A DNA stretch of 64,000 bases from Janibacter indicus. GTDB taxonomy: Bacteria; Actinomycetota; Actinomycetes; Actinomycetales; Dermatophilaceae. The stretch covers positions 1-64,000 of the forward strand of contig NZ_FWXN01000006.1 of NCBI RefSeq assembly GCF_900176385.1, read 5' to 3'. The translations under genes were made by a program, and so were the position numbers. The notes beneath the pieces were generated by a model, which saw only the letters and a program-made list of their open reading frames with translations, was not told where the DNA came from and searched no databases. How positions within the stretch are numbered: position 1 is the stretch's first letter; each line of letters begins with the position of its first letter. This document shows, piece by piece, positions 1 to 64,000 of this stretch.

Positions 1-135
1 GTGTGTGTTCCTGAACAGCTCCACACCTCACTCGGAGGTCTTCCTCATGTCACGCCGACTCGCCCATCCCGTACCTAACGTCCCGGGTCAGTACAGCTAG
101 TCACTCAACCCTACGACCTAGGCGTCAAGGGGATA
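1..135. other. Window-edge region upstream of DUF262 gene
   Basis: No complete gene is visible. The frame of the downstream DUF262 gene stays open back to a TAA at 76-78, and the codons from about 91 to 135 read like a normal DUF262 N-terminus (...TQPYDLGVKGIVDD...). No ATG, GTG or TTG start occurs in that stretch. An ATG at 47 opens another frame that ends at the TAG at 98-100. Confidence 0.5.
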
Positions 136-1131
136 GTGGATGATATCGCCCAAGGCAACATCGCCCTCGATATCCAGTATCAACGAAAGTACGTCTGGGA
201 TCGGTCAAAGGCTAGCCGACTCATCGAGTCGCTCCTCTTGAATATACCTATCCCCGTCTGCTACTTCGCCGAGGACGAGAACGGGGTGTACGAGGTCATC
301 GATGGCCTACAACGCCTTACGACCATTCGCGACTTCCTTCTCGATGACTTTGCGCTGTCGGGACTTCCTGTATTGAGTGAGCTCGAGGGAAAGAAGTTTT
401 CTGAACTCGCACCCCGCGATCGCCGCCGCCTCGAGAATCGAACGATTCGCTGCATCGTGATTACCGAGGACAGCCACCCTGACATCAAGTTCGACGTTTT
501 TGAAAGACTTAACACCGGTGCCGCTACACTGACCGCGCAAGAGCTGCGAAACTCGGTTTACCGAGGACCTTTTAACGACTCGCTACGCGAGCTTGCCCAA
601 GCGGAGTACTTCACCGACTTGGTCGGGACTGCCAACAAGAGGATGGATCTCGAGGAGGTTGTCCTTCGGTTCCTGGCGCTAGTGAGCGATCTCGACGAAT
701 ACAAACCACCACTTCGACAGTTCTTAAACGAGTATATGAGGGGCCATCGTCAGGAGCCCATCAACCAAGAAGATGCTCAGCGGTTTGCTGACTGCTGCGT
801 CGTTGCGGGAAAGATCTTGGGCGATTCTCCGTTTCGCGTACCAGGATCAAAGAATCTGTTAAACAAGGCGCTCTTTGATGCCGTCATGGTCCCCATCGCC
901 CATTCCGACCATGGCGCCTTAGAGGCCGCCGGAGCCTCAGCCGTCCGCGCCGTTCTCGAGGCACTCCTGCAAGACGAACAGTTTCAAACGGCGATCGGAC
1001 GAGCCACCGCTGACCGTCAACGGATGATCTACCGCGTAGGCGCTTTCGCACATGGACTTAGGAGGCTCGACGTTCACGTCGATCTCCCTGATGCCTTTGA
1101 TGACCCATCCGATGACTTTGACTTCAGCTAG
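136..1131 (+). CDS. DUF262 domain protein (ParB/GmrS-like), possible 5' lesion
   Basis: DUF262 proteins have a ParB/sulfiredoxin-like nucleotide-binding fold. They include the GmrS half of the GmrSD type IV restriction system and occur in other phage-defence loci. Family motifs seen here are YQRKYVW (residues 15-21), DGLQRLTT (56-63) and FERLNTG (122-128). The GTG at 136 has AAGGGGAT just upstream, so it is the usable start. The open frame upstream (back to 79) also looks like DUF262 N-terminal coding sequence, so the gene may be 5'-damaged or frameshifted. The C-terminal ~200 residues lack a recognisable GmrD HNH nuclease domain. Base composition is clearly less GC-rich than the rest of the window, with codons such as AAA, ATA and TTA, which suggests transfer. 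Three bases separate it from the HEPN gene, so the two are probably cotranscribed. Confidence 0.8.
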   Translation: MDDIAQGNIALDIQYQRKYVWDRSKASRLIESLLLNIPIPVCYFAEDENGVYEVIDGLQRLTTIRDFLLDDFALSGLPVLSELEGKKFSELAPRDRRRLENRTIRCIVITEDSHPDIKFDVFERLNTGAATLTAQELRNSVYRGPFNDSLRELAQAEYFTDLVGTANKRMDLEEVVLRFLALVSDLDEYKPPLRQFLNEYMRGHRQEPINQEDAQRFADCCVVAGKILGDSPFRVPGSKNLLNKALFDAVMVPIAHSDHGALEAAGASAVRAVLEALLQDEQFQTAIGRATADRQRMIYRVGAFAHGLRRLDVHVDLPDAFDDPSDDFDFS

Positions 1132-1134
1132 CTG

Positions 1135-1818
1135 ATGTCACTATCTGCAGACTTCAGCGGCGCCACAGAAGAAGTCGTGGTTCTGTTGGACCTGATCGAC
1201 GAGTCGTCAGTCAGCACACTCCGACAGAATGCCATTTGTCGCAGTGCCACAGTGCTCTTGGTCAGCCACTTTGAAAGCTTCGTAAAGTCGCTCGCGGAGC
1301 AGTTCATCGACGATATATCCACAGGTGAGATTCCCGCCAAAGCGATCCCTGTTGGAATTCGCGAGCTCCATTCAAGGCCGCGGATGGAAGAAATCGTCAG
1401 CAACCCAGCTCAAAAGCAGCGGGAGGCGTTGTTCCGAAAGTACGTGGCATACAACTGCCTTTGGGTCGACGACGCCAAGCCACCACAGGGCCTTCTAGAG
1501 CCACACAAGCTGCGCCGCACTGTGACGAGCGCGAAAAGCGACGTGATTGACGCCCTGTTCGAACTCATGGGCGCGAAGTCACCTGTTTGCGATGGTGACA
1601 TTGACATCGCCTATGGAAATGAGGACGACCCAGAGCCTGTCAGCATCCGCCTCATGCTGCGAGATGTGACGAAGTGCCGAGACGATATCGCGCACGGGAA
1701 CGACGGACGAATCCCGACGCCGCAGGATGTAAAGAGATACCGATCGCAACTGCTAGCTCTGGCTGGTCGCTTAGAAGCGAAGAGCGCCCAACTGACGAAG
1801 GCAATAACTTCGGCGTAG
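1135..1818 (+). CDS. HEPN-domain protein, MAE_28990/MAE_18760-like, putative RNase effector
   Basis: This 227-residue protein looks like an all-helical HEPN protein. Residues ~38-60 form the amphipathic helix typical of the MAE_28990/MAE_18760 group. The segment RDDIAH (R182 to H187) followed by GNDGRIPT matches the HEPN catalytic Rx4-6H motif and the usual polar tail. HEPN proteins are commonly metal-independent RNases acting as toxins or defence effectors, and this subgroup is known to neighbour DUF262 genes. The ATG at 1135 is 3 bp after the DUF262 stop, which implies translational coupling. Composition is as low in GC as the upstream gene, so the two probably arrived together. RNase activity is inferred from the motif only. 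It could instead be a regulatory partner of the DUF262 protein. Confidence 0.72.
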   Translation: MSLSADFSGATEEVVVLLDLIDESSVSTLRQNAICRSATVLLVSHFESFVKSLAEQFIDDISTGEIPAKAIPVGIRELHSRPRMEEIVSNPAQKQREALFRKYVAYNCLWVDDAKPPQGLLEPHKLRRTVTSAKSDVIDALFELMGAKSPVCDGDIDIAYGNEDDPEPVSIRLMLRDVTKCRDDIAHGNDGRIPTPQDVKRYRSQLLALAGRLEAKSAQLTKAITSA

Positions 1819-1916
1819 AGCCTCAAGAGGGTAGGTCGACTCACTGCAAGCTGCGGTTGAGCTACGACCCGACGAAGGGAGCTGACACCCCCTTCGCCGC
1901 AGCTCAGGGTGGCCGC

Positions 1917-2177
1917 ATGACCCGACACACCCAGCGCCCCGACCACGCCGCCGAGCTGACCAAGCTGCGCGCCCGTCTCTACGCACCGGAGCTCAGCCCG
2001 CTCGAAGCGAGCGCCATGCTCGCCGCGACCGAGTTGCTGCGTCTGCACGAGGCCGGGGACTTCGAGATCTGCATGAGGCCGCACAGCGCCGCGATGGTCC
2101 GACTGTGCCTCGGGACTCCCTTCGAGCTGGTGCATCTCGAGGACCACGAGTGCTGCGACTGCTGCGGGTGCTCGTGA
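1917..2177 (+). CDS. Small hypothetical protein with Cys-rich C-terminus
   Basis: An 86-residue frame starting MTRHTQR at the ATG at 1917. I chose this start because an upstream extension to 1674 would overlap the HEPN gene by ~145 bases, and because GC-rich codon use begins only here. The middle is helical and Ala/Leu/Glu-rich (residues ~10-50). The end is a cysteine cluster, HECCDCCGCS, which could bind metal or form disulfides. I do not recognise a family. It lies after the low-GC island and before the tandem repeats, so it may belong to the native chromosome. Confidence 0.45.
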   Translation: MTRHTQRPDHAAELTKLRARLYAPELSPLEASAMLAATELLRLHEAGDFEICMRPHSAAMVRLCLGTPFELVHLEDHECCDCCGCS

Positions 2178-2347
2178 GGACCGCGGAAGGTGAGGAGGGT
2201 CGGCGCGGCGTCAAGCCGACGTCCAGAACGACAACGTGACCATGCGACGCCGACCCTTCGAGACGGCCGCGGTCGGCCTCCTCAGGCACCGGGCGAGGCA
2301 GCGCGCCGGCCCTCTCACCGGGAGCGGTCTCGAGGTAGGTCACCGGG

Positions 2348-2494
2348 TCTCGAGGCTCGTCGCAGAGCTCCTCACACCTCGACCAACGAGGTGGGAGCGG
2401 TCTCGAGGCTCGTCGCAGAGCTCCTCACACCTCGACCAACGAGGTGGGCGCGGTCTCGAGGCTCGTCGCAGAGCTCCTCACACCTCGACCAACG
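2348..2494. repeat. Three tandem 53-bp repeats (TCGAGGCTC/CACCTCGA family)
   Basis: The 2178-2500 gap holds no convincing gene. Copy 1 is 2348-2400, copy 2 is 2401-2453 and copy 3 is 2454-2494 (truncated). Copies 1 and 2 differ at one base near the end (A/C). Each unit begins TCTCGAGGCTCGTCGC and contains CACCTCGACCA, so TCGAGG and CCTCGA can pair. Copies are contiguous, without spacers. Relatives occur inside the 3' ends of genes at 39961 and 41342 and around 47024-47097 and 47915. The array sits just past the stop of gdhA. Confidence 0.9.
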
Positions 2495-2500
2495 TTGGGA

Positions 2501-3892
<1,392 letters not shown>

Positions 3893-3960
3893 CTAACCGG
3901 CGGGGCCGGGTGCAGGCGAGCTGTCTCAGCGTTGTCCCCGTCCCGTGCGACGCTGGTGTC

Positions 3961-4275
3961 ATGAGCGCTTCCGTGAGCAGAGAGACCGGACCCGACCGAT
4001 TCGAGGTGAGTGCCGACGGCGTCGTCGCCGGCTTCGCCCAGTTCGTCGACCACGACGGCCGCCGGGTTTTCTTCCACACCGAGGTCGGCGAGGAGTTCAG
4101 CGGGCACGGCCTGGCCGGCATCGTCGTCGAGGAGGCCGTGCGGGCCACCCGCGAGGAGGGCCTGACCGTCGTGCCGGTCTGCCCCTACGTCGCGAAGTGG
4201 CTGACCAAGCACACCGACCACGGCGCCACCGTCGCGCAGCCGACCCCCGACGACCTGGCCGCGATCCCGCAGTGA
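3961..4275 (+). CDS. Small GNAT-like N-acetyltransferase (GCN5-related, NATD1/YidJ type)
   Basis: A 104-residue protein of the minimal GNAT-like family. It has the core GFAQFVDHDGRRVFFHTEV, then the acetyl-CoA loop with GHGLAG (expected G-x-G-x-A type), and ends in VPVCPYVAKWLTKH, the typical signature of this group. The substrate is unknown for the family in bacteria. The ATG at 3961 gives the family length, and the frame from 3910 adds non-homologous residues. Its stop overlaps the exonuclease III start by 4 bp (GTGA), so the two are likely coupled. Confidence 0.85.
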   Translation: MSASVSRETGPDRFEVSADGVVAGFAQFVDHDGRRVFFHTEVGEEFSGHGLAGIVVEEAVRATREEGLTVVPVCPYVAKWLTKHTDHGATVAQPTPDDLAAIPQ

Positions 4276-5189
4276 CCCTGCGCGTCGCCACCTTCAACAT
4301 CAACGGTATCCGGGCGGCGCAGCGGCGGGGCTTCGAGGCCTGGCTCGCGGAGCGCGAGCCCGATGTCGTCGCGCTCCAGGAGGTCCGCTGCCCGCCCGCG
4401 CAGCTGCCCTCCGGCGTCTTCGGTGACCACCACCTGACCTACGAGCCGGGCCAGATCGCCGGCCGCAACGGCGTCGCCGTGCTCACCCGCACCCGCCCCG
4501 CAGCGGTGCGGACCTGGGACGGCGAGGTCCTCATGCGGGCACCCGGCGAGGAGCATCTGCACACCGAGCCGTCGCCGCCGGGCACGATGGCGCGCGGGTT
4601 GTCCCCCTTCGCCTCCGAGGGGAGATACGTCGAGGTGGACCTCTCCGACCAGCCGCTCACCGTGGCCTCGTTGTACCTGCCGAAGGGAGGGCTGCCGGCC
4701 CACCTGCAGAAGCCCGGCGGGCGCGAGGCGCCCGACGGTGGGGCGAAGTACGAGCGCAAGATGGGCTTCCTCGCCTCCTTCGCCCGCCAGCTCGACCGCT
4801 CCCGCAAGTCGGCACGGGCGGCGGGGCGCGAGTTCCTCCTGCTCGGCGACCTCAACGTCGCGCACACGCAGCTCGACGTCACCAACTGGCGCGCCAACCA
4901 GAAGTCCGAGGGCTTCCTGCCCGAGGAGCGCGAGTGGTTCGACTCGATCGTCTCGCCGCGCACCCTCGTCGACGTCGTGCGGCGCATGCACCCCGACACG
5001 ACCGGCCCGATGTCCTGGTGGTCGTGGATGGGCGGCGCCTTCGACCGCGACACCGGCTGGCGGATCGACTACCACCTCGCCACCCCCGGCCTGGCGAAGC
5101 GCGCGATCACCGCCGGCACCGACCGTCCGGCCAGCGGTCCGGAGCGGGTGAGCGACCACGCGGCCGTGGTGGTGGACTATGCCGACTGA
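4272..5189 (+). CDS. xth: Exodeoxyribonuclease III (AP endonuclease)
   Basis: A 305-residue ExoIII-type AP endonuclease of the EEP superfamily, which incises abasic sites in base excision repair. Motifs seen: FNINGIRAA at the N-terminus, the metal-binding glutamate in ALQEVRC, LLGDLNVAHTQLD in the middle, WWSWMGG, and the C-terminal SDHAAVVVDY carrying the catalytic Asp-His. The GTG at 4272 overlaps the preceding stop, and the product then begins TLRVATFN as in homologues. The long upstream frame to 3945 is a shadow of the acetyltransferase gene. Confidence 0.94.
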   Translation: MTLRVATFNINGIRAAQRRGFEAWLAEREPDVVALQEVRCPPAQLPSGVFGDHHLTYEPGQIAGRNGVAVLTRTRPAAVRTWDGEVLMRAPGEEHLHTEPSPPGTMARGLSPFASEGRYVEVDLSDQPLTVASLYLPKGGLPAHLQKPGGREAPDGGAKYERKMGFLASFARQLDRSRKSARAAGREFLLLGDLNVAHTQLDVTNWRANQKSEGFLPEEREWFDSIVSPRTLVDVVRRMHPDTTGPMSWWSWMGGAFDRDTGWRIDYHLATPGLAKRAITAGTDRPASGPERVSDHAAVVVDYAD

Positions 5190-5242
5190 CCGTCCGGCGC
5201 GAGGGTCTACCACCGGCGCCTACCCGCCGGTAACCTCCGCGC

Positions 5243-6121
5243 ATGGACCAATCGCCGGCCCTGACCATCGGGCTCCCCATCGCCATCGGCATCGTCATGC
5301 TCGGACTCGGCCTGTCGCTCACCAGGGCCGACTTCACCCGGGTGCGCGAGGCCCCGCGCGCGGTGATCGTCGCCCTGGGGCTGCAGATGCTCTTCCTGCC
5401 GCTGCTCGCCTACGGGCTGATCCGGCTCTTCGACCTCGCGCCGCTCCTCGCGGTCGGCGTCATGCTCCTCGCCGCCTCGCCCGGTGGGACGACGGCGGGG
5501 ATGTTCAGCTACCTCTTCCGCGGTGACGTCGCGCTCAACGTCACGCTCACGGCGGTCAACTCGGTGCTGACGATCGTCACCCTGCCCCTCATCACCGGCT
5601 GGGCGGTGAGCCACTTCAACGCGGAGAGCGAGGGGGTCGGCGTCCAGCTCGGCAAGTTCGGCGGGGTCGTCGTGCTCGTGCTGCTGCCCGTCGCCATCGG
5701 CATGTGGCTGCGCTCGGTCCGCCCGCAGATCGCCGAGCGCGCGGAGCGTCCGATCAAGGCCTTCGCCATCGTCTTCCTCGTCGTCGTCGCCATCGGGGCG
5801 ATCGTCGCCGAGCGGGACAACATCGTCGAGTACACCCGCTCGGCCGGACTGCTCGTCACCATCCTGTGCGCGCTGGCCCTGAGCGTCGGCTACGCCGTCG
5901 CCCGCGGTCTGCGCCTCGACCGCGCCCAGGGCGTGGCGGCCGCCTACGAGGTGGGCATCCAGAACACGACCCTGGCCATGACCCTCGCGCTCAGCGTCAT
6001 GGGCAGCACCGAGATCGCCATCCCGGCGGCCGTGTACTCGATCGTCATGAACATCTTCGGCTTCGCCTTCGGCGTCGCGCTGGGCCGGATGCCCGAGCGG
6101 GCCGTGGCCCCGGCCGTCTAG
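5243..6121 (+). CDS. Bile acid:sodium symporter (BASS) family transporter
   Basis: A 292-residue polytopic membrane protein with about nine hydrophobic segments. The characteristic BASS motif ASPGGTTAGMFSYLFRGDVALNVTLT is present after the third helix (shown here in pieces: ASPGGTTAG, then FRGDVALNV). The C-terminal half has YEVGIQNTTLAM, matching the second sodium-site crossover of this fold. BASS members carry organic anions with sodium, and the substrate cannot be told from sequence. Downstream arsC starts 9 bases after the stop, but this is not an Acr3 arsenite exporter, whose motifs differ. Confidence 0.87.
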   Translation: MDQSPALTIGLPIAIGIVMLGLGLSLTRADFTRVREAPRAVIVALGLQMLFLPLLAYGLIRLFDLAPLLAVGVMLLAASPGGTTAGMFSYLFRGDVALNVTLTAVNSVLTIVTLPLITGWAVSHFNAESEGVGVQLGKFGGVVVLVLLPVAIGMWLRSVRPQIAERAERPIKAFAIVFLVVVAIGAIVAERDNIVEYTRSAGLLVTILCALALSVGYAVARGLRLDRAQGVAAAYEVGIQNTTLAMTLALSVMGSTEIAIPAAVYSIVMNIFGFAFGVALGRMPERAVAPAV

Positions 6122-6130
6122 GTTGACCCC

Positions 6131-6487
6131 ATGAGCGATGTCACCGTGCTGCACAACCCGAAGTGCTCGACCTCCCGCGCCGCCGTCGAGACGATCGAGG
6201 GCGCCGGGGTCGCGGCCGAGGTGCACCAGTACCTCAAGCAGCCCCTCGACGAGGCGGCGCTGCGCGAGCTCATCGGCAAGCTCGAGGACGAGCCGACCGA
6301 CCTCGTGCGCCGCGACTCCTTCTTCAAGGACCAGGGCCTGACCGACGCCGACGTCGCGACGGTCGACCAGGTCGTCGCCGTCCTCGTCGAGCACCCGCGC
6401 CTCATGCAGCGCCCGGTGGTCGTCAAGGGCGACCGGGCGATCATCGGCCGGCCCAAGGACCGGGTCGCTCCCTTCGTCCGGGGCTGA
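6131..6487 (+). CDS. arsC: Arsenate reductase, ArsC (glutaredoxin/Spx-like) family
   Basis: A 118-residue thioredoxin-fold protein of the ArsC/Spx group. The active-site loop HNPKCSTSR places the cysteine at residue 12, and the C-terminal MQRPVVVKGDRAIIGRP has the arginine that contacts oxyanion in family members. The family reduces arsenate with glutaredoxin or a similar thiol. Some relatives (YffB, Spx-like) do not, so arsenate reduction is probable rather than shown. It follows the transporter by 9 bases, which suggests one transcript. Confidence 0.85.
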   Translation: MSDVTVLHNPKCSTSRAAVETIEGAGVAAEVHQYLKQPLDEAALRELIGKLEDEPTDLVRRDSFFKDQGLTDADVATVDQVVAVLVEHPRLMQRPVVVKGDRAIIGRPKDRVAPFVRG

Positions 6488-6512
6488 CGCGTCCGAGGAC
6501 TAGAGTGGAGTC

Positions 6513-6833
6513 ATGATCCTCATCGTCGTGAAGTTCCGCACCAAGCCCGAGTACACCGAGCGGTGGCCGGAGATCGTGGACGAGTTCACCCGGGCCACGC
6601 GCGCCGAGCCGGGCAACATCTTCTTCGAGTGGTCGAGGAGCCTGGAGACCAAGGACGAGTGGGTGCTCGTCGAGGCCTTCCAGGACGACGCCGCCGAGGC
6701 CCACGTCGGCAGCGACCACTTCGCGGCGGCCATGGAGTCGATGCGCCCGGCGATCACCGAGACCCCGCGCGTCATCAGCCGCACCGTCGAGGGCAGCGGC
6801 TGGGACGAGATGGGCGAGCTGAAGGTCGACTGA
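6513..6833 (+). CDS. Putative quinol monooxygenase (ABM domain)
   Basis: A 106-residue single-domain antibiotic-biosynthesis monooxygenase (ABM) fold protein. It begins MILIVVKFRTKPEY, with an EPGNIFFEW strand-helix and VLVEAFQDDAAEAHVGSDHF, all typical of YgiN-like dimeric cofactor-free oxygenases. The substrate is unknown and quinols are the best-known ones. It ends the rightward cluster with arsC and is followed by a hairpin with a T-rich tail. Confidence 0.85.
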   Translation: MILIVVKFRTKPEYTERWPEIVDEFTRATRAEPGNIFFEWSRSLETKDEWVLVEAFQDDAAEAHVGSDHFAAAMESMRPAITETPRVISRTVEGSGWDEMGELKVD

Positions 6834-6850
6834 CCACTCAGCAGGACCTT

Positions 6851-6900
6851 CCCCGGCCTCGCAGGAGCTTCATCCTCGCGCGGGGCCGGGGATTTTCTTT
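6851..6900 (+). terminator. Rho-independent terminator after the monooxygenase gene
   Basis: CCCCGGCC (6851-6858) can pair with GGCCGGGG (6884-6891), and ATTTTCTTT follows. It lies 17 bases after the stop of the rightward gene and before the convergent leftward gene. Confidence 0.65.
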
Positions 6901-6914
6901 GCGTGACCCGCACG

Positions 6915-8159
6915 TCACGGGGCGGGTGAGGCGACCCGCCGCAGGGCCCCGTGGTCGATCAGGTCGGCGACCGCCGCGCCCACGATCCGGTCTGCCTCGG
7001 GGTGCTCCCCGAGTTCCGCGACGACGGTCGTGGTGAGGTCGGCAACGGTGACCGGTTCGCGCGCAGCCCGCCAGGCCACGGCCCCCGGACCGGCCAGGCG
7101 AAGGGGGCGCGGCCCGGCGAGCACCAAGACCTCGCCGTCGCAGGCGATCGCGTCCGACCACGACGCCCGGACCACCCGGGGCGGGGCCTGATCCGTGCGC
7201 ATTCCCCCGGGGCAATGCGGAGTCCGGGGGGTGGGCTCGGGTGCGGAGCCCTCGTCGTCGCGGGGCAGGCGCTCGTGCGCGGCCGGGGGCAGGTGCTCCC
7301 AGGTGGGTGCGGCGGGCGCGGCCTGCGCCAGGTGCTCCGCGACGAGCTCGTGGCAGGTGGCGACCTCGGCGTAGACGAGGCGGGCGGGGACGCCGCCGGC
7401 CGTCACGGCGCGGGCGAGCCGGTCGAGGCCGTCGTCGAGCCACCACGTCGACGAGGTCTCCGGGAGCACGGCGAGCAGCTGGTCGAGCAGGCCGACCGGC
7501 TCGATCCGCGGGTGCGCCTCGTCGGGGTCTCGGGCGAGGGTGAGCAGGGCGGCGATGCGCGGGGCGGCGGGCGTCGGCCCCAGCCCCACCTCGTCGGGCG
7601 CCGGCTCCGCCTTGTGCCACCGGTCGGCCGGGTCGATGACGAGCGAAGGGGGCTTGGGGTGCGGCGCGATCCGCCCGTCGGCGAGCAGCACGACCGACTC
7701 GTCGGTGACATAGCCCAGCCGTTCCCCGAGGACCCGCGTGGCCGTCGACTTGCCCCCTCCGGAGGGGGCGACGAGGACGACCGCACGCCCGTCGGCGTCG
7801 GTGAGCGCCGCGGCGTGCAGCAGGCTCGCGCGACCGCGCAGCCGGGTCAGGCCGAGCCGGGTGATCTCACGGGAGAGGACATAGGGCAGGCGCTCCGGGT
7901 CGCTCGCGGTGACGACCGACCCCACGACGCCCGACCCGGCCGCCTCGGTCGCGGGCAGGTCGCCGAGACCGACGCGCAGGGTCGTCGGCTCCTCGTCGAG
8001 GCGGATCGTGCCGGGGTCGATCGCGAGGTCGACGCACCGCGCCCACCGGTCACGGGTCTCGTCGGCGCGGCGGGCGTCGAGCGCGGTGAGGTCGAGGGTC
8101 CAGGCGCAGCCCATCGTCACGAGGTCGACCACCCCACCGCCAGCCACCTCGTCAACCAC
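6915..8159 (-). CDS. HPr-kinase-like P-loop protein with PqqD-like C-terminal domain
   Basis: A 414-residue two-domain protein. Residues ~85-290 resemble HPr kinase/P-loop proteins found in peptide-modification loci: LLHAAAL, then Walker A APSGGGKST (131-139) and YVTDES. Residues ~335-405 resemble a PqqD/RRE-like winged helix (LRLAGPGAVAWRAAREP...VADLIDHGAL). The linker contains PHCPGGMRT, encoded by a 20-bp palindrome (7199-7218). The GTG start at 8159 is preceded by GAAGGGAG; MGCAW 15 residues later is an alternative. RRE/HPrK pairs normally serve RiPP (for example lasso peptide) pathways, but I see no precursor, cyclase or protease nearby, so its role is open. Confidence 0.7.
   Translation of the reverse strand: MVDEVAGGGVVDLVTMGCAWTLDLTALDARRADETRDRWARCVDLAIDPGTIRLDEEPTTLRVGLGDLPATEAAGSGVVGSVVTASDPERLPYVLSREITRLGLTRLRGRASLLHAAALTDADGRAVVLVAPSGGGKSTATRVLGERLGYVTDESVVLLADGRIAPHPKPPSLVIDPADRWHKAEPAPDEVGLGPTPAAPRIAALLTLARDPDEAHPRIEPVGLLDQLLAVLPETSSTWWLDDGLDRLARAVTAGGVPARLVYAEVATCHELVAEHLAQAAPAAPTWEHLPPAAHERLPRDDEGSAPEPTPRTPHCPGGMRTDQAPPRVVRASWSDAIACDGEVLVLAGPRPLRLAGPGAVAWRAAREPVTVADLTTTVVAELGEHPEADRIVGAAVADLIDHGALRRVASPAP
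7199..7218. repeat. 20-bp palindromic repeat inside the HPrK-like gene
   Basis: GCATTCCCCCGGGGCAATGC, palindromic apart from one mismatched pair. It belongs to the same family as the intact palindromes at 44814 and 44859, and is related to the GCATTGCC...GGCAATGC units. It is read in frame and encodes part of the linker between the two domains. Confidence 0.85.
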
Positions 8160-8248
8160 CGCGTGCGCTCCCTTCGCCGGGCGCCACTCTGCCAGAGGAG
8201 GGCCCGGTGGGGCACCGCACGCCCGCGACCGCGGACTAGGCTCGTCCC

Positions 8249-9316
8249 ATGCCGAGACCGCACGCCGCCGCGATCTTCGAGGACGCCTGGAACCGTCAGG
8301 TGGCCGGCGCCATGCGCCGCCGGGGCTGGGGCACCCGCGTGCTCGCCCACACCGGCTACGGCAGCGCCGACCGCGTCCGCGTCCTCGGCCGGGTCCTGAT
8401 GACCAGGCGCCCCTACGCCCCGGCCGCCGCCGATGCCCGCGCCACCTGGCTGGAGCTGCGCACCGCCGACAGCGAGCGAAGGGGGTGGCGCGTCTTCTTC
8501 ACCACCCCGGCAGCGGGTGAGCCGGTGACGGTGACGATCGGCGAGCGCGAGTTCCGCACCCGCGTGGACCGCTCCGGTCTGCTCGACCTGACGATCACCG
8601 ATCACGGGCTCGAGCCGGGCTGGCACGACCTGCAGATCTCCTCGCCACGCGCTGCCGACACGACCGCCGCGGTCTTCATCGTCGCGCCGGACCAGACCTT
8701 CGGCATCGTCTCCGACATCGACGACACGATCATCACGACGACGATGCCGCGGCCGATGATCGCCGCGTGGAACACCTTCTTCCGCCACGAGGGCACCCGC
8801 CGCGCCGTGCCCGGCATGGCGACGATGTACCGCGAACTGCTCGCCGAGCACCCGGGCGCGCCGATCATCTACGTCTCGACCGGCGCGTGGAACCTCGTGC
8901 CCGCCCTCACCCGCTTCCTGCGCCGCGCCGGCTACCCGCTCGGGCCGATGCTCATGACCGACTGGGGGCCGACCAACACCGGGTGGTTTCGCTCGGGGCA
9001 GGACCACAAGCGGGCCGCGCTGCACCGGCTGGCGCGCGAGCTGCCCGACGTGCGCTGGGTGCTCATCGGCGACGACGGGCAGCACGACCCGAGCCTCTAC
9101 GGCGAGTTCGCCGAGCAGCTGCCCGAGCGGGTGCGCGCCATCGGGATCCGCGTGCTGTCGACGACGGAGCAGCTGCTCAGCCACTTCACCCCGATCTCGA
9201 CCGACGACTTCGAGCAGCACGTCGGCGTCGAGCTGCCGATCTGCCGGGCCAACGACGGCTGGACGATGCTCGAGCAGATGCGCGAGGCACTCGGGACGGA
9301 CCGGGCCCGTGCCTGA
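8249..9316 (+). CDS. App1-family phosphatase domain protein (DUF2183)
   Basis: A 355-residue cytoplasmic protein. The LNS2/HAD-like catalytic domain has SDIDDTI (D156, D158, T160), YVSTGAWNL and DHKRAAL, followed by VLIGDDGQHDP, all signatures of the App1 phosphatidate phosphatase family (DUF2183). The N-terminal ~145 residues form a separate beta-rich part. In yeast App1 dephosphorylates phosphatidate; the bacterial substrate is not established. It overlaps the next gene by 8 bases, so the pair is likely cotranscribed. An RBS is not obvious before the ATG. Confidence 0.85.
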   Translation: MPRPHAAAIFEDAWNRQVAGAMRRRGWGTRVLAHTGYGSADRVRVLGRVLMTRRPYAPAAADARATWLELRTADSERRGWRVFFTTPAAGEPVTVTIGEREFRTRVDRSGLLDLTITDHGLEPGWHDLQISSPRAADTTAAVFIVAPDQTFGIVSDIDDTIITTTMPRPMIAAWNTFFRHEGTRRAVPGMATMYRELLAEHPGAPIIYVSTGAWNLVPALTRFLRRAGYPLGPMLMTDWGPTNTGWFRSGQDHKRAALHRLARELPDVRWVLIGDDGQHDPSLYGEFAEQLPERVRAIGIRVLSTTEQLLSHFTPISTDDFEQHVGVELPICRANDGWTMLEQMREALGTDRARA

Positions 9317-10169
9317 GCTGCCCGAGGTCCAGGGACTCGTCGACTTCCTCGGCGAGCGGATGGCCGGGCTGGCGGTCGAGTCGCTGGAGCTCGCGTCCTT
9401 CTCCGTGCTCAAGACCTTCGACCCGCCACCGCAGGCCCTCGCCGGCGCGCCCGTCGACGGGGTGACCCGCCACGGCAAGTGGATCGACATCGACTGCGAC
9501 GGCATCCACCTCGTGCTGCACCTCGCCCGCGCCGGCTGGGTCCGCTGGTCCGAGGAGCTGCCGCGCACCGTGCTGCGGCCCGGCAAGTCACCCATCGCGC
9601 TCCGGGTGCGGCTCGTCGACGGCTCCGGCTTCGACGTCACCGAGGCCGGCACGAAGAAGAGCCTCGCCGCCTACCTCGTGCGCGACGTGCAGGCCGTGCC
9701 GGGCATCGCGAGCTTGGGACCCGACCCGCTCGCCGACGACTTCACCCGCGAGGCCTTCGGCGAGCTGCTCGCCGGCCGCTCCGCCCAGATCAAGGGCGTG
9801 CTGCGCGACCAGTCGGTCATCGCGGGGGTGGGCAATGCCTACTCCGACGAGGTCCTGCACGTGGCCAAGCTGTCTCCCTTCGCCAAGGCGTCGACCCTGA
9901 CCGACGAGCAGGTGGACACGCTCTACCAGGCCCTGCGCTCGACCCTGACCGACGCCGTCGCGGCTGCCTCGGGCAAGCCGGCGAAGGAGCTCAAGGACGC
10001 CAAGCGGGCCGGGATGCGGGTCCACGGACGCACTGGCGAGGCCTGCCCCGTGTGCGGTGACGTCGTGCGCGAGGTGAGCTTCGCCGACCGGTCGCTGCAG
10101 TACTGCGCCACCTGCCAGACCGGCGGCAAGCCGCTCGCCGACCGGCGGACGAGCAAGTTCCTCAAGTAG
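9309..10169 (+). CDS. Fpg/Nei family DNA glycosylase
   Basis: Base-excision repair glycosylase/AP lyase of 286 residues. The mature N-terminus PELPEV supplies the catalytic proline and glutamate. THRHGKW-like sequence (TRHGKWIDID) gives the conserved lysine, and VGNAYSDEVLHVAKLSP is the helix-two-turn-helix. A C-terminal zinc finger has CPVCG...YCATCQ. The GTG start lies within the end of the App1-like gene. Whether it prefers 8-oxoguanine (Fpg) or oxidised pyrimidines (Nei) cannot be decided here, so no symbol is given. Confidence 0.92.
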   Translation: MPELPEVQGLVDFLGERMAGLAVESLELASFSVLKTFDPPPQALAGAPVDGVTRHGKWIDIDCDGIHLVLHLARAGWVRWSEELPRTVLRPGKSPIALRVRLVDGSGFDVTEAGTKKSLAAYLVRDVQAVPGIASLGPDPLADDFTREAFGELLAGRSAQIKGVLRDQSVIAGVGNAYSDEVLHVAKLSPFAKASTLTDEQVDTLYQALRSTLTDAVAAASGKPAKELKDAKRAGMRVHGRTGEACPVCGDVVREVSFADRSLQYCATCQTGGKPLADRRTSKFLK

Positions 10170-10172
10170 CCG

Positions 10173-10901
10173 TCAGTCGGTGGTGATCAGCCGCCATGCC
10201 GAGCGGATGTGCTCCTCCGTGGCCGCCGCCGCGAGATCACCGTCGCCGGCCGCGATCGCCGCGTGGATCCGCCGGTGGTCCGCCCGCAGCTTGTCGGCGA
10301 CCTCGCCCCAGGCGCCGACGGTGCGGAAGGCGTCGAGGATCGGCAGCCGCATCGACTCACGGATGGCTGCAGTGACGTCGCGGGCCAGCTGGTTGCCCGC
10401 GGCCTCGGCGAGCGCGACGTGGAAGGCGGTGTCGTGGTCGTTGAACCGCTCCCGGTCGATCCCCGGGGTCTCCATGAGGTCGAGCAGCCGGGTCATCTCG
10501 GACAGCTGCTCCGGTGTCGCGTGCGCCGCGGCGAGGCGCACGCTCACCGTCTCGAGAGCCACCCGCACCTCGAGCACGTCGGGCAGCGGGAAGTTGGCGA
10601 GCGCCACGTGCAGGCGCAGCAGACGGGCGAGGGCGCCGCTGGGCACCGCGGTGATCATCGTCCCGCCGGCGCCACCGGCCCCGACCGACGAACGCACGAC
10701 CCCCTGGGCCTCGAGCGTGCGCACCGCCTCGCGCACCGCAGCACGACCCACCTCGAGCATCCGGGCCAGCTCGCGCTCCGCCGGCAGGGTGTCGCCGACC
10801 CGCAGCCGACCGTCGAGGATGCGCTCGTCGACCCAGGCGAGCACGACCTCGTAGGCCTTGAGGCCCGCGCCGGGCCTCGCGGGGCTGGGATCTTCGCTCA
10901 C
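10173..10901 (-). CDS. lldR: FadR/GntR-family (FCD) transcriptional regulator, likely lactate repressor
   Basis: A winged-helix N-terminus (GDTLPAERELARMLEVGRAAVREAVRTLEAQGVV) precedes an FCD ligand domain with the metal-site pattern (ND-x3-H in FNDHDTAFH, then LRADHRRIHAAI and ATEEHI). I prefer the GTG at 10901 (MSEDPSPARPG) because the upstream ATG at 10976 would place coding sequence across two operator copies. It is divergent from the lactate permease/lutABC operon, the standard arrangement for LldR/LutR repressors that release DNA on binding L-lactate. The operators are at 10941-10953, 10965-10977 and 11020-11030. Confidence 0.85.
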   Translation of the reverse strand: MSEDPSPARPGAGLKAYEVVLAWVDERILDGRLRVGDTLPAERELARMLEVGRAAVREAVRTLEAQGVVRSSVGAGGAGGTMITAVPSGALARLLRLHVALANFPLPDVLEVRVALETVSVRLAAAHATPEQLSEMTRLLDLMETPGIDRERFNDHDTAFHVALAEAAGNQLARDVTAAIRESMRLPILDAFRTVGAWGEVADKLRADHRRIHAAIAAGDGDLAAAATEEHIRSAWRLITTD

Positions 10902-10940
10902 GAGCACAGGATGGCACGGCCTCGCGGCGGCCGGGAGAAG

Positions 10941-11033
10941 TGGTCGGACCATTGCCGGTTCTTTTGGTCCGACCATTGACGGGAGGGCCTCACCGGGTCT
11001 ACCGTTGTCCTCGACGCAATGGTCGGACCATTA
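10941..11033. promoter_or_regulatory. Three FadR-type operators and the lctP promoter
   Basis: TGGTCGGACCATT at 10941-10953, TGGTCCGACCATT at 10965-10977 and AATGGTCGGACCATT at 11019-11033 share the palindromic core TGGT-N3-ACCA expected for FadR-subfamily GntR proteins. A candidate promoter for the permease lies between sites 2 and 3: TTGACG (10976-10981) and TACCGT (11000-11005) with 18-bp spacing. Site 2 touches the -35 box and site 3 covers the expected transcription start region, so occupancy should block transcription. Confidence 0.85.
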
Positions 11034-11073
11034 CGTCGATCCTCCCGCCCGACGACGTGCACCCGGAGCCCCG

Positions 11074-12804
11074 ATGACCCCCACCGCCGTACCGATGGAC
11101 TTCACACCGGAGATCGCTCCGGTGCTCGACAGCCTCACCGTCTCAGCCCTCGTGGCCCTCGTGCCGCTGGTGACGATCTTCGTCACCCTCGGTCTGCTGA
11201 AGTGGAAGGCGCACTGGGCCGGCCTGACCGCCGTGGCGGTCGCGATCCTCGTGGCGGTCGTCTTCTTCGGGATGCCAGCCCACCTCGCCGCGCTCGCGGC
11301 GACCGAGGGCGCCGTCTTCGGCCTCTTCCCCATCATGTGGATCGTCTTCACCGCGATCGTCCTCTACGAGGTCACGGTGCGCTCGGGTCACTTCGAGGAC
11401 CTGCGCGCGACCTTCCGGCTCATCTCCGACGACCCGCGGATCCAGGCGATCATCATCGCCTTCTGCTTCGGCGCGCTCCTCGAGGCCCTCGCCGGCTTCG
11501 GCGCCCCCGTGGCCATCACCGGCGTCATGCTCATGGCGGTGGGCTTCGCCCCCCTTCGCGCCGCCACGGTCGTGCTGCTGGCCAACACCGCCCCCGTCGC
11601 CTTCGGGGCCATCGCCATCCCGATCCTCACCGCCGGCAACCTCACCGGCATCCCCTACGAGGAGATCGGTGCCTACGTCGGCCACCAGGCACCGATCATC
11701 GCCATCTTCGTCCCGCTGCTCCTCGTCTTCATGGTCGACGGGCGAAGGGGGGTCCGCCAGACCTGGCCGGCCGCCGTCGTCATCGGCCTCGCCTTCGCCA
11801 TCACCCAGTGGGTCTCGGCGACGTGGATCTCGGTCGAGATGACCGACATCATCGCCTCCCTCGTCTCGCTCGCCGTCGCCGTCGCCTTCCTGCGGACCTG
11901 GCAGCCGACCGGCGGTGACGAGGCCACCGAGTCGCTCCAGGTCGAGCGGGAGCAGCAGTTCGCCCTCGCCGGGGCCGACGGCCCTACGACCGGCGGCGGG
12001 TCGGCCGACGCCTACCAGATCACGCCCGAGGAGCTCGACTCCCAGGCCCGCGCCCTCACGCCGCGCCGCATCGCCTGGGCGATGTTCCCCTACGTCCTCG
12101 TCGTCGCCGTCTTCTCGATCGCCAAGCTCGTGCCGGCCGTCGACACCTGGCTCACGGGGACCAACGTCAAGATCCCCTGGCCCGGTCTGGCCGGTGAGGT
12201 GCTCACCCACGACGGCAGCGTCAACGCCTCGGCGACCTACTCCTTCTCCTGGCTCTCCTCCCCCGGCACCATGCTCCTCGCCTGCGCCGTCGTCGTGGCC
12301 CTGGCCTACGGGATCGGCTTCTCCGGCCTGGCCGCCGAGATGAAGGAGACCGCGGTGAAGATGCGCTGGGCCTTCGTCACCGTCGCCTCGGTCCTCGCCC
12401 TCGCCTACGTCATGAACCTCTCCGGGCAGACGATCACCATCGGTGCCTGGATCGCCGGGACCGGAACCGCCTTCGCCTTCCTCAGCCCCTTGCTCGGGTG
12501 GCTCGGCACGGCGGTCACCGGCTCGGACACGAGCGCCAACGCGCTCTTCGCCACCCTGCAGCAGAGCGCCGCCGAGCGGGCGGGGATCGACCCGACCCTG
12601 CTCGTCGCGGCCAACACCTCCGGAGGAGTCGTCGGCAAGATGATCAGCCCGCAGAACCTCACGATCGCGGCCACGGCCGTCGGTCTCGTCGGCCAGGAGT
12701 CCGCCATCCTGCGCAAGGTGCTCCCCTGGAGCATCGGACTCATCGTCGTCATGTGCCTCATCGTCGGCCTGCAGTCGACAGTCCTGTCGTGGATGCTCCC
12801 GTGA
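11074..12804 (+). CDS. lctP: L-lactate permease (LctP family)
   Basis: A 576-residue polytopic membrane protein with roughly 13 hydrophobic segments. Family motifs include EALAGFGAPVAITG in the first half, GSDTSANALFATLQ and SGGVVGKMISPQN near the C-terminus. It imports lactate/glycolate with protons. The ATG at 11074 is 41 bases after the third operator. The frame open to 10858 is a shadow of the repressor. The stop overlaps the lutA start by 4 bp, so uptake and oxidation genes form one operon. Confidence 0.94.
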   Translation: MTPTAVPMDFTPEIAPVLDSLTVSALVALVPLVTIFVTLGLLKWKAHWAGLTAVAVAILVAVVFFGMPAHLAALAATEGAVFGLFPIMWIVFTAIVLYEVTVRSGHFEDLRATFRLISDDPRIQAIIIAFCFGALLEALAGFGAPVAITGVMLMAVGFAPLRAATVVLLANTAPVAFGAIAIPILTAGNLTGIPYEEIGAYVGHQAPIIAIFVPLLLVFMVDGRRGVRQTWPAAVVIGLAFAITQWVSATWISVEMTDIIASLVSLAVAVAFLRTWQPTGGDEATESLQVEREQQFALAGADGPTTGGGSADAYQITPEELDSQARALTPRRIAWAMFPYVLVVAVFSIAKLVPAVDTWLTGTNVKIPWPGLAGEVLTHDGSVNASATYSFSWLSSPGTMLLACAVVVALAYGIGFSGLAAEMKETAVKMRWAFVTVASVLALAYVMNLSGQTITIGAWIAGTGTAFAFLSPLLGWLGTAVTGSDTSANALFATLQQSAAERAGIDPTLLVAANTSGGVVGKMISPQNLTIAATAVGLVGQESAILRKVLPWSIGLIVVMCLIVGLQSTVLSWMLP

Positions 12805-13561
12805 CCGCGCCGGCCCGCACCGACCTCAAGGTCGCCCTCTTCGCCACGTGCTTCAACGACACGATGTGGCCGGAGACACTCAAGGCGACCGTGCGGCTGC
12901 TCGACCGGCTCGGCTGCCGCGTCGACTTCCCGATGCAGCAGGCGTGCTGCGGCCAGGCCCTCACCAACACCGGCTACGGGCGCGACGCCGTCCCGATGGT
13001 GCGCCGCTTCGTCGACGTCTTCGAGGGATACGACGCCGTCGTCGCCCCCTCGGGGTCGTGCGTCGGTTCGGTCCGCGAGCAGCACGCGACGATCGCCCGG
13101 CAGGCCGGTGAGGACCGGCTCCTCGGCCAGGTCCAGCAGGTGGCGCCCCGGGTCCACGAGCTGTCGGAGTTCCTCGTCGACGTGCTCGGCGTGACCGACG
13201 TCGGCGCCTGGTTCCCGCACCGCGTCACCTACCACCCGACCTGCCACTCCCTGCGCATGCTGCGTGTCGGCGACAAGCCGCTGCAGCTGCTGCGTGCGGT
13301 GCGGGGGATCGAGCTCGTCGACCTGCCGGGGGCGACGGAGTGCTGCGGCTTCGGCGGCACCTTCGCGATGAAGAACTCCGACGTGTCCGTCGCCATGGGG
13401 GCCGACAAGTGCCGCAGCGTGCGAGCCACCGAGGCGGAGGTGCTCGTCGCGAGCGACAACTCCTGCCTGGCCCACATCGGCGGGATGCTCGGGCGGCAGC
13501 GCTCCGGGGTGCGCCAGATGCACCTCGCCGAGATCCTGGCGTCGACCGAGGAGGACCCGTC

Positions 13562-13565
<4 letters not shown>
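12801..13565 (+). CDS. lutA: LutA, CCG-domain (Fe)-protein of L-lactate oxidation
   Basis: A 254-residue protein with two cysteine-rich CCG domains: QACCGQALTNTGYG near residue 45 and ATECCGFGGTF near residue 180, typical of LutA/LldE and of heterodisulfide-reductase-like Fe-S subunits. Together with LutB and LutC it oxidises L-lactate to pyruvate. The GTG at 12801 overlaps the permease stop (GTGA). A GTG four codons earlier is possible. The stop overlaps the lutB ATG. Confidence 0.93.
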
Positions 13566-15027
<1,462 letters not shown>

Positions 15028-15031
<4 letters not shown>

Positions 15032-15681
15032 GCGCACGCGAGGAGATCCTCGCCCGCGTCCGCGGGGCCACCGCCGACGTCACGACTGCGGCGGGATTCA
15101 CGCCCCGCGAGCCGATGCGCGACCGGGGGCCCGTCGACGCCCACGGCCTGACGCAGTTCGCCGAGACGGTCGCCGACTACCGCGCCGAGGTCGTGCACGC
15201 GACCCCGGCGGGCGCGGCCGAGGCGATCACGACGGCCCTGACCCGGCACGGCTGCAGCAGCGTCGTCGTCCCGACCGGCCTCGAGGCCGAGTGGGTCGAC
15301 GCGATCGCCACGGTGGCGCAGGTGCACCGGGAGGCCGAGACCCCGACCCATGCCTCCCTCGACGCGATCGACGGCGTCGTCACGGGCGCCGCGCTCGGGA
15401 TCGCCGAGACGGGGACCATCGTGCTCGACCACGGGCCGGCCCAGGGCCGGCGCGCGATCACCCTGGTGCCCGACACCCACGTGTGCGTCGTGCGGGCCGA
15501 CCAGGTCGTCGCCGACGTGCCCGATGCCGTCGCACGTTTGCGCCCCGGCGCCGAAGGCGCCCGACCGCTCACGTGGATCAGTGGCCCGAGCGCCACGAGC
15601 GACATCGAGCTGCAACGGGTCGAGGGTGTGCACGGCCCCCGCACGCTCGTCATGGTCCTCGTCGCCGACGCGCCAGACTGA
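15028..15681 (+). CDS. lutC: LutC, LUD-domain protein of L-lactate oxidation
   Basis: A 217-residue single LUD-domain protein, the last member of lutABC. It has VTGAALGIAETGTIVLDHG and TLVPDTHVCVVRADQVV, characteristic of LutC/YkgG. The ATG at 15028 follows GAGGAAGGACGAGCG and overlaps the lutB stop. A perfect 18-bp hairpin directly follows the stop and should end the operon. Confidence 0.94.
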
Positions 15682-15723
15682 GCGGGGCCGGGGCGCCACA
15701 CCCGCGTGGCGCCCCGGCCCCGC
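15682..15723. terminator. Bidirectional hairpin terminator after lutC
   Basis: Perfect 18-bp arms, GCGGGGCCGGGGCGCCAC (15682-15699) and its complement (15706-15723), with a 6-base loop. It sits between the convergent lutC and DUF4097-like genes. There is no T tract on either side, as is common in high-GC actinobacteria. Confidence 0.75.
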
Positions 15724-15742
15724 CGTGCTCGGGCAGACCCGC

Positions 15743-16591
15743 TCAGCTCGGGTCGACGCGCACCGCGCCGACCCCGGACTCGAGGATGATCCGGCGGTTC
15801 GCGCTCGGGTCGCTGCCGAGGGAGTTGGCCACCTCGGCGGCGCCGTTGCCGGTGTCGACCCGGTAGCGCACCGTGTCGGGCACCCGCACCACGAGCTCAC
15901 CGACCCCGACCCGGGCCTCGACGACCCGCGGCGGCTCGACGGCCTCGTACTCGAGTGCGCCGACCCCGACCTCGGCCTCGAAGCGCTCCCCCGTGGCCTC
16001 GGAGACGGTCACGTCACCGACGCCGACCTGCACGTCGAGGTCACCCGAGGTGCCCTCGACGGTGACCTGCCCGACGCCGTGCTCGATGTCGAGCTCGGTG
16101 TCGGCGGGCACGACGATGAGCCAGTCGACCTCGCACACCGTCCCGAGACCGGGGCTGGGGCAGTGCGACGTCACCCGGGTCGCGCCGCTGGAGGTGCGCA
16201 CGGAGTTGCGCGGTTCGCGCAGCCCCCAGGTGCTCGTGGCGACGGCCCGGGGCGACTCACCCGGCTCGGCGGCCCGCACCCGCACGTCACCGACGGCTCC
16301 CTCGAAGTCGAGCTCGCCTGCCGCAGAGAGCTGGTAGTCGGTCGTCTCCGACTGCTTGAGCATCGGGCCGAGCAGGCTCAGCCCGGCCCCGGCGACGAGG
16401 ACGGTGGTGACGAGGAGGGCGATGACCCGGATCGCACCGACGGGCGTATGCGAGGGCGCCGGCTCCGCCGCGAGCCGGACGGACTCGACGCGGCGCTCCT
16501 CGCGCTCGCGGGCGGCATCGGTCAGGTAGCGATCGCGCAGCTCGGGGTCGGTCGGCTCGCCCGGACGGGGCGGTAGCGGCGTGGTGGTCAT
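15743..16591 (-). CDS. Membrane-anchored beta-repeat protein (DUF4097-like)
   Basis: A 282-residue protein: a charged cytoplasmic N-terminus (1-50), one transmembrane helix (VIALLVTTVLVAGAGLSLL, ~53-72), then a beta-strand repeat region in which GVGDV/GVGEL/GVGAL motifs recur (for example GVGQVTVEG, GVGDVTVSE, GVGALEYE, GVGELVVRV). This matches toast-rack DUF4097-type adhesin-like domains, usually extracytoplasmic. It directly follows the response regulator gene (2-base gap), so it may be a target or accessory of that two-component system, like LiaF-type proteins. That role is inference. Confidence 0.7.
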   Translation of the reverse strand: MTTTPLPPRPGEPTDPELRDRYLTDAAREREERRVESVRLAAEPAPSHTPVGAIRVIALLVTTVLVAGAGLSLLGPMLKQSETTDYQLSAAGELDFEGAVGDVRVRAAEPGESPRAVATSTWGLREPRNSVRTSSGATRVTSHCPSPGLGTVCEVDWLIVVPADTELDIEHGVGQVTVEGTSGDLDVQVGVGDVTVSEATGERFEAEVGVGALEYEAVEPPRVVEARVGVGELVVRVPDTVRYRVDTGNGAAEVANSLGSDPSANRRIILESGVGAVRVDPS

Positions 16592-16593
16592 GG

Positions 16594-17286
16594 TCAGTCC
16601 TCCTGGTCGAGCCAGCGGAGGACGGCGAGCACCCGACGGTGGTCGCCCTCGGCCGGCGGCAGGTCGAGCTTGGTGAAGATCGACGTGACGTGCTTCTCGA
16701 CCGCCCCGTCGGAGACGTAGAGCTGCTTGCCGATCGCGGAGTTGGTCCGCCCCTGGGCCATGAGGTCGAGCACGTCGCGCTCCCGCGGCGTGAGCGCGGC
16801 GAGCGGGTCGGCGTGCCGGGCGCGGGTGAGCAGCTGGGTGACGACCTCCGGGTCGAGGACGGTGCCGCCGCCGGCGACGTCGCGCAGGGCGGCGATGAAG
16901 TCGCTCGTGTCGGCGACGCGGTCCTTGAGGAGGTACCCGACCCCCTTCGACCTCGCCGCGACGAGCTCGGTGGCGTACTGCTCCTCGACGTACTGCGACA
17001 GGACCATGACAGCCGTCTCGGGGTGCTTGTCGCGCACCGCGAGCGCCGCGACGATCCCCTCGGAGGTGAAGGTCGGGGGCATCCGCACGTCGACGACGAC
17101 GAGGTCGGGCCGGTGCTCGTCGACGGCTTCGATGAAGCTGTCGGCGTCGGGGCAGGCGGCCGCGACGTCGAAGCCGGCGGACGTCAGCAGGCGCACGATC
17201 CCGTCGCGCAGCAGGACCGAGTCCTCGGCGAGCACGACCCTGGTCGCGGGCTGGGTGGTCTCGAGCTGGACCGTCTCGTCGGTCAT
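16594..17286 (-). CDS. NarL/FixJ-type response regulator (LuxR C-terminal domain)
   Basis: A 230-residue two-domain regulator. The receiver has the acidic pair ED (21-22), phospho-acceptor D66 in LVVVDVRMP, and the conserved lysine in YLLKDR. The DNA-binding HTH has LTPRERDVLDLMAQGRTNSAIGKQLYVSDGAVEKH, split here for clarity at LTPRERDVL and GAVEKHV. The start overlaps the kinase stop by 4 bases (17283-17286). Its partner kinase is the interrupted gene upstream, so the state of phosphorelay is uncertain. Confidence 0.93.
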   Translation of the reverse strand: MTDETVQLETTQPATRVVLAEDSVLLRDGIVRLLTSAGFDVAAACPDADSFIEAVDEHRPDLVVVDVRMPPTFTSEGIVAALAVRDKHPETAVMVLSQYVEEQYATELVAARSKGVGYLLKDRVADTSDFIAALRDVAGGGTVLDPEVVTQLLTRARHADPLAALTPRERDVLDLMAQGRTNSAIGKQLYVSDGAVEKHVTSIFTKLDLPPAEGDHRRVLAVLRWLDQED

Positions 17287-18197
17287 GACAGGCTCCGTCC
17301 GGTGCGAAGGGGGAGGGTCGCGGTGAGCGTCGTCGGCCCGCCGCTCGGGGAGGTCACCTCGAGGGTGCCGTCGACGGCGGTCACCCGCTGGCGCAGCCCG
17401 GTCAGCCCGGTGCCGCGGGTCGGGTCGGCGCCGCCGCGGCCGTCGTCGGTGACGGTGGCCGTGAGGCGCTCGTCGTCGGTGGCCACGACGACCTGGGCGT
17501 GCTCGGCACCGGAGTGCTTGGCGACATTGGTCAGGGCCTCGCTGACGACGAAGTAGGCGATCGCCTCGGTCGTCGGGTCGAGGCGGCCGACGTCGTGGAC
17601 CTCGACCGAGACGGGCACGGCCGAGCGGGCGGCCAGGGCCGGCAGCGCCGCCTCGAGGCCGCGGTCGGCGAGGATCGGCGGGACGATGCCGCGGGCGACG
17701 TGGCGCATCTCGACGATGGCCTCCTTCGCCGAGCGGTGGGCCTCGTCGACGAGGACGGCGGCGCCCTGCGGGTCACGGTGGATCGCCTCCTTGGCCATGC
17801 CGAGGGTCATCGCGATCGAGACCATCCGCTGCTGCGGCCCGTCGTGCAGGTCGCGCTCGATGCGGCGCCGCTCGGCCTCGACGGAGTCGACGGCCTCCCG
17901 GCGCGACTCGCTGAGCGTGTCGACACGGGCGGTGAGGTGCTCGACGACCTTGCGCTCGTCACGGCCGAGGAGCCAGCGGGCGAGCATGACGTCGACCGAG
18001 GTCAGGCCGTGGGCGACCAGGGGCATGAGCAGGAGGGTGACGAGCGAGATGGTCCACGCGGTCGCCATCGCGATGACTCCGTCGACGGGGATCCATCCGA
18101 AGAGCGAGATCCCGCTGTCGGGCAGGCGGTTGCCGAGCAGCGGCACGAGGAGCATGAGCAGCGCCTGGGCGAGGACGAGCAGCGTCAGCCACCCCAT
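17283..18197 (-). CDS. Sensor histidine kinase, C-terminal part (frame split by amber stop)
   Basis: The open segment after the TAG gives 304 residues: two transmembrane segments (~1-22 and ~43-62), a coiled linker, the HisKA_3 dimerisation motif RRRIERDLHDGPQQR with phospho-acceptor H118, and a HATPase_c domain (SEALTNVAKHSG, DDGRGGADP, GTGLTGLRQR). It belongs with the NarL-type regulator downstream. The frame is continuous with 18207-18572 through GGC ACC TTC after a TAG at 18207-18209, so these two pieces are one gene broken by a single codon. The ATG at 18197 could permit re-initiation, giving a kinase without the first sensor part. Confidence 0.85.
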   Translation of the reverse strand: MGWLTLLVLAQALLMLLVPLLGNRLPDSGISLFGWIPVDGVIAMATAWTISLVTLLLMPLVAHGLTSVDVMLARWLLGRDERKVVEHLTARVDTLSESRREAVDSVEAERRRIERDLHDGPQQRMVSIAMTLGMAKEAIHRDPQGAAVLVDEAHRSAKEAIVEMRHVARGIVPPILADRGLEAALPALAARSAVPVSVEVHDVGRLDPTTEAIAYFVVSEALTNVAKHSGAEHAQVVVATDDERLTATVTDDGRGGADPTRGTGLTGLRQRVTAVDGTLEVTSPSGGPTTLTATLPLRTGRSLS

Positions 18198-18206
18198 GAA
18201 GGTGCC

Positions 18207-18572
18207 CTACAGGCCGTGCAGCGCGAGGTAGGCGGTGCTGCGCCAGGAGTGGACGTCGAGGAAGAGCCGGCGCCACCACGGCTGCACCCGCCGCGCCGGC
18301 GGCTCGACGCGGCGCCCGGTCAGCGCGACGATCCGGTGCCGCTCGACGTGACCGAAGACCCCGCACAGCCACACGAGCGGCACGAGCAGGACGAGGCCGA
18401 TGCCGCCCGCCGTCACCAGGACGAGGGCGGTCAGGACGAGGCTGACGAGGACGATGGCGCCGATCGAGGTCAGCGTGCTCGTCACGAGGAGCAGCACGCT
18501 GCCCCAGCCGGCGAGCCACCGCCGCGGGAGGCTGATCCGCTCGAGGGGCGGGGAGATGGTCTGCGTGGTCAC
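18207..18572 (-). pseudogene. N-terminal sensor part of the histidine kinase, ended by in-frame TAG
   Basis: 121 residues with two strong hydrophobic segments (~25-50 and ~52-73) and the end HSWRSTAYLALHGL, as in the actinobacterial membrane sensor domain that precedes HisKA_3 kinases. The TAG at 18207-18209 is the only interruption before the frame runs on into the kinase at 17283. A TGG or CAG codon would restore about 429 residues, a normal length for this family. I read it as a nonsense mutation or a sequence error rather than a separate gene. Confidence 0.75.
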
Positions 18573-18625
18573 CTGACCAACCTAGGGATCCGCGGCGTCG
18601 CGGTCTGCCCAGTCCTCCCCCGAGA

Positions 18626-18649
18626 CGAAGGGGGGACATCCCCCCTTCG
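18626..18649. terminator. CGAAGGGGGG hairpin downstream of the fructosamine kinase gene
   Basis: CGAAGGGGGG (18626-18635), ACAT loop, CCCCCCTTCG (18640-18649). Two copies of the window-wide CGAAGGG word in inverted orientation form it. It lies 8 bases past the leftward fructosamine kinase stop and before the next leftward gene. Confidence 0.6.
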
Positions 18650-18657
18650 CCCGTGGA

Positions 18658-19437
18658 TCAGGCGTAGGAGCGGGCGATCTCGACGCTCTGGCTCACGTAG
18701 CCGCCGCCGAAGACGATCGCGTGGACCATGACGGGGAAGAGCTGGTGCAGGCCGACGCGCTCCTGCCAGCCGTCGGCGAGCGGCGCGGCCTCGTCGTAGG
18801 CGGCGATGATCCGGGCGATGTGCGGCGCCGTGAAGAGCAGCAGCATCGCCAGGTCGGTCTCGGCGTGGCCGCCGTGCGCGGCCGGGTCGATGAGGACGGG
18901 GCCCTCGCGGGTCCAGATGATGTTGCCCGCCCAGAGATCACCGTGGAGACGGGCCGGCGGCCGACCGTCGTCGAACTCACCGGCCACGAGACGGTCCGCA
19001 ACCCGCTCGAAGAGGGCGCCGTCGTCCTCCCACAGGCCCTTGGAGCGCCCGAGCTGCAGCAGGTGTCGGATGCGCTGCTCGCCGAAGAACTCACCCCAGC
19101 GCTCGGTCGGCTCCAGCGGCATCGGCAGCGGGGAGTCGGCCGGGCCGATGAACCCGTGGCTCGTCCACCGCGCCGGCGGCGCGCCGAAGGCCGGTGCCCC
19201 CGCCGCGTGCGTCGCCGCGAGCGCCACCCCGAGCCCGTCGGCGTGGAAGTTCGTCGACGGCCCCGCGTCGTACTGCAGCAGGTCGATGTGGTCGAGGTCG
19301 ACGTCCTGCAGCTGCGCGATGCGGGCGCCGCCCTGCTCCTGCGCCTCGGCGAGCCAGAGCAGCCCGGCCGCCTCCCACGAGGAGTAGCCGCGTGGGGCTG
19401 CCGAGGTGTCCTTGCGATAGGTGCGGGGAGGTTTCAC
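18658..19437 (-). CDS. Fructosamine kinase family protein
   Basis: A 259-residue kinase of the fructosamine-3-kinase/APH fold. The catalytic loop LHGDLWAGNIIW and the metal-binding VLIDPAAHGGHAETDLAM are intact, as is the family segment FGEQRIRHLL. Members phosphorylate ketoamine-modified (glycated) amines, which then break down; the bacterial substrates may be ribulosamines. It is a monocistronic-looking gene. The start used is the ATG at 19437. Confidence 0.9.
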   Translation of the reverse strand: MKPPRTYRKDTSAAPRGYSSWEAAGLLWLAEAQEQGGARIAQLQDVDLDHIDLLQYDAGPSTNFHADGLGVALAATHAAGAPAFGAPPARWTSHGFIGPADSPLPMPLEPTERWGEFFGEQRIRHLLQLGRSKGLWEDDGALFERVADRLVAGEFDDGRPPARLHGDLWAGNIIWTREGPVLIDPAAHGGHAETDLAMLLLFTAPHIARIIAAYDEAAPLADGWQERVGLHQLFPVMVHAIVFGGGYVSQSVEIARSYA

Positions 19438-19478
19438 GGGTCAAGGGTGCCACCTCGCCCCCCGGCTCAGGACTCCGC

Positions 19479-20954
19479 TCAGCGCAGGCGCGGCAGGGCC
19501 CCGGTCTCGTCGACGGGTGCGGCCGTCGAGCGGGAGCCGACCTTGATCGGGCCGGTGGCACCGGCGGAGGTCTTGCCCTCGCCGGCGATGGCGACGGCCA
19601 CGGCGTCGGCGACATCGGGGTGGAAGACGCTCGGGATGATGTAGGAGGGGTTGATCTCCTCGTCCTTGACCACCGCGGCGATCGCGTCGGCGGCGCGGAT
19701 GAGCATCTCGATCGTCACGTCCTCGGCGTGGGCGTCGAGCAGCCCGCGGAAGACGCCGGGGAAGGCGAGGACGTTGTTGATCTGGTTGGGGTAGTCACTG
19801 CGACCGGAGGCGACGACCTTGGCGAACTGCGCCGCCTCGGCCGGGTCGATCTCGGGGTCGGGGTTGGCCAGCGCGAAGACGATCGGGTCCTCCGCCATGT
19901 TGTCGCGGATCCACTCGGCCTTGAGCAGGTTGGGCGCCGAGACGCCGATGAAGACGTCGGCACCCTGCAGGCCGTCGGCGAGGTCGCCGCGGACCTGGCG
20001 CGGGTTGGTCCGCTCGGCGAGCTCGCGCTTGGCGCCGGTCAGGGACTCGTCGTCGGACGACAGCAGGCCCTCGCGGTCGTAGACGACGACGTCCTTGGCC
20101 CCGGCGGCGAGCAGCAGCGTGACGATCGCCGAGCCGGCGGCGCCACCGCCGGAGACGACGATGCGCACCTGCTCGAGCCACTTGTCGACGACGCGCAGCG
20201 CATTGCGCAGGGCGGCGAGCACGACGATCGCCGTGCCGTGCTGGTCGTCGTGGAAGACCGGGATGTCGAGGCTCTCGCGCAGCCGGCGCTCGATCTCGAA
20301 GCACCGCGGGGCCGCGATGTCCTCGAGGTTGATGCCACCGAAGCCGGGCGCGATCATCTCGACCGCGCGGATGATCTCCTCGGTGTCCTGCGAGGCCAGG
20401 CAGATCGGCCAAGCGTCGATGTCGGCGAACTGCTTGAACAGCGCCGCCTTGCCCTCCATGACCGGCATCGCGGCCTCGGGCCCGATGTTGCCCAGGCCGA
20501 GGACCGCCGAGCCGTCGGTGACGACGGCGACGCTGTTGCCCTTGACCGTCAGGCGGCGGGCGTCCTCGGGGTGCTTGGCGATCGCCGACGAGACCCGGCC
20601 GACGCCGGGGGTGTAGGCCATCGACAGGTCGTCACGGGTCTTGAGCGCGACCTTGGAGCTGACGGCGATCTTGCCGCCGAGGTGGAGCAGGAAGGTGCGG
20701 TCGGAGACCTTGTGCACCTTGACCCCGTCGATCGCCTCGACGGCCTCGACGAGGTCGTCGGTGTGGTTGACGTCGAAGCCGGAGCAGGTCGCGTCGATGA
20801 CGAGCCGGTCGTGTCGCGAGTCGGCGATGTCGACGGCGGTGACGATGCCGCCCTGCTCGGCGATCGCGGTGGCGATGCGGCCGACGACGGCATAGTCGGG
20901 CGAGGTGTGCAGGCGGATGGTGATGGAGTACGACGAAGGGGTTGCTGCGGGCAT
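19479..20954 (-). CDS. NAD-dependent malic enzyme with N-terminal ACT domain
   Basis: A 491-residue protein. Residues ~8-80 form an ACT-like domain (SITIRLHTSPDYAVVGRI). The malic enzyme core has YTPGVGRVS, then KGNSVAVVTDGSAVLGLGNIG, ALFKQFADIDAWPI, NLEDIAAPRCFEIE and FHDDQHGTAIV. The Rossmann domain follows with GGGAAGSAIV. It converts malate to pyruvate and CO2. The ACT domain suggests amino-acid or other allosteric control. Cofactor preference is inferred. Monocistronic. Confidence 0.92.
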   Translation of the reverse strand: MPAATPSSYSITIRLHTSPDYAVVGRIATAIAEQGGIVTAVDIADSRHDRLVIDATCSGFDVNHTDDLVEAVEAIDGVKVHKVSDRTFLLHLGGKIAVSSKVALKTRDDLSMAYTPGVGRVSSAIAKHPEDARRLTVKGNSVAVVTDGSAVLGLGNIGPEAAMPVMEGKAALFKQFADIDAWPICLASQDTEEIIRAVEMIAPGFGGINLEDIAAPRCFEIERRLRESLDIPVFHDDQHGTAIVVLAALRNALRVVDKWLEQVRIVVSGGGAAGSAIVTLLLAAGAKDVVVYDREGLLSSDDESLTGAKRELAERTNPRQVRGDLADGLQGADVFIGVSAPNLLKAEWIRDNMAEDPIVFALANPDPEIDPAEAAQFAKVVASGRSDYPNQINNVLAFPGVFRGLLDAHAEDVTIEMLIRAADAIAAVVKDEEINPSYIIPSVFHPDVADAVAVAIAGEGKTSAGATGPIKVGSRSTAAPVDETGALPRLR

Positions 20955-20997
20955 GTGAGCAGTGTCTCACCGCTCCCCGCTCCTTCATCGCTCGGCC

Positions 20998-21795
20998 TCA
21001 GGTCAACGGGTGGGCGCCCCTGCGGAACCCGCGCGCGTACGCGTCGAGCAGCTCACCCGACGACAGGTGCGACATCTGGGTCCCGAGCCTGGCGAACACG
21101 ACGGGGTCGTCGAGCACGCCGGCCACCGCCCGCGCACGAGCCGCGGTGAAGGCCCGGCGTGACAGTGCACCCAGGCGATAGGCGCCGGCCAGGTCGAGCA
21201 CGTAGTCACAAGCCTCCAGCGCCGCCAGGTCGCCCCACGCCTCCTCCTCGTAAGGGCCACGAGACCCCGCGGCCAGGATCTCGTGGAGGTCCACGGCGTC
21301 CTTCGCGTTCTGGACGTGCCGATCGCGCCACGCGAGGACCTTGAGCGCTGCCTGCATCTCGATGCTGGCGACCTTCACCGTCACCCCCTCAGCCAGAGCG
21401 ACCACGTCCGGCCCCCGCATCGCCTCCGCGAGACCGACGACGTCCAGCACGCTGCCGTCCCCGAAGGCCACCCGACCGTCCCGTTCCACGCCCCCGAAGG
21501 GGACGACGTCGACCTCGACGCCGTGGATGACCACGGTGTGCACGCGCCGCGCCCTCTCGAAGACCGACAGGAACTCCGCGAGCGCCTCTCCCCGCGGCAC
21601 GGCCACCGCGATGTCGACGTCGTGCGTGGCCCGGGGTGGACGCTCGCCCAGCGGTGCATGGACGCACAGATCTCTCGCGGCGGCGCCGATGAGGACCATG
21701 GGCAGCGAGAGCTCCCGCGCCCTGTTGTCGAGGACCTGCACGACGTCCACGGGGACGTCGTGCTGATCACGTCCGAGGCTGAAGACGCGTGCCAT
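20998..21795 (-). CDS. Nucleotidyltransferase of AbiEii-like type IV toxin family
   Basis: A 265-residue nucleotidyltransferase-fold protein: LIGAAARDLCV (34-44) and the metal pair in HDVDIAV (D59, D61), then VDVVPFG as the third acidic strand, and a helical C-terminus with AWRDRHVQNAKDAVDL. This pattern fits AbiEii/MenT-like toxins that modify tRNA or proteins. I chose the ATG at 21795 (MARVFSLG), since the frame to 21912 runs through the upstream antitoxin gene. It overlaps the antitoxin gene by 29 bases, as expected for a coupled pair. Confidence 0.8.
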   Translation of the reverse strand: MARVFSLGRDQHDVPVDVVQVLDNRARELSLPMVLIGAAARDLCVHAPLGERPPRATHDVDIAVAVPRGEALAEFLSVFERARRVHTVVIHGVEVDVVPFGGVERDGRVAFGDGSVLDVVGLAEAMRGPDVVALAEGVTVKVASIEMQAALKVLAWRDRHVQNAKDAVDLHEILAAGSRGPYEEEAWGDLAALEACDYVLDLAGAYRLGALSRRAFTAARARAVAGVLDDPVVFARLGTQMSHLSSGELLDAYARGFRRGAHPLT

Positions 21796-22813
21796 GCGAC
21801 CGCCACTCCTCGGCGAGGTGCTCGCCCCTCGGGTCCTGCAGCGCGAGCAGGTCCGCGTAGACCACCGGGCCGGGCGCCAGCCGGTGCGTCGGTCCGCCCC
21901 TCCCGAGCTCACGCTCGGAGCCGGGAGTCCAGACCGGGCGCCGCACCGTCACCGTCCCGTCCGGGTCAGGGCGGAGCCTTCCGGCCGTCACAGCGGGACC
22001 CACCGAGTCACGGACGTAGAGGTCGAGCGTCACCGGGGCGATGTCGTACCCGGCCGCTCGCGCGGCGCTCTCGCCCGACAGGGTCACGTCGCCGTCGGCG
22101 AGCGCACGCACGACGTCGTCCGGGCGCAGGCGCGTCGAGTACCGCCCGACGAGCGCGTCGTCCCGGGGCCCGGCCAGGTAGGCAGCCACCCAGCCGTCGT
22201 ACAGCCGGCGCCACCGGCCTTCGTCCGGGGTGTCACTCGCCCGGTAGCCCTGCTCACGCAGGTGGGCCATGACCTTCTGGACGCTGCCCAAGGACACCGT
22301 CGTGCGGGCTTGCACCTCGCGGAGGGGCGCCTCGATCAGCCGGGGCTCCTCGAGGACGGCGAGGACGACGGGCAGGCCCGCTCTGGTGAAGAGCGGCGAC
22401 GCCTTGCGGACCGATCGCGCCACACCCTCGCGAGCACGTCGACCTCGGACGTCGACGAGGACACCCGCCCCCCTCAGATGGGCATTTCCCGCGCTGTCGA
22501 CGTATTGGACACCGCGCGCTCGCAGGAGATCCCCGACGGCTGGAGAGATGTGGTCGCTGATGAGGAGGCCCTCACCCACCTGTGCCGCCAGGAGCGCGGC
22601 CGTGGAGGGCCGCAGCCCACGCTTGACCTCTACCGGGTACCTGACCTCACGGCCATCGAGCCGCACCACGGCATACCCATCCGGCCGGAGGTCGCCACGC
22701 TGCTCCCCCGCCGACGGGGGCTCGACCTCCAGAGCGACGCCGAGCTCGCGCAGCGCGACCACCGTCGCGTCGACGACCTCACGCTCCCAGTGCCCGGCGT
22801 TCAGAATTTTCAT
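21767..22813 (-). CDS. AbiEi-type antitoxin/transcriptional regulator
   Basis: A 348-residue protein resembling the actinobacterial AbiEi_2 group. An N-terminal domain (1-120) has RYPVEVKRGLRPS and LRARGVQYVDSAGNAHLR, then a winged helix (~150-200, VQARTTVSLGSVQKVMAHLREQGY) and a C-terminal AbiEi domain. In type IV systems the antitoxin represses the operon and counteracts the nucleotidyltransferase without direct binding. The gene precedes and overlaps the toxin. An inverted repeat TGTTCAC/GTGAACA at 22815-22850 flanks the start. Confidence 0.78.
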   Translation of the reverse strand: MKILNAGHWEREVVDATVVALRELGVALEVEPPSAGEQRGDLRPDGYAVVRLDGREVRYPVEVKRGLRPSTAALLAAQVGEGLLISDHISPAVGDLLRARGVQYVDSAGNAHLRGAGVLVDVRGRRAREGVARSVRKASPLFTRAGLPVVLAVLEEPRLIEAPLREVQARTTVSLGSVQKVMAHLREQGYRASDTPDEGRWRRLYDGWVAAYLAGPRDDALVGRYSTRLRPDDVVRALADGDVTLSGESAARAAGYDIAPVTLDLYVRDSVGPAVTAGRLRPDPDGTVTVRRPVWTPGSERELGRGGPTHRLAPGPVVYADLLALQDPRGEHLAEEWRSHGTRLQPRT

Positions 22814-22814
22814 G

Positions 22815-22850
22815 TGTTCACGCTACGCGAAACCCTCCTCAATGTGAACA
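22815..22850. promoter_or_regulatory. Inverted repeat upstream of the abiE pair (candidate operator)
   Basis: TGTTCAC (22815-22821) and GTGAACA (22844-22850) are exact reverse complements separated by 22 bases, immediately 5' of the antitoxin start and in an A/T-richer patch. AbiEi proteins bind inverted repeats in their own promoter, so this is the likely autoregulatory site. The assignment is inference from position. Confidence 0.55.
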
Positions 22851-22928
22851 TTATGGCGGGGCGACGCGCCGATCGCCGAATCTGGCGAGATATCCCCCTT
22901 CGCCTAGACAGCCGGATACGGTCGCATC

Positions 22929-24143
22929 GTGGACCCGATCACCAACCCCTACGCCCCCGGCGCCGGCCAGCGCCCGCCCGAGCTCGCCGGCCGCGACGAG
23001 CAACTGACGCGCTTCGACGTCGTGCTCAAGCGGATCGTCGCCGGCAAGCCGGAGCGCTCGCTCGTGCTCACCGGCCTGCGCGGGGTCGGCAAGACCGTGC
23101 TGCTCAACCAGCTGCGTTCCGCCGCCGTCCGTGCGAAGTGGGGCACCGGCAAGCTCGAGGCACGGCCCGACCAGGGGCTGCGCCGCCCGCTCGCCAGCGC
23201 GCTGCACCAGGCGGTCCGCGAGCTCGGCCACACCCAGGCAGAGGAGGTCGAGCACGTCCTGGGCGTCATCAAGTCCTTCGCCCAGCGCGACGCCAAGCCG
23301 GGCACCAAGCTGCGCGAGGTGTGGAACCCCGGCATCGACGCCCCGGCGATCAAGGGACGCGCCGACTCGGGCGACATCGAGATCGACCTCGTCGAGCTCT
23401 TCACCGACGTCGGCGGGCTGGCAGCGGACCTGGGGCGCGGCGTCGCGGTCTTCATCGACGAGATGCAGGACCTCGGCCCCGAGGACATCTCGGCGATCTG
23501 CGCGGCCTGCCACGAGATGAGCCAGACGGGTCTGCCGCTCATCGTCGTCGGCGCCGGCCTGCCGCACCTGCCGTCGGTGCTGTCGGCGAGCAAGTCCTAC
23601 AGCGAGCGGCTCTTCCGCTACCAGCGCATCGATCGGCTCGCCCGCGAGGAGGCCGACCGGGCGCTCACCGCGCCGGCCGCCGACGAGCTCGCGGAGTACG
23701 AGCAGGCCGCGCTCGACGCGCTCTACTACGCGACCGGCGGTTACCCCTACTTCATCCAGGCCTACGGCAAGGCGGTGTGGGACCAGGCACCGCAGTCGCC
23801 GATCCGCGCCGAGGACGTGCGCGTCGCCTCCCCCGAGGCCGAGTCCGAGCTGGCCGTCGGCTTCTTCGGCTCGCGCTACGAGCGCGCCACGCCCGGTGAG
23901 CGCGAGTACCTCAAGGCGATGGCCGATGTCGCGGCCGAGATCGCGGCGAAGGGGGAGGAGAGCCTCGACGACATCGAGTCCGTCCTCACCTCGGCCGTGG
24001 CCACCTCGCTCGGCAAGAAGCCGCAGTCCCTCTCCCCCGCCCGCGACGCGCTGCTGAAGAAGGGGCTGATCTACTCGGCCGAGCGCGGCCGGATCGCCTT
24101 CACCGTCCCGCACTTCGGGCGCTACCTGCGGGATCAGACGTGA
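22929..24143 (+). CDS. AAA+ ATPase (Orc1/Cdc6-like P-loop protein)
   Basis: A 404-residue protein. Walker A is GLRGVGKT (49-56), Walker B is VAVFIDEMQDL near residue 177, sensor 1 lies in LPLIVVGAGLP, and GGYPYFIQAYGKAVW is a typical lid-domain segment of archaeal-type AAA ATPases. The C-terminus (~320-404) looks like a winged helix (KKGLIYSAERGRIAFTVPHFGRYL). Such orphan AAA proteins are common in actinobacteria without known function. The start is GTG at 22929. The stop overlaps the start of the membrane protein gene by 4 bases. Confidence 0.82.
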   Translation: MDPITNPYAPGAGQRPPELAGRDEQLTRFDVVLKRIVAGKPERSLVLTGLRGVGKTVLLNQLRSAAVRAKWGTGKLEARPDQGLRRPLASALHQAVRELGHTQAEEVEHVLGVIKSFAQRDAKPGTKLREVWNPGIDAPAIKGRADSGDIEIDLVELFTDVGGLAADLGRGVAVFIDEMQDLGPEDISAICAACHEMSQTGLPLIVVGAGLPHLPSVLSASKSYSERLFRYQRIDRLAREEADRALTAPAADELAEYEQAALDALYYATGGYPYFIQAYGKAVWDQAPQSPIRAEDVRVASPEAESELAVGFFGSRYERATPGEREYLKAMADVAAEIAAKGEESLDDIESVLTSAVATSLGKKPQSLSPARDALLKKGLIYSAERGRIAFTVPHFGRYLRDQT

Positions 24144-24769
24144 CCGAGCGTGGGCGCGGCACCGAGCCGGAGACCGTCTTCGAGGCACACCCGGGGCTGC
24201 GGGACTTCGCTCGTCTCGGAGGGTGCGTCACCCGACCAATCGGGTTCATCGTCGGGGCTTTCTTCATCGTCCTCGGGCTGACGGGCGTCATCCCCTACGA
24301 CCCCCTGCGCGACTGGTGGTGGACCCTCCTCATCCTGGCGGGCGCGGTGGTGATGGCGACCGTCATCCCGAGGTCCTTCATGCAGACGGCGGAGCTCAAG
24401 CTGCGCCAGCCCTTCGTCGAGATCCACCCGGACGCGATCTCCTACGTCGGCAGCCGGATCCCGGACTTCGCCATCCGCGCCGTGCTGCGGGCGGACCTGA
24501 ACGAGTACCTGGGCGATCACTCGCGCTGGCAGCGGGGCGACACCTTCTACGTGCTCGTCCGTCGCGAGCAGCTGGGGTTCACCCGCGACGACGGCATCAT
24601 GCGAACCAAGAGGGGCCAGATCGACATCGCCATCGACGAGGCGCTCGACCCGGTCCGCATGTCCCGGGCGGTCATCGCCCACCTCGAGGCGACGGGCACC
24701 CCCTTCGTCGACTGCGGCACCGACCTCGGCCAGCTCGTGGACGCAGCCAAGCGCTACGACCGGTCCTGA
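24140..24769 (+). CDS. Hypothetical membrane protein
   Basis: 209 residues with two adjacent transmembrane helices (~32-52, IGFIVGAFFIVLGLTGVI; ~58-78, WWWTLLILAGAVVMATVI) and a cytoplasmic C-terminal part with the pattern of a YcxB-like/PH-like domain (LRQPFVEIHPDAISYVG). I recognise no named family with confidence. The GTG start overlaps the stop of the AAA ATPase (GTGA), so the pair is coupled and may act together. Confidence 0.65.
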   Translation: MTERGRGTEPETVFEAHPGLRDFARLGGCVTRPIGFIVGAFFIVLGLTGVIPYDPLRDWWWTLLILAGAVVMATVIPRSFMQTAELKLRQPFVEIHPDAISYVGSRIPDFAIRAVLRADLNEYLGDHSRWQRGDTFYVLVRREQLGFTRDDGIMRTKRGQIDIAIDEALDPVRMSRAVIAHLEATGTPFVDCGTDLGQLVDAAKRYDRS

Positions 24770-24793
24770 CCCACCGCCGACGAAGGGATCGCC

Positions 24794-25405
24794 GTGCCCA
24801 ACATGCCTGCCGCCGAGCGCCGGGTGAAGCTGCTCGAGGCCGCCTACCGCGTGATGTCCGAGGGCGGGGTGGCCGCGGGGACGACGCGGGCCATCGTGCA
24901 GGAGGCGGAGATGTCGCTGGCGGCCTTCCACTACTGCTTCGACAGCCGCGAGGAGATGCTGCGCGCGCTCATCGTCGACCTGTCCGAGCGTGAGCGCGGC
25001 TCGGCCCGGCTGGCCCTGGCGGCTGCCGAGGCAGGCACCGTCACCGACCTCGCCGGCACGGTGCGGATGGCGCTGCTCGGCTACCTCGACCACCTCGAGC
25101 AGCGCTCCGGCGAGGAGCTGCTCCTGCTCGAGCTCAACCACCACGCGCTGCGCACGCCGGCCCTGCGGGAGCTCGCGACGGAGCAGTACCGCGGCTACTA
25201 CGACGGGATCCAGCAGCTGCTCGTCGGCATGGCCGAGCAGACCGGCGTCCGGTGGCGGGTGGGCCCCGAGCAGGTGGCCCGCCTGGCCGTCACCCTCACC
25301 GACGGCCTGACGACGACCTGGCTGGCCGACCGCGACTCCGCGGCCGCGCGGCAGACCACCGAGACGATCGCCGAGATGGTCGCGGGGCTGGCGGCACCGG
25401 CCTGA
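24794..25405 (+). CDS. TetR/AcrR-family transcriptional regulator
   Basis: 203 residues. The N-terminal HTH spans ~10-55 (RVKLLEAAYRVMSEGGVAAGTTRAIV, then EMSLAAFHYCFDSREEML). The C-terminal ligand domain is helical. The start is GTG at 24794 with a CGAAGGGA stretch upstream. It lies 12 bases before the alcohol dehydrogenase gene and probably controls it. Confidence 0.9.
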   Translation: MPNMPAAERRVKLLEAAYRVMSEGGVAAGTTRAIVQEAEMSLAAFHYCFDSREEMLRALIVDLSERERGSARLALAAAEAGTVTDLAGTVRMALLGYLDHLEQRSGEELLLLELNHHALRTPALRELATEQYRGYYDGIQQLLVGMAEQTGVRWRVGPEQVARLAVTLTDGLTTTWLADRDSAAARQTTETIAEMVAGLAAPA

Positions 25406-25417
25406 CACGATGGCGCT

Positions 25418-26515
25418 GTGCGCGCCGTGGTCATCGAAGACGTCCGAGCCCAGCCCGAGGTCAGGGAGGTGTCGGCCCCCTTCGCCCCTCACGGTGGGGT
25501 GGTCGTCGACGTGCGGGCGACCGGCCTGTGCCGCAGCGACTGGCACGCCTGGGCCGGCCACGACGACGCAATCACCTGGCCGCACGTGCCGGGCCACGAG
25601 CTCGCCGGCGTCGTGAGCGCGGTGGGTGCCGGTGTGCAGCGGTGGCGGGTCGGCGACCGGGTGACCGTGCCCTTCGTCTGCGGCTGCGGACGGTGCTCGT
25701 GGTGCGCCGACGGCGACGCGCAGGTCTGCCCCGACCAGGAGCAGCCCGGATTCACCCACTGGGGGTCCTTCGCCGAGCAGGTCGCGCTGCACGCGGCCGA
25801 CACCAACCTCGTCGCGCTGCCGGAAGGGGTGGACTTCGCGACCGCGGCGAGCCTCGGCTGCCGCTTCGCCACCGCCTACCGGGCCCTCGTCGCCCGCGCG
25901 CGCCTGACGAAGGGGGAATGGGTCACCGTCGTCGGGGCCGGCGGCGTCGGTCTGAGTGCGGTGATGATCGCCCGGGCGCTCGGTGCGCGGGTCGTCGCGG
26001 TCGACCGCAACCCGGCGGCGCTGGCCGTGGCGGCCGAGCTCGGGGCGGAGCACACCGTGGTCGCCGGCGGTGACGTCGTCGGGGCCGGGGTCCGGGGCGG
26101 TGACGCGCGTGAGGCCGGCGCAGACGGCACGGACGTCGCGTCCACGGTCATGGAGCTGACCGGCGGCGGGGCACACGTCGCCGTCGACGCCGTCGGCAGC
26201 GAGCAGACCTGTGCCACAGCGCTGCTCAGCCTGCGGCGGCGCGGTCGGCACGTCCAGGTCGGGCTGCTGCCGCCGGTCGACGGTCACCCGCGGGTGCCGA
26301 TGGCGCGGGTCATCGGGTGGGAGATCGACGTGCTCGGCAGCCACGGCATGGCTGCCGTCGACTACCCCGGGATGCTCGCGCTCATCGAGTCGGGCGCCCT
26401 GGCGCCGCAGCGCCTCGTCGAACGGGTCGTCGGGCTCGAGGAAGCTGCGGCGCTGCTGCCCGGCTTCGACACCGCGAGCGTCGCGGGGATGACGATCATC
26501 GACCCGTCACGCTGA
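25418..26515 (+). CDS. Zinc-dependent alcohol dehydrogenase (MDR family)
   Basis: A 365-residue medium-chain dehydrogenase. The catalytic zinc ligands are in GLCRSDWH and PGHELAG, the structural zinc site is CGCGRCSWCADGDAQVC, and the Rossmann motif is GAGGVGLSAV. A Gly/Asp-rich insertion after VVAGGDVVG lengthens the cofactor domain slightly. The substrate is unknown. It starts with GTG 12 bases after the TetR gene, in the same orientation. Confidence 0.92.
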   Translation: MRAVVIEDVRAQPEVREVSAPFAPHGGVVVDVRATGLCRSDWHAWAGHDDAITWPHVPGHELAGVVSAVGAGVQRWRVGDRVTVPFVCGCGRCSWCADGDAQVCPDQEQPGFTHWGSFAEQVALHAADTNLVALPEGVDFATAASLGCRFATAYRALVARARLTKGEWVTVVGAGGVGLSAVMIARALGARVVAVDRNPAALAVAAELGAEHTVVAGGDVVGAGVRGGDAREAGADGTDVASTVMELTGGGAHVAVDAVGSEQTCATALLSLRRRGRHVQVGLLPPVDGHPRVPMARVIGWEIDVLGSHGMAAVDYPGMLALIESGALAPQRLVERVVGLEEAAALLPGFDTASVAGMTIIDPSR

Positions 26516-26584
26516 GGCGCGGACAAAATTCGCTGCGACACGGCCCCCTTCGGCCCGTAGCGTGCGCCCAACGGAAGGGGCACC

Positions 26585-27169
26585 ATGCGCACACTCACCT
26601 ACTACGTCGCGTCGACGCTCGACGGCTTCATCGCGGGACCGGACGGCGGTGACCCGAGCACCGAGGACTTCATGGCGGTGACGCCGGACCTCGTCGAGTT
26701 CATCGCGACCCACTACCCGGAGACGCTGCCGGGGCCGGCCCGCGACGCGATGGGCCTGACCGAGCCCGGCCGGGTCTTCGACACCGTGGTCGAGGGGCGA
26801 CGCTCCTACGAGATCGGGCTCGCCGCCGGCATCGACGACGCCTACCCCCACCTGCGGCACCTCGTCGTGTCGACGACGCTCGGTGAGGCGCCCGCGGCGG
26901 CGGTCGAGGTCGTCGCCGGTGACCCGCTCGCCCGGGTGCGCGAGCTCAAGGCCGAAGACGGTCTGGGCATCTGGCTCGTCGGTGGCGGCCGTCTCGCGCA
27001 CACTCTCCTGCCGGAGATCGACCGACTCGTCATCAAGCTCAACCCCTCGGTGGTCGGCTCGGGGGTCCCGCTCTTCGACGGGGGCTTCACGCCCACGCTC
27101 TTCGAGACGGTCGACGTCACCTCGCTACCCGGTGGGGTGCAGGTGATCACCTGCGAACGCCGGGGCTAG
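26585..27169 (+). CDS. Dihydrofolate reductase/RibD C-terminal family protein
   Basis: A 194-residue RibD-C/DHFR-fold protein beginning MRTLTYYVASTLDGFIAGPDG, shown in part, with GRRSYEIG, VVSTTL, IWLVGGGRLAHTLL and the terminal strand. Such proteins bind NADPH; the substrate is unclear and many are stand-alone relatives with no folate role. GGAAGGGGC upstream serves as RBS. A paired palindrome follows the stop. Confidence 0.87.
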   Translation: MRTLTYYVASTLDGFIAGPDGGDPSTEDFMAVTPDLVEFIATHYPETLPGPARDAMGLTEPGRVFDTVVEGRRSYEIGLAAGIDDAYPHLRHLVVSTTLGEAPAAAVEVVAGDPLARVRELKAEDGLGIWLVGGGRLAHTLLPEIDRLVIKLNPSVVGSGVPLFDGGFTPTLFETVDVTSLPGGVQVITCERRG

Positions 27170-27184
27170 CCCACCCCGCAACCT

Positions 27185-27245
27185 GCATTGCCCTACGGCA
27201 ATGCAGGAGCCCGGGCCCCAAAGCTGCATTGCCGTAGGGCAATGC
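27185..27245. repeat. REP-like paired palindrome, copy 1
   Basis: GCATTGCCCTACGGCAATGC (27185-27204) and its exact reverse complement GCATTGCCGTAGGGCAATGC (27226-27245), separated by 21 bases. Each unit is itself a hairpin (8-bp arms, 4-base centre), and the pair forms a larger inverted repeat. Intergenic, between two convergent genes. Confidence 0.95.
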
Positions 27246-27329
27246 GACATCACCGGCCCCCACCTCAGGGCCGCAGGGGGCATGCCGCGGCGCCCGACCC
27301 GGACGAGGGTCGGGCGCGGGGCGCGACCG

Positions 27330-28928
27330 CTACAGGTGCCAGGTCACCCCGTCGTCGCGGACCGTGCACGACAGCTCCTGCGCGTGCACCCGCGTGTGGT
27401 GCCGCTCGCACAACAACGCCGCATTACCGATGTCGGTGCGGCCACCCAACGACCAGTACTCCACGTGATGGGCATCGGTCCAGTGCGCGGGCATCGTGCA
27501 CCCCGGGAAGGTGCAGCCCCCGTCACGCAGCCACAGCAACCGCTTCTGCCCCGGGGTGAAGAAGCGCGTGGCGCGGCCGAGCTCCAGCGGCTCACCATCG
27601 CTGCCGAGCATCACGGGGATCACCCCCGCCTCACAGGCCAGCCTCCGCACGCTCGCCGGCGAGAGCACCGCCCCCGAGGCCGTGACCCCACCGGCGTGAC
27701 CGCCACCGGCCACGCCACCAGCACCCAGACCCACCGCGGCCGGGCCACCCGCACCGTCACGGTCGGGAGCGGGGTCCGTCGAGCGGTACCCGAAGGGATG
27801 CGCGTCGCTGAGGGGCACGCCCGTCGGCCCGAACGCACCGCCCGGGCGTCGTGAGCCGCACACGCCACACGTGCCATCGGTGGCGGTCAGCAGCGAGGAC
27901 ATCGAGATGGTCACCATCACCTGCGCCTTGTCACTCGTGCCCACCTCGCCCGGGCTGGACACCCCACGACCCACGATCGACACCAGGGCATCGGCACGGC
28001 GCCGCGCCGGCGGCCTCGGGTCACGCTCGCCGTCAGGACCCTTGACCGGCTTCGACAACCCCGCCACCGCCGCATCGACGATCGCCGCGCCCTCCGCATC
28101 GAGCACCAGCTTGTAGCGCGTCAACCCACTCGCATCGGTGTGACTCGTCAACGACCGCGCCGACCGCGCCCGCTCGTCATCCGCCGCCAGATCCTTGGCC
28201 GGACGCAACATCCGCGTCGTCTGCGTGATCGCCGTCGCCAGCTTGCGCTCGTCGAGCCCCGGGACCCGGCTCGAGATCCGCCCACCCGGCCCGGTGCGCA
28301 CGACCTCGTCACGGGCCGCACCGAGCAGGACCCCCAGGTCCGCCTCCAAGAGCTCGGGGTCAGCGACCCGGCACACGCCCTCGTGGAAGCGCACCAACTG
28401 ATCAGCCTTGCCCACCGACAGTTGGCCGCCCTCGACGCAGGCGAGCACCCCGGCGAGGCCGACCGGCTGCGGCCGCTCACCCCACTCCCCCGCGGCTGGC
28501 TGCGTCTCCCCGGCCACCTGCTCAGGCGCGTCCGGACGAAGGGGGGCGCCGCCCCCTTCGTCATCGTGCGTGGTGTCGACGAGCGCGGACCCGGCCCGCA
28601 GACCCGCCCTGGCCACCCGCACCACCGCAGCGACGTCCCGCACCGCCGGCCGCGGAGCGGTCCGCCCCTCGCTCACCCCGACCCAATCGGCCTCCGACCA
28701 CGACTCCTGCCCCGGCACACCCCGCGAGATGCCCTCACGCACCAACGCCACCTCGGCCGCCTCGAGCACCGCCCGGGCCCGACCGATCGCCGCCAACCCC
28801 TCCGCCAGCTCCTCGTCCGGCGCCTGCCACAGCCGCGGCGCCTCCAGCGAGGCCATCGTCATCGCGCGCACCGAGTCCCGCAGGCCCGACACGAGCCCCA
28901 GACCCTCCCACTGCGTCGCCACTGACAT
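27330..28928 (-). CDS. DUF222/13E12-repeat HNH endonuclease family protein
   Basis: A 532-residue protein of the 13E12 repeat family. DUF222 covers ~residues 20-330, followed by a Gly/Ala-rich linker and a C-terminal HNH domain with DGGCTFPGC, HWTDAHHVEYWSLGGRTD and LLCERHHTRVH (about 470-515). These proteins are multi-copy in actinobacteria and of unsettled role; nuclease activity is predicted. A near-consensus LexA box starts 4 bases upstream of the ATG at 28928, leaving no room for an RBS, so the transcript may be leaderless or the start may be the ATG at 28862 (MTMASLE). Confidence 0.88.
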   Translation of the reverse strand: MSVATQWEGLGLVSGLRDSVRAMTMASLEAPRLWQAPDEELAEGLAAIGRARAVLEAAEVALVREGISRGVPGQESWSEADWVGVSEGRTAPRPAVRDVAAVVRVARAGLRAGSALVDTTHDDEGGGAPLRPDAPEQVAGETQPAAGEWGERPQPVGLAGVLACVEGGQLSVGKADQLVRFHEGVCRVADPELLEADLGVLLGAARDEVVRTGPGGRISSRVPGLDERKLATAITQTTRMLRPAKDLAADDERARSARSLTSHTDASGLTRYKLVLDAEGAAIVDAAVAGLSKPVKGPDGERDPRPPARRRADALVSIVGRGVSSPGEVGTSDKAQVMVTISMSSLLTATDGTCGVCGSRRPGGAFGPTGVPLSDAHPFGYRSTDPAPDRDGAGGPAAVGLGAGGVAGGGHAGGVTASGAVLSPASVRRLACEAGVIPVMLGSDGEPLELGRATRFFTPGQKRLLWLRDGGCTFPGCTMPAHWTDAHHVEYWSLGGRTDIGNAALLCERHHTRVHAQELSCTVRDDGVTWHL

Positions 28929-28931
28929 GCT

Positions 28932-28947
28932 TCGATCATACGTTCGA
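28932..28947. promoter_or_regulatory. LexA-like SOS box upstream of the HNH gene
   Basis: TCGATCATACGTTCGA reads on the minus strand as TCGAACGTATGATCGA, one base away from the actinobacterial consensus TCGAAC-N4-GTTCGA. LexA sites have been reported upstream of several 13E12 genes in mycobacteria, so damage-inducible control is plausible. Confidence 0.65.
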
Positions 28948-29177
28948 AAGACCCGACTCGGGAACCCCCTGAGCCCTGTGAATTCAAGGAACTTCGCCGC
29001 TGGTCTGGGGAGAAGTCGGCCACCGGTCGGGCGGTCGAGAACGGCCTCACCCGAGCAAGGGTGCGCAGCGGCGCACCGGTGTCGACGTGGACCCGACCAC
29101 CCATCCCGTCACGCTGTCACGCCGGCGCCGCCCGGGTCGTCAGATGGGTGACAGCATCGACAGCAGAGGTGAGGGAC

Positions 29178-30017
29178 ATGGACCCAGCACAGCAGGCAGA
29201 GGACTTCGAGGCGGAGCGCCCACGGCTCGTCGGCCTGGCCACGCGCATCCTCGGCGACCACGCCGAGGCCGAGGACGTCGTTCAGCAGGCCTGGCTGCGG
29301 CTCCACGGCACGGACACCGACATCAAGTCCCTCCCGGCATGGCTCACGACGGTGACGACCCGCCTGTGCCTCGACCGGCTCAAGTCACGAGCTCCGGTGC
29401 AGCACAGCGACATCGAGCCGGGTCAGGTCACGCCGGACATCGCTGACGACGTCGTCCTCGCGGACACCGTCGGCGTGGCGCTGCAGGCCGTGATCGACCG
29501 CCTGACCCCCGGCGAGCGGGTCGCCTTCGTGCTGCACGACAGCTTCGGCTTCGACTTCGCGACGATCGCCGCGATCCTCGACACGACGCCGGCCGCGGCA
29601 CGCAAGCTCGCCTCGCGGGCCCGGGGCAAGGTGCGGGGCCAGGGGGCTGAGAGGGCAGACTGGGCGGTCGTCGACGCCTTCATGGCGGCCGCGCGCGAGG
29701 GCGACTTCGACTCCCTGCTGCGGCTGCTCGCACCAGACGCCACGATCACCGCCGACGCCGCCGCCGTCGCGAGCGGCACGCCCGAGCGGGTCGACGGGCA
29801 GCGGGAGATCGCCGAGTTCTTCAACGGCAGCGCCCACGCGGCCCTCGCCGTGCTCGTCGACGAGCGGCCCGGCGCCGCGTGGTTCCACCGCGGCGAGGCC
29901 AGGGTGCTCTTCGACTTCGACGTCGTGGACGGCGTCGTGCAGGGCATCACCTTCCGCGCCGAGCCCGAGGTGCTCGAGCGGGTGCACCGCCGCGAAGACA
30001 CCCGGCGCTCGTCCTGA
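29178..30017 (+). CDS. ECF sigma factor, SigJ/ECF41 type, with SnoaL-like C-terminal domain
   Basis: 279 residues. Sigma region 2 (LVGLATRILGDHAEAEDVVQQAWLRL) and region 4 (GERVAFVLHDSFGFDFATIAAIL, then TTPAAARKLASRAR) are followed by a ~100-residue SnoaL-like domain that replaces a separate anti-sigma factor in ECF41 proteins. The ATG at 29178 follows GAGGTGAGGG. The frame open from 29061 adds non-homologous residues. The small DUF1059-like gene lies downstream in the same direction. Confidence 0.9.
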   Translation: MDPAQQAEDFEAERPRLVGLATRILGDHAEAEDVVQQAWLRLHGTDTDIKSLPAWLTTVTTRLCLDRLKSRAPVQHSDIEPGQVTPDIADDVVLADTVGVALQAVIDRLTPGERVAFVLHDSFGFDFATIAAILDTTPAAARKLASRARGKVRGQGAERADWAVVDAFMAAAREGDFDSLLRLLAPDATITADAAAVASGTPERVDGQREIAEFFNGSAHAALAVLVDERPGAAWFHRGEARVLFDFDVVDGVVQGITFRAEPEVLERVHRREDTRRSS

Positions 30018-30093
30018 GGTGCGAGGCCCCTTGTCACATCCGCACTCCCCCGATCGTCAACCCCACGAGACCCACACACGAGAGGATCACCCC

Positions 30094-30330
30094 ATGAAGA
30101 CCATGACCTGCCAGCAGCTCGGCGGCCCCTGCGACCTCGCCCACCGCGGCGAGACGCACGACGACGTCATCAACGCCCAGGACCAGCACCTCAAGGCGAT
30201 GGAGAAGGCTGGCGACGCCGCGCACCAGCCCGCCCGCGACGAGATGAAGAAGCGCTGGCGCCGCCCCCGCAAGGCGCTCGGTTGGTACAACGAGATGAAG
30301 CAGACCTTCGCTGCCCTGCCGGAGGACTGA
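30094..30330 (+). CDS. Small DUF1059-like protein
   Basis: 78 residues. It begins MKTMTCQQLGGPCDLAHRGE, resembling the N-terminus of DUF1059 proteins (short cysteine-containing proteins), followed by a histidine- and lysine-rich helical part. An AGAGGATC RBS precedes the ATG. It follows the ECF41 gene by 76 bases and may be in its transcript or regulon. Function unknown. Confidence 0.65.
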   Translation: MKTMTCQQLGGPCDLAHRGETHDDVINAQDQHLKAMEKAGDAAHQPARDEMKKRWRRPRKALGWYNEMKQTFAALPED

Positions 30331-30351
30331 GCCGGCCCGGCCCGGCCTCCC

Positions 30352-30717
30352 TCAGGGGCGCGAGCGCCCCACCAGCACCATCGCCCCGGCGCCTCCCAGT
30401 GCGCCCACCGCGTACCAGAGGAGGTCGACCGGGGCGAAGGTCGTCCCGAGCACCCAGCGCAGCTGCGGCACCCGCGCCGGCAGACCGGTCAGCTGGGCCA
30501 GCTCGACGACCACGCACAGCGCCAGGGCCACCCCGGCCACGACGAGCGGGCGCGGCGTCTCACGACTCGGCCACAGCACGCGAAGGGAGAAGACCGCCGC
30601 CATCGCGTAGAGGACGCTGCCGGCTGCGTCGGTCCACGCCAGGTCACGAAACCCTTGCAGGGCGAGCCCACTCGCCACGACGACGGCCAGCAGGACGAGG
30701 GTGGGGAGGCGTCGCAC
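30352..30717 (-). CDS. DUF2809-like small membrane protein
   Basis: 121 residues with four hydrophobic segments. The pattern WTDAAGSVLYAMAAVF, CVVVELAQLTGLP and APVDLLWYAVGALGGAG matches DUF2809/VanZ-like small membrane proteins (E and Q in a helix, D in the next). Role unknown. It is divergent from the GMC oxidase pseudogene and convergent with the small upstream gene. Confidence 0.7.
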   Translation of the reverse strand: MRRLPTLVLLAVVVASGLALQGFRDLAWTDAAGSVLYAMAAVFSLRVLWPSRETPRPLVVAGVALALCVVVELAQLTGLPARVPQLRWVLGTTFAPVDLLWYAVGALGGAGAMVLVGRSRP

Positions 30718-30858
30718 GGGGTCACCTCAGCACGCCGTGCTGGCACCCCGCTGTGGGGCCTCCCGCTGCACGATCCGATACCCGCGAGTAGGTTCGCGCC
30801 ATCGGAACACCAATGGCGGTGCGCCCCGGGGGGTGGCACTCCGTCGAGGAGGAGCCCC

Positions 30859-32467
30859 ATGTCCGCACAGTCCACCCGCCGCGCCGTGATCGCCGGGGCA
30901 GGAGCCGCCAGCGCACTCACCGCGCTGCCGACCGCGACCGCCGACGCCAAGCACCGGCTGGCCGTACCCGAGATCTTCCGCGCCCCGAAGAAGGTCGCCT
31001 CGCACATCGACGTCATCGTCATCGGGACCGGCTTCGGAGGCAGCGTCGCCGCCCTTCGGCTCGGCCGTGCCGGCGCCACCGTCGCAATGCTCGAGCGGGG
31101 CTCCCGCTGGCCCCGTGACCCGTGGCGGCGCATCCACCCCGGCGACATGGTGCTCGACGGCCGCGGCATCTGGCACAAGCGCTCCTTCACCAACCTCGTC
31201 GGGATCCCGCAGCCTGTCGACCGCTTCGGCGGCGTGCTCGACGACACCACCTACGAGCACCTGCGGGTGTGGCGGGGCGCGGCCGTCGGCGGCGGCTCGA
31301 TCGTCTTCACCGGCGTGCTCCTCGAGCCGCCCAAGGAGTACTTCGAGCACCTCTTCGGGGACACGGTGAGCCAGAACGAGATGCACCGCACCTGGTACCC
31401 GAGGGCTCGCAGGATGCTCCGGGCCTCGCCGATGCCACGTGACATCTACGGCAGCGCGCCCTTCGGCCACTCCCGGCGCTGGGACGCGAATGTCCGCGCG
31501 GCCGGCTACACCCCCGAGCCGCTCGACGGCATCTGGGACTGGGACGTCGTGCGGGCCGAGCTGCAGGGCCGCTCGCGGCGCTCGGCCACCATCGGCGAGA
31601 GCAACTACGGCAATGCCAACGGCGCGAAGTGGGATCTCACGCTCAACTCCCTGCCGCAGGCCGAGGCCACCGGCAGGGTGACCGTGCACCACTGGCACGT
31701 CGTCGACCCGCATCGGCCAGGACGCCCGAGGCCGCTACTCCGTCGACCTGCGCGTCGTCGACCCCACGGGCGAGGTCCTCGAGACCCGGACGGTCACCTG
31801 CGACCGCCAGGTCCTCGGCGCCGGCAGCATCGGCACCTCCGAGCTGCTCGTCCGTGCCCGGGCCGAGGGCACCCTCAAACACCTGGACGACTCCGTCGGT
31901 GAGGGCTTCGGCACGAATGGTGATGCCGCGATGGTGCAGTTCATCTCGCTGTCCAAGGGGCTGTCGCAGGGATCACCCTCGGCGTCGACCACCCTCGACG
32001 CGAGCCTCGACATGCCCGCGCGGATGGAGAACTGGTACGCCCTCGGCGTCCAGGTCAACGCCGGCATCATCGGGTCGCTCGGCATGGTCATGGACCCGCA
32101 GCGCGCGAGGTTCGTCCACAGCGCCGCCAAGGACGACGTCATCGTCGACTGTCCCGAGGACGGCAACAAGGCGTCCGAGGAGGCGCTGCGCGAGATGCAG
32201 AACAAGGTCGCCAAGGCCGCGGGAGTCGGAGTGGGCGCGCCCGTCCTCGGCGTGCCGGACGTCGGGACGAGCTTCACCGCGCACCCCCTGGGCGGCGCCG
32301 TCATCGGCAGGAGCACCGACGCCTACGGCCGGGTCAAGGGCCACCCCGGTCTCTACGTCATGGACGGCGCCGGCATCCCCGGCAGCACCGGCACGGCCAA
32401 CCCCTCGCTGACCATCACCGCGCTCGCCGAGCGCAACATCGCCAAGATCATCGCCGACGGGCGGTGA
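30859..32467 (+). pseudogene. GMC/cholesterol-oxidase-like oxidoreductase, frameshifted
   Basis: The N-terminal frame has a Tat-like signal (STRRAVIAGAGAASALTAL), the FAD-binding GTGFGGSVAALRLGRAG, and ends in VHHWHVVD. The rest continues one frame over as RIGQDARGRYSVDL, LGAGSIGTSELLVRA, FTAHPLGGAVIG and GTANPSLTITALAERN up to 32467, the typical C-terminus of bacterial cholesterol oxidase-like flavoproteins. An extra C in the CCC at 31707-31709 explains the shift (GACCGC would restore VVDRIG). The ATG at 30859 has AGGAGG upstream. If the base is a sequencing error, the gene encodes an exported flavoenzyme of about 535 residues. Confidence 0.85.
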
Positions 32468-32501
32468 CCGCCTCCCGGGTCGGTCACGCTTCGCGGGTCG
32501 G

Positions 32502-33128
32502 TCACCCCGAGAGCACGGCGACGCCCGGGCCGTCGAGGTCGGCCCTCGCCACGTCACGCCCCGAGATCGCGAGCAGCAGCGCGAGGGCCGGCCCGGCGAC
32601 CTCCGGTCCGTCGCCGAGGGTGAGGTCGAGGTCGGTGGCTCGCAGCGTCACCCGCTCGGCGGTCTCGCGCGAGCCGCCGACCGAGGCCGGGGTCCGCGCC
32701 TGGTAGCGCAGCGCGCCCTCGATCGCCTCGGCGGAGTAGTCGTGCCAGATGCCGAGCGGGCGCCGGATGTCCTCGCCGTGGACGACCTCCTCGACGAGCC
32801 GGCTGTCGACGTGAGCCAGCCGGGTGGGCGGCCCGGTGCGGCGCGCAGCGACCTCACGCAGGCTGCTCAAGGTCTCGCGCGGCGTCGCCCCGCGGTGCCG
32901 GTCGACGCCCTGCTGGGTCATCCGCTCGAAGTCACCCCGGGCCCGCACCATCCCCCGCACGAGGCCGAAGGGCGTGGCCAGCGCGTTGGCGACGAGGTGC
33001 GCCGCGACGTCGTGGACGCTCCACCCCTCGCACAGCGACGCCGTGCGCCACTGCTCGTCGTCGAGCCGCTCGAGATCGGCGGCGAGCGCCGCGCGCTCCC
33101 CGTGGACGAGGTCCCACACATCGGTCAT
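32502..33128 (-). CDS. Maleylpyruvate isomerase-type mycothiol-dependent protein
   Basis: A 208-residue DinB-like/MDMPI helical protein. It begins with a conserved W-D-L-V-H helix and has LCEGWSVHDVAAHLVAN, carrying the metal-binding histidine, RLVEEVVHGEDIRRPLGI (second H), and a C-terminal SCP-like MDMPI part (ATDLDLTLGDGPEVAG). Members use mycothiol or bind metal; the reaction here is unknown. The ATG at 33128 has GGTGAGG upstream. The frame continuing to 33656 is not supported. Confidence 0.85.
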   Translation of the reverse strand: MTDVWDLVHGERAALAADLERLDDEQWRTASLCEGWSVHDVAAHLVANALATPFGLVRGMVRARGDFERMTQQGVDRHRGATPRETLSSLREVAARRTGPPTRLAHVDSRLVEEVVHGEDIRRPLGIWHDYSAEAIEGALRYQARTPASVGGSRETAERVTLRATDLDLTLGDGPEVAGPALALLLAISGRDVARADLDGPGVAVLSG

Positions 33129-33166
33129 GGCCTCACCCTGACACGGCGGTCCGACACCCCGCACGA

Positions 33167-33210
33167 CGAAGGGAGGTGCCCCGGCCGTGTCGCCGGGGCA
33201 CCTCCCTTCG
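33167..33210. terminator. Strong hairpin between two leftward genes
   Basis: 19-bp perfect arms, CGAAGGGAGGTGCCCCGGC (33167-33185) and its complement (33192-33210), with a 6-base loop. It is downstream of the proline-rich membrane protein gene. Both ends carry the CGAAGGG/CCCTTCG word. Confidence 0.75.
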
Positions 33211-33226
33211 GGGAGCGATGGATGGG

Positions 33227-34150
33227 TCAGTGGACGACAGGTCGTCCCTGGAGCACCCGCCACGTGTAGGCCGTGCTGATCGCGAAGAGCGGGGTCGTCA
33301 GGATCCCGCCGATCCCGCAGGTGAAGCACGTGATCACGAAGATCACGACGATGGCGATGAGCGCGTAGAGGAAGGTGTCGGCGAAGTTTTCCTTGACGAA
33401 GGTGAAGCTCGCCGAGACCGCCTCGGTCGCACTCTTGCCGTCGAGGACAGCGGCGTTGGTGTAGTACAGGAAGAAGAGCACGACGATCAGGCCGATGCAG
33501 AACACCAGAAGGCCGAGCAGGGAAGCGAGGAAGACGAGGATCGCGGCGAGCAGCGCCTGGCCCCACGGAACCCGGGAGAACATCGCCCCGAACTCGACGC
33601 GGCCGGTGTCGACGACGTCGAGGGCGCCGCGCAGGAGGGCGATGCCGAGGATCCACTGGATGGCGCCGCCGATCAGCTGGCCGCTCAGCTGGAGCAGGGA
33701 GGAGCCGAGCTGGCCCGCATCGCTCACCCCGTCAGGGTCCATCGGGTCGGGGTTGAAGACCTCCACCCCTCCGCTTGCCATGCCGAAGATGAAGGGGATC
33801 CCGACCGAGAGCACGGTGATGATCGCCCCCATGCCGAGGAAGGGGCCGATGTTGGCGGTGAACTTCCCCCAGGCGTACTCGATGGCGGCCATGGGGCTGT
33901 AGGGCCCCATGGCCGGCGCCGGTCCGCCACCTCCCGGCGGCACGGGCGGCATCCCGCCACCCGCGTACCCGCCGCCGTAGGGCGGCTGACCACCGGCACC
34001 CGGGGGGGGCGGTGGAGCGCCGTAGGGCTGGTTGCCACCGGGCTGGGCACCGCCGTAAGGCTGGGCGCCGCCGTAGGGCTGCCCGCCTCCCGTCGAGTCA
34101 CCGGACCCGGGAGGCGGCGGCTGCTGTGGCGGGTAGGGAGGTTGGCTCAT
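33227..34150 (-). CDS. Membrane protein with proline/glycine-rich N-terminus
   Basis: About 307 residues. Residues 1-~85 are low complexity, with PPYPPQQPPPPGSG and repeated QPYGGAQPYGGAQ elements. Then come five or six transmembrane helices (for example IITVLSVGIPFIFGMA, AAILVFLASLLGLLVFCIGLIVVLFF and AIVVIFVITCFTCGIGGI). The overall layout (Pro-rich cytoplasmic tail plus DUF4013-like membrane region) is common in actinobacteria, with no known function. I take the ATG at 34150 (MSQPPY); the ATG at 34156 is equally possible. Confidence 0.75.
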   Translation of the reverse strand: MSQPPYPPQQPPPPGSGDSTGGGQPYGGAQPYGGAQPGGNQPYGAPPPPPGAGGQPPYGGGYAGGGMPPVPPGGGGPAPAMGPYSPMAAIEYAWGKFTANIGPFLGMGAIITVLSVGIPFIFGMASGGVEVFNPDPMDPDGVSDAGQLGSSLLQLSGQLIGGAIQWILGIALLRGALDVVDTGRVEFGAMFSRVPWGQALLAAILVFLASLLGLLVFCIGLIVVLFFLYYTNAAVLDGKSATEAVSASFTFVKENFADTFLYALIAIVVIFVITCFTCGIGGILTTPLFAISTAYTWRVLQGRPVVH

Positions 34151-34247
34151 GCCCATACCCCATCGCAGATCCCCCGCCACGGCAAGCGTTTCGGAGGAAC
34201 TGGCTCGGCGTGGCTCGGGCGGGGCCCACGAGTGCCGGGGGGCCGGA

Positions 34248-35034
34248 TCACCCCTCGACGAGCAGCTCCCGGGTGACGTCGGCGATCGTCGCCGCGCCCA
34301 CCAGACCCATCGTCAGATCGAGCTCGGCGAGCACGTTGTCGATCACCGCGCTGACCCCGGCCGCACCGTCGAGCGCGAGCCCGTAGACGTGCGGCCGACC
34401 GAGCAGGCAGGCGTCGGCACCGAGGGCGAGCGCGACGAAGAGGTCCGCCCCCGAGCGCACCCCGCTGTCCATGAGCACGGTCGGCTCGGGCCCGACCGCC
34501 TCGCGCACTCGAACCAGCGCGTCGAGCGCCGCGATCGACCGGTCCACCTGTCGCCCACCGTGGTTGGAGACGACGACGGCGTCGACACCGGCGTCGAAGG
34601 CCCGCCGCGCATCGTCCTCGTGGAGGATCCCCTTGAGCACCACGGGCAGCCTGGTGCGCTCGCGCAGGGTCGCGATGTGCTCCCACGACAGCGCCGGTTG
34701 GAGTAGATGTCGAGGAAGGTCTCGACCGCCGCCCGCGGCTCCGGCGAGCGCAGGTTGTCGCGGACCCCGCCGGGGTGCTCGCGGCTCATCGAGAGCAGGG
34801 TGCCGACTCCCCCCTTCGCCGCACGGGCCGCCTGCAGGGGCTTGCGCGGGTCGATCCCGAGGGACTGCGCGGCGCGCGCCCCGGCCGAGAGCCGCTCGCG
34901 GACCAGCTCCATGAAGCGGGGGTCGGACGTGTACTGGGCGATGCCCTGGCCACGGGCGAAGGGGAGCGACCCCAGGTCGAGGTCCTGCGTACGCCACCCG
35001 AGCATCGTCGTGTCGAGGGTGACGACGAGCGCCT
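34248..35034 (-). pseudogene. FMN-dependent alpha-hydroxy acid dehydrogenase, 5'-truncated and frameshifted
   Basis: The remnant begins with [14 protein letters not shown], which is an internal strand of lactate 2-monooxygenase-like enzymes, so the N-terminal half is missing. It continues through [14 protein letters not shown] to ETFLDIYS, where the frame shifts. The next frame gives [10 protein letters not shown]-like sequence, [23 protein letters not shown] (catalytic His/Arg segment) and [10 protein letters not shown], ending at 34248. Restoring one C near 34696 (AACCGG to AACCCGG on the coding strand) joins the frames. The 5' end abuts the symporter remnant on the other strand at about 35034-35041. 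Confidence 0.85.
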
Positions 35035-35040
35035 GCCCTG

Positions 35041-35226
35041 TCCGGCTCGCTCGCCGCCTACGCCGTCTCGACGATCGTCTGCGCCGTCATGTCGGTGGCC
35101 TCCCGCGAGGAGCCCTTCGACTTCGCCCTCATCTCCCGGCGGACCGGTGACTTCACCGACGACGAGGCGGCCGACGCCCAACCCGCCGGCGACGACGACC
35201 CCGACCTCGAGCCCGCTCGCGCCTGA
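35041..35226 (+). pseudogene. C-terminal remnant of a sodium:solute symporter
   Basis: The frame from ~35029 reads [20 protein letters not shown], then FDFALISRRTGDFTDDEA and an acidic tail to the TGA at 35224-35226. This matches the last helix and cytoplasmic tail of SSS-family permeases that are followed by a 40-residue small subunit. The remaining ~450 residues are absent and their place is taken by the truncated FMN dehydrogenase on the opposite strand. The small subunit gene next to it is intact. Confidence 0.75.
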
Positions 35227-35241
35227 CCCGGAAGGATCCAC

Positions 35242-35373
35242 ATGTCGATCTCTGCACTGACCCTCTACATCCTCATCTGGCCCGCGATCGTCGCCCTGGT
35301 CCTCGCCGTCATCTGCATGGCCTTCTACAAGGAGTGGCGCGCCGCCAAGGACGAGGGGCGCCGGATCATCTGA
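35242..35373 (+). CDS. Putative transporter small subunit (43 aa)
   Basis: MSISALTLYILIWPAIVALV starts a 43-residue single-helix peptide ending FYKEWRAAKDEGRRII. Such one-helix proteins accompany actinobacterial SSS permeases (annotated as putative transporter small subunit). GAAGGATC precedes the ATG. Because the permease upstream is only a remnant, this subunit is an orphan and probably without function unless it serves another permease. Confidence 0.8.
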   Translation: MSISALTLYILIWPAIVALVLAVICMAFYKEWRAAKDEGRRII

Positions 35374-35406
35374 CCGGTGAGGTCCTCGACGCGCCACACT
35401 GGTGGC

Positions 35407-35874
35407 ATGGCAGCGACGACGCGCCCCGCCGGACCGGCCGACGCCCACCTCGTCGGGTGGCTGCTCCACGACTTCAACGTCGAGTTCGACGAGGAGACGA
35501 CACCGAGCGCCGCAGACTTCGCCGGGCGCTTCGAGCACCTGCTGACCCGCGACGACGTGCTCGTGCTGCTGGCCGAGGAGGGCGCTGCGACAACGGGCTT
35601 CGCGTACCTCACGCTGCGCCCGACGCCCTACTACGACGGGCTGCTCGGCCAGCTCGAGGAGCTCTACGTCGTGCCGGAGCTGCGCGACCAGGGCATCGGC
35701 ACGGTCCTGCTCACCACCGCGGTCGAGCGCATCGTGGCGAAGGGAGCCGCGGAGCTGCACATCAACGTCGACGAGGTCGACGTGGACACGCGCCGCTTCT
35801 ACGAGCGCCACGGCTTCGTCAACGTCCACCCGGGCGCCGACTACCGCATGCTGTGCTACCTGCGCGAGCTGTGA
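35407..35874 (+). CDS. GNAT-family N-acetyltransferase
   Basis: 155 residues. The acetyl-CoA-binding motif is ELYVVPELRDQGIGTVLL (Q/R-x-x-G-x-G/A), with VDTRRFYERHGF as motif B. The ATG at 35407 (MAATTRPAGP) gives the standard length. Substrate unknown. The stop overlaps the lipoprotein GTG start by 4 bases. Confidence 0.9.
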   Translation: MAATTRPAGPADAHLVGWLLHDFNVEFDEETTPSAADFAGRFEHLLTRDDVLVLLAEEGAATTGFAYLTLRPTPYYDGLLGQLEELYVVPELRDQGIGTVLLTTAVERIVAKGAAELHINVDEVDVDTRRFYERHGFVNVHPGADYRMLCYLREL

Positions 35875-37028
35875 CCCCCGTGCGCTCGTCGGTCGTAGGG
35901 CTCGTCGCGACGATCGCGCTGACCCTGACCGCGTGCACCAACCCCGCGCCGGAGGCCGACCGGTGGCAGCCGGTCGACCTCCCCGGGGCTGGGCGGGTGG
36001 TCACCCTGACCGGGGCGGATGACGGGCTGCTCGTCGGCCGCTACGACGACAGCGCGCAAGAGCGGGCGTCGCTCACGGTCGTCGGGCCGGACGGCAGCAG
36101 CCGCCCGGTCGCGATGGAGACCCGCTGGGAGTGGGCCGGGCGGGAGGCGGAGCTGCTGTCCGTCAGCGAGCGCGAAGGGGAGGTCGTCGCCGTCGGCGGT
36201 CACCGCGCCGGCGCGCACGGCAACGTGCGCTGGACCGTGTGGAGCGGCGACCTCGACGAGGTCGTCGAGCAGCCGCAGCGGTTCGAGGTCTTCGGCGGCT
36301 GGGACGCTGGCGGGCTCACGGGCACGGCTCTCTCGCAAGCCGGTCCGGTGATCCTCGGCAGCTGGGCGGCGCGGAGCCGGCAGGGCCTCGACGTGGCCGT
36401 CTGGACCCGCGACGGCGACCGGTGGGCCCGACCGACGCGTCCGGGGACTCCTCTGGCGGCGACCGCCACCCGCCAGCCCTCCCCCGGTGCGGTCACCGAC
36501 CTACCCGGAGGCGGCCTGCTGGCCGTGGGCTGGGTGACGGTGCTCGGCGACCGCATCCGTGACGAGGCGGTCCTGTGGACCGCCGCCGAGCCGGCCGGAC
36601 CCTGGCGTGAGGTCTCGCTCCCTTCGACCGGGGCTGGGACCCAACGACCGATGGCGGTGGACTGCGCCGCCGACCACTGCGTCGTCGCCGGCAGCAGCGA
36701 CGAGGACGTCGTCCTGTGGCGGGTCGCCCTCATCGACGACGGGCTGGCCCCGGCGCGGCCGCGGACGGTCCTGCCCGATGCCGTGCACTCGCCGGCGCCG
36801 ACGATCCGGACGGCGGCCGGTGCGGTCGACACGGTCGCGCACAGCGAACCGGCGCGAGGCGAGCAACCCCGGACCACGCGGGTCGTGCGGGTGGAGGCAG
36901 GCGCCGAGGAGCTGCCGGCCACGGAGCTCCCGGGCCGGCTGGCCGCGATCGCCACGGAGCCACGCGGCGCCGTGGTCGTCGCGACGACGACCGCCGACCG
37001 CACCCGCACCTGGCGCCGCGCCCCCTGA
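35871..37028 (+). CDS. Lipoprotein with beta-propeller-like repeats, hypothetical
   Basis: About 385 residues. A lipoprotein signal with ALTLTAC (lipobox, Cys near residue 20) is followed by TNPAPEADRW. The rest is beta-rich with repeated TLTG-DDGLLVG, VVAVGGHRAG, LLAVGWV and VVAGSSDEDVVLW blocks, suggesting a beta-propeller. It probably sits on the outer face of the membrane. I recognise no specific family. GTG at 35871 overlaps the acetyltransferase stop; GTG at 35880 is an alternative. Confidence 0.7.
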   Translation: MTPVRSSVVGLVATIALTLTACTNPAPEADRWQPVDLPGAGRVVTLTGADDGLLVGRYDDSAQERASLTVVGPDGSSRPVAMETRWEWAGREAELLSVSEREGEVVAVGGHRAGAHGNVRWTVWSGDLDEVVEQPQRFEVFGGWDAGGLTGTALSQAGPVILGSWAARSRQGLDVAVWTRDGDRWARPTRPGTPLAATATRQPSPGAVTDLPGGGLLAVGWVTVLGDRIRDEAVLWTAAEPAGPWREVSLPSTGAGTQRPMAVDCAADHCVVAGSSDEDVVLWRVALIDDGLAPARPRTVLPDAVHSPAPTIRTAAGAVDTVAHSEPARGEQPRTTRVVRVEAGAEELPATELPGRLAAIATEPRGAVVVATTTADRTRTWRRAP

Positions 37029-37033
37029 CCTGT

Positions 37034-37094
37034 GCATTGCCCTACGGCAATGCGGCCTGAGGGGTCGGGAGGCTGCATTGCCGTAGGGCAATGC
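37034..37094. repeat. REP-like paired palindrome, copy 2
   Basis: GCATTGCCCTACGGCAATGC (37034-37053) and its reverse complement (37075-37094), with a 21-base spacer unlike that of copy 1. It lies between two convergent genes, 5 bases after the lipoprotein gene. Confidence 0.95.
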
Positions 37095-37111
37095 AGAGTT
37101 GGGGCGGCCGG

Positions 37112-38350
37112 TCAGGCGGTGACGCCGTGGCGGCGCTGGTGACGCACGCCGAGGGCGGTGCCGAGCAGGACGAGCACGATGGACGCGACGAGCACGCCCT
37201 CGTAGCCGATCCACGCGGCGGCGGTGAGCGCGATGGCGGCCGCGACGAAGGAGATCGCGAGCGCGAAGGAGGTCAGGGTCGTGAAGTCGGTGCCCGCCGA
37301 GTCGGGCCGGGCGAAGTCCATGTTGATCGTGTAGACGACGACATTGGCCACGGCGTAGGCCGCCATGAAGGCGCACAGCGCGACGGTCGTCCACACGGTC
37401 GAGGTCTCGCCGAGGGCCAGCGGGAGCAGGCCGAGGGTCGCGACCGCGAGCAGCGCACCCCCGAGGACGAGCACCCGACGACGACCCCAGCGGGTGATGA
37501 GCGCACCGGCACCGAGGGCGGCGAGCACCGCCGGGGCCGAGGCGATCGCGCCGGAGACGATGCCGATCTTGGTCAGGGACCAGCCGGCGTCGACGAGCGC
37601 GGGCGAGACGATCGCGTAGCCCACGGCGGCGCCGATGTAGTACAGCGGCACGACGACGAGCACCCAGCTGCGGCAACCGGGCTGGCCGAAGACCGTGAGC
37701 AGCTCGCGCAGCCCGGCGCGACGCACGAGCACCTCGCGCTCCGGCTCGCGGAAGGCGATGACGACCCCGAGCGCGGTCGCCGTGAGCAGGGCGAGCAGCA
37801 GGATCGCCGGGACCCAGCCCCACTGGTCGTAGACGACGACGGCCAGACCGCCCCCGACGACGCTGCCGAGGTAGTTGCCGCCGACCTGGATGCCGTTGCC
37901 CAGCCCCCGGTCGCCTTCGCCGAGCAGGCGCACGGTGAGCGCGTCGGCGGCGATGTCCTGGGTGGCGGAGAAGAGGACGAAGAGGGAGCAGATCGCGATG
38001 ACCGGCCCGAGGTGGTCGGCCGGCGTGACGAAGGGGGTGAGCGCCAGGAGCGTGATGACCAGCCCCAGCTGGAGCGGGACGAGCCACGAGCGGTAGTGAC
38101 CGAAGCGGCGGCTGCCGAAGCGGTCGACGAGCGGGGCCCAGAGGAACTTCAGCGGCCAGATGAGCCCGATCGTCTGGATCAGGCCGAGCGTGGCGAGCGA
38201 GGTGCCGCCGTCGCGGAGGATCGCGACGAGCCCGATCGTGAGGAAGCCCACACCGAGGTACTGGGTGAAGTAGAGCGCGGTGATGAGCCGAAACCGCTCT
38301 GCGCCAAGGGATTCGGCGCCTCGGGTGACGGTCGGGGCAGTGGTGGTCAC
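37112..38350 (-). CDS. MFS transporter, AmpG/RhtX-FptX-like
   Basis: A 412-residue 12-helix major facilitator. The N-terminal ALYFTQYLGVGFLTIGLVAIL and PLKFLWAPLVDRFG resemble the AmpG and RhtX/FptX siderophore importer group rather than drug exporters. It is divergent from the siderophore operon, with a DtxR/IdeR-like box in the intergenic space 113 bases upstream of its start. Ferric-siderophore or precursor transport is therefore plausible, but substrate is inference. Confidence 0.75.
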   Translation of the reverse strand: MTTTAPTVTRGAESLGAERFRLITALYFTQYLGVGFLTIGLVAILRDGGTSLATLGLIQTIGLIWPLKFLWAPLVDRFGSRRFGHYRSWLVPLQLGLVITLLALTPFVTPADHLGPVIAICSLFVLFSATQDIAADALTVRLLGEGDRGLGNGIQVGGNYLGSVVGGGLAVVVYDQWGWVPAILLLALLTATALGVVIAFREPEREVLVRRAGLRELLTVFGQPGCRSWVLVVVPLYYIGAAVGYAIVSPALVDAGWSLTKIGIVSGAIASAPAVLAALGAGALITRWGRRRVLVLGGALLAVATLGLLPLALGETSTVWTTVALCAFMAAYAVANVVVYTINMDFARPDSAGTDFTTLTSFALAISFVAAAIALTAAAWIGYEGVLVASIVLVLLGTALGVRHQRRHGVTA

Positions 38351-38462
38351 GGCGATCTTCCTCGCGCTCGTGGGCAGGCGCCCGGGTAGGGGTCATCGCG
38401 CATCGGCAGTGATGCGCAGCGCCGCGGAACTCGACGAGCGAGGGCGACGCACGGCAGTTATG

Positions 38463-38481
38463 TTAGGCCAGCACAACCTAA
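38463..38481. promoter_or_regulatory. DtxR/IdeR-type iron box upstream of the siderophore operon
   Basis: TTAGGCCAGCACAACCTAA matches the 19-bp palindromic consensus TTAGGTTAGSCTAACCTAA at 15-16 positions, with both half-sites intact. It follows a TATGTT element (38459-38464) that may be the -10 box of desA, and a second half-like TTAGGT starts at 38483. Iron-bound repressor here would silence siderophore synthesis and possibly the divergent MFS gene. Confidence 0.8.
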
Positions 38482-38514
38482 GTTAGGTATCCCTTACTTC
38501 TAGGAGCATGCTCG

Positions 38515-40023
38515 GTGAACCCCCACCTCCTGACGCACGAGACCGCCGACGACTACGTCCGCGGCATGGCGCGCGTGACGCAGCTCGTCGCCCAGCACCT
38601 CGCCGCGGACAGCCCTTCGACCGGGGCGACCGTCGCCGACCTCACCCCCGCCGTGGAGGGTGTCGACCTCGACCGGCCCGCCGCCGACCTCGACGCGGCG
38701 CTGGCCGAGGTGACCGACATCTACCTGCGCGACGCGATCTGGTTCCACCACCCCTCCTACGTCGCCCACCTCAACTGTCCCGTCGCCCTCCCCGCGGTGC
38801 TCGCCGAGGGCATCATCGCGGCGGTCAACACCTCGGTCGACACCTGGGACCAGAGCGCCGGCGGCACGCTCGTCGAGCAGCGCCTCATCCGCTGGACCGC
38901 TGGGCGTATCGGCTTCGACGAGGGCGCGGACGGCGTCTTCACGAGCGGCGGCACGCAGTCCAACCTCCAGGGCCTGCTCCTCGCGCGCGGCGAGGCGGTC
39001 CGTCGGGCCGGGAGCGAGGCCACCCTGCGGGTGCTCGCGACCGAGCACAGCCACTTCAGCGTCATCAAGGCCGCCCGGATCATGGGCCTGCACCCGAGCG
39101 CCGTCATCGCCGTGCCGACGGCCGAGACCGGCGGCATGAGCACGGCCGCCCTCGCTGCCGAGCTCGACGGCATCCGGGAGCGGGGCGAGACGGCGATGGC
39201 CGTCGTCGCCACCGCCGGGACGACCGACCTCGGGGTCATCGACCCGGTCTCGGTGATCGCCGACCTGGCCACCGCGCACGGCACCTGGCTGCACGTCGAC
39301 GCTGCCTACGGCGGGGGGCTGCTGACCTCCCTTCGTCGTCGTCACCTGCTCGACGGCATCGAGCGCGCCGACTCGGTGACCGTCGACTTCCACAAGACCT
39401 TCTTCCAGCCGGTGAGCTCGAGCGCGATCGTCGTGCGCGACGGCGCCACGCTCGGCCACGTCACCCACCACGCCGACTACCTCAACCCGCGGACCGCGGT
39501 GACGCCCAACCAGGTCGACAAGTCGCTCCAGACCACGCGGCGCTTCGACGCGCTCAAGCTGTGGCTGACGCTGCGGGTCACCGGTGCCGATGCCGTCGGC
39601 GAGATGTTCGACGAGGTCATCGACCGCGCCCACCGGGTGTGGGAGGTGCTGCGCGACGACGAGCGCTTCGAGGTCGCCGTCGAGCCCGTGCTCAGCACCG
39701 TGCTCCTGCGCTACCGGCCGAAGGGAGTCGGCGTCACCGAGGCCGACTCGCTCAACCCCCGCATCCGGCACGCCCTCCTCGACGACGGCTCGGTCATGGT
39801 CGCCGGCACGACGATCGACGGTCGGGCCTGGCTGAAGTTCACCCTGCTCAACCCGCAGACCTCGCTGGCGCACCTGCGCGGGATCATCGAGACGATCGCC
39901 ACCACGGGTGAGGCGCTGCGCGCTGAGGACGAACTCGACGAGCTGCGCGTCACCGCGGGGTCTCGAGGCTCGGGCGCGGACGCCCTCGCACCTCGACCCA
40001 CGATGGCGGGGGTGACGCGATGA
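38515..40023 (+). CDS. desA: PLP-dependent diamine-forming decarboxylase (DesA-type lysine decarboxylase)
   Basis: A 502-residue group II decarboxylase. PLP-site motifs: TSGGTQSNL, TEHSHFS, HVDAAYGG and TVDFHKTFF, whose lysine forms the Schiff base. In desferrioxamine-type loci the enzyme turns lysine into cadaverine; ornithine or diaminobutyrate are alternatives. The GTG at 38515 is 8 bases from AGGAG. The last ~22 residues (SRGSGADALAPRPTMAGVTR) are coded by a copy of the TCGAGGCTC/CACCTCGA repeat and are not family sequence. The stop overlaps desB by 4 bases. Confidence 0.9.
   Translation: MNPHLLTHETADDYVRGMARVTQLVAQHLAADSPSTGATVADLTPAVEGVDLDRPAADLDAALAEVTDIYLRDAIWFHHPSYVAHLNCPVALPAVLAEGIIAAVNTSVDTWDQSAGGTLVEQRLIRWTAGRIGFDEGADGVFTSGGTQSNLQGLLLARGEAVRRAGSEATLRVLATEHSHFSVIKAARIMGLHPSAVIAVPTAETGGMSTAALAAELDGIRERGETAMAVVATAGTTDLGVIDPVSVIADLATAHGTWLHVDAAYGGGLLTSLRRRHLLDGIERADSVTVDFHKTFFQPVSSSAIVVRDGATLGHVTHHADYLNPRTAVTPNQVDKSLQTTRRFDALKLWLTLRVTGADAVGEMFDEVIDRAHRVWEVLRDDERFEVAVEPVLSTVLLRYRPKGVGVTEADSLNPRIRHALLDDGSVMVAGTTIDGRAWLKFTLLNPQTSLAHLRGIIETIATTGEALRAEDELDELRVTAGSRGSGADALAPRPTMAGVTR
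39961..40004. repeat. TCGAGGCTC...CACCTCGA repeat at the 3' end of desA
   Basis: TCTCGAGGCTCGGGCGCGGA then CCTCGCACCTCGACCCACGA, a diverged copy of the 53-bp unit at 2348. It is read in frame as the C-terminal tail of the decarboxylase. Confidence 0.8.
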
Positions 40024-41450
40024 GCGAGCACACCTACGACTTCGTCGGCATCGGCCTGGGGCCCTTCAACCTCGGGCTCGCCGCGCTGACCCACGACCTG
40101 CCCGACCTCGACGGGGTCTTCCTCGAGGCGCGCGACGAGTTCTCGTGGCACCCCGGGATGATGCTCGAGGGTGCGACGATCCAGGTGCCCTTCATGGCCG
40201 ACCTGGTGACCATGGCCGACCCGACGAGCCGCTTCGGCTTCCTCAACCACCTCAAGCAGATCGGGCGGCTCTACCCCTTCTACATCCGGGAGAGCTTCTA
40301 CCCCCTGCGCGCGGAGTACGACCAGTACTGCCGGTGGGTCGCCGACCAGCTCGACACGATCCGGTGGGGCCACGAGGTGACCGCCGTCGAGCGCGAGGCC
40401 GACGGCACCTACCTCGTCACGGCCCGCCTCGGCGACGAGACGGTGACCTCCCTTCGCGCTCGTCATGTCGTGCTCGGCATCGGGACCGAGCCGACCGTGC
40501 CGCCGGTCGCGGAGGGACTCGCGGGGCCGGTGACCCACTCCGGCCACTACCTCGAGCACCGGGCGGCCTTGCAGGACAAGGAGTCCGTGACGGTCATCGG
40601 CAGCGGGCAGTCCGCCGCCGAGATCTACCTCGACCTGCTCGAGGGGCTCCCCGAGCACGGCTACCACCTGACGTGGATCACCCGCTCGCCGCGGTTCTTC
40701 CCGATGGAGTACACCAAGCTCACGCTCGAGATGACCTCGCCCGAGTACGCCCGCTACTTCCGCGAGCTGCCGATGGAGCGGCGCGACGTGCTGCTGCGCG
40801 AGCAGCGCAACCTCTACAAGGGGATCAGCGGCGACCTCGTCGACCAGATCTACGACACGCTCTACCGGATCCGGGTCGAGACCGGTGCACCCGTGCCCAC
40901 CACCCTGCTGACGAACAGCGAAGTGCGAGAGGCGAGCTGGGACGCAACCACGGGTCGCTACCTCCTCGGCGTGCACCACGAGGAGCAGGACGCCGCCGTC
41001 GAGGTGAGCAGCGAGGGCCTCGTCCTCGCCACCGGCTACCGTCCGCGCACCCCACACTTCCTCGCGCCCGTCGCTGACCGGATCCGGCGCGACGCCCGCG
41101 ACCGCTACGACACCGGGGCCGACTACAGCGTCGACCTCGACGGAAGGATCTTCGTGCAGAACGCCGAGGAGCACACCCACTCCGTCCTCGCCCCCGACCT
41201 GGGCATGGGCGCCTACCGCAACTCCGTGATCATCAACGCGATCACGGGCCGTGAGGTCTACCCGGTGGAGGAGCGCATCGCCTTCCAGCACTTCGGTGTC
41301 GGGGAGATCGAGTCGCCGGTGGTGCGTGGCTTCGCGGCTTCCTTCGAGGCTCCTTCGTCGCACCTCAGGACACCGCCTTCGTCGCACCTCAGCCAGCGGG
41401 CGGCCTCCCCACTCGACGACCGGGGGACGGCGGAGGTGATGGCCCGATGA
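40020..41450 (+). CDS. desB: Lysine/ornithine N-monooxygenase (DesB-type)
   Basis: A 476-residue flavin N-hydroxylating monooxygenase. The FAD motif is FVGIGLGPFNLGLAAL, the substrate segment FLEARDEFSWHPGMML, the NADPH site VIGSGQSAAEIYLD, and LATGYRPR is near the end. It hydroxylates the diamine (cadaverine or similar) to an N-hydroxy diamine for hydroxamate formation. The final ~40 residues (SFEAPSSHLRTPPSSHLSQ...) come from repeat DNA at 41342-41400. It overlaps both neighbours by ATGA. Confidence 0.93.
   Translation: MSEHTYDFVGIGLGPFNLGLAALTHDLPDLDGVFLEARDEFSWHPGMMLEGATIQVPFMADLVTMADPTSRFGFLNHLKQIGRLYPFYIRESFYPLRAEYDQYCRWVADQLDTIRWGHEVTAVEREADGTYLVTARLGDETVTSLRARHVVLGIGTEPTVPPVAEGLAGPVTHSGHYLEHRAALQDKESVTVIGSGQSAAEIYLDLLEGLPEHGYHLTWITRSPRFFPMEYTKLTLEMTSPEYARYFRELPMERRDVLLREQRNLYKGISGDLVDQIYDTLYRIRVETGAPVPTTLLTNSEVREASWDATTGRYLLGVHHEEQDAAVEVSSEGLVLATGYRPRTPHFLAPVADRIRRDARDRYDTGADYSVDLDGRIFVQNAEEHTHSVLAPDLGMGAYRNSVIINAITGREVYPVEERIAFQHFGVGEIESPVVRGFAASFEAPSSHLRTPPSSHLSQRAASPLDDRGTAEVMAR
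41342..41400. repeat. TTCGAGGCTC/CGCACCTCA repeat at the 3' end of desB
   Basis: CTTCGAGGCTCCTTCGTCGC ACCTCA is followed by a second CCTTCGTCGCACCTCAGCCA unit 33 bases later. The same sequence recurs at 47024-47097 and 47915-47939. It is read in frame as PSSHLRTPPSSHLSQ. Confidence 0.85.
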
Positions 41451-43852
41451 GCGACTTCGCGATGATCACGCCCGTCGGGCGGGTGACGATCGAGCCGGTC
41501 GTCCCCGCCGAGCACATCGAGCTGCTGCACGCGTGGGTGACGCACCCGAGGTCGGCCTTCTGGGGGATGCAGGGCTTCACCCTCGAGCAGTCGCGCGCGG
41601 CCTTCGACGAGATCGACGCCGACCCGCACCACGCGGCGTGGCTCGGCCGGGTCGACGGCGTCCCGACCTTCCTCACCGAGACCTACGACCCCGTCCACTC
41701 GGTCCTTGCCACCCACTACCGCGTCGAGCCCGGGCAGCTCGGCATGCACGTGCTCGTCGCGCCGACGGACGCCCCGGTGCACGGGATGACCTCGCAGGTC
41801 TTCCGCGCGGTGATGCACTTCTGCTTCCGCGACCCCTCGGTCACCGAGGTGGTCGTCGAGCCGGACGTGCGCAACCAGGCGATCCACGCCAAGAACGCCC
41901 CCGCCGGCTTCGTCGTCGATCGCCGAATCACCTTGTCGGACAAGGAGGCCCTGCTGAGCTTCTGCACGCTCGAGGCCTTCGCCGGCAGCGAGCTCGAGCG
42001 CGGGGGTGAGCGCCTCCCTTCGCCCGACGTCGCCCACCTCGAGCCCGAGGTCATGGCCCGCGCTCACCGACACGTCGCGGCCAAGGCGCTCGGCGAGCTG
42101 ACCCACGAACGGGTGCTCGCGCCCGAGCCGACCGCGGACGGTCGGTGGACGATCTCGGCCGGGGCGGCCACGTACACCTTCGCCGCGACCCGGCACGCCC
42201 TCGAGCACTGGCGGGTCGACCCGGCGAGCATCGAGCGCACCGTCGGTGGGCAGGTCACCGAGGTCGACGCCCTCGGCGTCGTCTCCGACCTGCACGAGGT
42301 GCTCGGCATCCCCGACCACCTGCGCTCGACCTATCTCGAGGAGCTGAGCGGCACGTTGGCGAGCCTGGCGCACAAGTGGCACCACGCGCGGCACACGAGC
42401 CGCGACCTCGTCGACGCCGACTTCCAGACGATCGAGTCCGCGATGACCGAGGGCCACCCCGCCTTCATCGCCAACAACGGCCGGATCGGCTTCTCCGCCA
42501 CCGACCACGTGGCCTACTCCCCCGAGGCCGGCGCCAACGTGCGACTGGAGTGGATCGCGCTGCGGCGCAACGTCGCTCACCTCTCCTTGGCCGAGGGAAC
42601 GACGGAGGAGGGCCTCTACGCGGGCGAGCTCGACCCTGCGGACCGGGAGCGGTTCTCCCTTCGCCTGGAGATGCTGGGGCTCGACCCCGCGGACTACCTG
42701 CTCATGCCGGTCCACCCGTGGCAGTGGGACCACAAGCTCGCGGTGACCTTCGCCGCGGACATTGCCCGGCGCGATGTCGTGCACCTCGGCCCGACGGGCG
42801 ACCGCTACCGCGCGCAGCAGTCGATCCGGACCTTCTTCAACACCGACCGTCCCGAGCGGCACTACGTCAAGACGGCGCTGGCGATCCAGAACATGGGCTT
42901 CCTGCGCGGGCTCTCGCCGAAGTACATGGAGGCGACGCCGGCGATCAACGACTGGGTGGCCGACGTCGTCGCCGGCGACCGGGAGCTCGCCGACTGCGGC
43001 TTCCGCGTGCTGCGCGAGGTCGCGGCGATCGGCTACACCGGCGATGCCTACCACCGCCTCGGGGTGCCCAACCCGCACACCAAGATGGTGGCCGCACTCT
43101 GGCGCGAATCGCCCGTGCCGAAGCTCGCTGCGGGACAACGGCTCCAGTCCCTCACCGGGCTGCTGCATCGCGACGCCGAGGGCGCCGCGCTCATCACCGA
43201 GCTCATCGCGGCGAGCCCCATCGGCGCGCGCGAGTGGGTGCGGCGGATGCTGCGCGCCTACCTGCGGCCCGTCGTCCACTGCCTCGGCGTGCACGACCTG
43301 GCCTTCATGCCCCACGGCGAAAACCTCATCCTCGTGCTCGAGGACCACGTGCCCACCGGCGTCTTCATGAAGGACATCGGCGAAGAGGTCGTCGTCATGT
43401 CCGACCGGGAGCTGCCGCCCGAGGTCGAGCGCATCCGGCACGTCCTCGACCCGCAGGTGCAGTCGTTGTCGGTGCTCACCGACGTGATCGACGGGGTGCT
43501 GCGCTTCGTCGCCGAGATCCTCGCCGACGACGAGGTGCTCACCGGTGAGGACTTCTGGGCGCTCGTCGCCGAGTGCATCGCCGCGCACGCGGCCGACCAC
43601 CCGCGGGCCGCGCGGCTGGACCTGCTGCGGGAGAGCTTCGAGCACTCCTGCCTCAACCGGTTGCAGCTGCGCAACACCCTGCAGATGGTCGACCTCACCG
43701 ACCCCGAGGGCTCGCTCATCCGGGTCGGCGACCTCGCCAACCCACTCCACGCGCATTGCCCTACGGCAATGCACAGTCTTGACGTCGAAGGACTGCATTG
43801 CCGTAGGGCAATGCAGAGTTCTGGGGCCGGCGAAGGGGGCGTGGCCGGGTGA
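41447..43852 (+). CDS. Fused siderophore acyltransferase and NIS synthetase (DesC-DesD-like)
   Basis: 801 residues. Residues ~10-190 are a GNAT-type siderophore acetyltransferase (Acetyltransf_8 pattern: HAWVTHPRSAFWGM, EPDVRNQAIHAKN). Residues ~230-770 are an IucA/IucC NIS synthetase with HPAFIANNGRIGFS, HPWQWDHK, RTFFNT and KTALAIQNMGFLRGLSP, plus an FhuF-like tail. The N-terminal part acylates the N-hydroxydiamine, and the C-terminal part joins hydroxamate units using ATP. In Streptomyces these are separate proteins (DesC, DesD). The last ~30 residues are coded by the paired palindrome at 43753-43814. It overlaps the acylase gene by GTGA. Confidence 0.93.
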   Translation: MSDFAMITPVGRVTIEPVVPAEHIELLHAWVTHPRSAFWGMQGFTLEQSRAAFDEIDADPHHAAWLGRVDGVPTFLTETYDPVHSVLATHYRVEPGQLGMHVLVAPTDAPVHGMTSQVFRAVMHFCFRDPSVTEVVVEPDVRNQAIHAKNAPAGFVVDRRITLSDKEALLSFCTLEAFAGSELERGGERLPSPDVAHLEPEVMARAHRHVAAKALGELTHERVLAPEPTADGRWTISAGAATYTFAATRHALEHWRVDPASIERTVGGQVTEVDALGVVSDLHEVLGIPDHLRSTYLEELSGTLASLAHKWHHARHTSRDLVDADFQTIESAMTEGHPAFIANNGRIGFSATDHVAYSPEAGANVRLEWIALRRNVAHLSLAEGTTEEGLYAGELDPADRERFSLRLEMLGLDPADYLLMPVHPWQWDHKLAVTFAADIARRDVVHLGPTGDRYRAQQSIRTFFNTDRPERHYVKTALAIQNMGFLRGLSPKYMEATPAINDWVADVVAGDRELADCGFRVLREVAAIGYTGDAYHRLGVPNPHTKMVAALWRESPVPKLAAGQRLQSLTGLLHRDAEGAALITELIAASPIGAREWVRRMLRAYLRPVVHCLGVHDLAFMPHGENLILVLEDHVPTGVFMKDIGEEVVVMSDRELPPEVERIRHVLDPQVQSLSVLTDVIDGVLRFVAEILADDEVLTGEDFWALVAECIAAHAADHPRAARLDLLRESFEHSCLNRLQLRNTLQMVDLTDPEGSLIRVGDLANPLHAHCPTAMHSLDVEGLHCRRAMQSSGAGEGGVAG
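43753..43814. repeat. REP-like paired palindrome, copy 3, inside the coding end of the fusion gene
   Basis: GCATTGCCCTACGGCAATGC (43753-43772) and its reverse complement (43795-43814), with a 22-base spacer. Unlike copies 1, 2 and 4 it is translated, giving HCPTAMHSLDVEGLHCRRAM at the C-terminus. Confidence 0.95.
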
Positions 43853-45750
43853 GCCGACGCTGGCGGGTGGAGCGGGATGCCCTCGGCATCCCGCTCTGCT
43901 GGGGGGAGACGCTCAACGACCTCGCCTACGCGCAGGGGCGCTCGGCGGCGATCGACCGGGCCTGGCAGATCGAGGTCGAGCGGCGGCGGTCCGAGGCGAC
44001 CTCGGCGACGCTGCTCGGACCGTCCGACTGGGACGACTTCGCCGAGCGGGCCGACCTGGCCGGCATCGCGCGGGCCGCGGTCGCGGGTCTCGACGACGAG
44101 ACGCTTGCCTGGGTGGACGCCTACGTCTCCGGGGTCAACGACGGTCTGGACGAAGGGGGTTCCCGCGCACCGGAGTTCGCCGCCACCGGCACGGAGCCGG
44201 AGCGGTGGGAGCGCTGGTCGCCGGCCGGGGTCTTCCTCGTCCAGCACGTGCTCATGGGCAACTTCGGGCACCTGCTGTGGCGCCGCCACGTCCGCGCGCA
44301 GCTCGGCGAGGTCGCGCTCGACCTGCTGAGCCACGAGGGCGTGCCGCTCGGAGGCAGCAATGCCTGGGCGCTCACCGGGTCGCGCACTGCCACGGGCGCG
44401 CCGATGATCGCCGCCGATCCGCACCGCGTGCTCGAGGCCCCCGGGATCTACCAGCAGGTGCGTCTGGCCACGCCCGACATCGACGTGTCCGGGCTCGCCT
44501 TCGCGGGTGTGCCGGGGGTGCCGCACTTCGGTCACGCCGGCTCGGTCGCGTGGGCGGTGACCCATGCGATGGCGGACTACCAGCAGATCGCCCCTGACGC
44601 GGACCCTGTTGTCCCCCACCCGATCTCGCCCGCGGGCGTCGACGGCGACATCGGGCTGGCCACGATGCGCCGACTGCTCCTGGCGCGGACGGTCGACGAC
44701 GTCGACATGGCCCTCGACGGCTGGGTCGAGCCGGTCAACGCCGTGGTCATCGCCGGCGCCGACGGTCGGGTCCGCGAGCGCGTCGCCGGCCGCCTCGTCA
44801 CCATCGAGAGTTCGCATTCCCCCGGGGGAATGCAGATTCAGGTGGGGACGCCGAGTTCGCATTCCCCCGGGGGAATGCAGATTCAGGTGGGGACGGTGGC
44901 GGCGCCGGCGGCCCGTCGGGACCTGGCGGACGGCGAGGTCGTCGTGCACGCCAACGACCGGCGCGCCTCGGTCGCAATGCTCGGCGAGGAGTTCGCCGCG
45001 CCGCACCGAGCGCACCGGATCACCGAGCTCCTCGGCGGGCGCCCGACCTGGGACGTCGCCGGCCTCGCGGAGATCCAGACCGACACCCGGCTCGGCTCCT
45101 GGCCGACCTTCCAGACTCTCCTCGGCGGGGTCGCGGCCACCGGCCCCGCCGAGGAGCTGCGCCTGTGCCTGCTCGCCTGGGACGGGCACATGGACGCCGG
45201 CAGCCACGCCGCGGCCCTCTTCGCGGCCTGGCGCACCGAGCTCGTCCTCGCCGTCGCGGCCCACCCCCTGCTGGCCCCGATCCACGAACCCCGCGGTCTC
45301 GCAGCGCTATTCGCGCCCTGGGTCGACCCCGTCGCCCGGGTCGGCGCCGGCATCGAGCGGATCGTGCACGTCGGGCCCGACTGGGGGCTGCCGCTCGACG
45401 AGCTCGCCGTACAGGCCCTCGTGCGCGTCGCGCAGGCCCCTGCCGACGACCGGACGTGGGGGGAGCGGCATGTCGCCCCCTTCGTCCGGGCGGCGCACAC
45501 CGGCACGCCACCCAGCGGGCCGCTCGGCGGCGACGGCGACTGCGTGCTGGCCACGGCCGCCGCGCCCGGCCTGAGCGACCTGTGCTGGCGCGGGCCGGCC
45601 GCCCGACTCGTGTGGTCGCTCGACGGACCGAGCTCGTGGGTCGTGCCGCTCGGCGCCGACGGGCCAGCCGACTCACCGCACGCCCACGACCAGCACGACA
45701 CCTGGTGCGCGGGCGACCTGCACACCCTGACCGACAAGGAGACGACATGA
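43849..45750 (+). CDS. Penicillin-acylase-family Ntn hydrolase in the siderophore operon
   Basis: 633 residues. The auto-processing site is LGGSNAWAL with the predicted nucleophile Ser170, followed by DPHRVLEAPGIYQQVRL and HAGSVAWAVTHAMAD, as in penicillin G acylase and PvdQ. The family cleaves amide-linked acyl groups. No clear signal peptide is seen, so a cytoplasmic role is likely. Two identical 15-residue units (SSHSPGGMQIQVGTP, about 321-350) come from 45-bp direct repeats and sit in the beta-chain region. It overlaps its neighbours by 4 bases each way. In pyoverdine biosynthesis PvdQ removes an acyl group; a similar maturation or recycling job here is inference. Confidence 0.85.
   Translation: MSRRWRVERDALGIPLCWGETLNDLAYAQGRSAAIDRAWQIEVERRRSEATSATLLGPSDWDDFAERADLAGIARAAVAGLDDETLAWVDAYVSGVNDGLDEGGSRAPEFAATGTEPERWERWSPAGVFLVQHVLMGNFGHLLWRRHVRAQLGEVALDLLSHEGVPLGGSNAWALTGSRTATGAPMIAADPHRVLEAPGIYQQVRLATPDIDVSGLAFAGVPGVPHFGHAGSVAWAVTHAMADYQQIAPDADPVVPHPISPAGVDGDIGLATMRRLLLARTVDDVDMALDGWVEPVNAVVIAGADGRVRERVAGRLVTIESSHSPGGMQIQVGTPSSHSPGGMQIQVGTVAAPAARRDLADGEVVVHANDRRASVAMLGEEFAAPHRAHRITELLGGRPTWDVAGLAEIQTDTRLGSWPTFQTLLGGVAATGPAEELRLCLLAWDGHMDAGSHAAALFAAWRTELVLAVAAHPLLAPIHEPRGLAALFAPWVDPVARVGAGIERIVHVGPDWGLPLDELAVQALVRVAQAPADDRTWGERHVAPFVRAAHTGTPPSGPLGGDGDCVLATAAAPGLSDLCWRGPAARLVWSLDGPSSWVVPLGADGPADSPHAHDQHDTWCAGDLHTLTDKETT
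44809..44895. repeat. Two tandem 45-bp repeats with a perfect 20-bp palindrome, in frame
   Basis: GCATTCCCCCGGGGGAATGC at 44814-44833 and at 44859-44878, each within AGTTC...AGATTCAGGTGGGGACG. The two copies are identical over ~42 bases with period 45, a multiple of 3, so the acylase reading frame is kept. The palindrome is the same family as at 7199. Confidence 0.95.
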
Positions 45751-46259
45751 CTGACCTGACCTTCCGCCCCCTTCGCCCGGAGGAGGACGCGCCCCTGGTC
45801 CACGCGTGGGTGACGCAGCCACGGGGACGCTTCTGGGGCATGGGCGACAAGAGCGTCGAGGAGGTGCGCGACATCTACGCCTTCGTCGACTCCCTCGAGG
45901 CGCACTGGGCGTGGATCGGCGAGAGCGAAGGGCGGCCGGTGGCGCTGGTGCAGACCTACGAGCCCGAGCACGACCCGGTCGCCGAGGCCTACGACGTGCA
46001 GCCGGGGGACGTGGGTGCGCACGTCTTCGTCGCGCCGGGCGAGGACGCGGCCGCGGTGGGGGTGGGCATCTACGAGTGGATCTTCAGCGACCCCGCGGTG
46101 CGCCGTCTCGTCGGTGAGCCGGACGCCTCCAACCGCGCGGTCCTCCTCCGCGCGCAGCAGATCGGCTTCGAGCTCGGCGAGCGGGTGCGCGTCGGCGACA
46201 AGGACGCTCGCATGGTCTACCTGACCCGTGAGCGCTTCGAGTCGCACGTAGGGGTCTGA
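45747..46259 (+). CDS. Second siderophore-type GNAT acetyltransferase
   Basis: 170 residues, similar in layout to the N-terminal domain of the fused synthetase: VHAWVTQPRGRFWGM, LEAHWAWIGESEG, YDVQPGDVGAHVFVAP and EPDASNRAVLLRAQQIGF. It belongs to the AlcB/RhbD-like Acetyltransf_8 group that acylates N-hydroxylated amines. Two such enzymes in one operon may supply different acyl groups, for example acetyl and succinyl. The ATG at 45747 overlaps the acylase stop. It closes the operon. Confidence 0.88.
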   Translation: MTDLTFRPLRPEEDAPLVHAWVTQPRGRFWGMGDKSVEEVRDIYAFVDSLEAHWAWIGESEGRPVALVQTYEPEHDPVAEAYDVQPGDVGAHVFVAPGEDAAAVGVGIYEWIFSDPAVRRLVGEPDASNRAVLLRAQQIGFELGERVRVGDKDARMVYLTRERFESHVGV

Positions 46260-46310
46260 TCCGACCTTCCGGTCATGGACAGCGCCCCCGGCCCCCGGCA
46301 GACTCGCCGC

Positions 46311-46487
46311 ATGGGTACACGCACACCCGCGATCATCGCGGTCATCATCACCATGGCCTTCGGCCTCGGCTTCGCCTTCTTCGACGAGGTGCCGCGCTGG
46401 TACCCGGTCGGCGGCGGCGTGCTCGTCGCGGCCGCTTGGGTAGCCGTGGGCATGATCAACAACCGCAGCCCGAGGAGGGACCCATGA
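46311..46487 (+). CDS. Small two-helix membrane protein
   Basis: 58 residues starting MGTRTPAIIAVIITMAFGLG, with a second helix (VGGGVLVAAAWVAVGMI). An upstream in-frame ATG at 46275 is possible but adds a low-complexity leader. It overlaps the next gene by 4 bases. Function unknown. Confidence 0.6.
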   Translation: MGTRTPAIIAVIITMAFGLGFAFFDEVPRWYPVGGGVLVAAAWVAVGMINNRSPRRDP

Positions 46488-46993
46488 GCCAGCCGAGCTA
46501 CTTCGCCCCGCCGCACACCGACGTCACCTATCTGTCGAGCCCGCGTGTGCCGACCGTCGTGCGTCTGGCCAAGGACGTCGCCCCCGACGGGATGCCGGCG
46601 ATCTTCGACGAGACCTTCACCGCCCTCGTGCCGGCCCTCGCCGAGCGCGGCATCGAGATCGCCGGCCCGGCCTTCTCGCTGCACCACCGCATGCCGGGGG
46701 CGACGATGACCTTCGAGGTCGGCATGCCCGTGGCCGCGCCGCTCGACGGGGAGCTCGAGGCGGGCGGCATCACCTTCGTCCCGTCACAGCTGCCGGCGGC
46801 CGAGGTCGCGACGATCTCGCACCTCGGCGGCTACGACGGGCTCGGCGGGGCATGGGGTGACCTCATGCAGCGAGTCGCCTCCGACGGGCGTCAGCCGGGG
46901 CTGCCCTTCTGGGAGGTCTACGTCACCGAGCCCTCGCCCGACATGGACCCGAGCACGCTGCGCACCGACTTGGTGGTTCCCTACGGCGCCTGA
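46484..46993 (+). CDS. GyrI-like small-molecule-binding protein
   Basis: 169 residues with the SHS2/GyrI-like effector-binding fold seen in AraC effector domains: YLSSPRVPTVVRL, AFSLHHRMPGATMTFEVGMPV and LPAAEVATISHLGGYDGLG, ending FWEVYVTEPSPDMDPSTLRTDL, split here. Such stand-alone domains bind hydrophobic small molecules or act as hydrolases. AGGAGGGAC precedes the ATG at 46484. The stop is just before a repeat cluster. Confidence 0.82.
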   Translation: MSQPSYFAPPHTDVTYLSSPRVPTVVRLAKDVAPDGMPAIFDETFTALVPALAERGIEIAGPAFSLHHRMPGATMTFEVGMPVAAPLDGELEAGGITFVPSQLPAAEVATISHLGGYDGLGGAWGDLMQRVASDGRQPGLPFWEVYVTEPSPDMDPSTLRTDLVVPYGA

Positions 46994-47023
46994 GCCTGGG
47001 CTGCGAGGCTTCGAGGCTCCTGC

Positions 47024-47097
47024 GTCGCACCTCAGCCAGCGGGGAGGCCGTCGCACCTCAGCCAGCGGGGAGGCCGTCGCACCTCAGCCAGCGGGGG
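47024..47097. repeat. Three 26-bp tandem units of the GTCGCACCTCA repeat
   Basis: GTCGCACCTCAGCCAGCGGG plus AGGCC, at 47024-47049, 47050-47075 and 47076-47097 (partial). A TCGAGGCTC element lies just upstream at 47011. The stop codon of the leftward NmrA-like gene (TCA at 47084-47086) lies in the last unit. Confidence 0.9.
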
Positions 47098-47935
47098 CGA
47101 GCACCTCGCGCAGCGGCGTCGCCGGGTGCCCCGTGAGCGCCTCGACGTCGCCGGTGACCGCGGCGTGCTCGCCGGCGGCGACCGCCGTGTAGGTCGAGAT
47201 CCAGCCGGCGACCTCCCAGTCGGGTGCGCCGTAGCCGGCACGTGAGGCCCGAGCCTCATCGAGCGTCTCGTCGACATAGCGCACGTCGCGCCCGCTCGAC
47301 TCGCCGACGATCGCCGCGATCTCGTTGAAGGACAAGGCTGCCGGTCCGGTCAGCGTGTAGGTGCGCCCTGCATGTGCTGCCGGGTCGAGGAGCACTGCGG
47401 CAGCCGCATCGGCGATGTCGTCCTGGGCGACGACGGCCACCCGGCCGTCCCCTCCCGGGCCGCGGATCACCCCGTCGTCACCGACGAGCCCCGGCATGAA
47501 GTCGGCGTAGAAGCTGTCCCGCAGGAAGGTCCACGCCATCCCCGACGCCCGGATCGCCTCCTCGGTGACCGCGTGGTCGCGGGCGAAGGTGAAGGTCGAC
47601 TCCCGGCTCGCCCTCTGGAAGGACAGGTAGACCAGGTGCCGCACCCCGGCGGCCGCGGCCGCCTCGACGAAGGTCACGTGCTGCTGGGCCCGGTCGGCCG
47701 CCTCCGAGGCCGAGACCATGAAGGCCGTCTCGACACCCGCGAGGGCCGCGCGGACCGCATCACCATCGGCGAAGGGGGCCACGACCGACGTCGCCCCAGG
47801 CAGGTCCGGTGCCCGGTCGGGGTCGCGGACGAGGAGGCGAAGGGGGACCCCCTTCGTCGCGAGGCGTGCGGCCACGCGGCCGCCGATACGGCCGGTGGCG
47901 CCCGTGAGGGCGGTTTCGAGGCTCCTTCGTCGCAC
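47084..47935 (-). CDS. NmrA-like NAD(P)-binding family protein
   Basis: 283 residues. Rossmann fold with TGATGRIGGRVAARL at the N-terminus, then FMVSASEAADRAQQH, HLVYLSFQRAS and FLRDSFYADFMPGLVG; family resembles NmrA/quinone reductase 2-type atypical SDRs. The substrate is unknown. The N-terminus MRRRSLETALTGATG is unusual: its first codons, including the GTG start, lie in a TCGAGGCTC...GTCGCACC repeat (47915-47939). The stop codon also lies in a repeat copy. No better start exists downstream before the glycine motif. Confidence 0.82.
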   Translation of the reverse strand: MRRRSLETALTGATGRIGGRVAARLATKGVPLRLLVRDPDRAPDLPGATSVVAPFADGDAVRAALAGVETAFMVSASEAADRAQQHVTFVEAAAAAGVRHLVYLSFQRASRESTFTFARDHAVTEEAIRASGMAWTFLRDSFYADFMPGLVGDDGVIRGPGGDGRVAVVAQDDIADAAAAVLLDPAAHAGRTYTLTGPAALSFNEIAAIVGESSGRDVRYVDETLDEARASRAGYGAPDWEVAGWISTYTAVAAGEHAAVTGDVEALTGHPATPLREVLAPAG

Positions 47936-47939
47936 CTCA
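47915..47939. repeat. TTCGAGGCTC...CGCACCTCA repeat at the start of the NmrA-like gene
   Basis: TTCGAGGCTCCTTCGTCGCA CCTCA, the same sequence as at 41342 and in the same orientation as the units at 47024-47097. It supplies the GTG start codon (complement of CAC at 47933-47935). Confidence 0.85.
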
Positions 47940-47947
47940 ACCCCCGG

Positions 47948-48262
47948 CTAGCGGCGGTCGGACAGGGCGTAGGACGCGGCGGCCGAGGCGGCAGCGACGC
48001 CGAGGACGGCCGGCCAGGCACCGACCTTCTTGGCCAGCGGGTGGGAGGCGCCGAAACCGCCGAGGTAGATCGCCGAGAGAGCGGCGGTCGTCGCCGGGTC
48101 GGTCTTCGCCAGCCAGCTGCGGCCGGCGAAGAGGCCCGCGGCGCCGATGACGACCCCGCCGAGCGGCCGGATGCCGCTCTCGCGGGCGGTGAGGTAGCCG
48201 CCGATCAGCCCGAGGGCGGCGACAGGGGCGGTCTGGACGCTCTCTGCGCTACGAAGTGCCAT
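47948..48262 (-). CDS. Small conserved membrane protein, unknown function
   Basis: 104 residues, alanine/glycine-rich, with four short hydrophobic segments (VAALGLIGGYLTA, GGVVIGAAGLFAG, ATTAALSAIYLGGFG, AVLGVAAASAAASYAL). No named family recognised. It starts with ATG at 48262, is divergent from the thiolase gene, and its stop is 12 bases from the NmrA-like start. Confidence 0.6.
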   Translation of the reverse strand: MALRSAESVQTAPVAALGLIGGYLTARESGIRPLGGVVIGAAGLFAGRSWLAKTDPATTAALSAIYLGGFGASHPLAKKVGAWPAVLGVAAASAAASYALSDRR

Positions 48263-48396
48263 GCGGACAGGCTACGACCGCCCTTCGAGACGGTCGCGGG
48301 GCGACCGCCCACGCGGAACGTGGGACCCACTCATGGACTACGAGGAGGTGGTGGGATGCTGACCCCCGAACGCACCCACCGACCACGGAGCAGCTG

Positions 48397-49575
48397 ATGA
48401 GCACCGAGAAGATCGTCGTCGTTGACGGCGCCCGTACCCCGACCGGAAGCTTCGGCGGGATGTTCAAGGACACCCCGGGCTTCGAGCTCGGCGCCGAGGC
48501 CAGCCGGGTGGCGCTGCAGCGTGCCGGCGTCGCCGGTGAGGACATCTCCGAGGTCGTCATGGGCTGCATCGGCCAGGTCGGCCCCGACGCCTACAACGCG
48601 CGTCGCGTCGCCGTGACCGCCGGCCTGCCGACCAATGTCCCGGCCTACACGGTCAACCGCCTGTGCGGCTCGGGCCTGCAGGCGATCTGGTCCGCCGCGA
48701 TGGAGATGCGGTGGAACGACCTCGACTTCACCCTCGCCGGCGGCGACGAGTCGATGACCCGGATGCCCTTCTACGACTTCGGTGCCCGCAGCGGCTACAA
48801 GCTCGGCAACCGCCAGCTGCAGGACGGCACCGTCCTCATGCTCACCGACCCCTTCCACGACATCCACATGGGCGTCACGGCGGAGAACGTCGCGAAGAAG
48901 TACGGCGTCTCCCGCGAGGAGCAGGACGCGTTCGCCCTCGAGTCGCAGCGCCGCGCCGCCACCCCCGAGGCGCAGGCGGCCTTCGCCGAGGAGATCACCC
49001 CCTTCGAGGTCGGTGGCCGCAAGCCCTTCACCGCCGACAAGGACGAGCACCCCAAGCCCGACACCACGCTCGAGACCCTGGCCAAGCTGCGCCCGGCCTT
49101 CGCCAAGGACGGCACGGTCACCGCCGGCAACGCCTCCGGCATCAACGACGGCGCCGCCTCGGTCGTCCTCGGCCGCGAGTCCGCCGTCGCCGAGCGCGGC
49201 CTCACCGGTCTCGTCAGCCTCGAGGCCGTCGCCACCGCCGCGATGGAGCCGGAGCTCATGGGTTATGCGCCGACGCACGCGCTGCGCGCCCTCTTCGACA
49301 AGACCGGCACGACGCCCTCCGACATCGGGTCGATCGAGCTCAACGAGGCCTTCGCCTCGCAGGCCGTGGCGGTCATCCGCGACACCGAGCTCGACCCCGC
49401 TCGGGTCAACCCCTATGGCGGCGCGATCGCCCTGGGTCACCCGGTCGGTGCGACCGGCGCGATCCTCACCCTGCGCCTGGCCAAGGACATGGTCCGCCGC
49501 GACCTCGAGCTCGGCATCGTGACGATGTGCATCGGTGGCGGTCAGGCCCTCGCCGCGATGTTCCGGCGGATCTGA
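48397..49575 (+). CDS. Acetyl-CoA C-acetyltransferase (thiolase)
   Basis: A 392-residue thiolase. Active-site Cys90 lies in VNRLCGSGLQA, the NEAFASQAVAV segment gives the histidine motif, GHPVGATGA and the C-terminal CIGGGQALAAM supply the second cysteine. It interconverts two acetyl-CoA and acetoacetyl-CoA, or cleaves 3-ketoacyl-CoA. The ATG at 48397 is preferred over the frame open to 48256. It overlaps the enoyl-CoA hydratase gene by one base, suggesting a small fatty-acid or branched-chain degradation operon. Confidence 0.94.
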   Translation: MSTEKIVVVDGARTPTGSFGGMFKDTPGFELGAEASRVALQRAGVAGEDISEVVMGCIGQVGPDAYNARRVAVTAGLPTNVPAYTVNRLCGSGLQAIWSAAMEMRWNDLDFTLAGGDESMTRMPFYDFGARSGYKLGNRQLQDGTVLMLTDPFHDIHMGVTAENVAKKYGVSREEQDAFALESQRRAATPEAQAAFAEEITPFEVGGRKPFTADKDEHPKPDTTLETLAKLRPAFAKDGTVTAGNASGINDGAASVVLGRESAVAERGLTGLVSLEAVATAAMEPELMGYAPTHALRALFDKTGTTPSDIGSIELNEAFASQAVAVIRDTELDPARVNPYGGAIALGHPVGATGAILTLRLAKDMVRRDLELGIVTMCIGGGQALAAMFRRI

Positions 49576-50324
49576 TGGCGGCCGTCGAGTACACCGTCGG
49601 CGACGGGGTCGCCCACATCGAGCTCAACCGACCGGAGTCGGCCAATGCCCTCGACCTGGCGCTCGGCGTCGGCCTGCGCGAGGCCGCCGAGCGGGCTGCC
49701 GAGGACGAAGGGGTGCGCGCCGTCGTCCTCAGCGGTGCCGGCAAGCGCTTCTGCGGGGGCGGCGACATCGCCTCCTTCGCCGACTCGCAGGACACCGCCG
49801 CGGACCTCTACGAGCTCGCCGTCGCCGGGGACGCGGCCGTGGCCGCGCTCGAGGCGCTCGCCAAGCCGGTGGCCGTCGCCGTCCACGGAGCCGTCGCCGG
49901 CGCCGGGCTGGGCATCATGCTCGCCGGAGACGTCGTCATCGCGGACGAGGGCACGAAGTTCGTCGTCGCCTACCCGAAGATCGGGCTCAACCCCGACTGC
50001 GGCACCTCGACCTTGCTGCCGCTGGCGATGGGTCGCCAGCGGGCGCTCGCCTTCGCGCTGCGTGACCAGCCGCTGTCGGCCGACGAGGCCCGTGAGCAGG
50101 GCCTGGTCTCCGAGATCGCGGCCGACCCGCTCGCCCGGGCCCACGAGCTCGCGGCCGTCTGGGCCGCCGGACCGGCCGGTGCCTACGGCCAGACCCGACG
50201 ACTTCTGCGGGCCGGTTCCCTTCGCCCTCGTGAGGACAGCGGTCGGGACGAGGCGGAGACGATCCGCGCGCGAGCCTCGCTGCCCGAGACGCAGGCGCTC
50301 TTCGACGCCTTCCTCGGTCGCTGA
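49575..50324 (+). CDS. Enoyl-CoA hydratase/isomerase (crotonase) family protein
   Basis: 249 residues of crotonase fold: HIELNRPESANAL, FCGGGDIASF (first oxyanion-hole strand) and VAVHGAVAGAGLGIMLAGDVV (second, G-A-G-L-G). The usual catalytic Glu positions are not both clear, so it could be an isomerase or hydratase. The ATG at 49575 overlaps the thiolase stop. A strong hairpin terminator follows. Confidence 0.9.
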   Translation: MAAVEYTVGDGVAHIELNRPESANALDLALGVGLREAAERAAEDEGVRAVVLSGAGKRFCGGGDIASFADSQDTAADLYELAVAGDAAVAALEALAKPVAVAVHGAVAGAGLGIMLAGDVVIADEGTKFVVAYPKIGLNPDCGTSTLLPLAMGRQRALAFALRDQPLSADEAREQGLVSEIAADPLARAHELAAVWAAGPAGAYGQTRRLLRAGSLRPREDSGRDEAETIRARASLPETQALFDAFLGR

Positions 50325-50353
50325 GGGCCGAAGGGGGCATCACGCCCCTGAGT

Positions 50354-50393
50354 CGAAGAAGAAGCGCCCGGATCTCCGGGCGCTTCTTCTTCG
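50354..50393. terminator. Bidirectional terminator hairpin
   Basis: 19-bp perfect arms CGAAGAAGAAGCGCCCGGA (50354-50372) and its complement (50375-50393) with a TC centre. On the plus strand the stem ends CTTCTTCTTCG. It separates the convergent crotonase and DUF4395 genes. Confidence 0.8.
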
Positions 50394-50409
50394 AATGGGG
50401 GGCGGCGAC

Positions 50410-50916
50410 TCAGGCCGTCGTCACCGGCTCCTCGACAGCCGGGCGGCGACGGGTGATGTCGGCGCAGGCCTCGCAGGTGTCCTCGGAGATGACGCCCAGG
50501 CGCATGAGGTGACCGAAGGCCCAGCAGCCGGCGCAGATGCCGAGCGCCGCCTCGAGGGTCGCGAAGACGACGAGCACGCCGAGCAGGATCCCCGCGGCGG
50601 TGTGCAGGCCGAGGCCGAGGGCGAGGACCGCTGCGGTCGTCGAGAAGGCCAGGCCGATGCCCTGGGCGAAGCGCTTGGGCGGGCCCGGGGTGAGCACCGG
50701 CTCGCCGAGGCGAGGCGCCACGACCCGCATCGCCAGCCAGCCGAGCGGGCTGAGCCGGGGTCCGGCGAGGACCCGACCGAGGAACCCCAGGGCGAGCGGC
50801 ACGAGCAGCCACCACCAGCCGGTCACGAGCGTCAGCACGCTGATCGCGACGACACCGGTGGCGACCGTGCGCGCCGCCTTGTCGTTGACCGGGTTGGGGA
50901 AGGTGAAGAAGGCCAT
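50410..50916 (-). CDS. DUF4395 membrane protein
   Basis: About 168 residues with four transmembrane segments. It opens with FTFPNPVNDKAARTVATGVV, split after the conserved N-P-V-N-D, and has LGICAGCWAFG, the cysteine pair of the DUF4395 family (often near sulfurtransferase or thioredoxin genes). A second cysteine group, SEDTCEACADI, is near the C-terminus. Function unknown. The start could be ATG at 50916 or 50928. Confidence 0.85.
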   Translation of the reverse strand: MAFFTFPNPVNDKAARTVATGVVAISVLTLVTGWWWLLVPLALGFLGRVLAGPRLSPLGWLAMRVVAPRLGEPVLTPGPPKRFAQGIGLAFSTTAAVLALGLGLHTAAGILLGVLVVFATLEAALGICAGCWAFGHLMRLGVISEDTCEACADITRRRPAVEEPVTTA

Positions 50917-50990
50917 GCGTCCAATCATAAGCCTGCGTTTGGGTATTCATAACGTCATGTGATGTGTGCGTGCTGGCAGGATGAACCGTC

Positions 50991-51383
50991 ATGGACTCCG
51001 TGACTCGCTTGCTGACCGTCGTCGACCTCGACGGTGGCACCAACGGCCCCCGGTCGATGTCCGTGTCCGCGCTCCACCTGGCCGTCCTCGACGACGGCAC
51101 CCGGCGGGTCCTGCTCACCGACCGTGGCTGGACCACCCAGGGCCCCGACGACCTCTGGCAGCACACGACCGTCGAGGAGATCGCCGAGACGGCTGTGACC
51201 GTGGTCGGCCCGGACGAGCCCGACGAAGACCTCACGGCTGACGACATGGCACAGGCCCACTGGGAGTCCCTGGCGGAGCACCTGCGGACGCAGGGAGTGG
51301 CTGCTCGCGCCACCGAGCTCAGCCGGCTCCAGCACGACGTCGAGCTGAGCCAGCGCCTGAGAGCGCGACTCGGGCGGCCGTAG
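50991..51383 (+). CDS. Hypothetical protein
   Basis: 130 residues, acidic, without transmembrane helices or recognised motifs. The first 70 residues look beta-rich (LLTVVDLDGGTNGPRSMSV), the last 50 helical. It is 10 bases before the YbaK-like gene in the same direction. GC-rich codon use supports a real gene. Confidence 0.6.
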   Translation: MDSVTRLLTVVDLDGGTNGPRSMSVSALHLAVLDDGTRRVLLTDRGWTTQGPDDLWQHTTVEEIAETAVTVVGPDEPDEDLTADDMAQAHWESLAEHLRTQGVAARATELSRLQHDVELSQRLRARLGRP

Positions 51384-51393
51384 GCTGCTGACC

Positions 51394-51861
51394 ATGGACG
51401 GTGGCACCCGAGCGGCACAGGCCCTGGTCGACAGCGGCATCGAGCACACGATCACCCGGCACGGCAGGGTCCGCTCCCTCGAGGAGGCGGCCGCGGCCCG
51501 CGGGGTCGAGCCGCGCGACATCATCAAGACCCTCGTCGTGCGAAGGGGGGAGGGCGACCACCTCTTCGTCCTCGTCCCGGGCGACCGGCAGATCTCCTGG
51601 CCCAAGCTGCGGGCGCTGCTGTCGGTCAACCGAATCTCCTTGCCGGACAAGGAGATCGCCCGCGAGGTGACCGGCTACGAGCGGGGGACGATCACCCCCT
51701 TCGGCTCGCTGCGGGCCCTGCCCGTCGTCGCCGACGAGACCGTCGCCGGCCGCACCGTCTCGATCGGCGCCGGCGCCCACAGCGTCGCCGCCACCCTCGA
51801 CGCCGACGCCATGCTCGCCCACCTCGACGCCACCGTCGCCGACGTCACCGACCCCGCCTGA
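51394..51861 (+). CDS. YbaK/EbsC-family aminoacyl-tRNA deacylase
   Basis: 155 residues of the YbaK/ProX editing-domain fold: ARGVEPRDIIKTLVVR (conserved lysine), LVPGDRQISWPKLR, ITPFGSLRALPVVAD and the final SIGAGAHSVAATLD. Members hydrolyse misacylated tRNA (for example Cys-tRNA-Pro). Start ATG at 51394. A long hairpin follows the stop. Confidence 0.9.
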   Translation: MDGGTRAAQALVDSGIEHTITRHGRVRSLEEAAAARGVEPRDIIKTLVVRRGEGDHLFVLVPGDRQISWPKLRALLSVNRISLPDKEIAREVTGYERGTITPFGSLRALPVVADETVAGRTVSIGAGAHSVAATLDADAMLAHLDATVADVTDPA

Positions 51862-51876
51862 CGCGCGCCCCCCTCG

Positions 51877-51924
51877 CAGTGAAATACACAGCGCGTGAGC
51901 GATCACGCGCCGTGTATTTCACTG
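51877..51924. terminator. Long inverted repeat after the deacylase gene
   Basis: CAGTGAAATACACAGCGCGTGA, given here as 22 bases at 51877-51898 in positions only beyond base 20, pairs with 51903-51924 with one mismatch and a 4-base loop. Its A/T-rich outer part (GTGAAATACAC) stands out from the genome average. It is between convergent genes and may terminate both. Confidence 0.7.
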
Positions 51925-51995
51925 AGGACCGGCCTGACGTGACGGCCTCGCGGAGCGGACGCAAGCGAGGAGTCGCTGCCGAGGGGGACCGACAC

Positions 51996-52754
51996 TCAGC
52001 GAGGAGCCATGCGCAGCGAGCCGTCCATGCGGATGACCTCGCCGTTGAGGTAGTCGTGGTCGATGATCGACAGCGCGAGCTGGGCGTACTCCTCGGGGCG
52101 GGCGAGGCGCTGCGGGAAGGGAACTCCCTTGGCCAGGCCCTCGCGGAACTCCTCGGAGACGGTCGCGAGCATCGGGGTCTCGACGATGCCGGGGGCGATG
52201 GTCATGACGCGGATGCCGTGCTGGGCGAGGTCGCGGGCGGCGGGCAGGGTGAGGCCGACGATGCCGCCCTTGCTCGAGGAGTAGGCGGCCTGGCCGACCT
52301 GGCCGTCGTAGGCGGCGATCGAGGCGGTGTTGATGATGACGCCGCGGGCGCCGTGCTCGAGGGCCTCGGTCTGGGAGATCTTCTCGGCGGCGAGGGTCAG
52401 CACGTTGAAGGAGCCGATGAGGTTGACCTGGATGATCTTGGCGTAGAGGCCGAGGTCGTGCGGACCCTTCTTGCCGAGGATGCGCATCGACGGGCCGATG
52501 CCGGCGCAGTTGACGACCGTGCGCAGCGGGACGCCGGCACCGGCGGCGGTGTCGACCGCGGCCTGGACCTGCTCGGGGTCGGTGACATCGACGGCGACGT
52601 ACTCGATGCCGTCGACCTGCGGGGCGCCCTCGATGGCGGCCGGCAGGTCGAAGGCGAAGACCCGCGCGCCGCCCGCGGCGAGCGCTGCGGCGGTCGCGGC
52701 GCCGAGGCCCGAGGCTCCTCCGGTGACGATGGCGGCGGTGTCGGTGATCTGCAC
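51996..52754 (-). CDS. SDR-family 3-hydroxyacyl-CoA dehydrogenase-like oxidoreductase
   Basis: A 252-residue classical short-chain dehydrogenase. Cofactor motif TGGASGLGAATA, NNAG-equivalent NCAGIG, catalytic S in NTASIAAYDGQ and Y-x3-K in YSSSKGG. The segment IAPGIVETPMLATVSEEFRE resembles HSD10-type 3-hydroxyacyl-CoA dehydrogenases, so a role in fatty-acid degradation is likely. Start ATG at 52754. Confidence 0.9.
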   Translation of the reverse strand: MQITDTAAIVTGGASGLGAATAAALAAGGARVFAFDLPAAIEGAPQVDGIEYVAVDVTDPEQVQAAVDTAAGAGVPLRTVVNCAGIGPSMRILGKKGPHDLGLYAKIIQVNLIGSFNVLTLAAEKISQTEALEHGARGVIINTASIAAYDGQVGQAAYSSSKGGIVGLTLPAARDLAQHGIRVMTIAPGIVETPMLATVSEEFREGLAKGVPFPQRLARPEEYAQLALSIIDHDYLNGEVIRMDGSLRMAPR

Positions 52755-52834
52755 GGTGCTCTCCTCGAAGGGGGACGGTGTCCGGGTGTCGGGCCGAGCC
52801 TAGCCAGTGGCCGATCGCCGGTTACGGTGCCCGC

Positions 52835-53794
52835 ATGAGCGAGCTCCCTCCGGAGGAATCCAAGGCCCCTTCCCCCGGCGACTTCCCCGCCGCGGTGCGC
52901 AACCCGCGCGAGGTCCTGCTCTTCGGCATCACCCCACCCCGCGCCGAGACCGCGCCCGATCGGATCAGCGAGATCGCCGCGCGGACCCTCGCCCGCGTCG
53001 AGGCCCTGCCGGTCGACGCCCTCGTCCTCTACGACATCACCGACGAGGCCGACCGCAACGCCGCCCCCCGCCCCTTCCCCTTCGCCTCGATGCTCGACCC
53101 GGGCGACTACCTCGGCGAGCAGCTCGCCGGCTGGGACCGGCCGGCGATCGTCTACCGGGCCGTCGGCAAGTACCGCGAGGACGAGCTCACGGAGTGGCTC
53201 GCCGCCGCACCCGACAACGTCCTCACCGTCTTCGTCGGCAGCTCGAGCAGCGATGCCGAGGTGAGCACGACGCTGCCGCGCGCGCTGGAGCTGCACCGCG
53301 AGGTGCGGCCGAGCCTGCCCCTGGGTGGCGTGACGATCCCCGAGCGCCACTCGAGTCGCGGCGACGAGCACGAGCGCCTCCTGCGCAAGCAGCACGGGGG
53401 CGCCGGCTTCTTCATCAGCCAGATCGTCTACGACATCGGCGCGGCCAAGAACCTCGCCTCCGACTACCGCTATGCCGTCGTCGAGGACGAGCTCGACCCG
53501 GCGCCGCTGATCTTCACGCTGTCGCTGTGCGGATCGGACAAGACGCTGAGCTTCCTCGAGTGGCTCGGCGTGCGCGTGCCCAGCTGGGTGCGCAACGAGA
53601 TCGTCCACGCCGACGACCCGCTGAAGTGGTCCCGCCAGCACGCGCTCAACGCGGCCCGCGAGCTCACCGACTTCTGCCGCTACCTCGGCATCCCCTTCGG
53701 CTTCAACATCGAGTCCGTCTCCAGCCGACGGGTCGAGATCGAGGCCGCCGAGGAGCTGACCCACGAGGTCGCGGCCCTGCTCGAACGGGACTGA
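52835..53794 (+). CDS. Methylenetetrahydrofolate reductase family protein
   Basis: 319 residues. It has VLLFGITPPRAET near the N-terminus, VDALVLYDITDE, VGSSSSDAEV, LGGVTIPERHSSRGDE (the GGVTIPERH segment is typical of MTHFR-like proteins) and GAGFFISQIVYD. These resemble the TIM-barrel flavin-dependent MTHFR fold, though this is not the canonical MetF and the reaction is uncertain. The ATG at 52835 starts the homologous part. It is followed by a perfect 26-bp-arm hairpin. Confidence 0.8.
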   Translation: MSELPPEESKAPSPGDFPAAVRNPREVLLFGITPPRAETAPDRISEIAARTLARVEALPVDALVLYDITDEADRNAAPRPFPFASMLDPGDYLGEQLAGWDRPAIVYRAVGKYREDELTEWLAAAPDNVLTVFVGSSSSDAEVSTTLPRALELHREVRPSLPLGGVTIPERHSSRGDEHERLLRKQHGGAGFFISQIVYDIGAAKNLASDYRYAVVEDELDPAPLIFTLSLCGSDKTLSFLEWLGVRVPSWVRNEIVHADDPLKWSRQHALNAARELTDFCRYLGIPFGFNIESVSSRRVEIEAAEELTHEVAALLERD

Positions 53795-53821
53795 CCGAGG
53801 GCCCGGACGGCAACTGAGCAA

Positions 53822-53874
53822 GAGAAACTGCCCCTTCGCAAGGGTTTCAAACCCTTGCGAAGGGGCAGTTTCTC
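53822..53874. repeat. Perfect 26-bp inverted repeat (hairpin A) before the flavin pair
   Basis: GAGAAACTGCCCCTTCGCAA begins the left arm (53822-53847); the right arm (53849-53874) is its exact complement around a single C. It contains CCCTTCG/CGAAGGG in inverted orientation, and GGGTCACCCG follows. A diverged copy lies exactly 2,000 bases downstream (55822-55874). Confidence 0.93.
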
Positions 53875-53934
53875 GGGTCACCCGAGAATCTCGGGGCCTA
53901 CGGGAATGCATCGTCACCCCCTGCCGCTAGACTA

Positions 53935-53948
53935 GTTGAGGATTCAAC
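53935..53948. promoter_or_regulatory. Short inverted repeat upstream of the flavin monooxygenase
   Basis: GTTGA-GGAT-TCAAC, an A/T-rich palindrome 16 bases before the ATG and next to the CTGGAGG ribosome-binding site. MarR-like operators often look like this. No dedicated regulator gene is adjacent. Confidence 0.45.
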
Positions 53949-53963
53949 AAACTGGAGGCGGCA

Positions 53964-55127
53964 ATGCAGTTCGGACTCTTCTCCGTCGGCGACGTGACGA
54001 TGGACCCCACGACCGGCCGCACGCCGAGCGAGGGCGAGCGGATCAACGCGATGACCCAGATCGCGCTCAAGGCCGAGGAGGTCGGGCTCGACGTCTTCGC
54101 CACGGGTGAGCACCACAACCCGCCCTTCGTCCCCTCCGCGCCGACGACCCACCTCGCCTACATCGCCGCCAAGACCGAGCACCTCAAGCTCTCGACCGCG
54201 ACGACCCTCATCACGACGACCGACCCGGTGCGCATCGCCGAGGACTACGCCTTCCTCCAGCACCTGTCGGGCGGGCGCGTCGACCTGATGATGGGCCGCG
54301 GCAACACCGGCCCGGTCTACCCGTGGTTCGGCAAGGACATCCGCCAGGGCATCCCGCTGGCGATCGAGAACTACCACCTGCTCCGCCGCCTGTGGCGCGA
54401 GCAGAACGTCACCTGGAAGGGCCAGTTCCGCACGCCGCTGCAGGGCTTCACCGCCACCCCTGCGCCACTGGACGGCGTCGCCCCCTTCGTCTGGCACGGC
54501 TCGATCCGGTCCACCGAGATCGCCGAGCAGGCCGCCTTCTACGGCGACGGGTTCTTCCACAACAACATCTTCTGGAACATCGAGCACACCGCCCAGATGG
54601 TCGGCCTCTACCGGCAGCGCTTCGAGCGCTACGGCCACGGCGACGCAAGCCAGGCGATCGTCGGGCTCGGCGGACAGGCCTTCATGGCCGACAGCGAGGC
54701 CGAGGCCAAGCGGATCTTCCGGCCCTACTTCGACAACGCGCCGGTCTACGGGCACGGGCCCTCGCTCGAGGACTTCACCCGCCAGACGCCGCTGACCGTC
54801 GGCACGCCCGAGATGGTCATCGAGCGCACCCTCTCCTTCGCCGACCACGTCGGTGACTACCAGCGCCAGCTCTTCCTCATGGACCACGCCGGCTTGCCGC
54901 TCGAGATGGCCCTCGAGCAGGTCGAGATCCTCGGTCGCGAGGTCGTGCCGGTGCTGCGAAGGGAGTTCGAGGCACGTCGTCCCGAGGGCGTGCCGAGCGA
55001 GCCGCCGACCCACGCGTCGCTGGCGGCGGAGGGGCCCGACAGCCCGCACCGTAAGGTCGTCACCAGCCCAGTCGCCATCGCCGAGCAGGAGGCGGCAGCG
55101 CAGCGCGAGGAGGTCGCCACCCGATGA
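53964..55127 (+). CDS. LLM-class flavin-dependent oxidoreductase (CE1758 type)
   Basis: A 387-residue luciferase-like monooxygenase beginning MQFGLFSVGDVTMDP. It has FATGEHHNPPFVPSAP, LSTATTLITTTDPVRIAEDYA (split) and DLMMGRGNTGPVYPWFG. These match the CE1758-type LLM enzyme that is normally paired with a CE1759-type reductase. Substrate unknown. CTGGAGGCGG precedes the ATG, and the stop overlaps the reductase start by 4 bases. Confidence 0.93.
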   Translation: MQFGLFSVGDVTMDPTTGRTPSEGERINAMTQIALKAEEVGLDVFATGEHHNPPFVPSAPTTHLAYIAAKTEHLKLSTATTLITTTDPVRIAEDYAFLQHLSGGRVDLMMGRGNTGPVYPWFGKDIRQGIPLAIENYHLLRRLWREQNVTWKGQFRTPLQGFTATPAPLDGVAPFVWHGSIRSTEIAEQAAFYGDGFFHNNIFWNIEHTAQMVGLYRQRFERYGHGDASQAIVGLGGQAFMADSEAEAKRIFRPYFDNAPVYGHGPSLEDFTRQTPLTVGTPEMVIERTLSFADHVGDYQRQLFLMDHAGLPLEMALEQVEILGREVVPVLRREFEARRPEGVPSEPPTHASLAAEGPDSPHRKVVTSPVAIAEQEAAAQREEVATR

Positions 55128-55765
55128 GCAGGTCCGTCGTCGTCATCACCGCTGGGCTGTCGTCGCCCTCGAGCACCCGGCTGCTCGCCGACCAGCTCGC
55201 CGACGCCATGCGCGCTGCCGTGGGCGGGCGCGGCGAGTCGGTCGACGTCGAGTTCGTCGAGCTGCGCGAGCTGGCCGTCGAGATGGCCCAGACAATGGTC
55301 TCGGGCAACCGGCCGACGCCCGGCCTGGAGACCGTCCAGGCCAAGGTCGTCGCCGCCGACGGCTTGATCGCCGTCACGCCCGTCTTCACCGCGAGCTACT
55401 CCGGCCTCTTCAAGACCTTCGTCGACCTGCTCGACAAGGACGCGCTCATCGGCAAGCCGGTGCTCATCGCGGCCACCGCCGGCACGCCCCGGCACAGCCT
55501 CGTGCTCGAGCACGCGATGCGCCCGCTCTTCGCCTACCTGCGCGCGGTCGTCGTGCCGACCGCGGTCTTCGCCGCCACCGAGGACTTCGGTGGCGAAACC
55601 GACCTCGAGCGGCGCGTGCACCGCGCGGCGGGCGAGCTCGCCGCCCTGGTCGTCGCCGAGCGCACCGGCGTCGCCGGCTTCGCGCCCACGGGTGACGAGG
55701 CGAGCGGCACGCTGGGCCCGGTGACCGACTTCAGCCAGCTGCTGCGCGGGCACGACGGGAGCTGA
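55124..55765 (+). CDS. NAD(P)H-dependent FMN reductase (CE1759 type)
   Basis: A 213-residue flavodoxin-like reductase. FMN-binding VVITAGLSSPSSTRLLAD is followed by VTPVFTASYSGLFKTFVDLLD and LIAATAGTPRHSLVLEHAMRPLF. It should supply reduced FMN to the monooxygenase encoded upstream. The start overlaps that gene's stop (ATGA). A diverged copy of hairpin A follows at 55822. Confidence 0.92.
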   Translation: MSRSVVVITAGLSSPSSTRLLADQLADAMRAAVGGRGESVDVEFVELRELAVEMAQTMVSGNRPTPGLETVQAKVVAADGLIAVTPVFTASYSGLFKTFVDLLDKDALIGKPVLIAATAGTPRHSLVLEHAMRPLFAYLRAVVVPTAVFAATEDFGGETDLERRVHRAAGELAALVVAERTGVAGFAPTGDEASGTLGPVTDFSQLLRGHDGS

Positions 55766-55821
55766 TCCCCCTTCGTCCGGCTGGCGGTCACCTCACGCGC
55801 CACACGAATATCGGGTCACCC

Positions 55822-55874
55822 GGAAAACTGCCCCTTCGCCAGGGTTTCAAACTCTTGCGAAGGGGCAGATTCTC
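55822..55874. repeat. Diverged inverted repeat (hairpin B) after the flavin pair
   Basis: Same design as 53822-53874, with a few substitutions (GGAAAACTG, CGCCAGGG, AAACTCTTGC). GGGTCACCC stands on both sides here, against one side in copy A. It lies between the reductase gene and a convergent gene, so it could end both. Confidence 0.88.
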
Positions 55875-55911
55875 GGGTCACCCGTAAATCATGAGGCGAA
55901 GGGGGCACCCC

Positions 55912-57396
55912 TCACCCCCGCAGTCGCCGGCGAAGGGAGCCGGGCAGGCCGGCCACGGCGGCGACCTCGAGCGCGGTCTTGGGCTCGTAGCCCACGCGCC
56001 ACAGGCCGCCGTGGGCCGCGGCCTCGCTGAAGAGCTCCTCCGGGTGCGCGCGCTGCGGGGTCTCCCGTACGAGGTCGCGCACGAGCAGCGCCGCCATGAG
56101 GGGGCGCACCGTCTCGGGGCGGAAGACCTCGACCCCGAAGTGGTGGGCGCCGCCGTAGGCCGCGCCGAGCACGGGGTTCTTGGTCACCGATCGGGTCCAC
56201 GTCGCCGGCGCGACGTTGAAGGAGACGGTCTGCCCGGCGCCCTCGGCGGCGACACCCCGCCAGCGCTGCAGCCGCTTGGCGACCGCGTAGTTGGGGCCCT
56301 GCTGCGGCACGAGGACGTCGGCGATGCCGGACTCCCCCGCACGGGCGTCGCGGTAGGCCGGCGCGAAGAGCCGCCCGCGGCCCAGCGCGCGGGCCGGCGC
56401 CTGCACCCCCTTGAGCGCGAACCCCCGTGCGGCCCAACGGCGCCGGGACTCCTCGACGACCTCCGGCGGCACGACGAAGGCGTCGGTCGGCGTCGCCAGC
56501 CAGGCGAGCGCGGTCCGCGCGTCGTCGTCGGTCAGCTCGCCCATGAGCAGGTCCATCGCGGCGCTCACCCGCACGTGCACCCCCGAGTCGGCGTAGGCGT
56601 GCATGCCGACGGCGAGCGGCTCGTCGCCGCGCACCCGGCGCACCCACTCCAGGACCTGGCCGGGCTGGTGGACGACGTCGGCGCCGGAGTCGCCCGCAGC
56701 GTCGACGGGGAAGGTCAGGGTGCCGGCACCTCGGCTGGCCAGACCCTTCTTGTAGCGCCAGGCGCGGCTGCGCGGCAGGTCGATGGCGAGCACGTCGGCG
56801 CCCCACGACAGCAGCGTCTCGAGCGGCCCCATCTCGGCACCGGCCCCGACGAGCAGCGCGCGGTGGCCGGGCAGAGCCAGCCACTCCGGGTGGTCGATGA
56901 CCTCACCGACCGCCTCGGCGAAGGAGGGCTCGACGAGCCCGGCGTCGACCCAGGCCCCGAGCTGACCGCGCAGCTCCTCGCCGGCGAGCTCGCGACCGCC
57001 GACGGGGACGCGCAGCTCGGTGACCGGCTCGGCCGTGCCGCGGACGCTCTCGGTGCCGAAGGGGGCCGCCCCGGTGGGCATCCCCGCGTGCGCCTCGTCG
57101 AGGGGCACCTCGCTGCCGGCGTCGTCGACGAGGACCATCCGGCGCCGCATCGAGGCGAGCCCGTCGGCGGCGATCCGGCGCGCGGCCTCGGTCGAGCGGG
57201 CGCTGGCGGCGGTGACGTCGTGGACGAGGTCGACGTAGTCGGTACGCCACTCGCGGGCGCCGTCGATGCGCTCGGCGAGCGCGGGGTCGACGCCACGGAC
57301 CGAGTCCGCGAGCACTCCCTTCGTCGTCGTGGTCGTCGACCGCTTGCCCTGGTCGTCGGCCGGGAAGTGCACACCCGCGGTGGTCTCGTCGCTCAT
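55912..57396 (-). CDS. Conserved hypothetical protein with Rossmann-like segment
   Basis: 494 residues, cytoplasmic. The middle has a nucleotide-binding-like ALLVGAGAEMGPLETLLSWGA, followed by DVLAIDLPRSRAW. The C-terminal part contains VLGAAYGGAHHFGVEVFRPE. I do not recognise the family, though uncharacterised actinobacterial proteins of this length and pattern are common. The start ATG at 57396 is divergent-free, close to the nitronate monooxygenase stop at 57428 upstream in the same direction. Confidence 0.6.
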   Translation of the reverse strand: MSDETTAGVHFPADDQGKRSTTTTTKGVLADSVRGVDPALAERIDGAREWRTDYVDLVHDVTAASARSTEAARRIAADGLASMRRRMVLVDDAGSEVPLDEAHAGMPTGAAPFGTESVRGTAEPVTELRVPVGGRELAGEELRGQLGAWVDAGLVEPSFAEAVGEVIDHPEWLALPGHRALLVGAGAEMGPLETLLSWGADVLAIDLPRSRAWRYKKGLASRGAGTLTFPVDAAGDSGADVVHQPGQVLEWVRRVRGDEPLAVGMHAYADSGVHVRVSAAMDLLMGELTDDDARTALAWLATPTDAFVVPPEVVEESRRRWAARGFALKGVQAPARALGRGRLFAPAYRDARAGESGIADVLVPQQGPNYAVAKRLQRWRGVAAEGAGQTVSFNVAPATWTRSVTKNPVLGAAYGGAHHFGVEVFRPETVRPLMAALLVRDLVRETPQRAHPEELFSEAAAHGGLWRVGYEPKTALEVAAVAGLPGSLRRRLRG

Positions 57397-57427
57397 GCCC
57401 TCATCCTGTGACGGCGCTCACGTCAGA

Positions 57428-58357
57428 TCAAATGACGTCCACGAGGGACCGCACGACGCTCGCTGCGTCGGTCTCGGCGGTGAGCCGGTCGACGCCCACC
57501 CCGGCGTAGAGCGGGGTGTAGCCGGTGTCGCCGCGCTCCCGGCCGTCGGCGTGCTCGGCGCGGGCGGCGTCGGTCATCGCGTCCTCGTCACCGGCCCACC
57601 GCTGGACGAAGGGAGTGTCCACCGCCCGCCCGCCGAACTCCCGTGGCCACGCGAGGCCCTGCGCGACGTCGTGCACGCGCGAGTAGCGGGTGACGTCGGC
57701 GGCAACGAGCGCGGCCTTGGCTGCGGAGGTGTTGTCCGCCTCGACGCAGGTGAGGAAGGGGGTGCCGCACCACACGCCGGCAGCGCCGGCACCCATGACG
57801 CGGGCGACGTCGGCGGCGGTCGTGATGCCGCCGGCAGCGAGCACCGGGCGTTCGGTCGCGGCCAGCGCCATCGCGAGCAGGTCGTCGGTGGCCACCTCGT
57901 CACGGCCGTGTCCGCCCCCTTCGCCACCGCGGGCGACGATGATGTCGGCGCGCGCCTCGATCGCCTGCTCGAGATCGGCCGCGTTGCCGACCTGGCAGGC
58001 GACGAGCAGGCCCCACTCGTGCAGGCGCCGGACGGGTTCGACGAGGTCGCCGAAGGAGACCGACACGAGCTTGGGCCGCGACAGGCCGGTGAGCGAGGTG
58101 ATCGCGTCGATCTGCTCGTCGAGCTGCGGCACCCACGCCATGAGCCCGATGCCGAAGGGGGTGGCCCCCTCTCCCGCGATCGCCGCCTGCTCGGCGATCC
58201 ACTCCGGCGACGAGGTGCCGCGGGCGCCGATCATTCCGAGCCCGCCCGCCGCGGAGACGGCGTGCGCGAGGCGGCCGCCGGCGACGCCGGCCATGGGGGC
58301 GCTGATGATCGGGTGGGTCGTGCCGAGCAGGTCGGTGATGGCGAACATGTCCCTCAT
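57428..58357 (-). CDS. Nitronate monooxygenase (NMO/2-nitropropane dioxygenase family)
   Basis: About 310 residues of flavin TIM barrel: HPIISAPMAGVAGGRLA, GGLGMIGARGTSSPEW, VARGGEGGGHGRDEV and AGGITTAADVARVMGAGAAG, as in class II-like nitronate monooxygenases or FabK-like enoyl reductases. It oxidises nitronates with FMN. Starts at 58360, 58357 and 58348 are all ATG; I list 58357, with AGGAG/GGAG upstream. It is divergent from the cyclophilin gene, and the frame running on to 59026 is antisense. Confidence 0.88.
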   Translation of the reverse strand: MRDMFAITDLLGTTHPIISAPMAGVAGGRLAHAVSAAGGLGMIGARGTSSPEWIAEQAAIAGEGATPFGIGLMAWVPQLDEQIDAITSLTGLSRPKLVSVSFGDLVEPVRRLHEWGLLVACQVGNAADLEQAIEARADIIVARGGEGGGHGRDEVATDDLLAMALAATERPVLAAGGITTAADVARVMGAGAAGVWCGTPFLTCVEADNTSAAKAALVAADVTRYSRVHDVAQGLAWPREFGGRAVDTPFVQRWAGDEDAMTDAARAEHADGRERGDTGYTPLYAGVGVDRLTAETDAASVVRSLVDVI

Positions 58358-58387
58358 CATGCTCCGTGCACTCCTAGACTCCGGCCC

Positions 58388-59059
58388 ATGACCCGACGCG
58401 CCGCCGCCCTCGCCGCCTCCGCCGTGCTCGCCCTCGCCGGGTGCGGCTCCGACGACGGGTCCGGCGACGACGGGTCGTCCGGTGCCGAAACCACGGCGAT
58501 CAGCGGCGAGACCGAGTGCCCGCCGGAGGGCGGCGCCGAGGTGCGGGCCACGAGCTTCGAGCAGGCGCCGCCGATGTGCATCGACGAGGCGAAGACCTAC
58601 ACGGCGACGATGACGACCGACGCCGGTGAGGTGACGATCGAGCTCGACGCGAAGCAGGCGCCGAAGTCGGTCAACAACTTCGTCGTGCTCTCGCGCTACA
58701 AGTACTACGACGGGCTGACCTTCCACCGGGTCATCAAGGACTTCATGGCGCAGGGCGGCGACCCCTCGGGCGACGGCAGCGGCGGGCCGGGCTACGAGTT
58801 CGACGACGAGCTGCCGGAGCAGGGCGACTACGAGATCGGGTCGGTCGCCATGGCCAATGCGGGCGCCAACACCAACGGCTCGCAGTTCTTCATCATCACC
58901 GGCGACGCGGGCGTGCAGCTGCCGCCGAGCTACAGCCTCTTCGGCAAGGTGACGCAGGGGATGGACGCCGTGGAGAAGATCGAGGCCGACGGGTCCGCCG
59001 GCGACGGCGCCCCCGCCACGGTGCACACCATCGAGAGCGTGACGATCGCGGAGAAGTAG
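58388..59059 (+). CDS. Lipoprotein peptidyl-prolyl cis-trans isomerase (cyclophilin)
   Basis: 223 residues. Lipoprotein signal with LALAGC lipobox (Cys ~19), an acidic/Ser linker, then a cyclophilin domain: FHRVIKDFMAQGGDP (active-site R and Q), SVAMANAGANTNGSQFFI and LFGKVTQGMD. It probably folds or isomerises exported proteins on the outer face of the membrane. ATG at 58388. Closely followed by the MGMT-like gene. Confidence 0.92.
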   Translation: MTRRAAALAASAVLALAGCGSDDGSGDDGSSGAETTAISGETECPPEGGAEVRATSFEQAPPMCIDEAKTYTATMTTDAGEVTIELDAKQAPKSVNNFVVLSRYKYYDGLTFHRVIKDFMAQGGDPSGDGSGGPGYEFDDELPEQGDYEIGSVAMANAGANTNGSQFFIITGDAGVQLPPSYSLFGKVTQGMDAVEKIEADGSAGDGAPATVHTIESVTIAEK

Positions 59060-59084
59060 GCCCCGGGCCGAGGACGGAGGAGCC

Positions 59085-59420
59085 GTGGACGACGTCCTCG
59101 TCGAGCGGGTGCTGCGGGCGGTCGAGCTCGTGCCCCGGGGCCGGGTCGTCTCCTACGGCGACCTCGCCGCACTCGTCGGCACCGGCCCGCGCCAGGTCGG
59201 CTCGATCATGCGCGTCTACGGCAGCAACGTCACGTGGTGGCGGGTGACCAATGCGTCGGGCGACCTGCCCTCGCACCTGCGGCAGGCGGCCTTCATCGAG
59301 TGGGCGGTCGAGGGCATCGAGGTCAAGCCCAATGCGCTCGGCTGCCGGATCCGTGACCACCGGGCAGATCTGGAGGCGCTGGCCGCCGCGTGGGAGGCCG
59401 CGGTCACCGACCTGGGGTGA
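59085..59420 (+). CDS. MGMT-family alkyltransferase-like protein (ATL)
   Basis: 111 residues of the O6-alkylguanine-DNA alkyltransferase C-terminal fold: VPRGRVVSYGDLAAL, RQVGSIMRVYG. The reactive PCHR cysteine motif is absent (WWRVTNASGDLPS occupies that position), as in ATL proteins that bind alkylated DNA and recruit nucleotide excision repair. GTG start at 59085 with GGAGGAG upstream. Confidence 0.87.
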   Translation: MDDVLVERVLRAVELVPRGRVVSYGDLAALVGTGPRQVGSIMRVYGSNVTWWRVTNASGDLPSHLRQAAFIEWAVEGIEVKPNALGCRIRDHRADLEALAAAWEAAVTDLG

Positions 59421-59486
59421 GCGGGGCGCGCGAGCCGATGTATGAGAGTGAGTCCCAGCGCACCGAGGTACCTCAACCGAAGGGAG

Positions 59487-60995
59487 TCAGCCGCGCTGGT
59501 GCCGCATCTGCTCCAGAGCCAGGGCGGCCACCGCCCCGAGCACGAGGACCGCGGCGGGCAGGAGCAGCGACTCGGCGAAGGCGGACGACAGCGCTTTGGC
59601 GACCTGCGGGGGCAGGGTTGCGGGACCGGCGGCGGCGCTCCCTTCGCCCGAGCCGAAGCGCTCGGCCGCCTGCGGGCCGAGGTGGGAGGCGATGCGCGCG
59701 GACATGAGCGCCGCGATGGCCGCGGACCCGATGACCGAGCCGACCTGGCGGGTCGTGTTGTAGATGCCCGAGCCGGCGCCGGCGAGGTGGATCGGCAGGT
59801 TGCGGTTGGCCGTCGTCGCGAGCGGACCCCAGATGCACGCACCCGTGACCCCGATGAAGGTCATCGCGACGCACACCGCGACGATCGACGAGTCGGGGGT
59901 CATCAGGCGCGAGAGGACGAAGAGCGTTACGGCAAAGCCGCCCAGGCCCAGCGTCGGCAGCACCCGCGGGTGGATCCGGTCGACGAGCTGGCCGACCGGG
60001 CGGGCGAGCGCGATCGAGGCGATGGCCTGCGGGGACATGAGCAGCGCGGCCTCGGTCGGCGTGTAGCCACGCACGCTCTGCAGCCACACGAGCAGCGGGA
60101 ACATCATCGCCGTCACCGACAGGCCCATCGTCGTGATCGCCAGGTTGGACAGCGAGAAGTTGCGGTCGCGGAAGAGCCCGAGCGGCACGAGCGGCTCGGC
60201 CGGCCCTCGCGCCTGCCACACGACGAAGCCGACGAGCACGAGCACCCCGGCGCCGATGAGCATCGGGACGGTGAGCGGCCCGACGATCTGGCCCCAGTCG
60301 TGGCCCTCACCCTCCTGCAGGCCGAAGATCACGAGGAAGAGCCCGACCGCCGACAGGCCGACGCCGACCCAGTCCATCTGGTGCGCGTGCTGCTGCAGCC
60401 GCGGCACGAGCCGGGCCGCGGCGACGAAGCCGATGATCCCGACGGGCACGTTGATGAAGAAGATCCACTCCCAGCCGGCCGAGTCGAGGAGCAGGCCGCC
60501 GAGCAGCGGGCCGACGAGGAAGGCGACGCCCGCGGTCGCACCCCACAGGGCCATCGCGGACCCGCGCCGCGCGGGCGGGAAGGTGCGGGTGATGACGGCC
60601 ATCGTCTGCGGGGTCATCATCGACGCACCGAGGCCCTGGACGACGCGTGCGCCGATGAGCCAGCCGATGGTCGGGGCGAGCCCGCAGGCGAGCGAGGCGA
60701 GGGTGAAGATCGCCAGGCCGGTGAGGTAGAGCCGCTTGGGCCCGAAGCGGTCGCCGAAGCGCCCGGTGATGAGCAGCGGCACCGCGTAGGCGAGCAGGTA
60801 GGCGCTCGTCACCCACAGCACCGGCTCGATGCCCGTGTCGAAGGACTCCATGAGCGCCGGCGTCGCGATCGAGACGATCGAGACGTCGACGAGGATCATG
60901 AAGAAGCCGACGACCAGGGCCCACAGCGCCGGCCACGGGTTGTCGGGGAACTCGTCGTCGCTGAGCACGGGCGCCTGGCCCGCCTGGGTCGTCAT
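59487..60995 (-). CDS. DHA2-family MFS drug exporter (EmrB/QacA type)
   Basis: A 502-residue transporter with 14 predicted helices. Motifs: VDVSIVSIATPAL (motif D1), GRFGDRFGPKRLYLTG (motif A), GLGASMMTPQTMAVITRTFPP (motif C region). The family exports toxic compounds with protons. A broken MarR-type regulator gene lies immediately upstream (61062-61343) in the same direction, which is the common regulator position. The start ATG at 60995. Confidence 0.92.
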   Translation of the reverse strand: MTTQAGQAPVLSDDEFPDNPWPALWALVVGFFMILVDVSIVSIATPALMESFDTGIEPVLWVTSAYLLAYAVPLLITGRFGDRFGPKRLYLTGLAIFTLASLACGLAPTIGWLIGARVVQGLGASMMTPQTMAVITRTFPPARRGSAMALWGATAGVAFLVGPLLGGLLLDSAGWEWIFFINVPVGIIGFVAAARLVPRLQQHAHQMDWVGVGLSAVGLFLVIFGLQEGEGHDWGQIVGPLTVPMLIGAGVLVLVGFVVWQARGPAEPLVPLGLFRDRNFSLSNLAITTMGLSVTAMMFPLLVWLQSVRGYTPTEAALLMSPQAIASIALARPVGQLVDRIHPRVLPTLGLGGFAVTLFVLSRLMTPDSSIVAVCVAMTFIGVTGACIWGPLATTANRNLPIHLAGAGSGIYNTTRQVGSVIGSAAIAALMSARIASHLGPQAAERFGSGEGSAAAGPATLPPQVAKALSSAFAESLLLPAAVLVLGAVAALALEQMRHQRG

Positions 60996-61061
60996 GGGCC
61001 CGACGCTACGCCTCGGGCCCGACAGTCCCGCGACCGTCTCGTCGGACCTCGTCGGACCTCG

Positions 61062-61343
61062 TCAGTCCTCGGCCGCCGCGAGTTCCGCAGCGAGCTCGGC
61101 CCAACGATCGCTGAGCTCGTTGAGCTCGGCCATGATCTCCTGCTTGCGTCGGGGGTTGTGGGCAAAGAGTCGCTCGTCGAGCTTCGCCCGCGCCGCCCGG
61201 GTGCGCTTGAGCTCCGATTCACCGAGCGCGGTGATCTTCACGACCTTGCGCCGCCCCGACGACGAGATCGCCCGGCTCAGCTCGCTGCGCTGGGGCGGCG
61301 CGGGGTCATGGCTGTCGGACCGGGGCGGCCCGATCCACCACAC
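61062..61343 (-). pseudogene. MarR-family regulator fragment (C-terminal part)
   Basis: From about 61290 the frame reads SRAISSSGRRKVVKITALGE and continues into a long helix ending ELAAELAAAED, as in the wing and dimer helix of MarR proteins. The N-terminal dimer and recognition helices are replaced by MWWIGPPRSDSHDPAPP, which is not family sequence. The GTG start abuts the MobA-like stop. I read it as a truncated gene, not functional. Confidence 0.7.
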
Positions 61344-61904
61344 TCACGCCTGAGGCCGGTCGACGTCCTGACCGGTCGCGAGGTCGGCGCACTCGACGGT
61401 CTCGGCGTCGCGCCGCCGCAGGTAGTCCGCGGCCCCCCGGTCGCCGTCGAGCTCGGCGACGAGCGGCGCCCAGTGGTCACGGCCGAGGAGCACCGGGTGA
61501 CCGGGCCTCCCGGAGTACACCGCCCGTCGAAGGGAGCCGCTGCCCACCTCTCCCCCGAGCAGCCGCCGCGCCACCGCCGCGGTGACGTCCGGCAGGTCGA
61601 CGAGGTGGACCAGGGCGGCATCGGCCCCACCCTCGCCGAGCACACGCAAGCCATGACGAAGGGAGTGACCCACCCCCTTCGCCCAGTCCGGGCACTGCGT
61701 CCACGAGGTGCGTGGCAGGTCCAGCTCCGCTTGCTCCCCGCTCGCTCCCAGCACGACGAGCGTTGCGGCACAGCCCCCTTCGTCCAGCACGGACACCGCC
61801 CGGGCCAGCCACGAGGTGCCGTCGGGGTCGGTGACGAGGGCCTTGGGCCGGCCCATCCGACGACCGGCGCCGGCGGCGAGGAGGAGTCCGTGGACGAGGG
61901 CCAT
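61344..61904 (-). CDS. MobA-like nucleotidyltransferase
   Basis: 186 residues: LLLAAGAGRRMGRPKAL (NTP-binding signature), VHLVDLPDVTAAV (metal Asp) and YSGRPGHPVLLGRDHW, as in MocA/MobA-like molybdenum-cofactor cytidylyl- or guanylyltransferases. No other cofactor or oxidoreductase genes are in view. ATG at 61904. It runs directly into the MarR fragment. Confidence 0.88.
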   Translation of the reverse strand: MALVHGLLLAAGAGRRMGRPKALVTDPDGTSWLARAVSVLDEGGCAATLVVLGASGEQAELDLPRTSWTQCPDWAKGVGHSLRHGLRVLGEGGADAALVHLVDLPDVTAAVARRLLGGEVGSGSLRRAVYSGRPGHPVLLGRDHWAPLVAELDGDRGAADYLRRRDAETVECADLATGQDVDRPQA

Positions 61905-61944
61905 ACGGGCAGCCTAAATCTCGAGAGGCAGGGAGCGGGATCGC

Positions 61945-61996
61945 GCATTGCCCTACGGCAATGCCGTGTGGAGTCCGCATTGCCGTAGGGCAATGC
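61945..61996. repeat. REP-like paired palindrome, copy 4
   Basis: GCATTGCCCTACGGCAATGC (61945-61964) and its reverse complement (61977-61996), with only a 12-base spacer against 21-22 in the other copies. It lies between the divergent MobA-like and TetR genes. Confidence 0.95.
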
Positions 61997-62040
61997 GGAC
62001 TCCTTGACCGAGTACTGAACGCGGGTTTAGCCTGCTGAAC

Positions 62041-62709
62041 ATGAGTTCAGTCGACGATCGCACCGGACGGGCGCGGGTGCGCGATGCCGCGCTCCAGCTC
62101 TTCGCCGAGCGCGGCGAGGACGCCGTGACGATGCGGCAGATCGCCGAGCGGGCCGAGGTGTCGCCGGCACTCGTGGTCCACCACTTCGGGTCCAAGGCCG
62201 GGCTGCGCGAGGCGGTGGTCGAGCACGTGCGCGCCTGGATGGACGAACTCTTCGACCTGTCGACCGACACCGACCTCGCCGCCGACATGCAGGCCGCCGA
62301 GTGGTCGTCCATTGGCGAGATGCTCCAGCAGGCGCTGCCGGAGGGCTCCCCGATCGTGCCCTACCTGCGCCGCATCCTCATGAGTGGTGACCCGCTCGCG
62401 ACCGAGCTGCTCACCGCGTGGCACCGGCGCACCGTCGAGGTCTTCCGCATCTGGGACGCCGCCGGCAAGCTCGTCGCCGGCCCCGACCCCGAGATGCGCG
62501 CGGCGCTGGCGATGTCGTCCGACCTCGGCACCCTCTTCCTCGCCGACCACTGGCGCCAGATCCTCGGCGTCGACCCGCTGCGCGGCGAGGGCCTCGCCCG
62601 CTGGGGCGACGAGGCGATGCGCTTCTATGCAGCAATCTTGCCCACACCCGATACAGCCGCAGACGGCGGCATCGGGACCCCACCCCCTTCGTCCGAGGAG
62701 TCCGCATGA
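62041..62709 (+). CDS. TetR-family regulator of the ABC export operon
   Basis: 222 residues. HTH: ALQLFAERGEDAVTMRQIAE, then SPALVVHHFGSKAGLREAV. The C-terminal domain is helical with a Trp-rich ligand region. It is the first gene of an operon with an ABC exporter: the ABC ATPase ATG overlaps its stop (ATGA). It probably represses that operon. The ATG at 62041 follows an A/T-richer patch containing GAACGCGGGTTTAGCC and GAACATGAGTTC. Confidence 0.92.
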   Translation: MSSVDDRTGRARVRDAALQLFAERGEDAVTMRQIAERAEVSPALVVHHFGSKAGLREAVVEHVRAWMDELFDLSTDTDLAADMQAAEWSSIGEMLQQALPEGSPIVPYLRRILMSGDPLATELLTAWHRRTVEVFRIWDAAGKLVAGPDPEMRAALAMSSDLGTLFLADHWRQILGVDPLRGEGLARWGDEAMRFYAAILPTPDTAADGGIGTPPPSSEESA

Positions 62710-63605
62710 GCGACGCCGTCATCCATGCCGAGGGCCTGCACAAGACCTATGGCAGCACCCACGCCCTCGACGGTCTCGACCTGCACGTCGAGGCCGGCGA
62801 GGTGCACGGCTTCCTCGGCCCCAACGGTGCCGGCAAGTCGACGACGATCCGGGTCCTGCTCGGCCTGACTCGCGCCGATGCCGGCCGGATCACCGTGCTC
62901 GGCGGCGACCCGTGGCGCGATGCCGTCGCGCTGCACCGCCGGCTGGCCTACGTGCCGGCCGGCGTCACACTCTGGCCCGGCCTGACCGGCGGCCAGTGCA
63001 TCGACGTCCTCGGGCGGGCGCACGGCGGCCTCGACGAAGGGCGTCGCCGTGATCTCGTCGAGCGCTTCGACCTCGACACCCGCAAGCGGACCCGCGACTA
63101 CTCCACCGGCAACAAGCAGAAGGTCTCGCTCATCTCCGCCCTAGCCGCCGACGTCGACCTGCTGCTGCTCGACGAGCCGACCTCCGGCCTCGACCCGCTC
63201 ATGGAGCAGGTCTTCCAGGAGGTCGTCCGCGAGCGCGTCGCCGGCGGCACGACCGTGCTGCTCTCGAGCCACATCCTCGGCGAGGTCGAGGCGCTCGCCG
63301 ACCGGGTGAGCATCATCCGCGCCGGCCGCACGGTGACGACCGGCACGCTGGCCGACCTGCGCCGCAGTACGAGCAGCCGGGTCCACGCGGTCACCGACTC
63401 CTCCCCCGGGCTCACCGGGCTCGACGGCGTCACCGCCCTGGACGAAGGGAGTGTCGACGGCCGCGTCGAGACCCGCTGCCACGTCGAGGCGCACGCCGTC
63501 TCCGACGTCGTCGGGCGGCTGCACGCCGCGGGCGTGCACACCCTGACGATCCAGCCGCCGAGCCTGGACGACCTCTTCCTTGAGCAGTACCGGGTGTCGG
63601 CATGA
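62706..63605 (+). CDS. ABC transporter ATP-binding protein
   Basis: 299 residues. Walker A GPNGAGKST, signature-like YSTGNKQKVSLISAL, Walker B LLLLDEPTSGLDP, H-loop SSHILGEV, and a C-terminal extension typical of drug/polyketide exporter ATPases (DrrA-like). The ATG at 62706 overlaps the TetR stop; its own stop overlaps the permease start. Confidence 0.95.
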   Translation: MSDAVIHAEGLHKTYGSTHALDGLDLHVEAGEVHGFLGPNGAGKSTTIRVLLGLTRADAGRITVLGGDPWRDAVALHRRLAYVPAGVTLWPGLTGGQCIDVLGRAHGGLDEGRRRDLVERFDLDTRKRTRDYSTGNKQKVSLISALAADVDLLLLDEPTSGLDPLMEQVFQEVVRERVAGGTTVLLSSHILGEVEALADRVSIIRAGRTVTTGTLADLRRSTSSRVHAVTDSSPGLTGLDGVTALDEGSVDGRVETRCHVEAHAVSDVVGRLHAAGVHTLTIQPPSLDDLFLEQYRVSA

Positions 63606-64000
63606 GCATCGCCGGGGTGGGGACCAGCCTGCGGGTGCAGTGGCGCACCGGGTGGAAGGTCGTGCTCGCCTGGGTCCTCGGCCTCACCGCGGTCGTGCTG
63701 CTCACGACGACCTCGATCACCGGCCTCTACGACACCCCCGACAAGCTGCGCTCCTACGCCGAGACCACGGCGGGCCCCGGCATGCGGGTGCTCAACGGCG
63801 ACGTCGCCGGCACCGACACCCTCGGCGGGGTCCTCGTCAACGAGCTCGGCTTCGTCGTCGCCTTCGCCATCCCGCTCCTCGCGACCGCGCTGACCGTCCG
63901 CGGCACCCGTCGCGAGGAGGAGGCCGGGCGGCTCGAGCTGCTCCTCGCCTCCCGCGTGGGGCGACAGGCACCGCTCGTCGCGGCGATCGGTCTCGCCCTG
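63602..64000 (+). CDS. ABC-2-type exporter permease (partial, cut by window end)
   Basis: The first 133 residues of a membrane protein starting MSIAGVGTSLRVQWRTGWKV, with a first helix (VVLAWVLGLTAVVLLTTT), an extracytoplasmic segment, then a second helix (VVAFAIPLLATALTV) and RGTRREEEAGRLELLLASRVGR, the conserved cytoplasmic motif of ExoP-like polyketide/antibiotic permeases. The ATG overlaps the ATPase stop (ATGA). Confidence 0.88.
   Translation, partial: MSIAGVGTSLRVQWRTGWKVVLAWVLGLTAVVLLTTTSITGLYDTPDKLRSYAETTAGPGMRVLNGDVAGTDTLGGVLVNELGFVVAFAIPLLATALTVRGTRREEEAGRLELLLASRVGRQAPLVAAIGLAL

Follow-up and report, generated by a model that had tools for sequence, protein, structure and literature searches.

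The 64,000-nucleotide stretch of Janibacter indicus DNA analyzed here (the window) holds members of a palindromic repeat family of the REP kind, to which it adds quantized spacing between neighboring copies and cores that change at places shared between relatives; tests for a REP tag beside 212 core sides and for a RAYT transposase in 16 genus genomes came out negative. Repeats that resemble REPs are generally attributed to RAYT transposases. To our knowledge, quantized spacing and core change at shared places lie outside the usual description of REPs. With confidence evenly balanced, we favor a reading in which a REP-like family lacks the usual transposase and its site is read as duplex DNA by a predicted dimeric protein.

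A scan of the window for the 20-mer and its reverse complement (GCATTGCCCTACGGCAATGC / GCATTGCCGTAGGGCAATGC) gave four pairs of exact matches with no mismatch, whereas 100 shuffled window sequences contained zero exact 20-mer pairs. The first pair (27185..27204, forward strand, center CTAC; 27226..27245, reverse strand, center GTAG, 41 bp from its partner) is flanked by convergent genes, one with a RibD_C domain and one of the DUF222-HNH type. In the second, the forward copy (37034..37053, center CTAC) follows a stop codon by 5 bp and 17 bp separate the reverse copy (37075..37094, center GTAG) from a convergent MFS transporter gene, at the latter's 3′ end. The third begins with a forward copy (43753..43772, center CTAC) in the 3′ end of an IucA/IucC-FhuF gene, and the spacer separating it from its reverse-strand partner (43795..43814, center GTAG) belongs to a TTGACGTCGA-like subfamily. 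The fourth (61945..61964, forward, center CTAC; 61977..61996, reverse, center GTAG, 32 bp from its partner) lies between divergent genes for a MobA-like NTP transferase and a TetR-family regulator, and its palindrome is lengthened by flanks GGAGTCC...GGACTCC. Spacers are 21, 21, 22 and 12 bp, respectively. A previous sequence-only reading had reported these invariant pairs, the same spacer lengths and the same kinds of context (two convergent, one divergent, one within a gene end), all of which were recovered here, the contexts with a simple gene caller (27185 and 37034 convergent, 61945 divergent, 43753 within a gene end). Its figure of four holds for inverted pairs, the actual number of copies being eight; its view that only the palindromes are conserved was too strong, given the symmetric flank preference and the related 22-bp spacers described below.

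Related palindromes, rarer than the main type and missing from that reading's listing, were also found (strand not assigned). A minor type, GCATTCCCCCGGGGGAATGC, occurs at 44814..44833 and again at 44859..44878 in a penicillin-amidase-like gene, and a single sequence match to GCATTCCCCCGGGGCAATGC lies at 7199..7218. The minor-type copies are each contained in one of two identical 45-bp (15-codon) tandem units (44808-44895) and the gene stays open, an in-gene insertion that we take to be reminiscent of Rickettsia palindromic elements. At the place of 44814, one palindrome with other cores is present in the relatives designated G063 and G058, and none in G054, G059, G061, G062 or G055. Repeats of other kinds in the window include three tandem 53-bp units (GGTCTCGAGGCTCGTCGC...) at 2346-2504, with related GTCTCGAGGCTCG repeats near the site in another fetched stretch (L037); a partly tandem family of CGTCGCACCTCAGCCAGCGGG and TTCGAGGCTCCTTCGTCGCACCTCA at 47023-47100, 41343-41405 and 47915-47939; and, at 53822-53874 and 55799-55904, a perfect 26-bp inverted repeat (AAACTGCCCCTTCGCAAGGGTTT...) together with its second copy, of 80 nt and 86% identical, 2 kb off. 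The DUF222-HNH gene adjoining the first pair (27330-28922) resembles sequences that are multi-copy in several congeners, both with and without the palindromes.

Counted genome-wide, the pattern GCATTGCC-NTAN-GGCAATGC gave 106 copies in the 3.42-Mb own genome and none for the reversed control, so the 20-mer is far from absent outside the window. All 106 sites are contained in the window and 48 stretches taken around the listed copies. Among 112 copies (allowing up to 2 mismatches) the core is almost unvaried except at the two center bases. As in the general definition of a REP, a short palindrome is thus present in many copies and mostly outside called genes (53 of 58 places). Inverted pairs of the BIME/REPIN-like form CTAC-GTAG are the commonest arrangement (19 places); single exact copies occur at 17, and direct arrays contain up to four copies. 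Each core is set in flanks reading roughly CnnGAnnCY...RGnnTCnnG, with symmetric preference at 1, 2, 5, 6 and 9 bases from its edge. Palindromy continues beyond the core with a mean run of 2.07, versus 1.02 in shuffled pairings. Spacer sequences are mostly unlike each other, yet this flank motif is common to them. Eight of the 18 spacers of 22 bp (one per place), that of 43753 included, form one related family, which suggests that pairs may have been dispersed as a unit.

Placement relative to genes was determined using a purpose-written simple codon-usage caller. In the own genome, 32 of the 58 places are convergent, 18 tandem and 3 divergent, and the remaining 5 fall within called genes; intergenic sequence in the window amounts to 1287 bases convergent, 1387 tandem and 2059 divergent. 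Corresponding counts for G063 are 26 convergent, 26 tandem, 6 divergent, 11 inside genes and 1 at an edge. A gene 3′ end lies inside or within 30 bp of the repeats at 44 of the 58 own places, and a gene start within 30 bp at 4. Reading past the stop codon on the sense strand, the first palindrome has the center CTAC in 51 cases, GTAG in 7 and another in 2, a single palindrome between convergent genes being scored once per gene end; at 9 further own gene ends the element's own TAG serves as the stop codon. Polarity is unclear in G060 (10 forward, 11 reverse) and G062 (13 forward, 8 reverse, 1 other), and sense polarity as a genus-wide rule was rejected on these counts. Intrinsic terminators, scored as a G+C-rich stem plus a T-run, were not found in 26500-45500, the stretch scanned, and shuffled sequences gave a mean of 2.7.

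Start-to-start distances between neighboring copies were measured in the frame GCANNNCCNNNNGGNNNTGC (n = 54). Values in the own genome were 31 bp (9), 32 (17), 41 (5), 42 (20), 43 (1), 45 (1) and 84 (1), such that 51 of the 54 are 31-32 or 41-42 bp; the 45-bp distance is that of the in-gene minor-type pair and corresponds to 15 codons. Pooling of the own genome, G063 and other genomes (n = 139, of which 34 were taken by eye from listings) gave a vector strength of 0.86 at 10.5 bp with a phase of approximately 0 (own 0.94, G063 0.87, others 0.75). Note that the period is only loosely fixed, pooled strengths being 0.83 at 10 bp and 0.84 at 11 bp, and that a minority of spacings is out of phase (38 and 48 bp in G063, 36 and 55 bp elsewhere). 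Neighbors are mostly about 3 or 4 helical turns apart, relatives with other cores included. At the eight places with exactly two sites each in both the own genome and G063 (places 3, 6, 9, 12, 13, 14, 20 and 22), spacing is the same in four, differs by 1 bp in one and by 11 bp in three. Because spacers are partly related, part of the spacing rule could descend from a few ancestral pairs.

The family is, within the searches made, confined to part of the genus Janibacter. The GCATTGCC-NTAN-GGCAATGC pattern was present in 7 of 186 family genomes, namely the window's own and six others of the same genus. When the exact 20-mer was compared with the genome_contigs collection, from which records near the window's genome are possibly absent, Janibacter anophelis NBRC 107843 was the sole match, with 10 stretches. 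Sites of the form GCATTN10AATGC number 116 in the own genome, 142 in G062, 88 in G066, 58 in G054, 46 in G058, 25 in G063, 15 in G060, 6 in G061 and 2 in G059, with 0-1 in G052, G053, G055, G056, G057, G064 and G065. A broader frame, GCANNNCCNTNNGGNNNTGC, gave 199 forward matches in G060, 154 in G063 and 51 in G065, controls giving 8 or fewer; these three genomes therefore have other cores. The same frame barely exceeded control in G061 (16) and G059 (9), and was no higher than control in G052, G053, G055, G056, G057 and G064. Samples of G057, G064 and G055, congeners without the family, contained no recurring 8+8 palindrome (444.5 kb). Among the matches listed, the core is GCARRACCCTAGGGTYYTGC in G063, GCACGACCTTAAGGAGATGC in G060 and GCATTTCCCTAGGGAAATGC in G058, mostly GCATTGCC-ATAG/CTAG/CTAT-GGCAATGC in G062, and centered on CTAG or TTAA in several relatives; the G060 core is asymmetric, its two arms being unlike each other. 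Carrier genomes have in common the frame GCA-NNN-CC-nTAn-GG-NNN-TGC, in which the NNN arms and the center are species-specific.

Orthologous places were compared between the own genome and its closest relative, G063. Of 60 own places with the alignment pattern, 24 aligned, 1 was inconsistent, 3 matched on one side only, and the remaining 32 found no counterpart among the G063 stretches taken. Palindromes are present in both genomes at all 24 aligned places, largely because G063 stretches were taken only at G063 sites and at the window's places, which biases the shared fraction upwards. At 19 of the 24, G063 holds only other cores; at the other 5 (places 2, 9, 15, 22 and 24) one or more of its cores resemble the own type, the center mostly being GTTG or CAAC. 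Six aligned places (3, 4, 8, 12, 16 and 17) have a changed core with at least one adjoining flank collinear. Five of these six pass an offset test (identity 0.83-0.97, offset 0 or -1), and place 16 is collinear through 16+16 identical flanking bases, its 30-base offset score being just 0.53. At many other aligned places the own and G063 palindromes are offset by 5-33 bp, which looks like separate insertions into the same gap. The 43753 place carries palindromes with other cores in G063, G061, G062 and G060, those of G063, G062 and G060 belonging to types common in each genome, and a decayed palindrome in G066. G055, which is without the family, has no element at three aligned places (37034, 43753 and 44814). 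In G058, G054 and G059 (stretches L106, L108 and L110), the 43753 place is occupied by a different, CTTCGCGACCTCCTCAGGGAACG-like repeat, tandem in G059. Judging from these alignments, gene-end gaps may be common landing places for several repeat families.

The sequence-only reading had taken the pairs for REP/BIME-type mobile elements and pointed to a REP-associated transposase gene. The anatomy agrees with it (palindrome, 106 copies, inverted pairs, extragenic position); the agent does not, as the TnpA-REP / Y1 transposase family (Pfam PF01797) was matched neither in the window genome nor in the 16 genus genomes searched, while the positive control matched 5 of 14 named genomes, E. coli included. 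Mobility of the family is supported only indirectly: its presence in the genus is patchy, one related composite subfamily occurs at 8 places, and the three aligned G055 places are empty. No protein family predicted in the own-genome stretches lies beside more than 3 sites; the largest adjacent cluster (11 members, 3 adjacent to sites) is presumably, from its look, an ABC-transporter-type group. ParB_N gave one strong match per genome in 16 of 16, carriers or not, with no correlation, and weak extra matches in G000 (below cut-off), G055, G060 and G065. No window match reached the gathering score in Rfam. The own-type pattern occurred in 0 viral contigs and the G063-type pattern in 2, about the chance expectation by our own estimate, and one 101-bp query gave no plasmid match; a phage or plasmid origin was rejected on these results. 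One pair lies upstream of the TetR-family gene at 62077, and for that reason an operator serving its autoregulation was considered; the idea was dropped because only 3 of the 58 places are divergent and, among the matches listed, no G063 site lies near the expected position. The titles and abstract beginnings surveyed contained no account of these repeats.

The likeness to GTAG REPs and BIMEs is based in part on the BIMEs of E. coli. GTAG REPs share with the Janibacter family palindromes of 20-40 bp, more than 100 copies, inverted pairs, location at 3′ ends and in convergent gaps, species-specific classes and class replacement, and they supply TAG stop codons (PMC3733652 and PMC3686654, in their available text); according to the latter, REP classes were partly replaced after an “orthoswitch”. 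The Janibacter family differs in that a Y1 transposase was not found in the genomes searched and the stem has no adjoining GTAG tag, and in its spacing steps of about a helical turn and its cores, which at one and the same position differ between relatives. CGTC REPs, as the available text of PMC3733652 describes them, have 8-bp stems, 4-nt loops in family 1, no dedicated transposase and mostly head-to-head dimers, and convergent genes have REPs less than 20 bp from their 3′ ends; stem and loop sizes, the predominance of head-to-head dimers and position near 3′ ends are alike in Janibacter, where likewise a dedicated transposase was not found in the genomes searched. Unlike theirs, the Janibacter core sides carry a CGTC (TGTC/CCTC) tag at -4..-1 in just 4 of 212 cases, and that source lists five phyla, the word “Actinobacteria” being absent from its main text. 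REPINs of Pseudomonas fluorescens likewise consist of two inverted palindromes with a length-constrained spacer and compensatory changes, the GI type having a single 71-bp spacing and a link to RAYTs (PMC3116915, available text), whereas the Janibacter pairs use chiefly two spacings, which differ by roughly a helical turn, and the genomes searched yielded no RAYT.

These comparisons bear on the proposal, prompted by the sequence-only reading, that the repeats are classical REPs or REPINs mobilized in trans by a Y1 RAYT transposase. The way the elements are built, their number, their pairing in inverted orientation and their location at gene ends all fit it, and so does the use of the element's TAG as stop at 9 gene ends, as for GTAG REPs (PMC3733652, available text). 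It is already contradicted by the PF01797 result (0 of 16 genomes, control 5 of 14), by the location of GTAG in the center of the own core, with CTAG or TTAA in the centers of several relatives among the matches listed, and by the tags: of 212 core sides, none has GTAG/GGAG at -4..-1 and 21 have it anywhere within -10..-1. We regard it as very unlikely, and a rescue would come only from a divergent RAYT that escapes the Pfam model. Still less credible, to the point of being nearly dismissed, is a DNA-uptake-type half-site signal that falls into inverted pairs by chance, although inverted pairs at gene ends and species dialects would suit one. A genome-wide count of the half-site GCATTGCCSTA gave 219 in the own genome, and of the 215 located in the stretches taken, 209 lie within palindromes; a DNA uptake sequence was ruled out on this near-confinement. 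ParB parS and Noc sites are near-invariant long palindromes with origin-side density. It is improbable, in our judgment, that the repeats are immobile sites of such a chromosome-organizing or regulatory protein (ParB/Noc/MatP-like, or a transcription-factor regulon), even though the long, near-invariant palindrome and quantized spacing are of that kind and the G063 places, by quarter from the presumed origin, number at least 27, 19, 17 and 10 among the matches listed (the origin was taken to be near position 0 because of the ParB gene, and the count for the first quarter omits its final 0.23 Mb). Against it, the repeats are placed at gene ends and not starts, are patchy in the genus with six congeners at control level, and have species-specific cores that differ between close relatives, and ParB content is independent of carrier status.

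The remaining choice is between recognition of the duplex and folding of the transcript. Were the palindromes RNA 3′-end hairpins, acting as two-way terminators or mRNA stabilizers with transcript pairing decisive, their position at 3′ ends and in convergent gaps and the 51:7 sense polarity of the own genome would be accounted for, and all 10 chosen stretches did fold into strong stems (z of -5.2 to -14.6 versus shuffles). Flanks covary in a stem-like manner both in the own genome, as its palindromic runs of 2.07 versus 1.02 indicate, and in G063, at positions -1, -2, -3, -6, -7, -10 and -13, and the longest stems past the core reach 15 bp in the own genome and 23 bp in G063, where two stems exceed 20 bp; this favors a hairpin role and counts against the duplex reading. 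Most variation within the G063 core falls at positions 4-5 and 16-17. The arms vary at positions 4-5 mostly between A and G, and 28% of 109 copies match at both, approximately the 26% obtained with shuffled arms. Such independence fits duplex half-sites better than a hairpin, as do the unlike arms of G060, although that asymmetry also counts against a simple homodimer. Hairpins, moreover, do not predict spacing steps of about one helical turn, the 16 near-invariant core bases go beyond what a stem requires, and T-run terminators were not found in 26500-45500. The confinement of half-sites to palindromes together with the phasing favors duplex-site recognition, and we consider the RNA hairpins unlikely, though well worth keeping in view.

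In the preferred, duplex-site reading, each 20-mer would be the center of a longer symmetric site, bound as double-stranded DNA by a putative dimer, and adjacent dimers would lie on the same face of the helix. Copies and composite pairs would be dispersed by a putative agent, and gene ends would tolerate the palindromes and perhaps benefit from them as two-way punctuation between converging transcripts. A bolder version, which we consider rather doubtful, has a fast-evolving DNA-binding factor mark 3′ ends, its dimers stacked on one face at 3- or 4-turn spacing as a two-way roadblock; a shift in its specificity would then lead to about a hundred sites being rewritten in place by copying of the core only.

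The family raises the question of what spreads and homogenizes palindromes without a RAYT, and whether gene ends in these bacteria may be punctuated by a bound protein. The places at which the core has changed between collinear flanks are natural allele pairs with which such punctuation could be tested.
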